A DNA stretch of 64,000 nucleotides from Diphasiastrum complanatum (lineage: Eukaryota; Streptophyta; Lycopodiopsida; Lycopodiales; Lycopodiaceae), in assembly GCA_029204225.1 (NCBI GenBank), contig CM055109.1, positions 6,669,982 to 6,733,981 of the forward strand, written 5' to 3'. The notes under the pieces were generated by a model. The model searched no databases, was not told the origin of the DNA, and saw only the letters and a list, made by a program, of their open reading frames with translations. The translations under genes were made by a program, and so were the position numbers. Below are positions 1-64,000 of the stretch, piece after piece (position 1 is the first letter of the stretch; every line of letters starts with the position of its first letter).

Positions 1-1331
1 CGAGGAAATTATTGTACAAGGAAAAGTCCTTGCTTCTATGTTAGGCATATTTGCTTGTAAAAAAAAACTTTTTCTTGGAAGAAGCCTACAAGGTTACACA
101 TGTGTGGGAGTTGGCTAGGACACCCTTTCATACATTTCATAACCACAGTTCCCAATCCACTTTTGTCATTCAAATGAGGACACACAAGAGATTTGTTCTA
201 AGCTCAAAAGCATAGGAAGTTTTGATAAAGTTTGTTGTACAAGGATGGCCCCTTTAGGAATCGAGGATGGAGAACTTGCTCAAGTATCGAGGTGATGGTG
301 GTGTTCCGTAAATTGAGACAGATCTTGGAGCATACCGAGATACTCATGAGTAGCAAGTGCCAACGATCTCAATACGAAGGGAGAAGGACCAGCTTTCACT
401 TCTTCAAAAACTAGTTGTTGTTCCTTTTTACTTTTTTACACATCACTTATCTTGAATGCCATTTTTAGCTCCCTCTCTCCCTCATTCTAAGTGCTCCTCC
501 TCCTACCACTCAAGTATTGTCACCTTCTAATGTGATGCCTTGTACAATATTGCTCTCTATATGCTTTCTCATCTTACTCTCCCCTACCTTTTGTTCCTAC
601 CTTTCCCTGACTCATTGTGCTTTTTCTGATTCCTCTATCCACGTCACCTCCTATTGGATTCTCAACCATTGCTTTAGACTCTCATGGAAATATTTTGTTT
701 TTGTTTGGATAACATCGTAGAAAGAGGGCCGCTCAAGTTCTATGGGAACTCAAGCATGTGTAGGTTCAATAGAAAAGTCCCCTGGATTCAATCATTGAGG
801 ACGAGATTGAGGGCCATTAGAGGAGTTTTGATTTCCAAAAGACCCTTTAAGAATTCGTGCAAGATGTCTTTTTTATTATTAAAATATTATTACACTAATA
901 CTTTTGACTTGCCATAAGTTTTTAATCGTAGCTCAAAAGTATGTCATCTAACATATCATTGGAAAGCCCTTGTCAAGCACTTTCCGATGCATGAAACTTT
1001 GCTAAATTAAGACTTACTACTAAAAAGTTATGCCATTTTTAGTATGGAATCAAAATGTGGACTCAAAAAGTTACGTTACGTAGATTTCAAATTTGAGTGT
1101 TTTGATTGGTCCATGTGTAAGAAAAATTTGAGAAAAAATATAAAAAGAATCTTTACAAAGGGTTTTTTGGATTTAGAACTCCTCTAATATCCACTAGCAT
1201 AGAGTGTCTCAGGTACAATTACAACTAAGTACTATGCAAGCAATATCCAAGAAGATCCGAATATGCTCAATTGCAACTCATGCAAAAGGAAGCCTCAACA
1301 ACAAGGGACAACCAAGCTATGTAGATATATT
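1..1331. other. No recognisable gene
   Basis: AT-rich DNA left of element A. The only open frames are shorter than 80 codons, lack known motifs and overlap on the same strand. I see no LTR ends, primer site or conserved domain. It is probably old, decayed repeat sequence. Confidence 0.5.
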
Positions 1332-1974
1332 TGTGAAGGATTTCAGATCATTCAAGATCCAAGCCATGTCCCTGATCTTTGGTTACAAAAGAAGCAAACC
1401 AACAATCCTGCCAATGTAAAAAAATCAGCATCTACATACAAAATGAGATGCAAACTCTAAGAGGTACTGATCAAACATGAACCAAAACTTAAAAAATGGT
1501 TGATGTCCGTACAATTACAGTACCCTATTGTATTTCACACGTGTGTAATTGAAAATAGCAATAAATGATCATTCTACACATAGAATTGCAAGATAAGATC
1601 ATGAGAGTGCACCAATGAGTAGTAGAACCCAAAGAGGACCATGTATAATGATGAAATGAGAGAGAGAATAGAGAAGATGTGTCTCTCCACGAGTTACATC
1701 CTTTTATAGCAGGTCCAAACCCTATTTGGCCACTTGGCTTTCCCTCCAAAATGTAAACCCTACTATTTTTGGGTCTAGATTCAATGTACCCAAAATTCAA
1801 ATTTGAATCTCTCTCAAAGTTGACTACCAACTTTCCCACACTTTCAAAAAGTGTTTATTGAATGTATTTTAAACTAATATAACTTCAAAAAGTTTATCTC
1901 TAAGTCTAAAATGAGTTTTGGTCTCATATCGACAATTTACCAAAATATGACCAAACTTGTTGAAATCTCTCACA
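1332..1974 (-). repeat. 3' LTR of element A
   Basis: 643 bp beginning TGTGAAGGATTT and ending TCTCACA. It is followed on the right by CTCCCTCTTCAAC, a polypurine tract on the minus strand. The start matches the truncated right copy at 4303 and the LTR start at 22604. It carries the palindromic G-box TTCACACGTGTG near 1534. Confidence 0.8.
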
Positions 1975-1987
1975 CTCCCTCTTCAAC
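1975..1987 (-). promoter_or_regulatory. Polypurine tract of element A
   Basis: On the minus strand this reads GTTGAAGAGGGAG directly before the 3' LTR. It is the plus-strand primer site of LTR retrotransposons. The same tract lies beside the left LTR of element D. Confidence 0.75.
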
Positions 1988-3024
1988 TAGATTTGGCATA
2001 GTTTTAACCATACTACTTTGATCCAACTTTAGAATGATCTCCATCCTAAGTATAGATCTCCTTTCTAAGGTTCTAAAGCATCTTTCATAATTGATATAGA
2101 GAATAGTGTCCAAATTGGATGCTTCAATATTTCTTACATCAATTTTACTCATCAAGATATAACTAGAACATGAAGAACCAAATAGAATGTAAATGAAATG
2201 TTTCTCCATGCTTCAAAATTTGAACTCTCTGGAAAATCACAACAACCAAACAATAAATGTGAGTGATGACCATTTGCTTGCTTGTCTCCTCCAACATTGT
2301 CCTTTCTTGATATGTCTCCACCATAAAACTCCATGAATGAGCCTCCATCTTCATCTTGCCACAAGAAACCATCAAACCTTGGAAATCCATGAGTAGGTGA
2401 GTACATCAATGATGCAAATCCAGCACCACATGACTCCATAAACCAAATAGGTTGCACTAGTCCATCTTCAATATCTACTTGACACAAGAAAATGACCATG
2501 AACTCACTAAAAATTGACAATCCCCAAGTTTTGGCACCAAGTAACTCAACACTTGAGAACTTAGCCATGGACGAGTGACATAATGAATGGCCAATAGCTT
2601 CATTTCCATCAGAAAAACCATCCAAGAATGCTAGTACAACTCCAACATCAAAATGATGCTCACCAATGTACATAGTTTGACCATATCTTGACAATTTGCA
2701 CACATCCACATGAAATTGCTCAAACATGAGATAGAAGAAGTAAAGTAAGCTTGAACAACACTTCCTTGCTGCTCCTTTGATATTTCTTGAGTCTTCAATA
2801 AGCTCCAAAAATAGATCCATAAAATCTTTGCCAAATGACCTTCCTTTGATGCTCTTGACTAGCTCCAAATTGCCACCTTTTCTTTTGTCTTGTTGAAGCC
2901 CTTTGAGACCAACCTCTTGATCTTCCTCTTGGCCATCAGATTCATTGAACAAACTTTGTTTTCCAGATCCATTACTTGATTTTCCAGCATAAAAACCATG
3001 AGATCCACAATAAATGCATTTCAA
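1978..3024 (-). pseudogene. Chimeric C-terminal frame of element A
   Basis: The open frame starts just after a decayed Gag zinc knuckle (CIYCGSHGFY, later Cys lost) and runs about 290 codons; the tail continues in a second frame to about 1978. It aligns in order with the C-terminal half of the 1,030-residue protein of element D. Shared blocks include LVKSIK, DLFL, GAARKC, MESCGA, KIDVRN and MEIILKL. There is no protease, integrase or RT motif. The alignment across LVKSIK to GAARKC has almost no indels although the copies differ strongly, so the ancestor was probably coding here. Function unknown. Confidence 0.65.
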
Positions 3025-3705
3025 CTTAGACTTATCTTTCTTTTTGCCAAAAGAGGAAGTCTCACCTTGATCTTGTCCTTTTGACCAATTGCCTTTGCCT
3101 TGATGAACATAGTCTCCTCTTCATAATGAGATGTCGATGTAGATACACCTCCTCTTGATTGAAGCCTAAACTCCTCATTCACCAAGATCTCTTGCAAATC
3201 TACAATACTTGGCAAAGTCTTTTGAATAGCAAAACTTTGAACAAGATTAGCATGATCATCCAACAAGCCATTAAGTATAACTTGAACAAGTTCTACCTCC
3301 TTAATGCTTTCATCAATACATGCTAACTCATCATTGAATGCTTTAATCCTCAAAACTCTTCCTTCTTTTGCAACTTTGAAAGATTTGCCTTCTTAAAGTC
3401 AACACTCTAGATGTGGACTTGGATTCATAAAGCTTCCCAGGCCTCCAAAGATGATGTGCACTTACCAATCTCCTTGAGAAGCTCATTGGTAACATTCATC
3501 TTAATCATGTGTAGAGATTTCTTTGCTCTCTTTTCATACCTCACTTGATCTTGAGGTGCTTGAGGCCTCTCCCCCACACTTGCAACAATCTCCATCAACT
3601 CATTCATCTCCAATTAGGACTCCATCCTCACCTTCCAAGTAGAATAGTTTATTGAGGTAAGCCTATCATTGCCTTCCAACATGAATCCACCACTTGTAGC
3701 TATGT
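2990..3705 (-). pseudogene. Copia Gag (UBN2-type) remnant of element A
   Basis: Pieces at 3425-3613 and 3021-3353 encode typical plant copia Gag blocks: ALHMIKMNVTNELLKE-like near the N-terminus, and VQVILNGLLDDHANLVQSFA with LPSIVDLQEIL further on. The expected start (ATG GCT ACA in relatives) reads ATA GCT ACA near 3703. There is an in-frame TAA before LEMNELMEIV near 3615, and frame breaks near 3360-3420. Gag would form the particle that packages the RNA. This copy is dead. Confidence 0.85.
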
Positions 3706-4290
3706 TGCAATGACCTGATCATCTTCTTTTAATTTATTCCAATGCACAAAGCACTCTCTTGAATGTCAACAAATTAACTCAAGAAGAAATCACAAAGATA
3801 TGGAACCTCTCAAATCTTGTCTAGCACTTCTAACTAGAAAATCAACACATAGAATAATGAAATCTTGATCAACCTATGATCTATACTCAATCTAATTCTT
3901 AACACTTACTAAGATTGAAACACACTCAAATGAAGTTCTGTAACCTCACAAACTAGATATCCAATCATAATTATGGTTTTGACAAAATCACAAAAAATGA
4001 GAATATCTCAAATTCTACATGCAATTTCTGAAAACTTGATATATCTTCTTGTAGCCTCCAATGAGACCTTCATAATGCAACAAAATTCATCTAATTCTAG
4101 TAAACCAGGTGTGAAATTGGAATTTATCAAGTATATAGCCCTATATTGAGTTTTGACCTACAAAAGATCAATTCTACATATGCAAAAATGCTGATGTCCG
4201 AGTAGAGATCAATCTAGCATGCTCTAGCATTGGTAGCTCCTCCAAATCCTTGCTAAAGATGGCTGATACTTTCATAACCTGAAACACAAT

Positions 4291-4335
4291 AGCTCTTATA
4301 CATGTGAAAGATTCATATCATTCAAGATCCAATCC
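4291..4335 (-). repeat. Degenerate primer site and truncated 5' LTR of element A
   Basis: GCTCTTATACA next to TGTGAAAGATTCATATCATT at 4303 corresponds to the copia primer site (GCTCTGATACCA on this strand in intact elements) and the first bases of the LTR. Similarity to the 1332 LTR fades after about 4335. Confidence 0.6.
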
Positions 4336-5398
4336 GGCATGAATCATGTCTAATTAAGAAATTTGCCATGAGAAAAGATAAACCATGAGAATGATAAAGC
4401 AGTTTAGAATATGGAATCCTTAGCAAACCACACATCCGAGATTATTAGATGAAAGTCATCACATGAATTAAAATCAAACTTTTGTGAGTCATTCTTTTTA
4501 TCCACAAATGTCATATTTACATCTAAGATTACATTTAATTCATCTCATGGTTCATGATTCATTTAAATGATACATCACATGATATAATCTTTGTCATAAT
4601 TAATGACATACAACAAGCACTACAAGAAAGCAGAGGCTTGCTAATGCTACTTTGGAGCATTTTCATATTTAGAGATAACCAAGAAAATGGGCGCAAGTGC
4701 AGTCAAGTGTGTGAGGCTTTTGGGCATTGACTAATGATGGTATATACCTCGAAAATATTATTGACATAATTTTTGAAATTAGCACATTTATTCAACAAAT
4801 ATTTCGAGATATATATCGTCATTGTTGATCAATTGCAGCCCTAGTATAAGCCTTGGTATACTACAAAATTGATTCTGAATAGCTTTTCATAGACATATAT
4901 ATGCTTATCAACACATGAAATTTGATTATATATCAACAATGCAGGCCATTTATACAAGTGAAAACCAAAATGTAATAATATAGTGCACAACTGTCAAACT
5001 TGGTAAAGCCCGCTATCTCTCATATATCAATCCATGGGTTAGTGTCCAATTAATATAATGAAGAATCTTCTTCGTTGCTTTCCAATGAGTCTCCCAAGGT
5101 GTAGGCATGAATTGACTCACAACACTAACATGACGACCAAAAAAAGGAAAAATGACATGGAGACCCATTTTTTTTCAATTTTTTATATTTTTTTAAAAAG
5201 TATCCAGATTTTAAATACTTCAAATAAATATATTTTAATGTTAAAAAAATGTTGTATTTTGCAAGAAAATAATTCAAGCTACAAAAATTTAGTCAATAGA
5301 TTTTCATAAATAACTTAAAATTAGCTTTTATGAAATAATAATACTATTCAAAATAAAATCATTAGATACACAACCACTAAAATAACTAAAAGATATTT
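4336..5398. other. Intergenic, with a CACTA-like end motif
   Basis: No gene is visible. CACTACAAGAAA at 4618-4629 equals the typical terminal sequence of plant CACTA transposons, but I could not find a partner terminus or 3-bp target duplication. The rest is AT-rich sequence. Confidence 0.4.
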
Positions 5399-7736
5399 TT
5401 TGCTTAGTAAAAGCATGGTTGATCATCGACACTTTTGGGAAGGTAGGTTTCTAATGGATCCTCCTCCACAATGGTCTCATCTCGTGCTAATCTCTCCTTG
5501 TCCCTTTTTTCTGCTTTTGCCTTCAGAATATGTCTCTTGAATTGCTCTGGAAGGACTTTGTTTTTCTTATCTTCGGGAGACGAAAAAAGAAAAAATTATG
5601 CTTAGCATGGGAGACATAAAATATAAAATAGAATAGGAGACTTAAAATATCAAAAAGAAATAATTAAATAAAGAAAAAATTATGCTTAGCATAGGAGACA
5701 TAAAATATAAAAAAGAAACAATTAATAAGTACCTATGCTAAGCATGGGTGAAATAAATACCATGTCTCTAAACAAAATCAGAAATGGACTTAAAGATTCA
5801 TTTCGGCTGCTCAGAGGAAGCCTCTGGCACTCTTCGAAATCTTGACAATTTAACCCTGTTACAAGGGCTTCTTGAACTTTCATAAATAATTTATGACTAC
5901 ATTTAAAAAGTATAATTGTTAAAAATTCAACAAAATCATGAAAATCACTTTATTACAAAAAGTAACATGAAAATAAATATTTAGATTATGACTATTACCT
6001 TTGAAATTTGTTTCTCATTTTTGTCAAAGAAAGTTGACCATCGGCAACTCTCACACTTATTATTAATTTTGAAGAGCTAGTCCCTTGCATGTTCTTCCAC
6101 TCTGATATTCTCATTTCTATAGGGATTGGCTTCAGAGTTTGAGTGCTGACAACTTTTTTCTTTGACTTTGAGACACCTTGAGCAGGTTGGCCTTTTATTT
6201 GAAAAGTTTTCCATTTGTCAAAAAATTTATCAACAAGGGCCCACACCTAAAATTAAAAAAATAAAAAATTATTTGATAAGAAATTTAGGGAGTATTAAAA
6301 TTGAGTTTAAAATTTTAGTTTGATAAAAATAATTTAAAAGGATTATAACATATATTATGACCAAAGCATTCCATGATGAGCATAACAAAAAAAAATTACC
6401 TAGCCACTGCGAAAAGCAAGCTGAAAAAAATTATCATATTTTGTAAGGCTCTACGTAAGATTTTTTGAATCAAAAGGCAGGCATGTCTCTTGAGCACACA
6501 GTGCTTTCAGCTCTAGTTGATTCACATCTCCTGCTTTGGAGACTCTCGTGTATTCTTTGTAAAAGAATCAGATTCTTTGTATGACGGTCATTTTCATCCA
6601 ATAACCTCGATCAATGTTATGGTCCCAAGCCAATAATTTGGTTTCTTCCACTGTCAAGCCAACAAATGCAATTGCACTCACAGTTCGAACGGATGGAATA
6701 TGAGGATACTCTTGAGATAACTGTTTTCGGACTTGTAAATTGTGTATGCCCCCAAGAACAAAAAAATGATATGAATCTAATAAAGAAAAATCAAAATTTG
6801 GAACATCGTTGCATTTGTTGGGATCAACCAAAACAACAAAATGAGTAACTATGACATGTGTATGATCTTTAAATTTTATTTTTAAGTTATGTACATGTGT
6901 TTCATTTGGTTCTCTTACTTCCATTGGCTTGTCTCCTGTTATTGGGTCTATAGGTGGCCTATCACACTGATTATATCTACAAAGTTGTTTCTTTAAATTT
7001 TTTTGTTTATGAATATCTTCCCTTAATTTAGCAAGTTCAGAGCTATCTTGTAAGGGGCGGATGGAGGCACCAGGTAAAGACATCGACGGTTCGGTCGCGG
7101 CTTTCTTGCTTTCAGCAGATGGAATGCACTTCTGGCGATGTGTAGCCATGGTCTTTGGGCGTGACTTGGGTCTAGTGGGAGAGGACTCAAAAAATATTAT
7201 GAGATCTTTTTTTTTTGGAGATGAGGGATAGCTACAATATCATCCTCAACGTTTTCAGATATTGGCTTTGTGACTTGAGCAGTGGTAGAAGCAGGCTTGC
7301 GAGGTCCAATAGATACACCTTTTGAACTCCGTAATGAGTAGACCGGATATTTCCCCTCAACAATAGCAACTAGAACCATTTTTAAACATTGCTTCATGCT
7401 CTGGACAGAGACAAAAAAACAAGTTTAAAATATAATGAGTAGAGGCATTTGTACTGGCTATGCTCACAAAACATGACAACTCAATTTACAAAAAGGTTTT
7501 TTACTTAAAAGTTCATAGAATTTTATATTTAGTAACCACTATGCTAAGCATGGAACAAATGTAAACATACATGAATAAAAATATGTTTTATAATTACACA
7601 CCAAAGTAACTAGAGCTTTATCAAAATAGGCTTTGATGGCCTCATCCTGGCAAAGTCGAATCTTTATCATAGTCTCGCTCAAAATGAAAATAGAACGAGA
7701 CTTATCCGTCTCCTTTACAAGCACGTTCACAAAACC
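5399..7736 (-). pseudogene. Multi-exon gene relic with ParB-like segment
   Basis: At least five exons can be followed on the minus strand. They are 7602-7736 (donor TTTG|GTGTGTAA), 6401-7402 (acceptor CTGTCCAG at 7403), 5999-6247, about 5733-5870, and 5399-5577 ending in PCFY and a stop. The long exon contains HFFVLGGIHNLQVRKQL and later FVGLTVEETKLLAWDHN. This pattern resembles the ParB/sulfiredoxin-like fold, in which a GG.H..A motif follows a beta strand. The last exon is very basic and acidic (KAKAEKRDKERLARDE). Lesions: a frameshift in the A-run near 7209, a frameshift at about 6567, and an in-frame TAG near 6450. The 5' end is cut off by the LTR at 7737. The last exon recurs at 44655-44808, so the gene is repeated. 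Function not known; the ParB-like reading is from motif shape only. Confidence 0.5.
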
Positions 7737-8391
7737 TGTGAAAATTGTCAACATTTTCTAGCTAGTTTGAGGCCTAAATTGGCAAGTTTTGTACATAGTT
7801 TTGGATCTGACCTTTCACACGTGTGAAAGAGGCCTAGATACTTTATTTTAGTATATATTTTATATTGAAGAAGTCCCAAACTTTAGGACCTTCGAAATGA
7901 CACCAAAATCATGTTATTCGAACATATAGGCCAAAATTGACTATTTTAGGCTACTGGTGCTCTAAAATTGGGTCCTAAGTTTTAGAGAGATGAGAGAGAC
8001 TCATCTCTCTCACCTATATTAGGCTGAAATTCGTGGAGAACAGGTTGGAGAAACTTATTGTATTGTTGAGAGAGATCAATAGATCATTGTCATATTTTCT
8101 TCCTCCATTGAGAGCATTGCTTTGTGTATTGTCTTCAAGCTATTGTGTATGATCTTAGGAGATTTCCAAAAGTGGTATGCTGCTATAGTAAGGCCTGTTT
8201 ACTGTTATTTTTGGCTGCCATCAGTACATTTTATTAGTTTCTTTTGTCTCTTGAATGCTTTGTCAAGTTCATGTGTATCAAAGGTAGCATTAGGATGCTT
8301 TGCCATTTCTAGCTTTTGTAGCTTGTTGTGCAAAGATCTTAGCCAAGTATTTTGGGAGTTTGGATCCATTCAAGATTCACTTTTTTTCACA
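7737..8391 (+). repeat. 5' LTR of element B
   Basis: 655 bp, TGTGAAAATTGTC to TTTTTTCACA. It is recognisably the same LTR as the reverse complement of 51889-52535. It contains the 18-bp palindrome CTTTCACACGTGTGAAAG (7812-7829) and a CT/GA-rich stretch near the likely transcription start. It is followed at once by the primer site. Confidence 0.85.
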
Positions 8392-8403
8392 TGGTATTAG
8401 AGG
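8392..8403 (+). promoter_or_regulatory. tRNA-iMet primer binding site (degenerate)
   Basis: TGGTATTAGAGG abuts the LTR. It differs at two positions from the usual copia site TGGTATCAGAGC. Confidence 0.8.
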
Positions 8404-9539
8404 TAGTTGGCTGATATTTTTAGTAAGATTTTCATTTATGGTGATATTTGGATGTTTGATCAAGTTCTAGCATGATTATGCATTGCACTGTTGATCAAAT
8501 CTTACTAACCTTTGTTTTGTGATTTGAACTTGTGGATCAAAAGCATATTTTAGGTCTATTGAAGATCAGAGGCTGAGAAGAAGCTATTTTGGATCAGATC
8601 ATAACAACTAATCATTTGGTGATTGTGAGGCTTGTGCATATTCAATACTAGCAATGTTCTGTTTAATCTATTGTTGACAATCTCCACTTCTGTGGATGAA
8701 CACTCTCCTTTGTGGATGAAAGATCTCCTTAAGTGGATGAACCTTATCCTTAAATGGATGACAAATACTCTTTGAGTGATTTTGTATTTCTCCAAAAGGC
8801 TAAGCAAAGCTCCCACTTGGATGAAAGATCCCCTTTTGGGTGAACAGATTGTCAGCAATCTTTTGCATAAATTTTGGTGTACTTTGTTGAGCATGTAAGT
8901 AACTCTCCTTATGTAATTTGATTGGAGCATTTTCTAAAAGGTCTTAACCATTATGCAAATGTGTTTTCATATTCTTATCAGGTTGAGGAACATTCTCATG
9001 TGAAGTGATCTTAGATCTACATCTAAACATCAAGATTTGACAAGCTAGTGAAGCTAGTCTTGTGATTCACTAAGTGTGCTCTTTCATATCATTTGCTGGA
9101 GTTTATAAAATTTTAGAGGTGCGGTTTACATGTGGTTTTACAGGTTGAATCAATATCTTAGTGTGTTGATCATATGTTAATCAAGTTTGTTCAATTCTAG
9201 GTATTCTTGGCAGCCTAGTCTTGTGTATTTTCTAAGAATGCAAGTAACTCTTCACATCATAACTTGATTTGGTCACTTGCTGGAAAGTTTGAGAGCTTAA
9301 GCAAGAGTGTGTTCAGGTTGGTTTGAGTTTGTAATCCATTCTTAGTGTGTGCAAAGTGTGTGAAAAGTGTTGCATGTGTTTCAATCTTCCTTCCTATGCT
9401 TGGAAACCAGCCTGGTTCAAGATAGAAGTGTTTTAGGGACCTCGATCTTCTGAGATCTCCTTATCCATCATTTGTTGAGAGGAAAGTGAGTGCTAGGTGC
9501 ATTAGGACAGAGCCTAAAAGTTGAAGAATCATTATATTC
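8404..9539 (+). other. Untranslated leader of element B
   Basis: About 1.1 kb between the primer site and gag. It aligns in reverse with 50717-51876 of element D, including the CTCTGATCTTCAATAGACCT-like part and the repeated GTGGATGAA(A/C) segments around 8700-8830. No coding frame is conserved. Confidence 0.7.
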
Positions 9540-10916
9540 ATGGCTTCCAATGGTAGGATCATGTTAGAAACTAATGATAGGTCAAGTTAATCAAACTACT
9601 CTACTTGGAAAGTGAGGATGGAGTCCTTACTTGAGTTGAATGAACTCATGGACATAGTTGTAGGAACTAAAGAGAGACCACCCACAGTTCAAGAGCAACA
9701 GAGGTTTGATAAGAAGGCTAAAAGGGCTCTTCATATCATTAAAATGAATGTTACCAATGAACTTCTCAAGGAAGTTGGTAAAAGTCAAAGTGCAAGTGAG
9801 GCATGGAATGCCTTGAAGAAGCTCTTTGAATCAAAGTCCACATCTAGGGTATTGACTCTAAGGAGGCAAATGTTTTCTAGTAGGCAAAGAGAGGGTGAAA
9901 GTGCTCATGCATTTGTCTTGAGGGTTAAGTCCTTAAGTGATGATCTAGCATTCATTGATGAAAGCATAAAAGATGGTGAAATAGTCCAGGTCATGTTGAA
10001 TGGTTTGCTAGATGAACATGCTAACCTTGTGCAAAGTTTTGCCATTCAAAGAGTCTTGCCAAGTGTGGTTGACTTGCAAGAAATATTATTGGCTGAAGAA
10101 CATAGGTTGCAATCAAAGCTTGATGGTGCATCCTTGCAAGGTGGAGGTGAAGAGGCTTTTTTCACAAAAGGCAAAGTCAAAGGCAAAAGTAAAGGCAAAG
10201 GGAAATGGTCCAAAGGTGGTAACTCGGATCATGATGATCACTCTTCCTCCTCCTCTTCTAATTCTTTTAGAAAGAAAGATAAGTCAAAGTTCAAGTGCTT
10301 TTATTGTGGGATAAAAGGTCATTTTGCAAATGAATGTCATAAGAAGCAAAGTAATGAAGGTAGCAAGCAAAACAACTTTTGTACTTCTAATGAGGATCTA
10401 GATTCTTGTGATTCTCTCATGATGTGTTCTTCAAGTCTAATGTCAAGTGGAAGTGACAAGGATTCATGGTGGATAGATAGTGGATCTAGTTCACACAAGG
10501 CTAGTCACAAGGAGTTCTTTACTTCTTTGATCTCTTATGTTGGAACCAAGAAAGTGGTTCACATGCCAAATGGCGGTGAGTGTAAGATCAAAGGTATTGG
10601 CTCAATTCCTATTTGCCTTTCTACTAATAGGAATGCAAGGCTTGACGGTGTTCTTTACATTCCTTCACTTTCAAGGAATCTATTAAGTGTTGGTCAAATG
10701 TTAAAGAAAGGGTACAAGACAAAGTTTGTTGGGGACGTTTGCTTCAATACTAAGGGAGATTTCTTGAGTGCTAGGGGAAATAGACAAGGTAGACTTTACA
10801 AGCTTGATGCATTTGTTATGTCTAACAAGAGGAATGAAATGGAAGTTGGTGGTTCTCTCAAATTTCAAAAGTCAATTCCTAGCATCAATAAGATTGGTAG
10901 ATCTTATGCAAAGTAA
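9540..10916 (+). pseudogene. Copia Gag-protease of element B
   Basis: The true start is the ATG at 9540 (ATGGCTTCCAATGG, as in element D). Codon 17 is TAA (9588-9590), so the visible open frame begins 24 codons later at 9612. Order: UBN2-type Gag (MIKMNVTNELLKEVGKSQ, VLTLRRQMF, VMLNGLLDEHANLVQSFA), a basic linker, zinc knuckle CFYCGIKGHFANEC (about 10303-10344), then an aspartic protease with WWIDSGSSSH (DSG catalytic triad) and the flap-like LDGVLYIPSLSRNLLSVGQM. The frame stops after GRSYAK, just before the conserved ARSRLRSN junction. The protease would cut Gag, and element D lacks it. One nonsense codon early, otherwise well preserved. Confidence 0.9.
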
Positions 10917-11515
10917 AGAGCTTTCTTATGCTAGATCTAGGTTGAGATCTAATAAGCTTCTTGGAGATAGTTATTGTTGTGCTAACTTGACAACTTTTGG
11001 TGAATCTATGATCAATGTTTTGGATCCATTGGATCTTGAAGATGGACTAGTGCTACCTACTAGTCAAATGGAGTCATGTGGTGCTAAATTAGTATCATGT
11101 TTGAACTCTTCTACTCATAGATTTCCAAGTCTTGGTGGCTCTTCAATGGAACTACATGGCAAGTGCAAAAATGGAAAAGGTAAAAAGAGAGCTAACTTTA
11201 TCAATGGAGGTGATGAAAGTCTTCTTTGGAAATGGTTGTTGCTAACGACTTATTTACTCATTTGAAAAAAGATGGTGCTTTGAGCATGTTTGAAGAAAAA
11301 GGTCCTTCTGGATCTTTATGTGATGAGTCCAAGAAAGTCATTTGTGCAACAAGTGGTGTCACATGTATCCATTAAGAAAGTAGATCAAAAGGTTCTATCA
11401 TGAGACTTGGTGAGGAAGGTCTCAAATCAAAAGGGAGAGATGAATGTGAAGTGTTCAAAGTAGGATGTATCTTGAATGATGCTTTTGTGAATGATAGTGA
11501 GGGTTCATTGATTTA
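10768..11515 (+). pseudogene. Shared non-Pol frame of element B (broken)
   Basis: After a frame change near 10913 the segment SYARSRLRSNKLLGDSYCC, MESCGAKL, GKCKNGKGK and FINGGDE follows. It matches residues about 267-390 of the element D protein. Later pieces (FKVGCILNDAFVND near 11453) match its middle part. Several frameshifts and stops separate them. The sequence leaves the family near 11515. Function unknown. Confidence 0.7.
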
Positions 11516-11554
11516 CCAACATTTTAAATTTTTCATTTATAAGACTACATGCCA

Positions 11555-11793
11555 TGTTGACAACACATACTGTGTAGAGTCGAGCCACGCATCTCGTAAT
11601 GGGGACCGTAATGCCATGCAGTGGTACTTTTTAAAAGAGAGACTATATATATGTACTCTTTTATCTCTTTTGTAAATACAGTTCATGAAGCATTCTCTTG
11701 GGTTGTGTAGTGATCTTTCCTTTAGTTTGTGAATGTGTCTGATGAATTTCTTGCTAAAGTAGCTAGTTATTTTTGTCAGTGAGATCCGTGACA
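11555..11793 (+). repeat. Short LTR of another copia element
   Basis: 239 bp starting TGTTGACAACACATAC and ending GATCCGTGACA, directly followed by a perfect primer site. An ACTATATATATG box lies near 11641, as expected for an LTR promoter. The start is inferred from the TG and is less certain than the end. No partner LTR is in the window. Confidence 0.6.
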
Positions 11794-11895
11794 TGGTATC
11801 AGAGCCCTAGTGGGGAGCAATCAGAGGTTAGCAGAGGTTACTATGACATGGTATCAGAGCCCTAGTGGGGAGCAGTCAAAGGCTAGCAGAAATTT
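11791..11895 (+). repeat. 55-bp tandem duplication of primer site
   Basis: ACATGGTATCAGAGCCCTAG followed by TGGGGAGCA occurs at 11791 and again at 11846, with the intervening GAGGTTAGCAGAGGTTACTA partly kept after the second copy. The tandem copy puts two primer sites after one LTR. Confidence 0.75.
11794..11805 (+). promoter_or_regulatory. tRNA-iMet primer binding site
   Basis: TGGTATCAGAGC abuts the LTR end. The site and its surroundings are duplicated 55 bp downstream (second TGGTATCAGAGC at 11849). Confidence 0.8.
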
Positions 11896-13120
11896 GAATT
11901 CTGTGAGAATTCAAAGAACCGTTTGCGGTTAGTTGAGTAGGCAAATCAATCAATACGCACTATAGAATTGTGTTCTCGGTATAAGCTACTACCTTGACCT
12001 GGGTGCAAATTTGAGAAATTGTCAAAAGTTTGAGCTAATTGGAGTGAGCATGTATGGCTTAGAAAAGCAAGTTGTTAACAACCAATTATGCACCAATTGA
12101 TATGCTATCATGCTCAAGCATAATGCTACTAGTAGGATGACCTATAGTGAGAGTCAGTTTGACACAAAAATCTCAAAGAAAAATGAAGAAAAGTTCAAGA
12201 AGGTGGTTTTTGAATAGCCATGGTTTTTACCCAAAGAATTGCATATTTCTTTGTACAGAAAGTGAAAATATGAGGAGTAAAATTATGATGGTAGAATGTT
12301 AAACAATAAACCTTTTTTGAGTGCATTTCTACCCAAAAAAGGTAGTGTCCTTGACAGTCCATGTTGTACCACCAAACCATGCTTTTAGCCACTTCCAATG
12401 TTTATACTACGTATTAGGGCAGATCCATGTCATTCTAATCCTTTCGTAAAAACTACAACTCCTACGCATATGCATGTTGTCTGAGATCGTATTGATGAAA
12501 TACGTACTGTTCAGTTTTTTGACAAGGATTTTATTTCAAGGCAAGTTCATTCAATTTGCATACAAGATTAGATGTGGTCTTACGTCATTTCTTTTTCCAA
12601 AAAAAAGAAAGAAAAGAGAAATTGTGTAGAAGAGTGATATATATTAAAGTTATGCAGAACTAAACATACCATACTTGCTAAAGCTGTGTAGGGTTTGCGC
12701 ATACTAAGAAAACGTACTTGAATGGTTGTAGACGTGGTTCTTGAGAGGTTGCCATTGTTGTTTATACGAGAGGATTCTTTCTCTTTGGATCATAGAAAAC
12801 CAAAATGATATATTTTTTAGCACACAACTGCTTTTAAAGAGTTACATGAAAAATGTTTATAAGAAGTATTCGGAGTCTACTAGATAACTTGCTTTATAGA
12901 GATTCGGTTTGTACCATACCTTTTCTTTGAGGTAGATAGCGTTTGGTTCAGATGTGAACCAAACCGTAGATAGAAGAGGACGGAGGAGTAAGATGATGCT
13001 ACATTATAAGATATTGACACTTTAGTAACATGAGACCGAAGGTATGCAAAGACAATTAAGAGTATCATTATACTTTGAGATCAGAAACTACAAGCCTTGA
13101 GCCATAACGTATCCATCCCT
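11896..13120. other. No gene seen; possible leader or decayed interior
   Basis: Follows the duplicated primer site, so it may be the leader or eroded interior of the 11555 element. No Gag, protease or other motif is visible in any frame. Confidence 0.4.
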
Positions 13121-13660
13121 CCATCACTAGATAGATAAGGATACTTATATAGAAAGTATCAAAAAGGATAGATTATGTTTGTTGTCCATCACTGGACAGT
13201 AAGCCATTGACTGTTATAAACTATTAGAGCACAGAAAGTAGATGCTCATATTGTCCATCGCTGGGGACAGTAGGATCTTTTATGTAAAGCAAGAGAAGCA
13301 TAAGCAGATTAAAAAAGGGTATGTTGTCCATCACTAGACAGTGCACCAAACCAATCATTATCAATCATTTTCATTATCAGAGAGAACCATCGTTGTGCCA
13401 TCCTCTATGTTTAAAAGAGGCTAACTAATAGTATATGAAGGAGCCACTCCATCGTTGTCTATCAAAGCTTGAAAGAGCTTATTTAAATTTGAGAAAGTAG
13501 CAAACAGACCATTGTTGTCACCTGACCCTTTGAGATCTTATGAAGGGTTGTGAAAAAAAGAATGATTGTCCATTACTGCTTAGTGAGGTAGAATGGATGT
13601 GTTTCCACAATCTAAAATGCGCTAGAGCTGTCCATTGCTGGACTTCCATACTTCAAAGCA
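13121..13660 (+). repeat. Degenerate ~61-bp tandem repeat, 9 units
   Basis: A core of TGTCCATC(A/G)CTGGACAGT or CCATYGTTG recurs at 13121, 13186, 13255, 13328, 13387, 13449, 13509, 13570 and 13632. The spacings are 59-73 nt, and the last five lie between 60 and 62. The best-kept copies can pair TGTCC with GGACA. Between cores the sequence is poorly conserved. The core resembles CCATCGCTG motifs in the leader near 62781-62971. Confidence 0.7.
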
Positions 13661-14147
13661 TACAAAACTCATTCATAGAGCAAGCATTATCAATAGCTAA
13701 CCAGGCTATCAAAGAAATATCATCATGAGAGTAGAGCGCTGAGATAGCAATGTAAAAGAAGAAAGATGCTTACCGTATGATAGTACCTTGTTGATCCGTG
13801 AACTGGTAGGGCACACTTTCAGCATGTAAGAAAGAAAAGAACTCTTCATGGTGTTGTAAAGAAAAAGCCTCAAGACTGCATGATCTTATAGTGTCATGCT
13901 AAGTGGTTTTTTGGAAGGTATGAGTGGGAGAGGGAGAATTAAATTCCCTCCAATTTAGGATTTAAAATTTAAAAAGTCTTATAAAGTGTTTTTGAATTTT
14001 AAGTGGGAAAACCACTTAGTTAAGAACCAAACTTTTTCTTATGCAAGTGTAGAATGTTAAAAGGACCTTGTATATTTGGAGAAGTGGTACGTCTGTTGTT
14101 GTCCACTAGTTTGGTAGCGAAGCAGGGTAAAATTGAACAAAGGAACA

Positions 14148-14270
<123 letters not shown>

Positions 14271-14330
14271 ACCAACCAACCCCTAGTTACTGAATCCCTT
14301 CGGGGGAAGTTAGCTCCCCATAAGGGATAG

Positions 14331-14895
14331 CTAACTGCCCACTAGAAGACAATCAATATTATGTGGTAAAGAGTAAGAAAAACCTGGAAAAGACTCAAAG
14401 ATAAGTAAACTTTTGATGATAAGACAGAGTTTATCCCTCAAAAGTTTATTTTTTTGAAAAGCGTCAACCAAAATTCCAACCTCTTTAATGAACGTATATT
14501 GTTTGTTACAACAGTACATTGTGGCAATGACCTGTGAAACAGTAACCTTATATGAATTATAGATCGGTCTATTTGAGGCCAAATGTATATATTGTAAACA
14601 CGGATATAATTTTGAAAGGCATATAAGACTAGAGTTTTGATCAAAGGCAATAGACATATTTAGGAAGCTGATCTTCTTACCTTCCGAGATTTTCATTTCT
14701 ATTTCTACAAAGTCTAAAGGATAAATCCAGAATGGGTTTTCAGGAGTTCTCGTCTGTGTTTTATCCATAAAGAGATCCATACTAGGGTTATTGATGAAGC
14801 AGATATCTCTGAATGAATGTTGAAAGTCATTCATGAAAGAGGTGAGGCCTAATTTAGCAAGTCTCTTTATAAATTGTGCTTCAAATAAGGAGCAG
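14331..14895 (-). pseudogene. Penelope-like reverse transcriptase fragment
   Basis: A minus-strand open frame of about 190 codons (14331-14927) ends the RT and thumb region of what looks like a Penelope-like element. Cues in order: FEAQFIKRLAK, then HSFRDICFINNPSM where PLE proteins usually have an R-Y-x-D-D-x-x-x-x-N-N block, IYPLDFVEIEMK, KKISFLNMSI, then RPIYNSYKVTVSQVIA and FIKEVGILVDAFQKN. The YxDD catalytic box seems to have lost about three residues, so it would be inactive. No GIY-YIG endonuclease is visible. Assignment is by motif order only. It abuts a plus-strand copia fragment near 14900. Confidence 0.5.
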
Positions 14896-14904
14896 TAGAA
14901 AAAT

Positions 14905-15625
14905 TCTGGTGAAAAGAAGATCTGCAACAGATGCAGAAAATCAGGTCATACAGAAGACAAATGTTGGTTAAATCCAAAGATTGAATCCATTTATTGTCAT
15001 AAACCCATAAACAAAAAGGAGCAGAATCGAATGAACCTTTAGATTCTAATTTCATCGAAGACAACGCAGAATGTTCTAGAGCAACGGAAGCGAGAACAAC
15101 AAGAAACTCAGAAGCATATTTTTTTGAAGATTTATGTTGTTCATCAAATTTGCAAATTTGAGTAGTTCTTGATTCGGGAGCCACCTCACATTTTGTTTCC
15201 TCGAAACAAATATTGTCTAAGTATAAGAAGACAAATTATTCAAGATTTATTATACTTGGAGATGGTTCTAAACATATAGTTGATGGAACTGGTGTACAAT
15301 GGCTAGACACGAATTAGGATGAAAAGAAACTGGAGGAAGTTCTCTATGTTCCTACTCTTGATAAGGATCTTCTATCTGTAGCTAAGATAGTTGACACGGG
15401 GATGTCAGTAACATTCATAAGAAACTCTTGTAGATTGTTCGATGAACATTCTAATAACTTGGTTGCCAAAGGCAATATAAATGGTAATTTGCATCACTTG
15501 AGCACTGAACGTGAGTTGAACAAGCTAATCAAACTCAGGAATCAACAAATATTCTGTGGCACAAGAGGCTATGTCACATGAACATGGAAGCCCTGTACTA
15601 AGCCAACAAAAGTCAGAGAATTGAA
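14905..15625 (+). pseudogene. Copia Gag zinc knuckle and protease fragment
   Basis: On the plus strand: zinc knuckle ICNRCRKSGHTEDKCW (about 14921-14968), then after a frame change LDSGATSHFVSSKQ with the DSG protease triad (near 15163), LEEVLYVPTLDKDLLSVAKI (near 15335), and the pre-integrase motif LWHKRLCHMNMEAL (near 15555). Stops and frameshifts are present, including TAG in the protease near 15317. It ends where element C begins. It belongs to another copia lineage than elements A-D. Confidence 0.8.
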
Positions 15626-16149
15626 GGAGTCTTAATGACTGCATCATAAGTAGAAACCTCAAAAACATTAGAAGCCATGAAAAAATTGATCAGTACCTTC
15701 AACATAAGGATGATTGAAGTACTCTCTTTTCTCAAACAAGAACTTCTACTCAATGTTTTAGGTAATGAATCATATGATAATGATTCTTCCTCACTATCAT
15801 TCACAATGACATCATTCAAAGTACATCCTACTTTGAACTCTTCACATACTTTTCTTCTTCTTGACTTGTGACTATCTCCCTCACCAAGTCTCTTGATAGA
15901 ACCATTTGATCTACTCTCTTTATGAAGACATGTGATCCCACTTGTTGAAAAAATGACTTTCTTGGATTCATCACAAAAGAATGTAGAAGAACCACCTCCT
16001 TCATGCATGCACCTAGCAACATCTTTTTCCATATGATCAAAAAAATCATTAGCAACAACATTTTTTAAGGAAGAAACTTCACCACCTCCATTGATGAAAT
16101 TATATCTTTCCTTACATTTTGCATGCTTGCACTTGCCATGAAGAACCAT
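15613..16149 (-). pseudogene. Shared non-Pol frame of element C
   Basis: Open for 178 codons: GKCKHAKCKER, FINGGGE, VVANDFFDHMEKD, then FKVGCTLNDVIVNDSEEES and SYDSLPKTLSRSSCL. These match residues about 350-560 of the element D protein with few indels. The frame is offset from the upstream protease frame near 16149. It is cut on the left at the copia protease fragment. Product unknown. Confidence 0.7.
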
Positions 16150-16888
16150 TGAAAAATATCCTCATAACTAGCCAAGTTAGCACAAAGATGAACATCTCCA
16201 AGAAGCATATTAGATCTTGACCTAGATCTAGCATAAGGAAGCTTTTTAGAATTTGCAGAAGATCCACCAATCTTAATGATGCTAAAAGGGAACTTTGGAA
16301 AGTTGAGACCAATCTCCTTTTCCATTCCATCCTTTTTGTTAGCCATAACAAAAGCATCAAGCTTGAAAAGTCTACCTTGTCTACTGCCCCTAGCAACCAA
16401 GATCTCTTCCTTTGTAATAAAACAAACATCACCACCAAACTTTACCATGTATCGTTTCTCTATCATTTGCCCAACACTCAACAAATTCTTTGAAAGTGAA
16501 GGAATGTAAAGAACACCATCAAGTCTTGTTTTCCTATTAGTAGAGAGACAAATAGGAATTGAACCAAAACCTTCAATCACACACTCACCACCATCGGCCA
16601 TGTGAATTTCTTTCTTGGCTCCATCATAAGTGACCAAAGAAGTAAAGAACTCCTTCTGACTAATCATGTGTGAACTAGCTCCAATATCAATCCACCATGA
16701 ATCTTTGTCACCTTCACTTGATATTAGACTTGAAGAACACATCAAAAGAGAATGACCACCACCTAAGTTGATTTGCTTGCTACCTTCGACTCTTTGCTTC
16801 TTCAAACATTCATTAGCAAAATGCCCTTTGATTTCACAATAAAAGCATTTCAACTTAGACTTAGCTTTTTTTTGCCAAAAGAGGAAGT
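16065..16888 (-). pseudogene. Zinc knuckle and altered protease of element C
   Basis: CFYCEIKGHFANEC knuckle, then WWIDIGASSHMISQKEF where the catalytic Asp-Ser/Thr-Gly of copia proteases reads Asp-Ile-Gly. Next come LDGVLYIPSLSKNLLSVGQM and RGSRQGRLFKLDAFVMANK, then LPYARSRSRSNMLLGD, the boundary to the non-Pol frame. The Ile in the triad would be expected to impair activity. The upstream Gag part is cut off at 16888. Confidence 0.8.
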
Positions 16889-16891
16889 CTT

Positions 16892-17393
16892 TGTTGGAAT
16901 GTGAATGGAATTGCTTACATTACCATATATTACTTTGACCCAAAAGGTCAAGAGTTGTGTAACCATGGTCATTTATTATATCAGGCCTACTAAACTTAGA
17001 GTTAGGTAAGTTAGTATGAAATTCAATTGGTAGGGACTCATGGGTCCACTAGGCCTAATTGTGACATTAAGTACCCCAACTTGACATATTGGAGGTACCT
17101 TATTCTGTCTTTGTAACTTATAGAAAGTTGGATAGTCAATAGTCAAGTAGTTGGATAGCCAACAGTCAAGTAGTTAGATAGCCAATCATCATGAAGATAG
17201 ATAGTCATCTTGGACTATATATATGTGTGCATCCCATTTGCATGAGATACTTTTGTAAGCAATACTGACTATTCTCCTTGGCTGTCCACGAGTTTCTACA
17301 AGAGGATTTCTAGCCATCTCTCTCTTTCTTTTAAGAATGCTTTGTGTGATTGAATAGTTAAGATCTTGGATCCTTAGACTTTTATTTCCTACA
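16892..17393 (+). repeat. LTR (502 bp) inserted in element C
   Basis: TGTTGGAATGTG to TTTCCTACA, followed by TGGTATCAGAGT. A GACTATATATATGTG promoter box lies at about 17213. It interrupts the Gag region of element C. No second copy is in view. Confidence 0.75.
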
Positions 17394-17405
17394 TGGTATC
17401 AGAGT
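17394..17405 (+). promoter_or_regulatory. tRNA-iMet primer binding site
   Basis: TGGTATCAGAGT, one base from the canonical copia site, abutting the LTR. Confidence 0.8.
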
Positions 17406-19010
17406 CATTAGGTGATCATTTTGCTTGCAGGAGGCCGCCCAATAGGAAGCTATCTTCTTTCCTTTTTGGTTGCAGAAAATCATCAAGATGCTGATTTTTG
17501 TCGGAGAAGAATCTGTTCATCTTCTTATAACTTTTTTGCAGAAAATTGCAAGAAATTGAAGGGGGCACCTTCACCTATTTGAGAGTTAGCAGTAGGGCGC
17601 CCATGCTCAAACCAATTGCATGTGATGTTGACTCAATTACATGCTGAAAATTTTAGATTTACTTCTTAAATGAAGATGCATGTGTTTTGGACACATTTCT
17701 TGTTAAAATTTCTCTGTTGCTACTATCAGCTCTATATGCACATAGTGTACACTCTTTTTAGCCACAAAAATCTAGTTTTGGTTTTGGCTTCATTTGAAGT
17801 CTACCTATTTGTGAGCAGTCTATTTTTTGTGCAGAAATCAGCCACCTATTTCATTACTTGTTGAGCAAATTGCATGTGGAGTATTGCAATATATTGTGCT
17901 CATAATTTTAGCTTTGAGGTTTCTGCCCTTTGAGCAGATTTTGTCTTGGAAAGTCTATTTCCTATCTACTACAAGCTGATTTTTCTGTTATGGCTAAAGA
18001 ATCGGAGTCTCTTGGTTCTTTATTTAATGAAGATAGGCTGGATGCAATTGAATACATTTGTGTATCTGCTCACTCTGTTGAGAAAAACATATGTATCACT
18101 CTGATTTGTCCAAAGCTTGGTGGAGTCATTACTAGAATAGCCACCACTCTCATCGTTCCTCACAGTTGCATAAGGACCATTACAAACAAGGTTGAACAAT
18201 TTTACATCAAATACAAAAATGCTGAATTGTTTCTATTTGAATTCCGAAATATCATGGATTGTCCCACAATAATCAAGTTGAGAAGAGATTAGGTTCATGC
18301 TAGACATGCTCATTCGACTCTTGAGTAAAATTTTCCATGACCCCATAATCATATGTGTTTCTATTTTTATCATTGTGCTCCGCACAAAAATATGTTCATG
18401 CATCTAGAATGCATTGTATTTCTTGTACAATGTGTTAGTGAAATAGATGAACTTTGATTGATGACATGTGCATGCCAATAGTTGTGTTGTTAAAATTACT
18501 ATAGCTAGCCAAACTGCATGTGAATGGTTTAGATTACATATATAGCTTACACAAAAATCGCATCCCCTTGTAAATTTCTGCTCTCTCTTTGTTACTTCTT
18601 CATTATTTGTTGTGGCTTATCTAAAGGCATTATGTAGCCAATTAAGTGTCATGTTCTTGAAATTCACTTTTGCATTTCTTGACTATTAAGAATGCAAAAA
18701 TTATTCACCTTGTTTTTGAAGGTCTCACTCATTCTCCTTATCACTCCATTTTCTTGAGGAACCTCCCCAACAAGATGTAGATCGTCTTTATTATAATAGA
18801 TGGGACACAAATGGTAGCCACCAGTTTGGAGTCCTGTGCCAAAGCATGCCACTTACATGTGACTGTAACATACATTAATGTCTGAAGAGGCAAAATTTAG
18901 CAATATGGGGTGTATACGTGTATGTATGTTGAAATCAAAATTGATAATCATGATTAATTGTAAAAAAAATATAAAAATTATATTTTACTAGAGCATTCTT
19001 CATACCCAAA
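17406..19010 (+). other. Leader and unidentified interior of the 16892 element
   Basis: Starts with an LTR-element leader. An open frame (MAKESESLGSLFNEDRL from about 17989, ending 18292) could be the start of a gag-like product, but I see no Gag block or zinc knuckle. 18664-18852 on the minus strand is open but unrecognised. The rest holds nothing I can name. Confidence 0.35.
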
Positions 19011-19019
19011 AAAGTCATG

Positions 19020-19517
19020 CATATTTGACATCAAATTTTCCTTCATCGTGAAGTCTCTTTGTTTGTGTGGTCTTGATATATCAGTCACTTGAATTACTTA
19101 CCACAAGATATTAGGCTCTTCTATCAAGGGAGCCATATATACGTAAATATTTTTTGTGTACTTCCCTGGAATAAGAAGGGCAAGCATGAAAAATAATATT
19201 AGAATTTACTAGGACAACAAACCAACAAGTTCACCATGATGCATATGTGGAGCACAATCCAAATGGATTTAGACCATCCATCACCAACCCTAGATGTACT
19301 ATCAAGGCTCATTCATGAACTCATGCCATGCGTCATCTACATGCTTCCATGTTGGACAATCAGTGGGGATCCACATAGTATCATTGGTTGAATGATTGGT
19401 CGAATGCCATGTTGTAAGCTCTACTATGGACTTGCACTTGAACATACAAAAGTGTCTCACCACCTTGGCATATATGGTGTCTCTTTGAAAATCATTGCTT
19501 ATAACAATGATCCACAC
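19020..19517 (-). pseudogene. CACTA TNP2 transposase fragment
   Basis: Minus-strand pieces align with the TNP2 gene at 39377-39881: RHFCMFKCKSIVELTTWHS and IPTDCPTWKHVDDAWHEFMN (19302-19517), GLVMDGLNPFG (about 19260), and MLALLIPGKYTKNIYVYMAP with PHKQRDFTM (about 19040-19190). TNP2 is the DDE-type transposase of En/Spm elements. Two stops after MNEP and others downstream show it is dead. Confidence 0.75.
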
Positions 19518-19971
19518 TCACCCCCTCAAGTGGTAGACCGGCCCTCCAGTGTTCGAGATTATTGGTCACTCCTAGATTTAATTCCACGTCGAGGCCTGTT
19601 GGTGACTATTAATCTTGAGAGGACCCAGACACTCTAATTGAGACATATGGAGTAGTGCATGTACGTGTGACCGATATAGGCAGGAGGTATGCATGAAGAG
19701 CCATGACCTATTTATAGTTGACCTGCATGGGGATTGCATGTGTTCATGCATAGGGTCCTACTCTCTATATATTGAGGTAGTGATTATTCTGTCAACGACT
19801 TGGTCTAGGTTACCTGATGAGCTCTTCTCCTCTTGCTATCACATGGCATGGCTTGGGGGCTAGATTCAGGAGGATTCTCCAGGAGCGATCTAGGATTGGT
19901 TGGGTGGTTTTGCTCCACAGTCTCTCCTGTGTTTTCCTATCCTCATCTTAGGGGATTGTCCCTAGTGGTCT
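19200..19971. other. Junction between CACTA fragment and copia element
   Basis: From 19518 to 19971 no domain is visible. The plus-strand frame 19392-19637 is a shadow of the TNP2 fragment plus flank. Confidence 0.4.
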
Positions 19972-20452
19972 TTACACATAGCATGTGCATCTAAAATTTC
20001 TAAGAAAGTTGACACTCAGCCTCCTCTTGAATAGCATCTCAAAAGGTGTCCTTCCATCCAAAATAGCACTTGGCCACCTATTGCACAAGAAATTAGCACA
20101 CAACAATGCTTGATCCCAAAATGGCTTATCAATATTAGAACTTAACCTCATGGCTTTGGCACTTTCACATAAAGTCCTATTCTTCCTCTCAACGACTCCA
20201 TTTTGTTGTGGGGTCCTTGGTGTTGTATACTCCCTCTTGATCCCATGCTCATCACAAAAAACCTTGAACTTGGTAGATATACACTCTCCACCATTGTCAC
20301 TCCGTAAGCACTTGATCCTTGTGGAAAATTGGTTGTCCCTTGCATTCTTGAACTTAACAAAGACATCATACACTTCATCTTTTCTCTTTAGTAGATAGAT
20401 CCAACAAAATCTACTAAAATCCTCAATGAAAGCTACATACATCTTAGCTCCA
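19972..20452 (-). pseudogene. Copia integrase core
   Basis: Open 156-codon frame with the DDE core: FIEDFSRFCWIYLLKRK (the first Asp lies near the start), CLRSDNGGEC (second Asp), and TPQQNGVVERKNRTLCESAK (catalytic Glu). The C-terminal ANFLCNRWPSAILDGRTPFE is the usual copia extension. Integrase joins element cDNA to the chromosome. The frame changes against the upstream pre-integrase part near 20452, and RT is missing on the left. Confidence 0.88.
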
Positions 20453-21095
20453 CTATTCCCAATTGTAGTAATTCATGAACATCCGAATGTACAATTTGAA
20501 AAGGCTTTGTAGATCTAGATGTAGATCTAGTATAAGGTAGTCTATGTGACTTTGACAAAGCACAAGACTCAAAACATGATTGATACATTTTAAGGAACTT
20601 GGAAGACCTATCAGAACTTGCTTTCTAGCCATTACCTCCAATGACTTGAAGTTGAGGTGCCCCATCCTTTTATGCCAAACCTCTTGAATAGGTATTGGCT
20701 CTCTTGCAGCACATCCAACTTGGTTAGCAATAACAGAAGCATCTAGTTTGAACAACTTCCTTTTTCTTTTACCTTTTTCAATCAAGATATCCTTCCCTTT
20801 GATCATACAAGAATCTCCATCAAACTCAACTTTGAGGCCTTTACTTAGCAAATGACTCACACTAAGTAAATTCTTGGTAATAGATGGAATGAACAAAATA
20901 TCTTCCAAATGAACATTCCTATTTGTAGAGAGAGAAATAGGAATTGTGCCAATCCTTTTGATTGTGCACTCACCATCATTGGCCGTATAGATCACGCTAT
21001 TGTCATCTCCATTTTCCAACAAAGAAGTGAAGTACTCTTTATAAAAAGTCATGTGTGAACTTGCTCCACTATCAATCTAGCATGGATCTAGATCT
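20453..21095 (-). pseudogene. Copia protease and pre-integrase domain
   Basis: HMTFYKEYFTSLLENGDD follows the protease active-site region, whose WxDSG part overlaps a stop near 21078. LEDILFIPSITKNLLSVSHL is the flap-side block, and IQEVWHKRMGHLNFKSLEVM is the pre-integrase zinc-type motif. LPYTRSTSRSTKPFQIVHSD is readable near 20500 in another frame. This marks where the pol-less elements switch to their foreign frame (LPYARSRSRSN). Confidence 0.8.
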
Positions 21096-21103
21096 CTCCA
21101 TCA

Positions 21104-21991
21104 TCAGCAAGCATACATGAAGACATCACAAAGCATCATCATTTGCATCTTGATCATCCAAACTATCATCATCAAGAGTAAGATTATCTTGCTTGTCTCC
21201 TTGATCTCTCTTTTTCTTGTAGCACTCACTTGAAAACTGTCCTTTGATGCCACAATAGAAGCACTTGATCTTTGATCTATCTTTCTATTTTCCATTTGAA
21301 GAAGCCTCCTTTTGACCTTGTCCTTTAGACCACTTACCTTTGCCTTTTCCCTTGAATTTGCCCTTGATGAACATAGCCTCCTCTCCAACTTGAGATGTTG
21401 ATGAAGATCCACCTCTTGCTTGAAGCCTATATTCTTCATTGATCAAGATCTCTTGAAGATCAGTCAAACTTGACAAAGTCTTTTGAATAGCAAGACTTTT
21501 AACAATGTTAGCATGAGTATCCAACAATCCATTAAGAATAACTTGAACAAGGTCCCATTCCTTCATGCTCTCATTAATGCAAGCTAACTCATCATTCAAT
21601 GCTTTCACTCTCAAATAAAAGTATTTGGACTTTCTTTACTCTTTTGCAAACAAGAAAAGATTTTTCTTCTTAGAATCAACACTCTAGAAGTAGACTTGGA
21701 CTCATAAAGCTTCTTCAAAGCTTCCTAGGCCTCACTTGATGAAGTACTCTTGCCAACTTCCTTGAAAAGCTCATTGGTAACATTCATCTTTATCATGTGT
21801 AGAGCCTTCTTGGCCCTCTTGTCATGCCTCAATTGATCTTGTTGTATTGCTAGCCTCTCCTCCAAACCTACAACAATATCCAAAACATCATTCATCTCAA
21901 GAAGTGATTCCATCCTCACTTTCCATAATGAATAGTTATTTGAGGTAAGCCTATCATTGGCTTCCAACATGACTCCACTTGATGTAGCCAT
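21104..21991 (-). pseudogene. Copia Gag
   Basis: Start ATG at 21991 (MATSSGVMLEANDRL). MIKMNVTNELFKEVGKS, VQVILNGLLDTHANIVKSLA and LSSLTDLQEIL are the usual UBN2 blocks. A lysine/glycine-rich linker (GKFKGKGKGKWSKGQG) and the zinc knuckle follow. Frame breaks occur near 21615-21725 and 21290. It would encode the particle protein. Confidence 0.88.
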
Positions 21992-22603
21992 TTAGCAATG
22001 ACTTGGTCCTCTCTTTCAACATGTTTCAATGTACTAATCACTCCTTTGAACAACAAAAAATATTTTCAAAAGGAAATCACAAAGATATGAAACTTCTCAA
22101 TTCTCTTCTAGCATTTATACCAAGCAAATCAACATGTAAAATAGTGAAATTTTGATTAACCTATGATCTATCCTCAATCTAATGGCTCTTGCCACTTACT
22201 AAGATTGAAACACACTCAAATGAAGTTCAGTAACCTCACAATCTAGAGATCCAATTAAAATTAGGGTTTTCAAATTGACAAAATCACAAAAAATTGAATA
22301 TTTCAAAATCTACATGCAATTGTCTAAAACTTGATATGCAATCTTGTAGCCACCACTTAAGCTTTTCAAATGCTCTAAAAATCGGCCAAATCCAACATGT
22401 AATGTGTGAAATTGGAATCGAACAAGATTATAACCCTAAATAGAGTTTTGATCTACAAAAGATCCAATCTACATATGCAAGAAACTCAATTTTGGTGTAG
22501 AATCCAATCTAGCATGCATGCTCTAGCATTGATATCTTCTCCAAATTATTGATTGATTGTGAATGCTTCCTTCATAACCTGAAACACAAGAGCTTTCATA
22601 CCA

Positions 22604-23224
22604 TGTGAATAATTTCAGATCAAATGTCCCTTTGATCTTTGGTTAGATAGACAAGCAAATCACCAATCTTGCCAATGTAGAAAACTCAGCATCTACACTA
22701 TGATTGAGATGCAAAATCTAATAGATCTCAATCAAACGTGAACCAAAAAAATTCCATACAATAACAGTAAGCTAATATATTGCACACATGTGGATCTGAA
22801 AATAGCAATCAATAAGCATTATACACACAAAAGTGCAAGATATCACAAGTATAGGCACCAATGGATAGTAGAACCCAAGAGAACCATGTATAAGCATGAA
22901 TGAGATAAGAGAGAGAGAATGTATTCTCTTCCCACAAGTTACATATTTTTATAGCAGGTCCAAACCTAACTTAAAACTTTGGTTTTCCCTTCATAATGAA
23001 AACCCTACTATATTTGTGACTAGATTCAGTGTATCTACTACTCAAATTGAATCCCTCAAAAACTCGTGTTCTATAGTTTCCCACACTTTCCAAAAGTGTT
23101 TATTCAAACTATTTTAGACTAATATAACTTTGAAAAGTCAAACTCTAAGTCTAATATGAAAACTGGCCTCAATTGCCAAATATACAAATATGACCAAAAT
23201 AACAAAACTAGTTGAAATCTCACA
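22604..23224 (-). repeat. 5' LTR of the integrase-bearing copia element
   Basis: 621 bp from TGTGAATAATTT to GAAATCTCACA. On the left it abuts CTTTCATACCA, a decayed form of the primer site GCTCTGATACCA. It shares long blocks with 1332-1974. Confidence 0.8.
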
Positions 23225-24330
23225 AAGAATGCATCCATCATGTCATCCATGTCACCTTCATGTTCATGTGTTTGAAGTGACATAACTTTGTATAATGTAT
23301 CTTTTTGCGAGACATCCTGGGGCAAGTTAACATGTACATGCGGGATCAATGGTGGTCCTTGTGTACTTGCACATCTAAATCTTGCATATTGCATAAAGTT
23401 CATGCGGTTAGAATCTTCAGTAGTCATATGTGAATGCACGTCATCATCCTACAAGTTTAAAAGTTCAATCATATACATATATTGCATGATGATCAAGATT
23501 TAGATCAAAAGTAGATTTTTTTTCATAAGCTAGCATTAACAAAAACCTCAAAACATATTGTGGTAATTGTCCATAAATGCGATCATGTCATATGGTAATG
23601 CATCGTTCTCATTGTATGTGTAAATGGGCATGCTATTATCTGGTTGAGTCAAGCCTTTGATGGTCCTGACTCCTCTGAAGAAGAAGAGTGTGAACTTGTC
23701 AATTGCGCATGTCCACAATGACAAACCTATAATGAAAGCAATAGATCAAGCACATATAAGAAAACAATATAAAAGTCATTACCATATTAAGTTGATGGCA
23801 TATCACTAAGATTTTTTTTAAACCACCTATTTATTACTCTAAAATCTTTCTCCTAGGTCCCTTACTCTAATCCCTTATTCTAGTACTTGAAATTTACCTG
23901 TTTGTAAAATGGTTGAAGTACTATGGCCTTGTTGCAACTCTCATAGATCTCCGATTGCCTTGAAGGTTGATGCACATAATCAGTGACTACGCACCGTATC
24001 CGCCCATCCATAGGGTCATTGCCGACCCACCCTCATGCATTAGAGTTACCAACATCAACATGTCTAGTCAAGCCTTCGGCGATAATTGGCACCCCATACC
24101 ACTAGCCATCGCCCTCGGCTCTTCATAGCATACATCTCTTGGCTTGGAGATACATCCTAGGTACTACACATCCTCTCCATCCACCAACTCCCATGTAGAC
24201 TGAGTGAATGGAAAAAGAGAAGCCCCACCACTATATAGGCATAACATAGTGGGTCTCATCAAGCACGGTTCCATCAGCAACATGTGACCACCTAGGATGG
24301 TGACGCTTGGCACTTAAACATATGTTGATA
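23225..24330 (-). pseudogene. Unidentified multi-exon gene relic
   Basis: Three exon-like stretches on the minus strand have plausible splice sites. The first, about 23900-24320, contains HHPRWSHVADGTVLDETHY, GVPIIAEGLTRHVDVGNSNA and DGRIRCVVTDYVHQPS and ends FYKQ|GTAAAT. The second, about 23558-23733, has acceptor CATTATAG and reads LSLWTCAIDKFTLFFFRGV. The third, about 23225-23452, has acceptor AACTTGTAG and contains NFMQYARFRCAST. Three in-frame stops lie in the first exon. The 3' side is cut by the LTR ending at 23224. I do not recognise the protein. It could be a host gene piece or a transposon accessory gene. Confidence 0.35.
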
Positions 24331-24589
24331 ACGCTAGTAGACTTGTGTCATGTCCCTTGCAGAGGCCGTCACAGAAGACTGTACTGTTATGGTACATAGC
24401 ATTACCACTTCCATAAAAACTTCCTTCTATGGGGCAAAATCAGAAAATCTCAGTCTCAAGTTGTCCTCCTTTTCCTTAGGTGTCATCATCATCTGATGTA
24501 GCTTTCCAACAAATCAGATGTTAAAAAATCAAACAAAAATTCAGCTGATGACGTCGGGTATCCATGATCATATCAGGCTCATGGGACAC

Positions 24590-25240
24590 AAAGGTAGTCA
24601 AATCCTCTAACAACACTAGATCATCTTCTGGAATTAGGTTGTCCTTTTTGTGAGACTTCTTGGAATCCTATTTTTCAAGATTATCTCTCAAAGTAGAGCT
24701 TCTTGCCAGGACTTCTTGCCAAATACGACCGAAAAATCCATTGGTCCAATGTCTTGCAGAGAAAGATACAGTTTGCATTGTAACTCAACAAAGCATAACT
24801 GATTAACCTCTCCAATCTGGATTAAAGCATCAGTGACACAATTCGACTCACCTTTGACAAGTACTTAATGTTGAATTCAAACTCTTGAATGAGTTCCAAC
24901 CAAATGGGCCTTACTAAGGTTCGATCCATCATTGATAATCTTAAGAGATTCGTAATCCGTGATTACCACAAATTTTGATCTATATAAATAATGTCTCTAG
25001 ATCTCTAATGCGTGGATGACAACAAAAGGTCCTTCTGATACTCTACTTTGAGCTGGGCCAAAAATCTTGCTTTCGAAAGCCACTAGTCTATCATTCGGGT
25101 AAAGGACTGCACCCACCACATAGTTACTGCATCTGTTTCCACCATGAAAGAATTGCTAGGGTCCACTATGTGTAAGATAGGGGCAGTAGACACTAGCATC
25201 TTCAAAGCCTCAAAGATTTGATTTAATTCATTGGCTCAAA
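24590..25240 (-). pseudogene. Gypsy-type RNase H region relic
   Basis: On the minus strand: DPSNSFMVETDAVT (near 25150), FESKIFGPAQSRVSEGPF (near 25060), VVIHALEIWRHYLYRSKFVV (near 25010), ITDYESLKIINDGSNLSKA (near 24945), then a spacer resembling the connection to integrase (SNCVTDALIQIGEVNQL near 24830). This is the usual order of the RNase H of Ty3/gypsy polyproteins. Stops and shifts are frequent, and no RT or integrase is left. Confidence 0.7.
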
Positions 25241-25249
25241 CAAAAAGTG

Positions 25250-26310
25250 GACTGGTGTGGAACCAAAAATAGCAAAATATGATCATTCTACACACAAGAT
25301 TGCAAGATATCATCAAGAGAGTGCACCAATGAGTAGTAGAACCCAAAGAGAACCATGTATAATGATGAAATGAGAGAGAGAAGAGAGAAGATGTGTCTCT
25401 CCATGAGTTACATCCTTTTATAACAGCTCCAAACCCCATTTGGCACTTGGCTTTCCCTCCAAAATGCTAACCCTACTATTTTTTGTTGAAGATTGAAGGC
25501 CTAGAGTCAACCTTCACCTTGAATCCAGGAGTGTCCTTGCTGCAAATCAGCACCTACTAAAGTTGGTGCAATCATCCATTATCATAGCAACAACCCCTTA
25601 TTTCAAGTACCACCAGGTATTAACACTTGTCATGAGGCCATTAACTTAGGCTCAGCCTCATGCAGACAATTAGAATAAATAAGAGCCCATGATTAGGCAT
25701 TCTGTGTGTGTTGTGCAAGAGGTTTCTTGTTAGCATATGTGAAAGGACTGTGTGACAGTCTCTTGGTGTGTAGAGAGTACGTTATGTGTTGGTATTGAGT
25801 GTGAGAGAGTATGCAACTAGCATAGTTTGTGTTGTGTCTATGTAGCAGGCTGTGTATAGTGGAGTGTGCCACTAAGTGGAGTGGAATTTGCCACTGTTGC
25901 AGCTTCTCATATTACTGTGTTGCTACTGTGTGCTAGGAGTACAGTTCTGATTCAGATTCATAGCTTTTGTGTGTGGGTTGCAGATCAGAGTAACATGTCA
26001 TCTATTATTTTCGTTTCAGAATAAATCGTCCTTCTTTTGGGGCATAGATGCTTCGAGTTTAGTAATTATATCCTGTAGGAATCGTGTATGTTTTGATCTT
26101 GTTGTAGCTGATTTCTAAGATGATTTCTACCTCCCTACCCAATTTGTATCATTTTTGGGACTAGATTCAATGTACCCAAAGTTCAAATTTGAATCTCTCT
26201 CAAACTTGACTACCAACTTTCCCACACTTTCAAAAAGTGTTTATTGAATGTATTTTAAACTGTATTTTGAATGTATCTTGATATGTCTCCACCATAAAAC
26301 TCCATGAACG
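25250..26310 (-). repeat. Element A-type LTR and interior scrap, interrupted
   Basis: 25255-25478 and 26157-26260 together match the LTR at 1332-1974 (for example the blocks around 1640-1760 and 1775-1875). The two parts are separated by a solo LTR. 26276-26308 matches interior sequence at 2303-2336, so most of the element was deleted before or after. Confidence 0.75.
25484..26151 (+). mobile_element. Solo LTR with TTTTT target duplication
   Basis: 668 bp starting TGTTGAAGATTG and ending TTTGTATCA. It is flanked by TTTTT at 25479-25483 and 26152-26156, and it splits the older LTR exactly (that LTR reads CTATTTTTGGGTCTAG uninterrupted at 1771). AATAAATAAGAGC near 25675 suggests plus-strand promoter orientation. 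No primer site follows. It probably arose by LTR-LTR recombination. Confidence 0.85.
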
Positions 26311-27137
26311 AGATATTCGAACTACCTGCGAATCCTGTCTTAAAGGCAAAATGTCTCGAACACCTTTCAATAAAGATGTTTATAAAGCAACCAAGGTACT
26401 AGAAATTGTGCATTCAGATATTTGTGGACCATTTGGAGTGTTGTCATTGGGTGATGCAAAATACTTCATAACGTTTATCGATGACTTCAACAGGTTTGTT
26501 GTAGTATACTATATTCATACAAAATTAGAAGCTTTCAAAAAATTTGTTGAGTGTATGAATTGGGCTGAGAAGCAGACAGGTAGCAAGTTGAAGCAAATTT
26601 GCACAGATCGTGGAGGTGAGTACATTTCCAACGAATTCAAAGCTTTCTGTACTGATCGAGGTATTATGCATACAAAAATAGCATCATACACACCTCAGCA
26701 CAATGAAATAGCTGAACGAAGAAATTGTACACTTATGGAAGCTGCAAGGTGTATGATGGCTCATGCAAAAGCACCAAAGGAGTTATGGGTGGAATCAGTA
26801 GCTACGTCAAACTATCTTCAAAATCGTATTCTGAAATCAAGAATGCCAGATAAAACTCCACATGAAGTATGGTGGAAGTCAAAGCCAAATTTGGCTCATG
26901 TTCAGACATTTGGATGTGTAGTTTATATGCACATACCAAACAAATCGAGGAAGAAACTTGATGAAAAAGTAGAACAAGATTTTCTAGTAGGATTCGAGTT
27001 GCATTCTTCATATTATCGAGTTTACATACCCGAAACTGAAAAAGTAAAAGTTGTACGAGATGTAAAATTCGATGAGTCAAAGTACTTAGTAGACAATGAC
27101 TTAGTCGACTATGAACTTTTTCAAGAGTTATTATGAG
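26310..27137 (+). pseudogene. Copia integrase
   Basis: Reads CESCLKGKMSRTPF (end of the zinc-binding domain), VHSDICGPF, FITFIDDFNRF (first Asp), ICTDRGGEY (second Asp) and TPQHNEIAERRNCTLMEAAR (catalytic Glu). PQHNEIAER departs from the usual PQQNGVAER. The frame is open for 261 codons from 26351 and stops at 27137, where intact copies would continue into the linker. It abuts the element A-type scrap at 26310. Confidence 0.9.
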
Positions 27138-27875
27138 TTACCATCTACATAAGTAAAGCAAGCAGATGATAAAGAAGAATTACCATCCAGACATAATAGT
27201 GATTCAGAGGGAATTCAATTTCGAGAACCTGAAATACTCGAAATACCATATCGAATTCAAGCAAAACAGGTCGAACCTGAAGATGCGTCTTTAAATTCAA
27301 GACCTATACAGACTGTGAGACGATTGTAAAGGCAGCGCAAACCACCAATAAGGTTTGGTCATGATGAATTTTGTGGCTTCACTAACGAACTCAGACATTC
27401 GAAGAAGCTATTAATGGACCAAATAAAAATCGTTGGATTCAAGCAATGGAGGACAAAATGTCATCCATGTATAAGAACAATGTATGGACACTTATACTTG
27501 TACCTGATGGAAGGAAATCAGTCAAATGCAAGTGGATCTACAAGATCAAAATAGGTCCTGATGGAAAAAACATCAGATACAAAGTGAGGCTGATGGCGAA
27601 AGGTTTTTCACAGAAATATGGGATTGACTACACTGATACATTCTCACCAGTAATCAAACACACATCAATTCGCTTGTTATTTGCTTATGCAGTGGCGCAT
27701 GATCTCAAAATCCATATAGTGGATGAGAAAACTGCTTTCTTGCAGGGGACTTGTTCATGGATCAACCGCTTGGCTTTGTAAGCCAGGAATATCCAGAATA
27801 TGGATGTCACATGAATAAAAGTATCTATGGTCTGAAATAGGCAGCAAGACAATGGTATAGAAAGAAGGACAAAGC
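27138..27875 (+). pseudogene. Copia linker and 5' part of RT
   Basis: A decayed linker (27138-27430) precedes RT: RWIQAMEDKMSSMYKNNVW, KCKWIYKIKIGPDGKN, MAKGFSQKYGIDYTDTFSPV, IHIVDEKTAFLQG, then after a frameshift near 27750 FMDQPLGFVSQEYPEYG and KSIYGLK followed by TAG near 27838. The YVDD catalytic box and RNase H are absent; similarity ends near 27875. In the family RT copies element RNA to DNA. This copy cannot. Confidence 0.85.
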
Positions 27876-30800
27876 TTCATTAGCCAATAGGAGAAAGAGG
27901 CAAGGGTCTTCTATAAAAAGGCACCTCTTGTACCTTATTTTCATGTTCAATAGGAGGAGGACATTCACAACAAACATGCTTGTTTCCTTCCCTCCTTCTC
28001 TCTCACGTTTTTTATGTTTGCTATTGGCTACTTCTTGCTTTTGCATGATTGTTGATAATTTCTAAAGATCATAGGATATAAGCACCTCCATCCATGTTTT
28101 TTATCTTACTCATGCTTGTGGTTAAAGTAGGGTGGTTAATTAGGTGTGTTTAGAGTAGGAAGAGGATAGTTTGCAAGCTAACTTCGCAAGGGAAGCATTA
28201 TTCCCTTGGGAACAAATCGATGTGTGACAAGTGACTTAGGTCGCTTCATGAAGTAGCACTAGGAAAAAGTGCAGCCATAGCCAGAAGTAGAGCACGGAAG
28301 GACGTGGAGTGTGAGGAGGAAGCAGAAGACAATACGGGGACAAACTAACACACAAAACCAAGTAAGACCATAAGGACCAAGATAATAAAAACCAGACAAT
28401 AACCATTAAATAAGCAAAGAAAGTGCTAAAAGATCTGAGGGCATAAGTGCACTCATGAAGAGGAACATAAAGAGGTAGGGGCTAATTTAAAATTATCATA
28501 ACTTTATCTTTTGGCTAAAAACAACAGAAAAAAGACAGTAACATGTGGTTGAGCCTCCATAAACATTAAGGAGCCTTATCTACAATATATAATAAAAGTT
28601 CTTCCATCAACAAACAAAAAGCAGCTTTCAGCATAACAACTCTTGTGCTTTATCCATGCATGTCATGAAAATAGACATGAAACAGTGTTTTATTAATCCC
28701 AGTACATCTCATAGTAAAGAAACAATTCAGAATAAATGATAAGTAAACAAAGTAATTTATAATGTGTGCATGTAATTTTTTTCTTTGAAGTCTTCAACTC
28801 TTATGATAAAATATCTCTACTTCATCAATGATATGTAGAGCAAAACAAACTTAGTTGTAATGTTGCAGCTCTTAAGACCAACTTGCTCAATCCCAAACTA
28901 GCTTGCTCATTCCAAGCTCTATCTCTCACACACGCATGCACTCACGCACACACTCACGCACACGCACTTGCGTGCACTGTAGTATGCTTTGTGTGTTGCT
29001 TAATAGTGTTCATAATACTATAGCGGGGTTTTGTATGACTATGAAGCCAGTCATTGGGTTTCTAGTTCTGATATTACTTTAGAAGTGGATAGATCCCAAA
29101 CAGTTATTTTTAATTTCAAAATTCAATAAGGTATTACTTGTTGATTTCACACGTGTGGACTGTCCACAACATGTACTTGTGATCTCCTAAGGTGTGTAGA
29201 TGCACCAAGATCAAGACTAGATTGAGATTCAAGATCTATCTTTGATTCTATGGCAAAAACACGCTACTACATGCATTTAATCACTTTTAACTCTCACTCA
29301 CACGTGTGGAAAGTGTTCCAAAAGTAATCTAAGTAAAAACAAGCTGCTCTCCTTGGTTAGAGAGAGAAAATCATCAATAGCTCTAGAGTAGAGAGAGAAA
29401 ACTAGAAATTCAATGACACTCAAAATCCACTCAATCTCAAAATCAATTAGATCCAAATGAGGAGTACAATGATAATAGTAGATCCACAAGCTACCACTAT
29501 GCTTATGATTGGACCACACTTTTTCCACCTCTTAATCCTATTGGACCATTGATCCATTCACCTCTAAATTCTATTGGACCATTTTCAAGCAAACCTCAAA
29601 TTCTATTGGACCACTCATGGTTCCACCTCTAGATCCTATTGGACCTCTTATGCTTCATCAAAAAAATCATTACACTTGTCTACACTCTAATTGGCACGAG
29701 TTTGGCCTCCTACTCTATTTTGGCTCAATAGTGGCATTACAAGTGGAAATGGATAATTTGCCATCTATGCCAAATTTGACCCTATCAACATCCTACACCT
29801 AAATGCTTGACTATGAAATTCTATGAGACCCCTATATCAAACATTTTTTATTTACTTTACAATTCTCCACACGTGGGAACATCCACCACACATGTGAGAT
29901 TCACTCACAAACTTCTATCATAAAAAATACCAAGCTAGATTTTTGCCAATTTCTCACATTATTATTGAGATTCATTCATATATTATGGCAAATATTATCT
30001 TTCAGAATTTTCCTTTCAAAGGATACTCTATTTTAATGATTTATATGACAACATTTTCATTACACTCCAATATAGAGTGGTTAGTTTGATCACATTAGTA
30101 AATTTCATACTTTCGTCAGTTATATTTAAGATGCACCCCATTCACAAAAAATCATTGGCATTCACACTCATTATTGTAATTCATTCATGTATGCAATTGC
30201 CATGATCTAATTATGAAAGAAGGACCATATTTTTCAATGGTCTTATCATGCTAATGTATGTGGTTTTTGATATATACATATAATATATATAGCTCTAATA
30301 ATATTTTTCAATCATTTTGATCAATAGCTTCTCGATGTTTTTCAATGGATTAGCAATATTCTAGTTATTATGCTTTTTAACTATAAATATGTTTGTTAAG
30401 CATGGAGAATATTCTGTAAAACAAAACAAAATCTAAGATGTCTTTTATTTTGACTATTTTTCTACCTCAAACAATAAATCAATAAGTTATTACAGAGTAA
30501 AACTGCAATTTTACTACAAAAGGTTTTGCACTAGTCATCTTTTTATACATTACACATTTAGGATAAATAAACCATTTAGCTTTTCATTATTTGATGTCAT
30601 CCATAGCCATTTCAAAAATACACATCCTAACTTTTACTCAATTTGTATATCTATCACTCAGTGAATTAAGACATGAGTAAAAATAGAGAATAACAATGAA
30701 AACTACCTCAGTCTTTTTGCTTCTGCCTTAAGTTTCAAGGAGTGATCCTATAGGTCATGGTCATGTCCTTAGGAGAATCGGTGTAATAGGTATTTTCTTA

Positions 30801-32600
30801 AATTGGAGTCACTCTGCATCTTTTTTTAGCAAGGCACACAATTCCTTATCAAACTGCCGATTCCATCTTTATCTTCTTCATTTCACCAATGAGTTGAGAT
30901 TGAAAGGGAGAGAGGTCACAGGGAGAAAGAGAGACGACCGTAGTAGAGAGATAAAGAGAGGGAGTAGAGATCGCAAGCAGGGAGATTGGACACAGTAGTG
31001 AGAGAGGGAAAATGAGAGAGAGAGAGAGAGAGAGCCGCAGCATCCTTTTCCTTCCTTAGACATTTTGAATCATGAACTTCTCGTCTTTAGAAACTGCAAC
31101 TAAACATCTTTTTGTCTTCATGACCATTAACCTTAGGACATTCCCTTGAACGTTAAGGCATAACCTTAAGAGTACCTGGCATCTTCTATTAAAAATGATA
31201 TAAAGTACATTTCATCATTACAATATGGCGAAAAATTGCCATTTTAATAAAGCTACTTAGCAACTATCGATATTATCATCCATCAAAGTCATGAGTGTTG
31301 CTGAAAATAGCTTATTGATATTTAACAAACTTACTAAAAAAAGTAAAGTATTAAAAATAGCTCTAATTCTTCGAATATAAGTGTCATTTGAAGACTGATT
31401 ATGACATTTGAACCTGCCAAAGAATTTTGTAGCTACTCTAAAACATAGCCACATTTGTATCTCAGTAAAAAGTGGCATAATAGTAGATTTTGTGCATATG
31501 TGATACATATAGCACATTTTCTTCTAGGAAATTAGCATCAATAATTATATTTGCTAAAATTTTGACTAGAAAAATGTACTACATGTTTTCCCCCACTTAA
31601 ATGTGAAGCATCTCCGCGAACAAAGGGAACAGTCTTTGACATTCGATTTTGTATCATAAAGTCATTGATTTAGCCTTACGATTCTTTCATCTTTTCAACA
31701 TCAAAAGCTTTCTTCATCAATTAATGGGCTCAGCACACAAAAAAGTGTGATGCTAACCATTATTATTCAGCAACATGAATCCAAAGGCCACTAGCCTCAT
31801 TGGATAATGAAGACGATGAGTTATCAATAGGAGACATGTCAACAGTAATACAAATAGAATAATCTCTCGGTTTATTGAGCGATTTCAATCTCTCAGATAC
31901 TGCTCAATCTGATAGGGCGATAGAACGTAAACAGACAAGGGAGAAGTAAATACTTGTGGAATGACTCTCCCCATTGTTATGGGCTGCTACGTGCAAGAAC
32001 AATCTGAAAGAATGTAAATGCTAAATTACAATCACAACTCAATCGCTCTGCCCAACAGGATCTTAAGAAAATCTATTCATACTCAAAAACGAATGGATGA
32101 GTACAGTTCACTGAAGAGATTAGAAATGGTGTGAGGTATTACTACAAATGAATGTTAATAAGAAGTTCAAATCAGAATATCAAAGTGATAAAGTAGTGTG
32201 ATAATGCAAGTTCCTCATGTGTCAAAGACAACCATCGTCCGATCAGAAACTAAGGAGTTGTAGACGTCCGTGTTCTGATTAGAGTGAGTAAACGAGCGTG
32301 ATCAGACAGAAATGAAGTGCATCACAATAAGCATCCATCTACGTTATACACAGATAGAAAAATGTGTTGTTGTTATATTACATTGAGCACAACAATAAAT
32401 TATAACTAGTATGGCAATGTAACTTGGAGGCTCAAATTCGTCTTATGGATGGAGCATCACGTAGAGTGTGTGATGAAGGTGTATTTATACACCAAATTTA
32501 TGTATCTAATTACAATAAATGTTTGTCATCTTACTAAGTGCTTTGTCACACTCAAGGAGTAGTTGAACTACTATGAAAGAATAACAGAATGACAATTGTA
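27876..32600. other. Gene-poor stretch with small repeats
   Basis: No coding region I can support. Contents: TATA-like TTCTATAAAAAGGCACC near 27912 in a segment resembling 56400-56590; a CA/CG-rich simple tract (28925-28975); several CCTATTGGACCA-type repeats (29530-29640); CACACGTG G-box motifs at 29146 and 29300 like those of the copia LTRs, so a decayed LTR is possible; a GA-rich tract (30901-31033). The rest is AT-rich and unassigned. Confidence 0.5.
29530..29645 (+). repeat. Short direct repeats, TCTATTGGACCA type
   Basis: CCTCTTAATCCTATTGGACC, CCTCTAAATTCTATTGGACC, CCTCAAATTCTATTGGACCA and CCTCTAGATCCTATTGGACC follow each other at intervals of 37 to 44 nt. A four-unit degenerate minisatellite. 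Confidence 0.75.
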
Positions 32601-32609
32601 CATGGTCAG

Positions 32610-32870
32610 GTGACTTAGGACATTTTGATTGATGAACGAAGTTGGACGCTTCAGTTGATGAACGAAGTTGGACACTTTGATTGATGAATAAAGTTGTTAA
32701 AAAGTCAAAGACTTTGGTGACTTCAGATGATGGAAGAAGTCGAGTGACTTGATTGTTGAAGAAGTCAAAGACTTTGAAGACTTCGATTGATGAAAGAAGT
32801 CAAGTGACTTGATTGTTGAAGAAGTCGAAGTCGAGTGATTGTTGAAGAAGTTGGACACTTCGATGAAGAA
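32610..32870 (+). repeat. Degenerate minisatellite GATTGATGAA..AAGT
   Basis: Units such as TTGATGAACGAAGTTGGACG and TTGATGAACGAAGTTGGACA, then GACTTCGATTGATGAAAGAA with GTCAAGTGACTTGATTGTTG and variants, repeat across about 250 bp. They run straight into the start of the gag-like frame at 32835, so the first residues of that frame come from the repeat. Confidence 0.75.
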
Positions 32871-33500
32871 AGTGCCAGTATACCCAGTTTTAATGGAAAT
32901 GAAGATGAAGATGCTGATCTACATATTCAAAGATTCATGAATGTGTGCAGACAAAATTATGAAGAAGAAAATGATGATATGTTTAGATTTTATCCAATAA
33001 CATTGGATAATGTTGCCCTTGAATGGTATTTTGTTTGCAATTGGACAAAACTTAAAACAAGCTTCTTGGATAGGTTTAGAATATGCAATTACTCTTCTAA
33101 TATTATCAAATTACTAAGTGAAATTAAATTAAAACAAAATGGACCTATCAAAAGCTTTGTTGATAGAATCAATTGTTTGGCTAAAAGATTAAGTGAAAGA
33201 CTGGGAGAAGAGTTGTTCTTATCTTGGTTTATATCAGGTTTGTCTAATGACATGGCATATAGTATTCTCTCAAAAGTTCCTAACACTTTTCAGGAAGCAA
33301 TCTCAAGGGCAGTTGCTTTAAAACATGTTGATAAGATGATGACAGAAATAGAAGAATCTGATAAGAAGAGTTGGATAGATAGATCCTTAGATGAATTTGA
33401 TGTAGGAATCTCTTCATACTATGCTAGAGTATCATCTATTCTAAATTTCTTATACGAAATGAATCATGTTATTCTGATGATCCTATTCAAACAAATCAGA
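32850..33500 (+). CDS. Gag-like protein of a pol-less LTR element
   Basis: An open frame of 236 codons (32835-33545) has the Retrotrans_gag layout: PSFNGNEDEDADLHIQRFMN, MFRFYPITLDNVALEWYF, LKTSFLDRF, IKSFVDRINCLAKRL and WFISGLSNDMAYSIL. This is a capsid-like domain of gypsy-type or related elements. No zinc knuckle, protease or RT follows. The frame shifts near 33500 into further AT-rich frames. Base composition is clearly more AT-rich than the RT relic to the right. The start at 32835 lies inside the minisatellite and may not be original. Confidence 0.7.
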
Positions 33501-33525
33501 TTTTTAAAGTTAAAAATAAAATATT

Positions 33526-34570
33526 ATGGTACAAGAAGAATGTAGTAAAAATGTTGAGTATGACTATAAGATTGATCAATCAAATGAAATTATTGTTGTC
33601 ATTGAAGAAAACAATTGTTGTGAAGATACTCAAGATGTGGTGCATTCCATTGATGTATACCTTGAACCAATGGAATCTTTATATGATAATAATGAAAAAA
33701 TGGAAAATATATATGATGCTACAATTGAAAAATATGCTATTGAGGAAGTAGAACAAGAAGGTCAATCAAATTTTGTTGATTCTACCTTTTTGCAAAGTCA
33801 ATGTCTTTTGAAGGAAGAAATGATTCCAAATGACATATGGATATCATAGCCTGAAAGTCAAATATTACCATTATTAGAGAATGATCAAGAAATTGATGAT
33901 AGTTTGGTTGGAGTAGGAGAATTCATAAAGGAAATCATTACTTCCAATATGAGTGACACTGATGAAAGGTTGCAAGTTCAAGAGATAAATTTTATTCTTC
34001 TCAAGAAAAAAAAATGATAACTCATCTTATTCAAAGAAAGATCAGAAAAATTTATCATCTAAGATGAATGAGTTACAAGTTTTTCATGAATGTGAGGAAA
34101 ATTTAATACTAAGAGAGTTAGAATTATCCAAGTTGGATTACTCACCTTTGAAGTTGATTAATAATGAACTATATGAAGAAACTAATGTGGGAAACCAGAA
34201 TGAAGGAGAAATGGAAGATTCTAACAAAACAAATTCAATATACAATAATGAGAATTGTACCAAGAATACGAATGAAAATGTTCTTCAAAAGTTTAGCCAT
34301 TGGAATAATGACAATGTTAATCCATGATATGGTACAAATACTAAAATATCTATCAATGATAAATTAGTGGTTACGCTTGTGGATCAAAATGTTATACATG
34401 ATAAATTGATCAATGACATATCTACTAAAAAGGAACTTAATGAAAATATTAATAATAAATATATGGTAAATGAATATTTGGATGTATTACCATATCAATA
34501 TAGTATTATGTTATCATTTGTTATAATACTCTATCAAAATTTTATGAACTCAAAAAATTATAAATGCATA
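33526..34570 (+). pseudogene. Acidic, Asn/Glu-rich frames after the gag-like gene
   Basis: Three open stretches (33526-33849, 34064-34327, 34367-34573) rich in Glu, Asp, Asn and Ile, separated by single stops (TAG at 33847, TGATAA near 34015). EIIVVIEENNCCEDTQDVV and similar parts have no known domain. They probably formed one long frame after Gag, as in large pol-less gag elements, but I cannot name a function. Confidence 0.4.
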
Positions 34571-34825
34571 TGAGCATTAAAACTTCTAATCGACGAAATA
34601 CTAAGTAAGCATGTTAAGAGGTGGATAAGTGATTATAACTACAAAAGAGCTAACGATATTCAAAATAAAGTCTATGAAAACAATGGCGAATATCAAAGAA
34701 AATCTGAAAAAATCAATTGTTTCAAATATTACAAAATAATTTATGATAAATGGTATAATATGATATTAAGTCATCATACATATGAGATGCTTCATAATAA
34801 TTACCATAAGAGGGAAACTCACAAC

Positions 34826-35910
34826 AGGATTCGTCGCTTTATGTCAGGCGATTGGGAAAATCTACAAGAAGCGCATTTCCTTCGTTGTCATGCACTTGCT
34901 GCTCAGCGGGATTTGACTTCGGATGGTGTTTCTATACCCCCTGTTCATCGTTGGTTGCGTCGCTGTGTTTTACTTGGGCAAGTGAGTGAGTATTCTCGTG
35001 CAGCTCGTGCTAGCTCCTACAAGTCCAGCTACTCCTTCTGCTACCACCCTTCAGGCTTTGGAGCTTCTTCATCCTTTCTCTCTTTTGTTGAGGACTTTGA
35101 ATCTAATTCTGATTTGCAGCTCTCAAAATCTCATTTTCTTAATTTTTTTCTACGCAGCCCACGGGGGGTCCTTCTGGTATGGTTTTCGAGCATCTTCGTG
35201 ACTGTTTTTCTCCTGATGATTCTGCTAGCTGGTTTGGCTTGCTCTTTCAAGTTTGCTCTTCCATAGCATGTGGCCGTATTCCACTTTCTATTGCTCGTAT
35301 TCTTGGTGTTGCTCGTTTGATAGCCTTGGATAAGCCTGGTGGTGGAGTGCGTCACATTGTTGTTGTTTGGTTGTGCTACTCCTGGCGGTTGCGAGACAGT
35401 CGTACATGCTTTGCGTGCTACCTTGGATCTTCATCCAGATTGGGTCCTTCGAGTGGATGTTAAAAATGCTTTCAATTCTGTTTCTCGAGGAGCCATTTTC
35501 CAAGAACTTCGTGCGGCTCATGGTCCTCTCGCTCAGCTCATCTTGTTTGTTCGCTCTTTTTATTCCATGGATGTGCCTCTATATTTCAGTCATGCTTCTC
35601 ACTTAGGTGATGTTTCGGTTATCTTGTCTACTGATGGTATCAGACAAGGTGATCCCTTGGGTGGTGTTCTTTTTGCTTTGGTGCACTTTTGGGCATTGCG
35701 TGCTTCTTCTGTTGCTTTTCCTTCTTGTTTGTTTCCCTCTATTGCTGATGACACGCATATTGTGGGACCTGCTAATGACGTCTTTCCGGCTTTCCTACAT
35801 TTCTCTCAACAACTTTTGGTTTTGGGCCTCACTATCGATCCCTCTAAGTGCGTTGCTTGGTGTCCTCAGGGCCTCCTTCCTGAGCTCCCTTTACCTATAG
35901 AATACAAAAA
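34826..35910 (+). pseudogene. Non-LTR-type reverse transcriptase relic
   Basis: Several frames in order: RRFMSGDWENLQEAHFLRCH (near 34830); LAPTSPATPSATTLQALELL (near 35010); GMVFEHLRDCFS (near 35177); PLSIARILGVARLIALDKPG and GGVRHIVVV (about 35281-35370); ATPGGCETVVHALRATLDLH; WVLRVDVKNAFNSVSRGAIF (RT motif A, Asp); DGIRQGDPLGGVLFAL (motif B); FPSIADDTHIVGPAND (motif C, ADD); LGLTIDPSKCVAWCP. This is the RT group with the KPGGGVRP signature often found in algae, protists and basal plants. No endonuclease is seen. At least three frameshifts. The more GC-rich codons set it apart from its left neighbour. Confidence 0.75.
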
Positions 35911-36543
35911 GAATTGAGCTTTATCACAGAAAAAAGGAGCAATCAAGACTAAAGTACAATGAACAACTATTGACTGGTTCATCTTCAAGCTCTTCCATCA
36001 GTCGACGTAGACCGCCTATTGATCCATCACATGTATGTATATTGATTTATGTCATAATTTCTTTATTTGTAATAGTGATGTAATCCAATTTGCTCTTTGG
36101 ATATAGTATATTGCTCTTTGGAAAGCCAAGAGACCACTTCATCACAAGTGAAGGTTGAAAATGCACTAAATGTACAAAGACTATTTTGTCAATTTTTGTC
36201 ACATGTTACAATTCGTCACATGTTAGAATTTGTCAATTTTCACTTGAATGACACTGAAAGAATTTGTGCAATTTGCAATCGGATTGTTGGACCAGTTTCA
36301 ACTAGAAAAATGATGAGAGGATACCATGTACATGCACACAATGCAAAGGCCTTAGGATTCGGACAAGGAGGATTGTCAATGATCATATTTGGGCCAATGG
36401 AGTGCACACAGAGAATTCAAGAGTACGAGAGGTAAACTCTTTAAAGTGTTTTTTGGAAATGCTTTAATCTTTGACCCTTATGACACTTCAAGTATAGTTT
36501 GGCCAATAAATATTGAGCAATAGGATGAGTGCCACGATACTTT

Positions 36544-36708
36544 GAAGTTAATCTATCACTTGCTTCTAAAAGGAAAAATCCAAATAGAATATTTAGATGA
36601 AGTTAATCTCTCACTTGCTTCTAAAAGGAAAAATCCAAATAGAATGACTAGATGAAGTTAATCTCTCACTTGCTTCTAAAAGAAAAAATCCAAATAGAAT
36701 GATTCGAG
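36544..36708 (+). repeat. 55-bp tandem repeat, 3 units, in intron
   Basis: GAAGTTAATCTCTCACTTGC begins units at 36544, 36599 and 36654, each 55 bp and nearly identical, plus a partial fourth copy. It lies between the zinc-finger and SET exons. Confidence 0.9.
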
Positions 36709-36758
36709 GTAGTTAATCTTGATTTCCATATTCAATCACCCATAATAGACTCATTCAC

Positions 36759-36762
<4 letters not shown>

Positions 36763-36854
<92 letters not shown>
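36763..36854 (+). repeat. (GA)n microsatellite
   Basis: About 46 perfect GA units. A smaller GA run lies at 37200-37222 and a GT-rich run at about 37105-37150. Confidence 0.97.
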
Positions 36855-36856
<2 letters not shown>

Positions 36857-38469
36857 ATGAAAGAGTTAAAGGTAACCAACACTCCCAATTCTAGGAAGGT
36901 GTGTAGCCCTTGTTTTCTTCCGTTAAAGACGTGGTTCAAATGTTTTTTGTTGGAAGATGAGTTCCACAAAAAAGCCCAAACGCCGCAGGGAGGGAGCATG
37001 TGGTCACATTCTAGAGTAGGATATAATCGTGTGGTTTGGGAGTTTTGATTAGCACTCTATAATGTTCCCTCTGTTTTTCTCTTCATGTGTGTTTAGGGTC
37101 GGTGTGGGTGGGTGTGTGTGTGTGCGTGTGTGTGTTTGTGTGTGTGTTTCATGCTACTGGTTTACAGTTTGTGTTATATATTAATTTATGTTTCATGCTT
37201 GAGAGAGAGAGAGAGAGAGAGATACATCTAACATTTTCAACTTTTGCAGAAGAAGGACCATAAGTCGGTTTCAAGAAAAAGAGTTGCAAGAGAGATCGAG
37301 AATATTATTGATAGGATAAATTACATGAATATTGATTTTGGATCATCATTGGCCCTAGATGATGCTCTTGTTGATGATGACCCCTTGCATGATATGATTA
37401 GTTCATCAATGCCTTGTGATTCAATCCATGTCTCCAAATCTGTAGAACGTTCTTACCACCCAACCACACCTATCCTAGATGTTGCACATGAGTCCTGCAT
37501 GATACTCCACGTGGATTCCACAAACTTGACCACCCCTTTAAAAAAGAGAACACGTCTTGGACGTATTATGACTAGTTTGAAAGATAATTGCAAATTACTT
37601 CGCACTGTTGATGTGTCAAAAGACATTCTAGGTCCTTTGTCTGACCTTCCTCTTCCACCTAGATTGCAACCATTAGTAAAAACTTTTATTAGAAGTAGAT
37701 ATTCGTGTTGGCCACTCCAATCACCATTACCATTAAATGGAACACCATTTACGTATTGGGGTCGAACGTACATGATCATGCCTAGTGAACACTTTCTTGA
37801 GGCTGGTTTGGGCCTTTTTGCATTGAGTAGTATTGAGGTCCCTTTAAATAGCGTTGTGACATTGATGATATATGCAAGACCTCAATACAATTGGGGTGAT
37901 TGACATGCTTTGTGTCATCACCAATGGAGGATGCAAGTATATGGCTTGAATTCAAATGCTTGTTCTTTAGAGGAGCAACGCATGCAAGGAGGCAACATCT
38001 CAAGGACAAATCGTACATACATTGATGGACGTCCAGATGTGCATGGGAACATTGCTGCATATATAAATAGTTCCATTGGCCACCCTCTATTGACGAATTG
38101 TGATTTTGAAGAATGCACCAATGGAAAAGAAGAATATTTTACTAGGAATGTAAAGGGCACTTATGTAATGGTCTGTGCCACTAGATCTATCAGGTTTGGG
38201 GAGGAATTGTTCATCAAGTATAGTTTCAACCATCCTCTACCCAAATGTTTGCAAAAGACAATAAATCAAATGTGAAGATTTAAATTTTGTTGATATGTAG
38301 AGATGTATAATCCATGCATCTTGATTGTATTTGGTTTGTGTCATTAAATATGTCAAATGTTAGGAGCATTATTCGTCATTTGTCTAGATTGAATGTTAGG
38401 AGCATTATTCGTCTTTGAGTTCATTGAATGTTAACGAGTTGAAAAGACAAATCTGTCTAATAGATACAT

Positions 38470-38590
38470 TGGTATGTTCATACATTTTAAACTAAGAGGT
38501 AATTTATATTCATATGCAACATTTAGATCTATCAAGTATTGGGAGGAAGTGTTTATAAAGCATTGTTTCAACCTACTTCTTGTTATTTTG
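38470..38590 (+). repeat. Duplicated end of the SET exon
   Basis: TTTAGATCTATCAAGTATTG and GGAGGAAGTGTTTATAAAGC with the following TGTTTCAACC repeat the sequence at 38180-38235 in diverged form (FRSIKYWEEVFIKHCFN against TRSIRFGEELFIKYSFN). A local duplication between the SET gene and TNP2. Confidence 0.7.
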
Positions 38591-38599
38591 ATATATAGG

Positions 38600-41500
38600 A
38601 TTCTTCATCCTCATTTAGTGTTGGAGACAATAATCCTCGTAATGGTCGACGTAGACGACGAATGCAATATAACGGTCCACATATAAAGCAATTACCCCGT
38701 CGTCTACATCAAGGCTTAAAAGAGATGATGGAAATTGATGAGCGCATTAATCAAAAGACTAATGCAACTGAATCTAGCTCATCTAGACCTACCTCTTTGC
38801 AAACAAGTTCCAATGATGAAAATGAGCTTCCGATGAATGATGAATTTGAAGCCATGGGAGACATGTTGGATGATATGTACGAGAACAATATTGCAGCTAG
38901 ACACAATGAGCAAGATGAGGAGGCACTTTTGTCTAAAGAAGAAAGAAAATTGCGAGAAGAATCAAAGACCTCATTGTATCCTGGAGCAAAGACATCTCAT
39001 TTGGCGACTTCTCTACTTCTATTAAATCTTCAAGCCAAATATAGATGGAGTGACCAAAGTCTCACATCATTATTTGAGTAAATTTTTTTTCATCTACTTG
39101 TCATTTTTGCTTTGAAACAAAATTTAAAATTTGGACATCGAGTGAGATTTTTTTTACAATGACTTCTTTTGTCATGTACAGATTATTGAAAAACAAAATT
39201 CTCCCAGAAGGGAATGCCATGCTTGAGACAAGAGATGAGGCATGAAAGATGTTGACTAACATTGGGATGGACTACAAGCAATATCATGCATGTCCAAAAG
39301 ATTGTATTTTATATCAAGAAAGGTACAAATCACTCAAGAAATGTCCCATTTGTGATACTTCTGATATAGAGATGATTTGCAAGGGGCAACCATTCCGTGC
39401 AAAGTTTTACGACATTTTCCAGTAATTCCACGATTGCAACGTTTATTTCGTTGTAAATCTCTTGCACAACTTATGGACTGGCATGCATACCATACCTCTA
39501 CAGATGGGATGATGAGGGTACCTTCAGATTCACCTGCATGGAAACACATCAACAAAGAGTATCCAAGCTTTGTCAATGAGTCAAGAAATGTGAGATTTGG
39601 CCTTGCAACAGATGGTGTGAATCCCTTTGGTGTACGAGCAACTACGTGGTCCTGTTTGCTTGGTAAATTATAATATTCCTCCTTGGTTGAGTACAAAAAA
39701 GGGACACATTATGTTGGCACTTTTAATTCTTGGCCAACGCAAGATTAAGAACATGGATGTGTATCTTGAGCCGCTTATTGACGAGTTGGAACATTTGTGG
39801 AAGGGGATAAAAGCATATAACATTTCGCGGCCCTTACATGAGAGGGACTTTACACTACATGCCATTGTAATGTGGACATGACTATCCAGGATTAGGTGAA
39901 TGCTCAGGTAATCATTCAAACAATGTCTATCTTGTGTACATAGGAGTTTGTTTACAGTTACATACAACTAGTAATTCTTAACATTTACATGATATACTAC
40001 AATGGCTATAATTATTCTTTGACATATACTTTTTTTAATAGTGATTGATAGTATCCATTTGTTGGGCAGGCTTTCAAACGGCTGGAAAACATGCTTGTTT
40101 TTTGTGCGGGCCAAATCTTGTGGGAAGATACTCTTTTAGTCTCAAAAAAGTGGTTTATGAAAATCATCGTAAATACTTGCATGAAGGCCATCCATTCAGA
40201 GACACTCATAGAAGAGGTTTTGGAGGAAGAGTTGAGAGAGAGATGCCTCCAAAGAGGATGTTCGTGAAAGATTGGCGAATACTATGGGAGGAATCTCAAG
40301 CAAAGCCAATCGATGATATGAAAAGATTCCTATATTTCATCGTTTGGAATATTGGAATAACCTTTTGATTAATCACCTACTTGATTCCATGCACATATTT
40401 AAAAATGTGGGTGAATCTATTTGGAAACACTTATTGGTGAAAAAGATACCATTGCTGCAAGGCACGATCTAAAAGAATCAAACACCAAAAAATAATATTG
40501 GATAAAGGATGGTGAAGATCATGCTCCAAAAGTACCTTGGACATTCACTAAGGAGGAGCTTAACCATGTGCACTCCATTATTCATGACATTAGAACACCC
40601 ACTGGTTTTGCCCATTCTCTACGGTCATCATTCACAATGGATGGAAAGTTGCAAGGTCTCAAATCTCATGATTGGCTAAAGATGATTTAATTCATCTATC
40701 CATTGTCAATTCGTGGGTGCTTGTCAAAAGATATTTGTGAGACCATATACAAACTATCAATCATTGTTAGGTATTTACATGTACTTGGTGTATTTTTCTA
40801 TTTAGTATTTATTGATTGGAAATTCAAATAGACATAAAATGGATTGAATATGTTGCAGATGGATGTGTTCAAAAGAAATCCGTGAGCTGGATCTTCTCAA
40901 GAGACATGAGGATATGGTGGAGATTGTGTGCATGTTTGAGAGATATTTTCCGACTTCCATCATGGACTCACAAGTGCATTTATTGGTGCACTTGGTTGAA
41001 GAAGTTTCTATTGCTGGTCCAGTACACACTAGGTATAAGTGCATAAATTATCTTTTGCATGTGTATCTAAACTAAATCAATTGATACATGAACTCATTAA
41101 ATAAAACACTTATTTTTAACCATTTGTGACTTTTTAGGTGGATGTTCTTTATGGAAAGGTACATGAAAGTCTTAAAAGATTTTGTGCGTCAAAAGGCAAG
41201 GCCTGAAGGTAGCATGTCAGAGGGATGGTTAGTACATGAATCTCTCTTTTATGTTACTGAATTTTGCACCAACTACATCCATCTGCTCCACTATTGTGGC
41301 GTGATGAGAAAGCCGAAGAGGTAACTAGTGAAAAACCTCAAGGGATGGGAAAGGTCCATAGGTTGGCACCCTTCCAACGAGAAAAAATTTCTACATTCAT
41401 GATTTATAATTGTGGAGTTATGGATAAATGGTTAGACCTATATGAAGAAGAAAAAAAAAAGAGGGCCTTGTCTAGAAAGCGCCAACGACAGAATAGAGGT

Positions 41501-41905
41501 AGACACATGGCCTCAAGTTCACATGATCTTGAGCCATTGCCCAAGCAATGCACTATAGAGTGGATGCATGACACACTACAAAAAGCAACAAAAGAGAGAC
41601 AAAAAATATCAAACGCAGAATGGGACTTTGCAAGAGGATGCGAATAGAAGGTATTATTCTTTAGATACTTTATTATTAGAACATTCTTGTTTATAGCAAT
41701 ATTTGTTTAATCATTTTGAAACACCATATTCATTCTCGTGTTGAAAGGATTGATAACAAGAGACGCACACACGATTGTGGTGTAATAGCATCTTTCCAAC
41801 AAGAAAGTCAAAGCAGTGCACGAGATCGGAATCTCATCTTAGGAGATATAGAATACGTAGGAACTATACAAAATATTTATGATGTGTCATTTGACCATAA
41901 ATGAG
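38600..41905 (+). pseudogene. CACTA (En/Spm) TNP2 transposase gene
   Basis: About six exons with GT-AG borders (donor 39078, acceptor 39181, donor about 39909, acceptor about 40070, acceptor 40857, donor about 41032, acceptor 41138, donor near 41649). Marks in order: LYPGAKTSHLATSLLLLNLQ, MDYKQYHACPKDC (zinc-type), KKCPICD, LFRCKSLAQLMDWHAYHTST, VPSDSPAWKHI, GLATDGVNPFG, VNYNIPPWLSTKKGHIMLAL, MDVYLEPLIDELEHLWKGI, HACFLCGPNLVGR, PMHIFKNV-like, then a DUF4218-like part (RELDLLKRHEDMVEI, FERYFPTSIMDSQVHLLVHL) and a start of DUF4216 (GDIEYVGTIQNIYDVSFDHK). TNP2 binds and cuts element ends. Damage: TGA at about 39242, frameshifts near 39395, 39650, 39880 and 41310. Ends of the transposon were not identified. 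Confidence 0.85.
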
Positions 41906-41959
41906 ACTCTATTTTGGCTAAATAACAATCATTTGAAAGCATTGCAAGAATCAATTTCA

Positions 41960-42615
41960 TTCAGAATTGCAATAATCAATTTTTATTCAGAATTACAAGA
42001 ATCAATTTCATCAGCGACAGCATCTTGCAATTCATCTCCTCTTAGATGATTTTCATCATCACTCTCACTTTCAAAAATTATTTCATCATCCTGACTATTT
42101 GAATTTCTATTCTCAACATCTATGGAAGTGGGTGCTTCAAGTATGGTTTGACGATTTATTACATCTCTAGGTAGCTCAATCTCATAGTTAAAATGAAGGT
42201 TTTCCAGTTCATTCTCAACATTTGCACCCTCAAATACTCGTCGTGAACGTGGTTCAACTTGAGCTACAAACCACCATATCTTGTTTAGTCGATTTGGTTG
42301 AAAAAACACCTGCAAAAATCACTATTTTAGAACATTTTGAAAACTCAAATACTGAAGTCACTTGCAATAAAATGAAAAACATTATAGCATAGCATGTGCA
42401 CCTCCTCACAGTGACGAGGCAACACCAATGTGTCAAAGCACTCCATGCTCAATGTTTTTGATGAATCAATCGCAAAAAATCCACTTGAATCCGATTTTAC
42501 GGTTGCATTTGGCCCTCTACAAACTACCTTGAACCATTTCACATCAAATAAAAAATAGTGTCCACTTTCACCAGTGAAAAGAATAGACATAGCTTGACTT
42601 CAATCCCATTTTTCT
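41960..42615 (-). pseudogene. DUF4216-like exons on the opposite strand
   Basis: Two minus-strand exons: 42398-42590 or a little longer (GESGHYFLFDVKWFKVVCRG, SGFFAIDSSKTLSM, LVLPRHCEE, donor GAG|GTGCAC) and 41983-42310 (acceptor TTTTTGCAG, FFQPNRLNKIWWFVAQVEPR, then an acidic tail EIIFESESDDENHLR). This is the C-terminal DUF4216 block normally encoded downstream of, and on the same strand as, TNP2. Here it faces the TNP2 gene, whose own frame stops just after the beginning of DUF4216. An inversion of about 0.7 kb would explain it. Confidence 0.65.
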
Positions 42616-42689
42616 GGAGATAATGTCGGTGAAGATAGATGTACGGCTTCATGTTCCAAGAAAATTCTCATTTTTTAACAAATGTTGCA

Positions 42690-43020
42690 AAGGTAGTGAA
42701 TCACTAAAAGCATGTGAGTTAATGAAATCACCACCACAAACTATGACAAAATCAAGTGTCTCATCATAGTCAATCCCCTTGAATTGGGCATATTCCTTGG
42801 CAACTACTCTTGTTTTATAATTGTTCACACTACCATCTTGATTAAGCTTGATCTTAAAGACCCATTTGCAAACAGTAACATTTTGTATCTTTGATGGAGG
42901 ATCAATAATTTTACAAGTATCTCAAACAAAGCATCATGTACCCACCTCACTTTTCATTACATCAAATCACTCTTTTGTTGCTACAGTTTCATTCACTCTT
43001 GAAGGAACATCATCAAACTT
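42690..43020 (-). pseudogene. Copia RT scrap
   Basis: Minus strand: VTVCKWVFKIKLNQDGSVNN, YKTRVVAKEYAQFKGIDYDE and TLDFVIV match the start of copia RT (the ARLVAKGFxQxxGIDYxETF region). Preceded by DDVPSRVNETVATKE. Only this short block remains, about 100 nt from the primer site of the next feature, so most of the element interior was lost. Confidence 0.75.
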
Positions 43021-43112
43021 AAGGTAGTAATAAGGGCAATAAAAAGTAAACAATCATCAACTTGTAATTGCTTCTCTCTTCCTTGTATTTGAGCTTTGAT
43101 GGTTGCATTTGG

Positions 43113-43124
43113 GCTCTGATACCA
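43113..43124 (-). promoter_or_regulatory. tRNA-iMet primer binding site
   Basis: GCTCTGATACCA, exact complement of the copia primer site, directly before an LTR start TGTTAAAATC. Confidence 0.85.
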
Positions 43125-43640
43125 TGTTAAAATCAAAGGTTATGAACCTCATTTGAATACTAAAACCTTGAAAAAGCATCAAAGGTTTCACTTATATCTA
43201 ATAGATAGAAAACTAGCACTCAATTCAACCTATTTTGCATCTAATTGGCGAAGGCTTTTGAACACCACAATAAAACTAGAAATAATTGATCTTCACATCC
43301 TGTCACACACGTGGAAAGTATAATACTTTGTTTAGATTCAGATCTATTCATTAGACACAAAAAATATCACATTCATCATTCATCAATTCCTCATTAAAGA
43401 GCAAACTTGCAAAAATCACCATATCTTGATAATCTCTCGAAGTATGTACAAAATGGGCTCTCAATCCATATCAAATGATCTCGGATATGAGATTAGGTAG
43501 AGTGCCATTAGGGTAGACCCTAAACCCCTGGCTCTCAAAGCCTTAGATCATGCATAATTATCCTATTGGTAGCTCGAGTCAACTGTCTTATAAAAGTAGG
43601 TGGTCAGTCTCATAAAAAATCCCAATCATCTAGGAACACC
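43125..43640 (-). repeat. 5' LTR of an internally deleted copia element
   Basis: Begins TGTTAAAATCAAAGG next to the primer site. It contains CACACGTGG near 43308. The far end is not certain; 43640 is where AT-rich direct repeats begin. Confidence 0.55.
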
Positions 43641-43815
43641 ATGATATAATGCACTTTAGAAAAATAATTATTTAACTAATTCCATTTCATTATGAAGATG
43701 CAAAAAAAAAAAAAAACCTCATCATAATATAATTCACTTTAGAAAAAATATATATATAGCCTAATCATAATATAATTCACTTTAGAAATATATTTATTTA
43801 ACTAATTTCATGTCA
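43640..43815 (+). repeat. AT-rich direct repeats (ATAATATAATTCACTTTAGA)
   Basis: ATGATATAATGCACTTTAGA, ATAATATAATTCACTTTAGA and again ATAATATAATTCACTTTAGA occur near 43651, 43723 and 43769. The flanking TTTATTTAACTAATTTCATG and ATTATTTAACTAATTCCATT are also repeated. Three diverged units. Confidence 0.85.
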
Positions 43816-43849
43816 TTATCAACATGCAAAAAATTAAAAAAACAAAAAA

Positions 43850-44170
43850 ATGCGTGGATAATCCATGCAGAAGATATCCACGCGTGGATATCTTTAACTT
43901 CCAATCTTGTCCGGTGAACAAATTGAAATTTGCGTGGATAATCCACGCGTGGATTATCCACGTCAAAACTGCTTTCCGGTGCCGCCAACCTTCCCTCCCA
44001 AACAGTTGCCGAAATTTTTTAATTTCAATTTTGCATAGATTATCCACGCGCATAAATTTTTCAGCACCGTGTCAGAAAAAACACCGGTAGACTGGCCGGA
44101 GGCGTGTTCAAAAATTTTTTTGGTGTGGATGTTCCACGCAAACAAAATTTCGGAAAATCGACTAAGTGTC
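43850..44170. repeat. Cluster of GTGGATAATCCAC palindromes
   Basis: Perfect palindromes: GATATCCACGCGTGGATATC (43873-43892) and a 30-bp one at 43933-43962 centred on ACGCGT with arms CGTGGATAATCCACG. Related singles: GCGTGGATAATCC near 43852, GATTATCCACGCG near 44037, and GTGTGGATGTTCCACGC near 44123. Between them the sequence is not repetitive. They resemble arrays of a transposase-binding site, but that is inference. Confidence 0.8.
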
Positions 44171-44229
44171 GGGTCTCGTGTGGATACTCTGCGCGGATAA
44201 ACACAGAGTTTTCTAGTTGTGCATCGAGT

Positions 44230-44654
44230 GTTTATCATCCAAAGAATAATAACCGATGGTTATATATTCTATTTCATTACAAAGTCATGCTCTTCCCAAG
44301 TTCCTAACATTGGGCTTGTACTTGACATTAAACATTACAAGTAAAATAAATTTAAAATTTTAATTTTAAAATAAAAAATTTAAAATAAAATCATGAACTA
44401 AAATACAAACTAAATTTAAAAAACCTAAAAACTTACCACACAACATTTTCTATTCCCGAATTACAAAAAGTTAGTAGAGCTTTCTGTACTAAAGCTGATT
44501 GCCAAGAAGAATGAAACATAACAACTCTCCAAATTGGAGAAGTTGTGACTTCAAGAAAACCCTACATAAAACTATATCATTTAATGATTCCTTCATCTAA
44601 AATCCATATGGTATATCGGCAATGTAGAGTGTATAAGGCCTTTTTTTTAAAATT
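44230..44654. other. No gene seen
   Basis: AT-rich sequence between the palindrome cluster and the gene fragment. No motif or splice signal that I can support. Confidence 0.5.
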
Positions 44655-44808
44655 TTGAAATTTTTCTGCAATCGCCCTCCTCAACCGAGTAGAAGCATGG
44701 TTGATCATCGACACTTTTGGGAAGGTAGGTCTCTAATGGATCCTCCTTCGCAATGGTCTCACCCCGTGTCAATCTCTCCATGTCTCTTTTTTCTGCTTTT
44801 GCCTTCAG
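44655..44808 (-). pseudogene. Second copy of the ParB-like gene's last exon
   Basis: About 120 bp match 5405-5527 closely (the frame reads AEKRDMERLTRGETIAKEDP, PKSVDDQPCFY). The original stop after PCFY is lost and reading continues about 13 codons. The copia element starting at 44809 is inserted in this exon: the sequence at 5527 continues where 44808 stops. Confidence 0.7.
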
Positions 44809-45161
44809 TGTCGCAGAAGCGTAAAACTGTTGGGTTCGGTTTCGCGAAGGCGAAACTGATCCGTTTTCGTTTTTGCGAACAATTTTGTGTCTTTGAATTT
44901 TCTTTTGCGCGGAAGTTTTTAAAGGGACCTAGACACTCGACTGCACATCACAGAACACATTTTATTCTAGCAATAAAGACAGACAACACAAGACAAAGAG
45001 ATGCACGAAAATAGAGCGACTGTATTATCAGTTTAATTTTTAGAACGAGATCATCAGTGTCTCGCTCGTTGGCAGTCTAATGCTGTACTCTTTCACTGTG
45101 TTCTACTCGTTGGCAGACTTTCATGCACAACTATAGTATTTTTCTTTTCTGCTCTACTCAC

Positions 45162-45239
<78 letters not shown>

Positions 45240-45675
45240 ATATTTTGTCTATTCTCTCCTCTTTACTTCACACCGTTTATGATCCAGAAAGGATAGTCTA
45301 TACTTCCACAGTGTATAAAAAAGACTAGTTAACGCTTCAACTAATCAGTTAGTTTCCGTCATTGCCTGTCGTTTCACCTGGGCATGAAGTCTACGACTCC
45401 AAGCCCGTTGAGCTGTCAGCTGCCAGTGTGAAAAATTCCTCTTCGTTTATTTTGTAATCTCCCGTTTGCTTTCATTCTTTTCATTTCTTTCGTAGTCTTT
45501 CGTTTTGCGTCCCTTTGCGGTTTGCAGTCCTGGAGGTGTATTTATGATTCACGAATAATTCTCGAATTGTTCGTGCTTTGAGTCAAGGGACATTGACTAT
45601 CGCAAATTATTCTCATTCGACCTTTGTTTTTTGTTCGTGCTATGACAAAGTTGCAGGAGTTCACCATTTCTGACA
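44809..45675 (-). repeat. 3' LTR of the host copia element
   Basis: 867 bp from TGTCGCAGAAGC to CATTTCTGACA, with CTCCCTCTTGAATCTTG (polypurine tract, minus strand) directly right of it. It includes a (CT)n microsatellite at about 45165-45233. It aligns with 55323-55750. Confidence 0.85.
45165..45233 (+). repeat. (CT)n microsatellite inside the LTR
   Basis: About 34 CT units. The right LTR has only a short CTCTCTCTGTCTC at the same place (about 55696), so it expanded after insertion. Confidence 0.95.
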
Positions 45676-45689
45676 CTCCCTCTTGAATC

Positions 45690-46961
45690 TTGCAGCTTTG
45701 TACATTTAATCCAGTTGCCTCTCTTTGCTTGGCAAAGAGTGTCTTGTCGAGCGGTTTCGTGAGCAGATCTGCAATCATGTCTTCAGATTTTATATACTGG
45801 ACCTGGAGCTCTCCTTTGAGATCAAATCTCGAATGTGATGGTAGTTTAGAGGTACGTGCTTTGTCTTTGAATGGAATACACTCTGAGAGTCCATCATCAT
45901 CGTGCTTGGCCCTTCTTGTGATATCTCGATTGCCTCCAACATCTGCAGCCACACTACGTCATTCGCCACCTTTGAAACTGCGTCATATTCAGCTTCGCAA
46001 GAGGATTGAGCCACCAAAATTTGCTTTTTGCATATCCAGCTGATTGCAGCTCCGCACGCTATAGTACATCCTCCAGTAATGGATTGTTTTCATCTTTGCA
46101 GCTCGCCCAGTTTGCATCACTGTAGTGATGCAGCTCGAATCTTTTTTTTTTTCGTTTTCAGTTCTGTAGGTTAATCCCATATTCTGGGTACCCTTCAGAT
46201 ACTGTAGGATTCGTTTGGCCATTTGCCAATGTGTCAGGCCAAGATTGAAAGAGAATTGGCTCAAGGCGTAAACAGAAAAAGCCAGATCGGGTCTAGTAAA
46301 AATTGTGAGGTACATCAGACTACCGATTAAGTTTTGGTAGGGTATACCTGCCATCTTCTATTCTTCCTCTTTCATTTTTGGACAATCCTGCTTCGTGAGC
46401 TTGGCTCCAACTATCATTGGTGTGGCCTTGCCTTTGCAGTCCATCATGTGGTACTGCTTTAGCACTTTTCTGGCATATTCTGACTGACTCAAGTGCATAG
46501 TGCTCTTTGTTCGATCTCTTCTGATCTCTAGCCCAAGGCATTTCGTTGCTTCTCCAAGATCTGTGATTTCGTAGCTTTCAGAAATCTGACTCTTCGTGTC
46601 TTTGATCTGCATCAAGGAATTTTCTATCATCAATGAATCATCCACGAAAATGGTCAGTATCACAAAATCCTTTCCTACTCTTTTGATGTAGACTTTGCAG
46701 TCTGGTTGAGTAGGATTGAAGTCTAGAGACTTCAGAAGACCATCAAGCTTTTTATACCAGACTCGTGATGCTTGTTTTAGACCATAGATGCATCTCTACA
46801 ACCGACAAATATATTGTCGATTGTCGGGGTCTTCATAGCCTTCAGGCTGCTTCATGAAGATTTCCTCCTCTAGATCTCCGTGGAGAAAGGCTATTTTCAC
46901 ATCAATCTGGTGAATTTCCAGATTGTGTTGTGTGGCGTATGCAAGGAGTAGTCTTATGCTT
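45690..46961 (-). pseudogene. Copia RT (C-terminal) and RNase H
   Basis: RT part: FVILTIFVDDSLMIENS (FVDD catalytic pair kept), ISESYEITDLGEATKCLGLE, STMHLSQSEYARKVLKQYHM, PYQNLIGSLMYLTIFTRPDL. RNase H part: VAQSSCEAEYDAVSKVANDV (with catalytic Glu and Asp), MDSQSVFHSKTKHVPLNYHH, SEDMIADLLTKPLDKTLF. An LYGLKQA-type block is read near 46770. Several frameshifts, and one stop between KEEE and MAGIPYQ near 46357. Confidence 0.9.
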
Positions 46962-47610
46962 TGTGAAAAATACAGATCCTAAGTGGATCTAAACTCCAAG
47001 ATCATTGGCTTGAATGCTTGCACTCCAAACTACATAAGCTAGGAATTGGCAACACATTCTATGCTACCTAGAATGCAAAGAACTTGATCAAAAAGCATTT
47101 ATCACAAATGGAAACTTCCATAAACATCAAGTGCGGCCCAAAATAGCATTATACAGTCCATAATACATCAGCCTACCACTTTTGGAAAGCACCTAAGATC
47201 ATACACACAAAGCTTGAACTCAATCACTACACAATGCCAACAATGGAAGGAGAACCCAATAGAAAAATCTCTCATTAAGCAAATGAATACAATGGATCTG
47301 CTCCAACCTGTTTCTCCACGGCCTACCTGCTATATATAGCTGAGAGAGATGACTCTCTCTCTCCTCTCTCTAGACCCTCCTTACCTAAAATATGCCCTAT
47401 ATAGGTAAAATTGGCATATATGTCCAAAATACATGAAAATGGACTCATTTCGAAGGTCTTGAAGTTTGAAACTTCTTCATACTGAAAAAATACACTTACT
47501 AAAAATATCTAGACCTGTTTCACACGTGTGAAAAGTCAGATCCTAAACTATGTGCCATTTTTAGCAATTTTGGCCTAAAACTAGACAAGGAAATGTTGAC
47601 AATTTTCACA
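46962..47610 (-). repeat. 3' LTR of element D
   Basis: 649 bp, TGTGAAAAATAC to AATTTTCACA. It contains TTTCACACGTGTGAAA (47518-47533) and, on the minus strand, a GCTATATATAGC box near 47330, likely the TATA element. Confidence 0.95.
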
Positions 47611-47622
47611 CTCCCTCTTCAA
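47611..47622 (-). promoter_or_regulatory. Polypurine tract of element D
   Basis: TTGAAGAGGGAG on the minus strand, touching the 3' LTR. Confidence 0.85.
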
Positions 47623-47623
47623 C

Positions 47624-50600
47624 TTAACTTGCTAGTTTTACAACACTACTTTGTTCCAACTTAAGAATGATCTCCATCATCAGAATAGATCTCTTCTCAA
47701 GGATCCTAATATGTACAAAATAGGACACAACATAATTGATATAGATAATAGTGTCCATATAGGATGCTTCACTATTTCTTACATCAATTTTACATAGAAT
47801 CATAAAAATGGTACATGTAAAAGAACATAGAATCTCAATTAATGAATTCCTCCATGTATCCATCTCTGGTTTCTCTGTAAAATAGCAGCAAACAAGTTGT
47901 AAATGAAAGTGATCAACAAGTGTTTGCATGCCTCCTCCACATTTCACTATACATATAGTGAATGCAACATGTATCTCCATGAATGAACTTCCATCACCAC
48001 CTTGCCTTTGTAGATCTTCAATCCATGAAAGCCTTTGAGTGAATGAATGCCAAAAAGATGTGTTCCCTACTCCATTTGAATGACCAAAACCTGAACTTGA
48101 AATACTTGAAGTACCTCCACAAGATTTGCACACAACGCTTGATCCTACAATGTCAACAAGTTGCCAATTTGCCAACACTAGAATACTAGATCTTGAACTT
48201 TGTTCAAAAGAAAACATATTGACCACTTCAATACCTTTCAAGATCTGAATGAATTCATGTACTTGATCATACAAACCAGCAATGATAACTATTCCATCTC
48301 CAAGATCCAAAGGATGCAAAACTATGGAACTAGTTTTATTGAAATTTGACAATTTCAACACATTGACATAACAATGTTCATACATGAGATTAGGCAAGTG
48401 AGGTAGAGTAAGAAGACACTTCCTTGCAGCTCCAAAGACCTTACTTGAACCTTCAAGAACCTGTAAAAACAGATCCAAAATGCCTTGACCATTTGTCTCT
48501 TCTTTGATGCTTTTCACTAGCTTCGAATTGCCACTTGTCTCTTGGTGTTGATGAAGCAATCCAAGATCAACCTCTTGATCTTCCAATAAGACATCAAAGA
48601 TCTTGCATATGTGAACATCTTCAGATCTGAAACTCTGAAGATACTCCCTCTCAAACACATGATTAAGATCCCACAAGATCTCATCAATGCTCAAATTTGA
48701 CCCTTCACTATAGTTAGTGAAAACAATGCCACCATCATAAACCAAAAGATAGATTCCAACATTTCCATTTAACATGAAGTAGAGTAGGTGAAGATGAGTA
48801 TCAAACCTAATCAAAACAGCCCTCTTGAGTTCATAACAAACCTCAATAAGCTCACCAATGATATCTCCCTTGCCTTGAAGAAGTTGCCACTTGAGTTGCT
48901 CCATGTAGTCTTCTTCAACCAACCTTTTGCCATTTTGACCATGAATGAACAATCCACCACAATCATAGAATGCTTTGAGTTGATGAAGAGATGTTAGATC
49001 CATGCTTTGGATCTTCCCAAGAACCACTCTTCCATTGCCCTTTCCTTCACAAGACTCCCTCTTAATGCTAGCACCACAAAAGTTAGAAACCTCCCTCTTG
49101 ATAGTTGCACCATAAGAAGTAGAAGACTCTTGAATATTAGAAGCCAAGAAAAGAATCCTTAGTACCTTCAACATAAGAGTGATTGAAGTACTCTCTCTTT
49201 TCAAACATGAACTTCTACTCAATGATTTAGGTAATGAGTCATATGATAATGATTCTTCCTCACTATCGTTCATAAAAACATCATTCAAAGTACATCCTAC
49301 TTTGAACACTTCACATACTTCTCTTCCTTTTGACTTGTGATCTCCCTCACCAAGTCTCATGATAGAAACCTTTGATCTACTCTTTTTATGAAGAAATGTG
49401 ACACCACTTGTTGCACAAATGACTTTATCACAAAAAGATGTAAAAGAACCATTTCCTTCAAGCATGCTCAAAGCACCATCATCTTTTCCCACATGATTAC
49501 ATACATCAATATGAAAAGAATTAGAAGAACAACCATCTTCTTGCAAAGAATGACACTTAGCATCTCCATCTTTTTCCATATGAACAAACAAGTCATTAGC
49601 AACAATCACTTCCAAAGAAGAATCTTCATCAACTCCATTGATGAAGTTAGCTCCTTCCTTACCTTTTCCATTTTTGCACTTGCCATCTAGCACCATTGAA
49701 GAACCACCAAGCCTTGGAAGTCCATGAGTAGAAGAGTACAAACATGATGCTAATTTAGCTCCACATGACTCCATATGACTAGTAGGTAACACTAGTGCAT
49801 CTTCAAGATCCAATGGATCCAAAAAATTGACCATAGATTCACCAAAGCTTGCCAAGTTAGCACAACAATTATCATCTCCAAGAAGTACATTAGATCTCAA
49901 CCTAGATCTAGCATTTTGTTTCTTATGGCATTCATTTGCAAAATGTCCTTTTATCCCACAATAAAAGCACTTGAACTTTGACTTATTGTTCTTAGTAGAA
50001 GAGGAAGAGGAAGAGTGATCATCATGATCAAAGTTACCACCTTTGGACCATTTCCCTTTGCCTTTACCTTTGCCCTTGAATTTGCCTTTTGTGAAGAAAG
50101 CCTCTTCACTTCCACCTTGCAAGGATGCACCATCAAGCTTTGATTGCAACCTATGTTCTTCAGCCAATAAGATTTCTTGCAAGTCAACCACACTTGGCAA
50201 GGCTCTTTGAATGGCAAAACTTTGCACAAGGTTAGCATGTTCATTTAGCAAACCATTCAACATAACTTGGACTATTTCACCATCTTTTATGTTCTCATCA
50301 ATGCATGCTAAATCATCACTTAGGGACTTAACTCTCAAGATAAATGCATGAGCACTTTCACCCTCTCTTTGCCTACTAGAAAATATTTGTCTCCTTAGGG
50401 TCAATACCCTAGATGTGGACTTTGATTCAAAGAGCTTCTTTAAGGCATTCCATGCCTCACTTGCACTTTGACACTTTCCAACTTCCTTGAGAAGTTCATT
50501 TGTAACATTCATTTTAATGATATGAAGAGCCCTTTTGGCCTTCTTATCAAACCTTTGTTGCTCTTGAAGTGTGAGAGGTCTCTCTTCAATTTCTGCAACT

Positions 50601-50716
50601 ATGTCCATGAGTTCATTCAACTCAAGTAAGGACTCCATCCTCACTTTCCAAGTAGAGTAGTTTGATGAACTCAACCTTTCACTAGACTCTAGCATGATCC
50701 CACCATTGGAAGCCAT
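47624..50716 (-). CDS. Gag fused to long non-Pol region (1,030 aa)
   Basis: Uninterrupted frame from MASNGGIMLESSERL to VVKLAS. Residues 1 to about 210: UBN2-type Gag (MIKMNVTNELLKEVGKCQ, VLTLRRQIFSSRQREGES, VMLNGLLNEHANLVQSFA, LPSVVDLQEILLAEEHR). About 215-248: Lys/Gly linker and Ser run. 250-263: zinc knuckle CFYCGIKGHFANEC. After KKQ the frame jumps to NARSRLRSN, precisely skipping the protease present in element B. Residues 267-1030 are not Pol: DLEDALVLPTSHMESCGAKL, FKVGCTLNDVFMNDSEEES, GAARKC, KIDVRNSEASYMDT. A segment at about 650-720 (VCYELKRA, LNGNVGIYLLVYDGGIVFTN) looks like copia RT around the YVDD box with the aspartates gone, so part may be transformed RT. The frame ends 3 bp from the polypurine tract. 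Start chosen by match to relatives. Role unknown beyond Gag. Confidence 0.85.
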   Translation of the reverse strand: MASNGGIMLESSERLSSSNYSTWKVRMESLLELNELMDIVAEIEERPLTLQEQQRFDKKAKRALHIIKMNVTNELLKEVGKCQSASEAWNALKKLFESKSTSRVLTLRRQIFSSRQREGESAHAFILRVKSLSDDLACIDENIKDGEIVQVMLNGLLNEHANLVQSFAIQRALPSVVDLQEILLAEEHRLQSKLDGASLQGGSEEAFFTKGKFKGKGKGKGKWSKGGNFDHDDHSSSSSSTKNNKSKFKCFYCGIKGHFANECHKKQNARSRLRSNVLLGDDNCCANLASFGESMVNFLDPLDLEDALVLPTSHMESCGAKLASCLYSSTHGLPRLGGSSMVLDGKCKNGKGKEGANFINGVDEDSSLEVIVANDLFVHMEKDGDAKCHSLQEDGCSSNSFHIDVCNHVGKDDGALSMLEGNGSFTSFCDKVICATSGVTFLHKKSRSKVSIMRLGEGDHKSKGREVCEVFKVGCTLNDVFMNDSEEESLSYDSLPKSLSRSSCLKRESTSITLMLKVLRILFLASNIQESSTSYGATIKREVSNFCGASIKRESCEGKGNGRVVLGKIQSMDLTSLHQLKAFYDCGGLFIHGQNGKRLVEEDYMEQLKWQLLQGKGDIIGELIEVCYELKRAVLIRFDTHLHLLYFMLNGNVGIYLLVYDGGIVFTNYSEGSNLSIDEILWDLNHVFEREYLQSFRSEDVHICKIFDVLLEDQEVDLGLLHQHQETSGNSKLVKSIKEETNGQGILDLFLQVLEGSSKVFGAARKCLLTLPHLPNLMYEHCYVNVLKLSNFNKTSSIVLHPLDLGDGIVIIAGLYDQVHEFIQILKGIEVVNMFSFEQSSRSSILVLANWQLVDIVGSSVVCKSCGGTSSISSSGFGHSNGVGNTSFWHSFTQRLSWIEDLQRQGGDGSSFMEIHVAFTICIVKCGGGMQTLVDHFHLQLVCCYFTEKPEMDTWRNSLIEILCSFTCTIFMILCKIDVRNSEASYMDTIIYINYVVSYFVHIRILEKRSILMMEIILKLEQSSVVKLAS

Positions 50717-51876
50717 GATTCTAATGTTTCTTCAACTTTTAGGTTCTGTCCTAAAGCACTTAGCACTCACTTTTCTCTCAACAAATGATAGATAAAGAGA
50801 TCTATGAAGATTTAGGACCCTAAAACACTTCTATCTTGAACCTAGATGGTTTCCAAGCATAGAAAGGAAGATTGAAACACATGCAACACTTTGCACACAC
50901 TAAGAATGGATTACAAAATCAAACCAACCTGAACACACTCTTGCTTAAGCTCTCAAACTTTCCAGCAAGTGACCAAATCAAGTTATGGTGTGAAGAGTTA
51001 CTTGCATTCTTAGAAAATACCCAAAACTAGGATGCCAAAATTACCTAGTAATGAACAAACTTGATCAACATATGATCACCACACCAAGATATTGATTCAA
51101 CCTGTAAAACCACATGTAAACCACACTTCTAAAAGTTTATAAACTCCAGCAAGTGATAAATACAAGATTTAGAGGTGAATGAATGAGCACACTTAGTGAA
51201 TCACAAGACTAGCTTCACTATCTTGTCAAAATTTGGTGTTTAGATGTAGATCTAAGATCACTTCACATGAGAATGTTCCTCAACCTGTTAAGAACCTGAA
51301 AACACACTTGCATAATGGTTAACACCTTCCAGCAAATTCTCCAATCAAATTACATAAGGAGAGTTACTTACATGCTCAACAAAGTACACCAAAAATTATG
51401 CCAAAATTGATGACAATCTTTACAATATGCTCTTCACAATGGAGCTTACAATATGTTCACCCAAAAAAGAGGATCTTTCATCCAAATGGGAGCTTTGCTC
51501 AGCCTTTAGGAGAATTACAACTCACTCAAAAGAGCATTTGTCATCCACTTAAGGAGAAGTTTCATCCACTTAAGGAGAGTGTTCATCCAAGAATGGAGAT
51601 TGTCAACAATAGGATTGAAAAGAACATTGTTAGTATTGAATATGCACAAGCCTCACAATCACAAATGATTAGGTGTTATGATCTGATCCAAAATAGTTTC
51701 TTTTCAGCCTCTGATCTTCAATAGACCTGAAATATGCTTTTGATCCACAAGTTCAACTCACAAAACAAAGGTTAGTAAGATTTGATCAACAAAGCAATGC
51801 AAAATCATGCTAGAACTTGATCAAACATCCAAATATCACCAAAAATGGAATACTTACTGTAAATAGAAGCCAACCA
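50717..51876 (-). other. Untranslated leader of element D
   Basis: 1.16 kb between primer site and Gag start, alignable with 8404-9539. Direct repeats TCATCCACTTAAGGAGA(A/G) near 51541-51580. No conserved frame; the plus-strand open frame 51398-51724 is chance. Confidence 0.8.
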
Positions 51877-51888
51877 GCTCTGATACCA
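51877..51888 (-). promoter_or_regulatory. tRNA-iMet primer binding site of element D
   Basis: Plus strand GCTCTGATACCA, minus strand TGGTATCAGAGC, exact copia site touching the 5' LTR. Confidence 0.95.
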
Positions 51889-52535
51889 TGTGAAAAATAC
51901 AGATCCTAAGTGGATCTAAACTCCAAGATCATTGGCTTGAATGCTTGCACTCCAAACTACATAAGCTAGGAATTGGCAACACATTCTATGCTACCTAGAA
52001 TGCAAAGAACTTGATCAAAAAGCATTTATCACAAATGGAAACTTCCATAAACATCAAGTGCGGCCCAAAATAGCATTATACAGTCCATAATACATCAGCC
52101 TACCACTTTTGGAAAGCACCTAAGATCATACACACAAAGCTTGAACTCAATCACTACACAATGCCAACAATGGAAGGAGAACCCAATAGAAAAATCTCTC
52201 ATTAAGCAAATGAATACAATGGATCTGCTCCAACCTGTTTCTCCACGGCCTACCTGCTATATATAGCTGAGAGAGATGACTCTCTCTCCTCTCTCTAGAC
52301 CCTCCTTACCTAAAATATGCCCTATATAGGTAAAATTGGCATATATGTCCAAAATACATGAAAATGGACTCATTTCGAAGGTCTTGAAGTTTGACACTTC
52401 TTCATACTGAAAAAATACACTTACTAAAAATATCTAGACCTGTTTCACACGTGTGAAAAGTCAGATCCTAAACTATGTGCCATTTTTAGCAATTTTGGCC
52501 TAAAACTAGACAAGGAAATGTTGACAATTTTCACA
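51889..52535 (-). repeat. 5' LTR of element D
   Basis: 647 bp, nearly identical to 46962-47610. TTTCACACGTGTGAAA at 52443-52458. Confidence 0.95.
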
Positions 52536-52540
52536 TGCTT

Positions 52541-53960
52541 GTCATCTTGACCATGGGTGAATATGTGTTGAAATAATCAACACCATATCTCTATGTGTAG
52601 CCCTTCACGACAAGCCTTGCTTTGTAGCAGCCAATGGTACCATCTAATTTCATCTTTTTCTTATACACCCACTTGCAGTCGACTATTTTTCTATTTTTTG
52701 AAGTGGCTTTAATGCCCATGCCTCATTTAGCCTCATCGACTCGATCTCCTCTGACATTGCCTGCTTCCAGAATTCTCCCTATGGACTCTAGATAGCTTCT
52801 TGGTATGTTGCTGGCTCTTCAGTGAAGCTGCAGTAATCGAACTGCGTGTCTTCTCTCCATTGAAGATTGTCAGAGTAGCAGTCTGGAGGTCTTCTTTGTC
52901 TCGTTGACCTTCTAGGTTCGTTTCGTCGCTGTTCAAACGTTTCTTGTTCGTGGGGTTGATCTTTCGCTTCCTGCTACTTTGGAGTCTGTGGCTCTGCATT
53001 CGGATTTGATGTCTGTCCTCGATCTCCCTCTTGAATGGGCAGCAGTGTGAAGATCTCATGGCCTCTTTCGTCTTTCAGTCTAGGGAATGTGGACTCATCG
53101 AACTTCACATCTCTGCTCGAAACAACCTTCTTCATGGTTGGGTTGTAGAGCCTGTACACATGTGTTCTGTTCGAGAGCCGACCATGATTGTTTGTTTAGA
53201 TTTGTCATCAAGCTTGTTTCTTTTTTCTTTTGGAATGTGCTTGTATGCTGCACATCCAAACACTCGTACGCATGACAGATCAGGCTTTCTGCCTGTCCAC
53301 ATTTCGTATGGTATTTTGTTTTCCAATGCTGTCGTTGTAGCTCTGTTCTGCAGGTGTACAGTTGCAGCTATTGCCTCAGCCCAGAATTGACCTGGCAATT
53401 GAGTCTGTGCCATCATGCATCTGGCTCCTTCGACTAGTGTTCTGTTTCTTCTTTCTGCAACACCATTGTATTCTGGTGTGTATGCAGAGTGAACTGGTGT
53501 TCGATCCCCTATTCTTCATAGAATTTTGAGAATTCTTTGTTGTTGTACTCACCTCCATTGTCAGATCTAAGGATCTGTATCTTTTTCGAGGTGTGTCGCT
53601 CTGCAAATGCCACAAAGTTCTTGAAGGAATCAAACACTTTGGATTTCTTCCTTAAGTAGTAGATCGTGGTCATCCGGATGTAATCATCTATGAACGTCAG
53701 AAAGTATCTTGAACCTGAGAGCAATCTGTCTTCATCGGTCCATAGACATCAGAGTGAACGAGTTCAAGAACTTCCTTGGCTATTCTCCTCTCATGCATGA
53801 ATGGATTTCGATGTTGCTTGCCTTTTTGACAGGCTTCGCAGAAGTCAGTTTCGACTCTTGAAATCTTGAGAGCTGTGACTACGTGTTTTCTGCTCATGTC
53901 ACACAAGCTCCGCATGTTCAGATGATACATTCTCCTATGCCAAAGCTGATCTTCATTTTT
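52541..53960 (-). pseudogene. Copia integrase and RT start of the host element
   Basis: Integrase pieces on the minus strand: ETDFCEACQKGKQHRNPF (zinc-binding end, near 53830), ELVHSDVYGPM, YFLTFIDDYIRMTTIYYL (first Asp), ILRSDNGGEYNNKEF (second Asp, near 53560). The Glu block is broken by frameshifts near 53440-53520. ATVHLQNRATTTALENKIPY, KPDLSCVRVFGCAAYKHIPK and VVSSRDVKFDEST follow. RT begins near 52720 and continues at 46961 once element D is removed. Confidence 0.88.
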
Positions 53961-54002
53961 TGATGCATTTAATATGCTATCAGAGTTGCTGATTATCTTG
54001 TC

Positions 54003-54400
54003 CTAGTAGAGGTTTCCTTCTCTGCATCTGACCGTCAACAACTTATTTGTCATCTTTTCGATCATGCGGCAAGTGTTGTCGTCGAACAAAACTCGAATGT
54101 CAAGATCTGCCATCTTGGAGACGAATAGCAGATTTTCTAAGTGAGGGCACATAGAGTACTCCCGGCAGCTCTGCTTGGCCTGACAGTGTTCGCAGCTGTA
54201 GAGTGTCAACGCCTTTGACATCGTGTCTGCTCCCATCACCTAGAATCACTGCTCTATTGTTTTTGAGCTCTCTGAAGTCGATCAAGATCTTCTTGTTGCA
54301 GGTTATGTGAGATGTTGCTCCTGATTCAATGACTACATCGTAGTCGTGTTCAGTGTAGCTCATTGAAGCTTCATCGAGTATTGTGAAAGCTTCATCACCT
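54003..54400 (-). pseudogene. Copia protease with altered active site
   Basis: YDVVIESGATSHITCNKK carries Glu-Ser-Gly where the catalytic Asp-Ser-Gly should be. AVILGDGSRHDVKGVDTLQL and LPGVLYVPSLRKSAI follow in the usual order. The Asp-to-Glu change would be expected to inactivate it. A frame change follows near 54110. Confidence 0.85.
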
Positions 54401-54439
54401 CTATCAACATCCTTTGATGACTCTACAACATTAGCTTTT

Positions 54440-55260
54440 TCAACTTTGTTCTTTCTTTTTGGGTTGAATCTGCAATCGTATACAGAATGCCCTTTCTTCT
54501 TGCAGTGCATGCAAGGTATTGTTGGATTGAACTAGCATTTGTTGGTCGTATGGCCTAGTTTGTGGCAGTGATCGTAGGAAGAAGATTGTTGATTCAAGGA
54601 CTTCGTCTTCTCGAATCTTGGCTTGTTCTTGTTTTTCTTCTTTTCTTTTGTGAAGAGAGCCTTATCTTGATCACTGCTTCCCTCTCCTTCATCTCTCATC
54701 AATCTCTCATCAGCGACAAGACTGACTGCTTTGTCAAATGTCATATCTAGTAGACTCAATATGAGCATTCTCAGCGGCTGACAGGACGTCGGTAGAGATT
54801 TCATGAAGTACATCAGCTGTTGTGGTGCTGGGACCTGGTGCTCCTGTCTTGATGCAGTGAGTTGAGCGAAGATCATTATGATCTTCTCAACATGCTGATC
54901 CAGTTGGTCGCCATCCCATCGTATGGATTGCAACTGATTGTGAAGGTGCATGACTGAAGCTGCAGTCCTCACTTTATACTTCTGCTTTAATCTTTTCAAC
55001 GCTGCATGGCTGCTTTCGCAGTCTTCAATCTGCATGAGTAGATCCTCATTTATGGACAAAACGATGATCGCCATTGCGCGCTCATCTTTTATGATCCATT
55101 CAGCTCTCCTCGGGTCTCCCTCTGGAGGCTACACCTCTGAGAGTTCGGTCACTGACCAGATGCCTTCGCCCTTCAGAAGTGTTTTGATTTTGAATTTCCA
55201 GATTATGTAATTGGCGCCATCAAGACTGATTGCTACTCTTGTCTGGATTGTTGTAGCCAT
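54440..55260 (-). pseudogene. Copia Gag with two zinc knuckles
   Basis: ATG at 55258-55260 (MATTIQTRVAISLDGANYII), TAG at 55129-55131, then open from 55074: MQIEDCESSHAALKRLKQKY, MHLHNQLQSIRWDGDQLDQH, LPTSCQPLRMLILSL. Two knuckles: YDHCHKLGHTTNKC (first Cys changed to Tyr) and CMHCKKKGHSVYDC (complete, near 54480), separated by a TAG near 54531. Confidence 0.88.
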
Positions 55261-55310
55261 ATTGTGTTGTCTATAAGAATTGCTGGGATATCAGTAGTGA
55301 TAACCTGTGG

Positions 55311-55322
55311 GCTCTGATACCA
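55311..55322 (-). promoter_or_regulatory. tRNA-iMet primer binding site of host element
   Basis: GCTCTGATACCA touching the LTR start TGTTGCGGAATTG. Confidence 0.9.
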
Positions 55323-55750
55323 TGTTGCGGAATTGAAAAACTGTTGGGTTCGGTTTTGCAAAGGCGAAACTGATCCGTTTTTGTTTTCGTTTTCGTATTC
55401 GCGAACAATTTTGTGTCTTTAAATTTTCTTTTGCGCGGAAGCTTTTACAAGAACCTAGACACTCGACTGCACATCACAGAACACATTTTATTCTAGCAAT
55501 CAAGATAGACAACACAAGACAAGGAGATACACGAAAATAGAACGACCGTATTATCGGTTTAAGTTTTAGAGCGAGGTCATCAGTGTCTCGCTCGTTGGCG
55601 GCCTGATGCTCTACTCTTTCGTTGTGTTTAGCTCGTTGGCAAACTTTCATGCACAACTCTAGTTTTTTTTTCTTTTCTGCTCTACTCGCTACTTCTCTCT
55701 CTCTGTCTCTTACAGATATTCTGTCTATTCTCTTCTCTTCACTGCACTTT
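55323..55750 (-). repeat. Truncated 5' LTR of host copia element
   Basis: Aligns with 44809-45265 and then diverges near 55750, so the outer ~430 bp, including the expected promoter part, are missing. The shared part is visibly diverged, so insertion is older than element D. Confidence 0.8.
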
Positions 55751-56593
55751 TTACTCATGATATTGACAAAATTAGAGTCACCTAACTTGGCAATGACCAC
55801 TTGTTGCGACATGGATACAACTGATAATATGTGTAGACACTTGGAGTTCCCACAATAATGTCCTTGTTCTAACATGGTTGTTGTTGTGGATGGATGCAGG
55901 TGAGCATATCCTCCTCAACTCGGAGCTTTTGCTAGTTGTTAGGTTTGGTCAATATGATATCTGTGACTGTGATGACTCTATACGAATTTGATTTACTTTA
56001 AAATTTGTATGTTTGATTTTGTGGTGATAATGTGCAGTTTTGTTTAGATTTGTTAAGTTAAAAAACACACACACACACAAAACATTTTAATCATTGTTTG
56101 TATGTTTTTTTTCCTATTGGACGTTTAGCGGTACATCGTTGTTTATACCATGTAAATAGATCTAATACATCTAGATTAGTTGAATAAGTGTAAGGGATTT
56201 TGCACCTTGCATTTGTAAGTCCAACCTAGTGATCACATTGTTATCTCATTGAATCAATAGCAATAAAATTGACTTGTAGGCCATTTTTTGGAGTAAAATC
56301 AATTAGATGCATAAAAGTCAAGCTAGTAAATAAGGGGTCTCCCACCATTTTTAGAATTCAAATAGTATGGGAGGTAGAAATTGGCCAAAAGTAATTGAGG
56401 CAAGTGCCCATTCTCCACTATAAATAGTCGCACCATGTACTTTATTTTTATGTTCAATCAAAGAAAGTTGGATACTCTACCATTTTGGCAATGGCTGTTC
56501 TTGCTTCTCCTCTTCCTCCATCTCTCTCATGTTCATTGTTATCTTTCTATTATTTGCTTTTGCTAATTGTTGGATTTGAATATTATTGCTAAC

Positions 56594-56596
<3 letters not shown>
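55751..56596. other. No gene; promoter-like segment
   Basis: Nothing coding. 56400-56590 resembles 27890-28080 (CTATAAA box, then GTACTTTATTTTTATGTTCA against GTACCTTATTTTCATGTTCA, then a CT-rich stretch), so it belongs to a dispersed repeat, perhaps an LTR promoter region. Confidence 0.45.

Positions 56597-56685
<89 letters not shown>
56597..56685 (+). repeat. Compound (GT)n(GA)n microsatellite
   Basis: About 14 GT units followed by about 30 GA units. Minus-strand open frame of Leu-Ser and His-Thr repeats is an artefact. Confidence 0.97.
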
Positions 56686-56689
<4 letters not shown>

Positions 56690-58876
56690 GATTATGGAAA
56701 ATCAGGTTAATGGATGTTAGGGTTAGATTATCATCATAAGCTTGCATAACATTTTGTGAATAAGCTTTGCTCTCATGGGATCGAATTACCACATGACATG
56801 AAATAAGAATCCACTTCCTATCTTGTTTGGCTTGTCTTGTTTGAAAATAAGATTTGAAGATAGGTGAGGAAACATCTCTACAATTTTGGCATCTTTGCGG
56901 GGGCAATCGCCATTATTTTCAGTTTGTTAGAATGATTGTGATGGTTGGATGGATGTGAGAGAAATGCTTCACCAACTTTCTTTCAATAGTACTCAATGGA
57001 GCAAAATCAAGAATTAGTCCCTGAATCTTGTGTAATGATGAATAGAGCTATATTTCGAGTACAAGCCTTGGGCCAGGATTATTAAAAAGTTAGAGAAACA
57101 AAAAAATTTGCTTCACTTTCACATAGGAACTACTCCCATTACTAATAGAAGAAGTTCCCGATCGAGAAATATTCAATTTACTTTCTGATTCCTACTTGAA
57201 TCCTATTGAAAATGGAAAACATAAAATCAAAAAAAATTTGCTTGATTTTATGGTGCTAATTTAAGACTCAAACTATTTTGTTTATCAATCTAGGAGATAT
57301 ATCTATGTCAATGAAAATAATTGAAACTCTCACTTTGGAATGCAAAACAGGAAATGATCACAACAAACCTGGCACTTGCATAAAAACTCCAAAATCAATA
57401 TTCAATTCTAACTATCCCAGAGCTTGCATGTTGGTCAGCTTAAAATTGTGGTTCGAATGACTCATAAAAACCCAAAGAAACTCTGGCAGGTACTGAAGTC
57501 CACAACATAGCTCATACAAAAAAGAAACAGTCTACATGTTATGAGAAAACAACCATGTGGAACCAAAACCAGCTTCCAACATGTAACCAATCATTGTGAA
57601 TCAGCCTCCTTGTCCAACAAGAAAAACATATGTCCCTGCAATCATTTACTACCTTCAAGGAAAAGGTCAACTCACCCATATTATTAAGCATGTTTTTGAA
57701 GAACCACACATCTACACAATGTAAAACTGAAAACCAACGAATGTTTAGAGATTTGTCAAATTTTCTGCAAATGTTGTCGATGCAAGCATCAACCTTTCAA
57801 AACTACATGTTTCTCAGTACACATACCTTGAAGAGCAGTGAATCTTCAAAGACTTCCCAAACCTTTTTAAAACATTCACCAAGCAAACATGAACCTTTCA
57901 CAAACACACGATTCTCAAATCACATACATTAGAAAACCGAAACCAGAAGCTATCAGACTGAGGACCACCAACTAGAAGTGGCAGATGCTGCCAAAAAACC
58001 CCAATTGACTGTACCATGCAAAAAATGCCAAAAACCAAAAACCTTCCAAAAATTTGCAAACTGGGCACAACCCAGTGAAAGCAAAAGAAAACAGAACATT
58101 GACCTACATGTTGAAACCAAAACGCAATGGCCAGGTAACGAAAATCTACATACCATGCATGCTTGCCATCCACCTCATAGTCCAGCTTGAGAAAGACATA
58201 GCATGCATCCCACACATGAGAAAGAGAATGGAGCGCACCAACTGTCCACAAAGAAGGAAACCCACACATCATGATGAAAACAACTTCCCCCCTCAACAAA
58301 AAAAAACTGAAAAAACGTAGGCATCCGTCCCACCATGCATGCTCCACCGTATCTGCAACAAACGAGCAAGCAAACACACGTTGCATGCAGTGTGCACGCT
58401 CCACCATCAAGGAAAATTGGCCTCCCTAAAAAACTCGAAGAAGGGAAAAGTGCAGGCGGAGGCCGCTTGTCCTTTCCAAGAGGACATGACATGGGTTGAG
58501 GCAATAAATGCCCACTATTTATTTTAATGAATCCACTTTTTCTTAATTGGATGGACAATACACATATTGTCCCCAAAGGGACCCTTCAGTGCCACATACT
58601 GGCAGGGCCACAAAGCTCCCTCTAGTTTGTCAACAAAAAGCAAGCAATTGTTAAAGCCAATCTATTCGGATCGTATATATAGTTATTGAATTGCTACTAT
58701 TTTTCGAATACAAAAGGTCGATTCAAAGCTTTATTATAGACACTATTTCGCTTTTGTGTTTGCATGCTGCTTCATCTCTTGCATTCACTTTTCTGTTCGT
58801 GATGAAGAAGCAGCCTATCATAGTCATAGCTAGATTGCTTTTGTATTTTATTTATATGTGCAATGTTTAATGAGCT
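56690..58876. other. No recognisable gene
   Basis: Several overlapping open frames (for example 57898-58410 minus, 57630-57932 plus) have no domain and unusual compositions. Short repeats of AAACCTTCCAAAA and AACATGAACCTTTCA type occur at 57850-58060. Nothing assignable. Confidence 0.45.
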
Positions 58877-59680
58877 GTGATGTCTAGGATTTACACCATT
58901 CCTGCAGCAATGGTATGTAGAATACACCGAATTCCGCTGTTTAGCGCATTACCAGATGACATTGGTGATGCTAGACATGCCGTGGTCTATCTGAGGGCCT
59001 GGAGCTTTTTGAAAAGACCATACCGCCATTTTGGAAACCTACCAGTTCTGCCAAAGATGCAAAGAACTCGTAGCCTTTGTCTCATGAAACTGAGGCATTT
59101 TAGCATATTGCAGTACAAGAAGCCTAATGTTGTCTTATTGAACTCCAGTTGCGAAAATCTTTCCAAAGTCGTCGAATCTGGTGAGAATTGTTGAGCTCAA
59201 GTATCTTGTAAGCTTTGTAATTTTCAATGGTTTATGTCAGTAAACAGATAATGCTTGTTCTCTTATTAAATGTATTTTGGTCGATTATTCGCCAAGTAAT
59301 AGCACAGATAGCAAAATCTTATTAAACACCTACCATATATATGTAAAAACCTAAGCTTCTGTAAAGTAACTACAGTTAAAGCATGATTCACAGGTAATTC
59401 AATAATAACTCTTTACTTTGGTGAAGTTTCTCACTGCTCAGACTTGTCTTTATTTATTGAGAATATCAAGCCAGATTGAATTATCAAGTTAGTGTTCTCG
59501 TCTTTCTTCAGCGTGCCAATCTACACTACGCATGACTTATCTCGTTTTACAAATAAATGATTGCAGAAGGCGTGCTCAAATATGGTCAACATAGCTGCTC
59601 AATGCATACCATTACTACGTCTGCGATGCCAGGTGGTGCTGCAGCTTGGTCTAGCAGTGCTTCAAAGTCGGATTTGAAGG
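58877..59680 (+). pseudogene. Possible two-exon host gene relic
   Basis: Exon-like 58877-59179 (RSLCLMKLRHFSILQYKKPN, ending VVESG|GTGAGA) and 59567-59680 (acceptor ATTGCAG, HTITTSAMPGGAAAWSSSAS, SDLK, donor GTGAGC). Codons are less AT-rich than the transposons around. I recognise no family, and the exons are assigned from splice signals only. Confidence 0.25.
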
Positions 59681-60177
59681 TGAGCAGCATTATCATTCTC
59701 GACACAATTTGATTCCCTTTAGGACAAGGCAACCTATCTTTTATCAGTGGGAAGAATGGCATGAAAGATACATTGCTTGAAAGTTTATGCTAAAGAGTCG
59801 TTGTAAATATTCTATATAACCCTCTTTCCTTCACTATCCTGCTGTTAGTGTAGTCGGCTTACAGGGCTTCTGGTTTTCACTTCTTGTACTATGTCATTTT
59901 AAAGTTTAAGGAGGTTCGTGATTGGAGTTTAATAAGTTGTTTACTCACTTAAACCACTGAGAGGCTCTTCAGAAAAATGTTGCTCAGTCTGAATTGCTCC
60001 TTCGATTGGGCGACATGCAAGTGGCTTTTGGTATCTTGACGTCTTGCTTCATTCAACATCCTTATCTATTGCAGACTTTCCCTCTTACATTAGTGTTTAT
60101 GTGACTTCTCTCTGCTTTTGATAGCACCATTTTGGATGTTTTTGGTCTCCTTCTAGGCCTTGGTTCCCAACATTGGC

Positions 60178-60915
60178 TTAGAAGTAGGCTTTGTTACTCT
60201 TCTTTCTACTATTACTTCTGCGCCTGCAACATTCCTTTTGATGGATTCCATGGCTCTTTCGGATAGTCCCTTCAAATTCACACACTAGCAATGAGTACAC
60301 TACTGCAGCATTTAGACTACCAAGTGATTTCTCACACATACCTGGTCCGGGCCATATGCGCTCCGTGTACTCCACCCATCCCCGGTGCAGCTCCCGATCG
60401 TCCAAATCCCGAGTACAGCGCCACAAGGGGTGCAACATGTGGGCTACGGCGTGGATGGGTCGGTGGAAGTAGTCCCATCTGGCCTCCCATATCTGCGAGA
60501 TCTCTTCCCTCCTGCAACAAACAAATTACAATAATCAGTGCACCGTAGCATAAAAGAAACGCAACAAAATTGAGTGAGAAACAACAAACTAGACACTGAA
60601 GAGTCATACCTGTCCTCGTCCAAGGCCGACGTACCTGTCCCTGTCTAGAAGCCCGTGATGTACCATCGGGCCCGTACATGTCCATCAACCTCTGCACCTC
60701 CTCATCAAAAATCTTGGGCAATCAGATATGCCTAATGTCCGCCCATCTGGCCCTCTGACCCGCAGTAAGTGAGCCCTAACCCTAGTGAGTGATCCTGTGA
60801 AGAGCCCACCACAATGCAAGCATCTCCATCTGCTATCTCCTGAGCCATGGTGTATAGCCACATCCCCCTCGATAAGATCAACCTCGGCCCAAAGGCCTCG
60901 GCCCCGCACCGGCAT
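60178..60915 (-). pseudogene. hAT transposase relic with BED-type finger
   Basis: 60685-60915: RWRCLHCGGLFTGSLTRVRA, then HLLRV and a Cys in SDCP, the C-x2-C..H layout of a BED zinc finger as found at the start of plant hAT transposases. 60320-60540: EISQIWEARWDYFHRPIHAV, AHMLHPLWR, RELHRGWVEYTERIWP, the C-terminal region ending at a GTATGT donor. The catalytic middle is missing or scrambled. GC-rich codons. It lies 0.8 kb from a hAT-type miniature element at 61724. Confidence 0.65.
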
Positions 60916-61079
60916 CGTGTCAACACGAGATCAAACCTGCAAACAAAAATAAGCAAGCAAACGTTTAGTAGAAGAAAATACACTGCATTGACCAACATTA
61001 CCAGACTAAAATAGGGCTCAAAACATCAGAGCATACATCACAATGATTCCAATTCATACTATCAAAGCAAGTGATAAGA

Positions 61080-61545
61080 AACACATGGGATTAGGGTGTG
61101 GGAACTGAACGGGCGAATGCCGTTAGCGTGGGAGCCCGTGCAGGCGTAAAGGAGTGCAGTGTAGGCCTAAACCATGCCCTAGGCAGATGCTTGCACGATG
61201 CTCCACTCCTAAACCCTAAAAAACATGGAGTTAGGGAATAGAAATTGAAATTTGTGATACGGACGAAGACGGGCGAAATGGAGGTCACAGGAGTCTTTGC
61301 AGGCATGTGGAAATGCATTCTAGGCTCAGACATCACCTCAATCGGTTGCCTACAAGTCATTTTATGAAAATGGCAAAAAAACACATGCATTTGGAGTGTG
61401 GCGATCAAATCTTCCTGGACTCGCCGTAGCGGCTGAAACTGACGCTGTAGGAATTACCGTGGGCATGATGAAAGGTGGTCTAGAGCCAAACTTCACTCGA
61501 TTTGGTTGCCTACAGCTCAATGTCAACACTTGCAAAAAATCATGC
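61080..61545 (+). repeat. Degenerate ~150-bp tandem repeat, 3 units
   Basis: Units begin near 61085 (CATGGGATTAGGGTGTGGGA), 61225 (CATGGAGTTAGGGAATAGAA) and 61385 (CATGCATTTGGAGTGTGGCG). They share GGCATG..GAAA.G, TCTAGGCTCAGAC, and CTCAATCGGTTGCCTACA / CTCGATTTGGTTGCCTACAG. Strongly diverged, so old. Confidence 0.6.
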
Positions 61546-61723
61546 CTACACTTACCAAAAATTGAAAATCGATGGTATCGCTCCCCACGAAGCTCAGAGC
61601 CCTGGCACCGTGTTATGAGCCTGTAACTAGTGCCGAAACCTAGGGAACTCAGGAGGTCAGATACCACAGTCAAGGGCGTGTCCAATAGCGTACACGTCCA
61701 ACAGGGCAAGACAGTGTGAGTAG

Positions 61724-62305
61724 TAATGTTTCATGGGCACGTTTCGAACGTCGTTTCATACGCGTTTCGAAACGTCTGGTTCAGGTTCGAAACGGGAATT
61801 TTTTTTTAGGTTTTTTTTTTTTTTTTGAAAATGTGTTTTTGAGGGTTTACAGATGTCATAGAAAGTCTAGTAACAAGTAGATACATCCAATTTCATGAGA
61901 ATGCTCTAGAGAATGCAATTTCAAGAGAAGCTGTGTATGGTGACTATGGTCACTTTCCTCAATCAATTATTATACTGTCATGGATAGGTTATTAGGTTGC
62001 GAGAATCTGTTCATGCCCATTGCCAGCACATACTACAAAGCTTATGGCGCGGTTTTTGGGGTTTACAGATGTCATAGACAGTCTAGTAACAAGTAGATAC
62101 ATCCAATTTCATGAGAATGCTCTAGAGAAATTGGAATGCAATTTCAAGAGGAGAAGCTGTGTATGGTGATTATGGTCACTTTCCTCGGTCAATTATTGAA
62201 AGTATTGATACTGTCATGGATAGGTTATTAGGTTGCGAGAATCTGTTCATGCCCATTGCTAGTACATACTACAAAGCTTATGGCGCGGTTTTAGAAAAAA
62301 AAATT

Positions 62306-62355
<50 letters not shown>

Positions 62356-62457
62356 CGGTCGTTTCGAACACTGAAATGGCGTTTCAAAATAGGGTCGTTT
62401 TGTACGTCCCGTTTCGAACGCGTGTCAGCATTCGAAACGCGTTTCGAGGAAACACTG
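61724..62457 (+). mobile_element. hAT-type miniature transposon
   Basis: Flanked by GTGAGTAG at 61716-61723 and 62458-62465 (8 bp, hAT size; a ninth T also matches). Ends read TAATGTTTC on the left and, inverted, CAGTGTTTC on the right, matching the usual hAT CARTGTTTC end. Sub-terminal CGTTTCGAA / TTCGAAACG motifs are abundant on both sides. The interior has two direct ~210-bp copies (about 61845-62050 and 62055-62290) and a T-run of about 50 (62306-62356). No transposase inside; non-autonomous. Confidence 0.8.
61845..62295 (+). repeat. Duplicated ~210-bp insert in the hAT element
   Basis: GGTTTACAGATGTCATAGA to TATGGCGCGGTTTT occurs twice. The second copy has 12- and 15-bp stretches missing from the first and reads in frame as GEAVYGDYGHFPRSIIESID, TVMDRLLGCENLFMPIASTY. 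This looks like an exon picked up from a gene that I cannot name. Confidence 0.7.
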
Positions 62458-62466
62458 GTGAGTAGT

Positions 62467-62675
62467 GTGCCTAGGGACCCTGTCAGCAGGATAGGGCCCC
62501 ACGTTGGGTCCCGACGTGCAGTCGGCCATGTTAGTGCCACATGGCCGACACTTGGCAGTATGCATGCTACCAGTCCTCACACTGGGCTAGGAGGGGATTT
62601 CTCCATATCAGGGAGTAGGCAAGGTTGGGTGGATCAGTTAGTGTTTGCCCTATTGTGATGTTTAGATCTCTAACA
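62467..62675 (+). repeat. 3' part of an LTR, interrupted by the hAT element
   Basis: The LTR end TCTCTAACA lies one base before a primer site. Upstream the sequence continues across the hAT insertion (61640-61715). The start of the LTR was not found. Confidence 0.6.
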
Positions 62676-62676
62676 C

Positions 62677-62689
62677 TGGTATCAGAGCC
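62677..62689 (+). promoter_or_regulatory. tRNA-iMet primer binding site
   Basis: TGGTATCAGAGCC after a one-base spacer from the LTR end. Confidence 0.85.
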
Positions 62690-63573
62690 ATCTCCATCTT
62701 TGGGAGTTTAGTTTTAGCAAGAGAAAGTTATCAGAGTGTACAGAACAATCTTCTAACTTTCAGAAATTAGTGAGGGAGAACCATCGCTGCAGAACCAGTT
62801 CTCTAGCGCTGCACCTTCAGTATAATTTCCTGATTTTCTGAGCGGATTTTGGATCAGACGGGTAGTGCAGGTCCATCGCTGCAGATTAGGCACTCCATCG
62901 CTGTGATTCCAATACAGTTACCTGCTGTCTGAGCGGAATTGGGATCAGAATAGAAGTGCAGGACCATCGCTAGTTGCAGCTTCACAACCTTCCTCAGCGA
63001 GCAGATTTTGAAGGTTAGATTCAAGGCACCATCAGCGCTGGAAAGGGAGAAAGATATTAGCAAATCCATCACTGACTTTTAGTAGACATTTTGGGGTGGA
63101 ATTTCTATCAATTGAAAAAGCCAAGTATGTAGGACTGATCAGCGAGCAGTTTGCCTCCATGAATCTGGAATTTCAGATTAGTTTTTGGGCTTCAAACCTG
63201 AGATTTTTGGAGCAGCAGGGTCGCTAGCCTGACAGCAAGGGTAGTGGGCAAGTAAAATCTGATTTTTTTCTTGCAAATTCAGACCTTCAATTCTGGTTTT
63301 TGGGGACAGCAGACCCACAGCTCTACCAGTGAGGGTTTTTGAGATAGGAGTCCAGAAAGTTCATCAATTTCGAGGGAGGAAACCAGGGTTTCTTTAAGAA
63401 TCTTGTTGCAGTCAGACTTTCCGGATTACCTTCAGTTGTTGCATGCAGATTGGGGAGACAGATTGCACAGCCGAGGAAAGACTGAGGGGTTTCTTGCTTT
63501 TTTCTTTGGAAGCACAGTCCTAAGAGTCAATCTTTCAGTCAGAATCTAAGGTACATCTCTTTCCGTTCCGAAA
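62690..63573 (+). other. Leader of the rightmost LTR element, with repeats
   Basis: A ~90-bp segment containing CTGAGCGGA, TTGGGATCAGA, GTGCAGG and CCATCGCT occurs twice (62837-62880, 62927-62971). CCATCGCTG cores also lie at 62781 and 62895. The motif recalls the array at 13121-13660. Confidence 0.65.
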
Positions 63574-64000
63574 ATGACTGGCCAAGGAGTAGTACCTCCA
63601 CTTGGTAACCAAGGTGGATGAATTGAAACTGGCTTTAGCCAATTTCAAATCCAGTGTGGAAGACTCGTTCGTTGAGCTCAAAGGTTTTATTTTGAGCTCC
63701 GCGAAAGGAAGTCTCCCTTCCACTTCTCAGTGGTCCCCTTCACCACTTCCATCAACATCGGGTGAGCCTCTTCAGTCTCATCCCAGTGTCTTTTAAGACT
63801 TAAAACCTCCTACTTTTATTGGGGAAGAGAAAGATAGAAATGCAGACATTTTACATACCGTCCTCAGCAAATGGAAGAACATTCATGCTCTTAAACAAAC
63901 CCCTGACCATTTGCAAGTAATCGAGGCCAGTCTTTCCCTAGGACCCAAAGCCTATAAGTGGTGGTTAAACCTCCAGGAGACCGGGCAAACCCCCCAGTCA
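63574..64000 (+). pseudogene. 5' part of a gag, running off the window
   Basis: ATG at 63574 (MTGQGVVPPLGNQGG, then TGA in this frame). A shift leads to VTKVDELKLALANFKSSVED and SFVELKGFILSSAKGS. A TAA at 63794 is followed in the same frame by LKPPTFIGEEKDRNADILHT, VLSKWKNIHAL and LGPKAYKWWLNLQETGQ, a retrotransposon Gag capsid start (PPxFxG... W). Two lesions in 430 bp. The lineage, gypsy or copia, cannot be told from this much. Confidence 0.65.

Follow-up and report, generated by a model that had tools for sequence, protein, structure and literature searches.

Large plant genomes are already known to contain Gag-only elements in which an extra part is unexplained, and the element at 46962-52535 of the window (a 64,000-nucleotide stretch of the Diphasiastrum complanatum genome) raises the question of what such a part is for. 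This element, D, continues from Gag into a long open frame, here called X. Since the genome that contains this young element also has older subfamilies and a helper whose leader and Gag match those of D, the role of the extra frame becomes testable.

Structure of the element and its open frame

The stretch 46962-52535 was confirmed as a structurally complete copia-type LTR element with the following parts:

51889-52535, minus strand: 5' LTR (in the sense of the element), 647 bp, TGTGAAAA...TTTTTCACA
46962-47610, minus strand: 3' LTR (sense), 649 bp
52536-52540: target-site duplication TGCTT (plus strand), one side, read by eye
46957-46961: target-site duplication TGCTT (plus strand), other side, read by eye
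51877-51888, minus strand: primer binding site (PBS) TGGTATCAGAGC, abutting the 5' LTR, read by eye
50717-51876, minus strand: leader
47624-50716, minus strand: single open frame Gag-X, 1,030 codons
49919-50716, minus strand: Gag, codons 1-266, Retrotran_gag_2 and zinc knuckle (Pfam)
49928-49972, minus strand: CCHC zinc knuckle, codons 249-263 (Pfam)
47627-49912, minus strand: X, codons 269-1030, no known domain
47611-47620, minus strand: polypurine tract (PPT) GAAGAGGGAG, abutting the 3' LTR, read by eye

D bears the hallmarks of Ty1-copia elements (TG..CA LTR ends, a 5-bp duplication, PBS, PPT and a copia-type Gag). The target duplication, AAGCA in the sense of the element and TGCTT on the plus strand, is present at both ends, and between the LTRs there is a single substitution and a length difference of one AG unit of 2 bp (CT on the plus strand). 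The perfect ends and nearly identical LTRs claimed in a preliminary description of this DNA were thus confirmed. We take the PBS to be complementary to the initiator-Met tRNA.

In the frame of D, Pfam detected Retrotran_gag_2 at residues 27-192 (3.8e-23), with DUF4219 and one zf-CCHC (residues 249-263, E 0.0035) both under the Pfam cut-offs, and gave no match to protease (PR), integrase (INT), RT or RNase H (RH), in agreement with the earlier observation that these are missing. The frame of about 760 codons said to replace Pol was likewise recovered as part of a single ORF open to the PPT, its stop codon lying 13 nt ahead of the 3' LTR. X holds 0 in-frame stops ahead of its terminator; 500 simulations under a first-order Markov model of X gave 50 on average and never fewer than 32.

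No domain could be assigned to X alone in Pfam (top match E 0.49). The X of D had zero matches in NCBIfam, the X of a related subfamily (E, see below) had one, far under its cut-off, and a search of PDB sequences returned no match. Among 5,476 word-sharing candidates from a database of 5.8 billion proteins there was no relative at E<=1e-3. Single-sequence AlphaFold modelling of X alone gave a pLDDT of 31.7, a value that argues neither for nor against X being a protein. Degenerate Pol was rejected as the identity of X, since searches of Pfam, PDB and the protein database revealed no resemblance; a few residues at the extreme end (KLAS) were seen by eye to be common to X and Pol.

Sister copies, the autonomous partner and the origin of D

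With X as query, 40 of 40 scored matches (D included) were full length and ~100% identical. With the leader (50720-51870), 40 of 40 (D included) were 99-100% identical, among them the three copies that run into Pol. Two full LTRs were present in 19 of 20 fetched sister copies; these differed by a median of 1 LTR substitution (3 had none), and 16 of the 19 had an exact 5-bp duplication. Two of them (L009 and L014) resemble one insertion assembled twice. Judged from these copies, D is a member of a large, young, mobile-looking family, which bears out the recent insertion and the non-autonomous, mobile-looking character proposed earlier. Capture of a host gene in D alone was rejected, with X in 40 of 40 scored matches and also in the subfamilies C and E. 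X is fully open in 19 of the 20 copies L009-L028; since these were picked from the X-best matches, their near-identical open X says nothing on selection.

Three of the four copies fetched through the leader of D continue from the same Gag into Pol. In one of them (L045), gag, zf-CCHC, Pol_BBD, gag_pre-integrs, rve, SH3 and RVT_2 (Pfam) lie in one frame; the other two (L044 and L046) are 99% identical to it across the 3.1 kb fetched, with their own frames interrupted. RNase H was seen by eye in L048, the stretch adjoining L045, where Pfam gave no match. The copia Pol order PR-INT-RT-RH, absent from D, is present in this leader- and Gag-sharing partner (RH by eye). The same genome thus contains a partner whose PBS, LTR ends and leader are those of D (LTR and PBS compared in one copy); the PBS letters recur in the single helper LTR fetched and in an E copy (L030).

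The Gag of 17 D-type copies (D included) shows 0 fixed differences from that of 3 autonomous copies over ORF nt 1-770. Fixed differences begin at nt 771 and follow at 789, 790, 799 and 803, where the comparison ended. The leaders are 99% identical. Compared with the one helper LTR fetched, the LTR of D matches from index 401 on, with one mismatch (52103), and its first ~400 bp differ from the helper's, which places a breakpoint at about index 400. The common tract is:

49947-52134, minus strand: LTR tail, leader and Gag to ORF nt 770, common to D and the autonomous partner

The other joint falls in the zinc knuckle region (ORF nt 727-771), beyond which D continues as X and the helper as Pol. 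These alignments show D to be a mosaic of a helper-type LTR tail, leader and Gag with a different LTR front and X. The earlier view that D supplies its own Gag holds in that D carries one; what it missed is that this Gag is the autonomous partner's and D a recombinant. Gag was also exchanged elsewhere: of 20 copies fetched through X, 5 have another Gag (dS 1.07, w 0.13 against that of D) together with the same X as the rest. The alternative Gag spans leader index 1682 to ORF nt 750 (765 in L018, 597 in L016), its joints lying near that of D and the helper.

A mosaic of this kind would result from co-packaging and one template switch. Helper RNA and D RNA would be packaged together in one particle, helper minus-strand strong-stop DNA (R-U5) would transfer to the 3' end of D, X would be copied next, and synthesis would then return to the helper template at the zinc knuckle. 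RT, RNase H, integrase and protease for D would come from the helper, and the common R-U5, PBS, leader and Gag would keep D packageable. From the recombinant structure we infer that D is mobilised by its partner's enzymes. The recombination joints also indicate, at the sequence level, that RNAs of the helper and of the dependent element came together in a single particle.

Selection on Gag and on X

At least three subfamilies, C, D and E, were shown to carry X, and the searches made found no relatives outside them. C and E are older and have the order Gag-PR-X. Degraded relatives lie in the window itself:

7737-11552, plus strand: degraded member of subfamily C with LTR, leader, Gag, Pol_BBD (PR region) and the start of X
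1958-3774, minus strand: degraded member near subfamily E with Gag and C-terminal X
15631-16890, minus strand: degraded Gag-PR-X fragment with zinc knuckle, Pol_BBD and the start of X
21210-21991, minus strand: fragment of a Gag from the same superfamily, which may be the 5' portion of the copy at 15631-16890

In C and E the PR region is itself under only weak constraint (observed/expected 0.80, core 0.64). The E frame, used in a homology search, retrieved 10 copia-like polyproteins that cover 19-38% of the frame, presumably its Gag/PR portion. In D, the E copy L030, the helper and the C copy L034, the frame terminates at the PPT or the LTR edge.

Between D and E, w was 0.87 in X (CI 0.71-1.09; 0.81 under another alignment) versus 0.14 in Gag. 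As NG86 ignores transition bias, the observed substitution spectrum was used instead for the PR values above and for the N/S values that follow; between D and E it gave 0.99 for X versus 0.35 for Gag. For shared differences, N/S reached 1.21 (X) and 0.39 (Gag) of expectation against C, and 1.18 and 0.31 against E; with the 12 C copies, codons had to be present in at least 4 copies, which kept 738 of 762 X codons. The contrast between Gag and X was significant (p=0.0004 for C, 2.7e-12 for E), and X alone did not depart from neutrality (p 0.27 and 0.25). The comparisons show that the amino acids of X change at a neutral N/S ratio and that Gag is constrained. This constraint need not arise in Gag-X elements, because the Gag of D is the helper's.

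The extra protein suggested in the preliminary description is supported only in part by these values, and not as one whose sequence matters; fixed D-C replacements in X were no more conservative than random (mean BLOSUM -0.41 versus -0.34 expected; fixed D-E replacements in Gag, 0.82 versus -0.27). A real accessory protein could still evolve very fast if selection on it is relaxed or diversifying, as in a protein that counters a host factor or modifies particles, and the openness of X would then be ordinary protein-coding constraint. We regard this as unlikely. The open frame fits it, as do w above 1 in 3 of 10 D-E windows and the slightly conservative nature of private C variants in X (-0.14 versus -0.35 by chance, z 2.0) and of D-E replacements (z 1.6). 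However, a McDonald-Kreitman comparison found neither excess nor deficit of replacement changes in X (fixed 160.5:49.5, polymorphic 311.5:96.5, p=1), w dips mildly at most (to 0.5-0.7) with no block under strong constraint, and no domain or relative of X was found. The conservative replacements leave room for weak constraint on X. The frequency of G at codon position 1 of X (0.31 versus 0.17 at a simulated stop-free neutral equilibrium) also agrees with a protein; with a composition off this equilibrium, X probably arose from a genuine coding sequence.

Stops behave differently from replacements. At C-majority codons of X (D versus C) there were 0 stops versus 9.8 expected (P 5e-5), and against E, 0 real shared stops versus 19.2 expected. 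Two 'stop' codons among fixed C-E codons (E coordinates) lie in the badly aligned back part of X and were taken as misalignment, because the C-majority codons (D coordinates) hold none. Even private C stops were fewer than expected (5 versus 18.5, P 2e-4), so that private C variants are not a clean neutral control. Indels in threes made up 10 of 39 private ones; for shared indels the outcome hinges on the counting scheme, with 5 of 8 in the raw count (p=0.09), 6 of 7 once a -2/-1 pair counts as a single event (p=0.005), and 4 of 5 with alternative placements merged too (p=0.03). Single old C copies do contain stops and frameshifts, and openness is not absolute, since an in-frame stop at codon 529 is common to L032 and L033, one at codon 610 to L035 and L038, and one -4 indel to two copies.

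Variants of X shared between copies are thus shown to be depleted of stops, and probably of frameshifts too. The preliminary description had named, as evidence against itself, stops in most copies together with dN/dS near 1 in the C-terminal region; the second was found, for the amino-acid sequence of X, and the first was not. That X is plain filler, open merely through the youth of D, is extremely improbable: N/S at expectation and the two stops each common to two C copies agree with it, but the depletion of stops holds between subfamilies hundreds of differences apart. It is also very unlikely that X is selected as RNA (a packaging, dimerisation or template-switch signal) with the open frame incidental. 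Such a role leaves the in-frame stop depletion unexplained, and the smaller divergence of X than of the LTRs between C and D (9.8% shared differences versus 72.6% LTR identity, one C copy), which would fit it, may stem from recombination. What seems to be selected in X is openness, not sequence; the extra frame of D does not look kept for a protein.

Proposed translation through X and known Gag-only elements

Our preferred explanation, which we hold to be probable, is that D is a young, cross-mobilised ('semi-autonomous') Ty1-copia mosaic in which X is a sequence-free spacer, likely against NMD. Selection would act on nothing but uninterrupted translation from Gag to the PPT. Were translation to end after Gag, more than 2.3 kb of 3'UTR would follow, and such RNAs tend to be removed by plant surveillance (NMD). 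X would thus work as a spacer that keeps the Gag and genomic RNA alive, the most likely reason for its openness. We put forward more tentatively that the ~760-codon frame is selected for being open and for nothing else, a 'translation shield' for an RNA that is both Gag message and genome. If true, this would mean that amino acids drift, stops and frameshifts are purged, no long 3'UTR forms and the RNA escapes surveillance.

The same openness would be expected if the need to translate through X had a cause other than NMD, which we consider rather unlikely. Ribosome transit might clear structure or ward off the small-RNA machinery, a bulky C-terminal Gag tail (a mock Gag-Pol) might tune particle assembly, or a minimum genome length might be needed. 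Element lengths are indeed close (5,554-5,576 bp in 19 D-type copies, ~5.49 kb in the E copy L030), but C and E retain a PR region that D lost without losing success.

On the spacer reading, D would face the same problem as RSV, whose full-length RNA serves as Gag message with a long 3'UTR open to NMD; RSV relies for protection on an RNA element downstream of its gag stop, whereas D would avoid the early stop.

Among plant precedents, TR-GAG elements have two LTRs with GAG only, or GAG and AP, and transposition has been reported for one Arabidopsis copia TR-GAG (ORF 562 aa), whose genome also contains a similar, potentially autonomous element (PMC6022998, PMC8704663, PMC9784723). D shares the two LTRs and GAG as sole retrotransposon domain; we did not file it there because its ORF continues for ~760 codons as X. 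Reports of TR-GAG with a single GAG ORF suggest that X is not required by every Gag-only element.

Subfamilies C and E resemble the 'semi-autonomous' RLG_Sabrina_SA, which kept GAG and protease, misses RT and INT, and forms a high-copy, cooperating set with an autonomous family; it is a Gypsy element, and the passages on it mention no passenger frame of the size of X (PMC9744471).

RLG_Quinta, non-autonomous partner of the autonomous RLG_Cereba in wheat centromeres, is described (PMC11302176) as having one ORF with GAG and a domain of unknown function (DUF1), for whose role its authors write that they have no hint; the passages on it say nothing about selection acting on DUF1. Like D, it has an autonomous partner whose PBS and LTR ends match its own, and lineages with divergent GAG in otherwise alike elements; template switching was proposed there too. 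Unlike the copia element D, it is named as Gypsy (RLG), and the GAGs of the pair barely align at the DNA level, whereas the Gag of D is identical to the helper's. TR-GAG, RLG_Quinta and RLG_Sabrina_SA are thus precedents for D, and if the shield reading is true, the 'DUF' tails of other Gag-only elements, for example that of RLG_Quinta, might be shields of the same kind.

Structure and copies of the Gag-X element D

The preliminary description of D, a young Ty1-copia-type element, as bearing paired LTRs, a target duplication, a PBS, a PPT and one long frame was borne out. Its LTRs, of 647 and 649 bp, show a single substitution and one AG unit as their only differences, and the TGCTT duplication, the PBS and the PPT are present. 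In the frame, Pfam identifies a Gag of copia type plus one zinc knuckle that lies below its cut-off, with no match beyond codon 266. The approximately 760 codons following Gag (X, codons 269-1030) matched no Pfam or NCBIfam family and no PDB sequence, and no relative was seen among the scored candidates from a database of 5.8 billion proteins. X contains no stops, versus about 50 expected under a Markov model of X. D is nested inside a second copia element, whose RVT_2 and SH3_retrovirus parts flank it on opposite sides in minus-strand orientation.

Element D and its surroundings in the window
46962-52535, minus strand: D, with a single reading frame of 1,030 codons
46358-46663 and 53132-53416, minus strand: copia element interrupted by D (RVT_2 and SH3_retrovirus on opposite sides)

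The genome search for further full-length copies proposed alongside that description revealed a family: with X as the query against the same genome (G000, 1.74 Gb), the best 40 scored of 4,249 first-look candidates, D included, were all full length and ~100% identical across 2,286 bases. The 20 D-type copies fetched were picked by similarity to X, so their open frames (open to the end in 19, with a frameshift in L025) are no proof of selection. Two full LTRs were found in 19 of the 20; these pairs differ by a median of one substitution (none in three copies), and exact target duplications flank 16 of the 19. Copies L009 and L014 lie on two contigs and seem to be one insertion, having a common GTTAC duplication and equal difference counts to D; they are probably a duplicate assembly.

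Modular composition of D and its relatives

The query used to find an autonomous Gag-Pol partner (helper) was the D leader, not X. The best 40 scored matches of 886 candidates were 99-100% identical, and downstream stretches were taken for four of them (L043-L046). L043 is a Gag-X element with one frameshift; the other three carry D's Gag followed by Pol and are mutually 99% identical over 3.1 kb. The Gag-Pol frames of L044 and L046 are interrupted. In L045 the frame stays open over 1,042 codons, as far as the fetched stretch reaches, and Pfam assigns to it gag, Pol_BBD, gag_pre-integrs, rve, SH3 and RVT_2 domains. The adjoining stretch, L048, extends this frame to a stop at the LTR edge; it reads as RNase H by eye and gave no Pfam match. 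A GTATC duplication flanks this helper.

Between 17 D-type and 3 autonomous copies there are no fixed differences over ORF nt 1-770 (Gag), and fixed differences occur at nt 771, 789, 790, 799 and 803, where the comparison ends. The LTRs of D and the helper (one helper LTR compared) are diverged over ~400 bp and then identical bar one base. The lack of fixed Gag differences up to nt 770 and the LTR break near 400 bp show D to be a mosaic, in which the end of the helper's LTR, its leader and its Gag are linked to a different LTR front and to X. Strong-stop transfer and template switching are established for retroelements generally, and we infer their use in D: were helper and D RNAs co-packaged in one particle, the D mosaic would follow from one strong-stop transfer between them and a single switch at the zinc knuckle. 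The latest exchange may have run from helper to D or from D to helper.

Sequence comparison also marks Gag as an exchangeable module in D-type elements. An alternative Gag, 77% identical to that of D (dS 1.07; dN/dS-type ratio w 0.13), occurs in 5 of the 20 copies, which keep the D-type LTR, most of the leader and X. Divergence from D starts 137 nt upstream of the ATG and ends at ORF nt 750 in three of these copies, at 765 in L018 and at 597 in L016. This Gag is common in the genome (40 of 40 scored matches 100% identical), and the two matches followed downstream both lead into X.

Two older subfamilies, C and E, have the order Gag, zinc knuckle, Pol_BBD protease region and X.

Members of subfamilies C and E
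7737-11552: subfamily C member in the window (further copies L032-L042)
1958-3774: window copy related to subfamily E (copies L029-L031)

Within E, the LTRs of copy L030 are identical and enclose one frame of 1,195 aa; the frames of L029 and L031 are interrupted. No similarity between D and E LTRs was detected by blastn, and little in the leader. A segment of X at D codons ~288-339 lies near the opposite end of X in E (L030 4602-4759), within open frames in both, and the gap is visible in D-E protein alignments. This displacement, together with a D-E dS of 1.5 in Gag versus only 0.15 in X codons 361-712, indicates that X was rearranged or exchanged.

Selection on X

Between D and E, w is 0.14 in Gag versus 0.87 in X (CI 0.71-1.09; 0.81 under local alignment), and the ratio of replacement to silent changes (N/S), relative to expectation under the observed mutation spectrum, is 0.35 versus 0.99. 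Later counts were limited to shared differences (in at least two copies), so that intact copies were not favoured; relative to expectation they gave 0.39 for Gag and 1.21 for X in C, and 0.31 and 1.18 in E, and neither X value departs from neutrality (p 0.27 and 0.25). Over 12 C copies, X shows N 160.5 and S 49.5 among fixed D-C changes (1.11 of expectation), in line with N 311.5 and S 96.5 among polymorphic changes (p=1). Fixed D-C replacements in X were no more conservative than chance, and D-E replacements in Gag were strongly conservative. Given the neutral N/S and the non-conservative D-C replacements, the D-E and D-C comparisons give no clear sign of selection on the amino acids of X, whether purifying or positive. 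X replacements are slightly conservative among private C changes (in one copy; z 2.0) and between D and E (z 1.6), and weak constraint is possible. Its base composition by codon position suggests a genuine coding sequence as the ancestor of X.

Openness seems to be the only property of X under selection. Stops were absent from C-majority X codons (9.8 expected, P 5e-5) and from shared E changes in X (19.2 expected; codon contexts checked), and numbered 5 among private C changes in X (18.5 expected, P 2e-4). Only 10 of 39 private X indels were multiples of three; shared ones were more often so, with a strength that varies with the counting scheme: the raw count is 5 of 8 (p=0.09), which becomes 6 of 7 (p=0.005) when a -2/-1 pair is taken as a single event and 4 of 5 (p=0.03) on additionally merging alternative placements. 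Counter to openness are X stops at codons 529 and 610, each common to two C copies, one -4 indel common to two C copies, and two stop-like codons in a poorly aligned C-E stretch.

A candidate role for X and other repeats of the window

In D, the C copy L034, L030 and the helper, the frame runs on as far as the PPT or the LTR edge, and an early stop after Gag would leave a 3'UTR of more than 2.3 kb. Long 3'UTRs promote NMD, according to a plant-virus study that cites Kertesz 2006 for plants (PMC6277124), and Rous sarcoma virus is described as having a special element against the same problem (PMC5580461). On these grounds we propose that X may serve as a translation shield; possibly, X is instead translated through for other reasons. 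Wheat reports describe non-autonomous elements with GAG and an unknown domain that have an autonomous partner and whose GAGs are divergent and recombined (PMC11302176; PMC9744471), and copia elements with GAG only have been published as TR-GAG. A retrotransposon frame kept open with neutral amino acids was not found in the titles and abstract openings of the open-licence papers listed, which is a weak sign that none is in print.

The window also holds one short-unit repeat tract at four sites, at least one in opposite orientation, and two further features.

Other repeats in the window
14150-14266, 36758-36865, 45141-45238 and 56622-56688: short-unit repeat tract
26351-27136, plus strand: integrase/SH3 fragment of another copia element, open, 261 aa
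61835-62292: tandem duplication, units of ~220-240 bp, 89% identical
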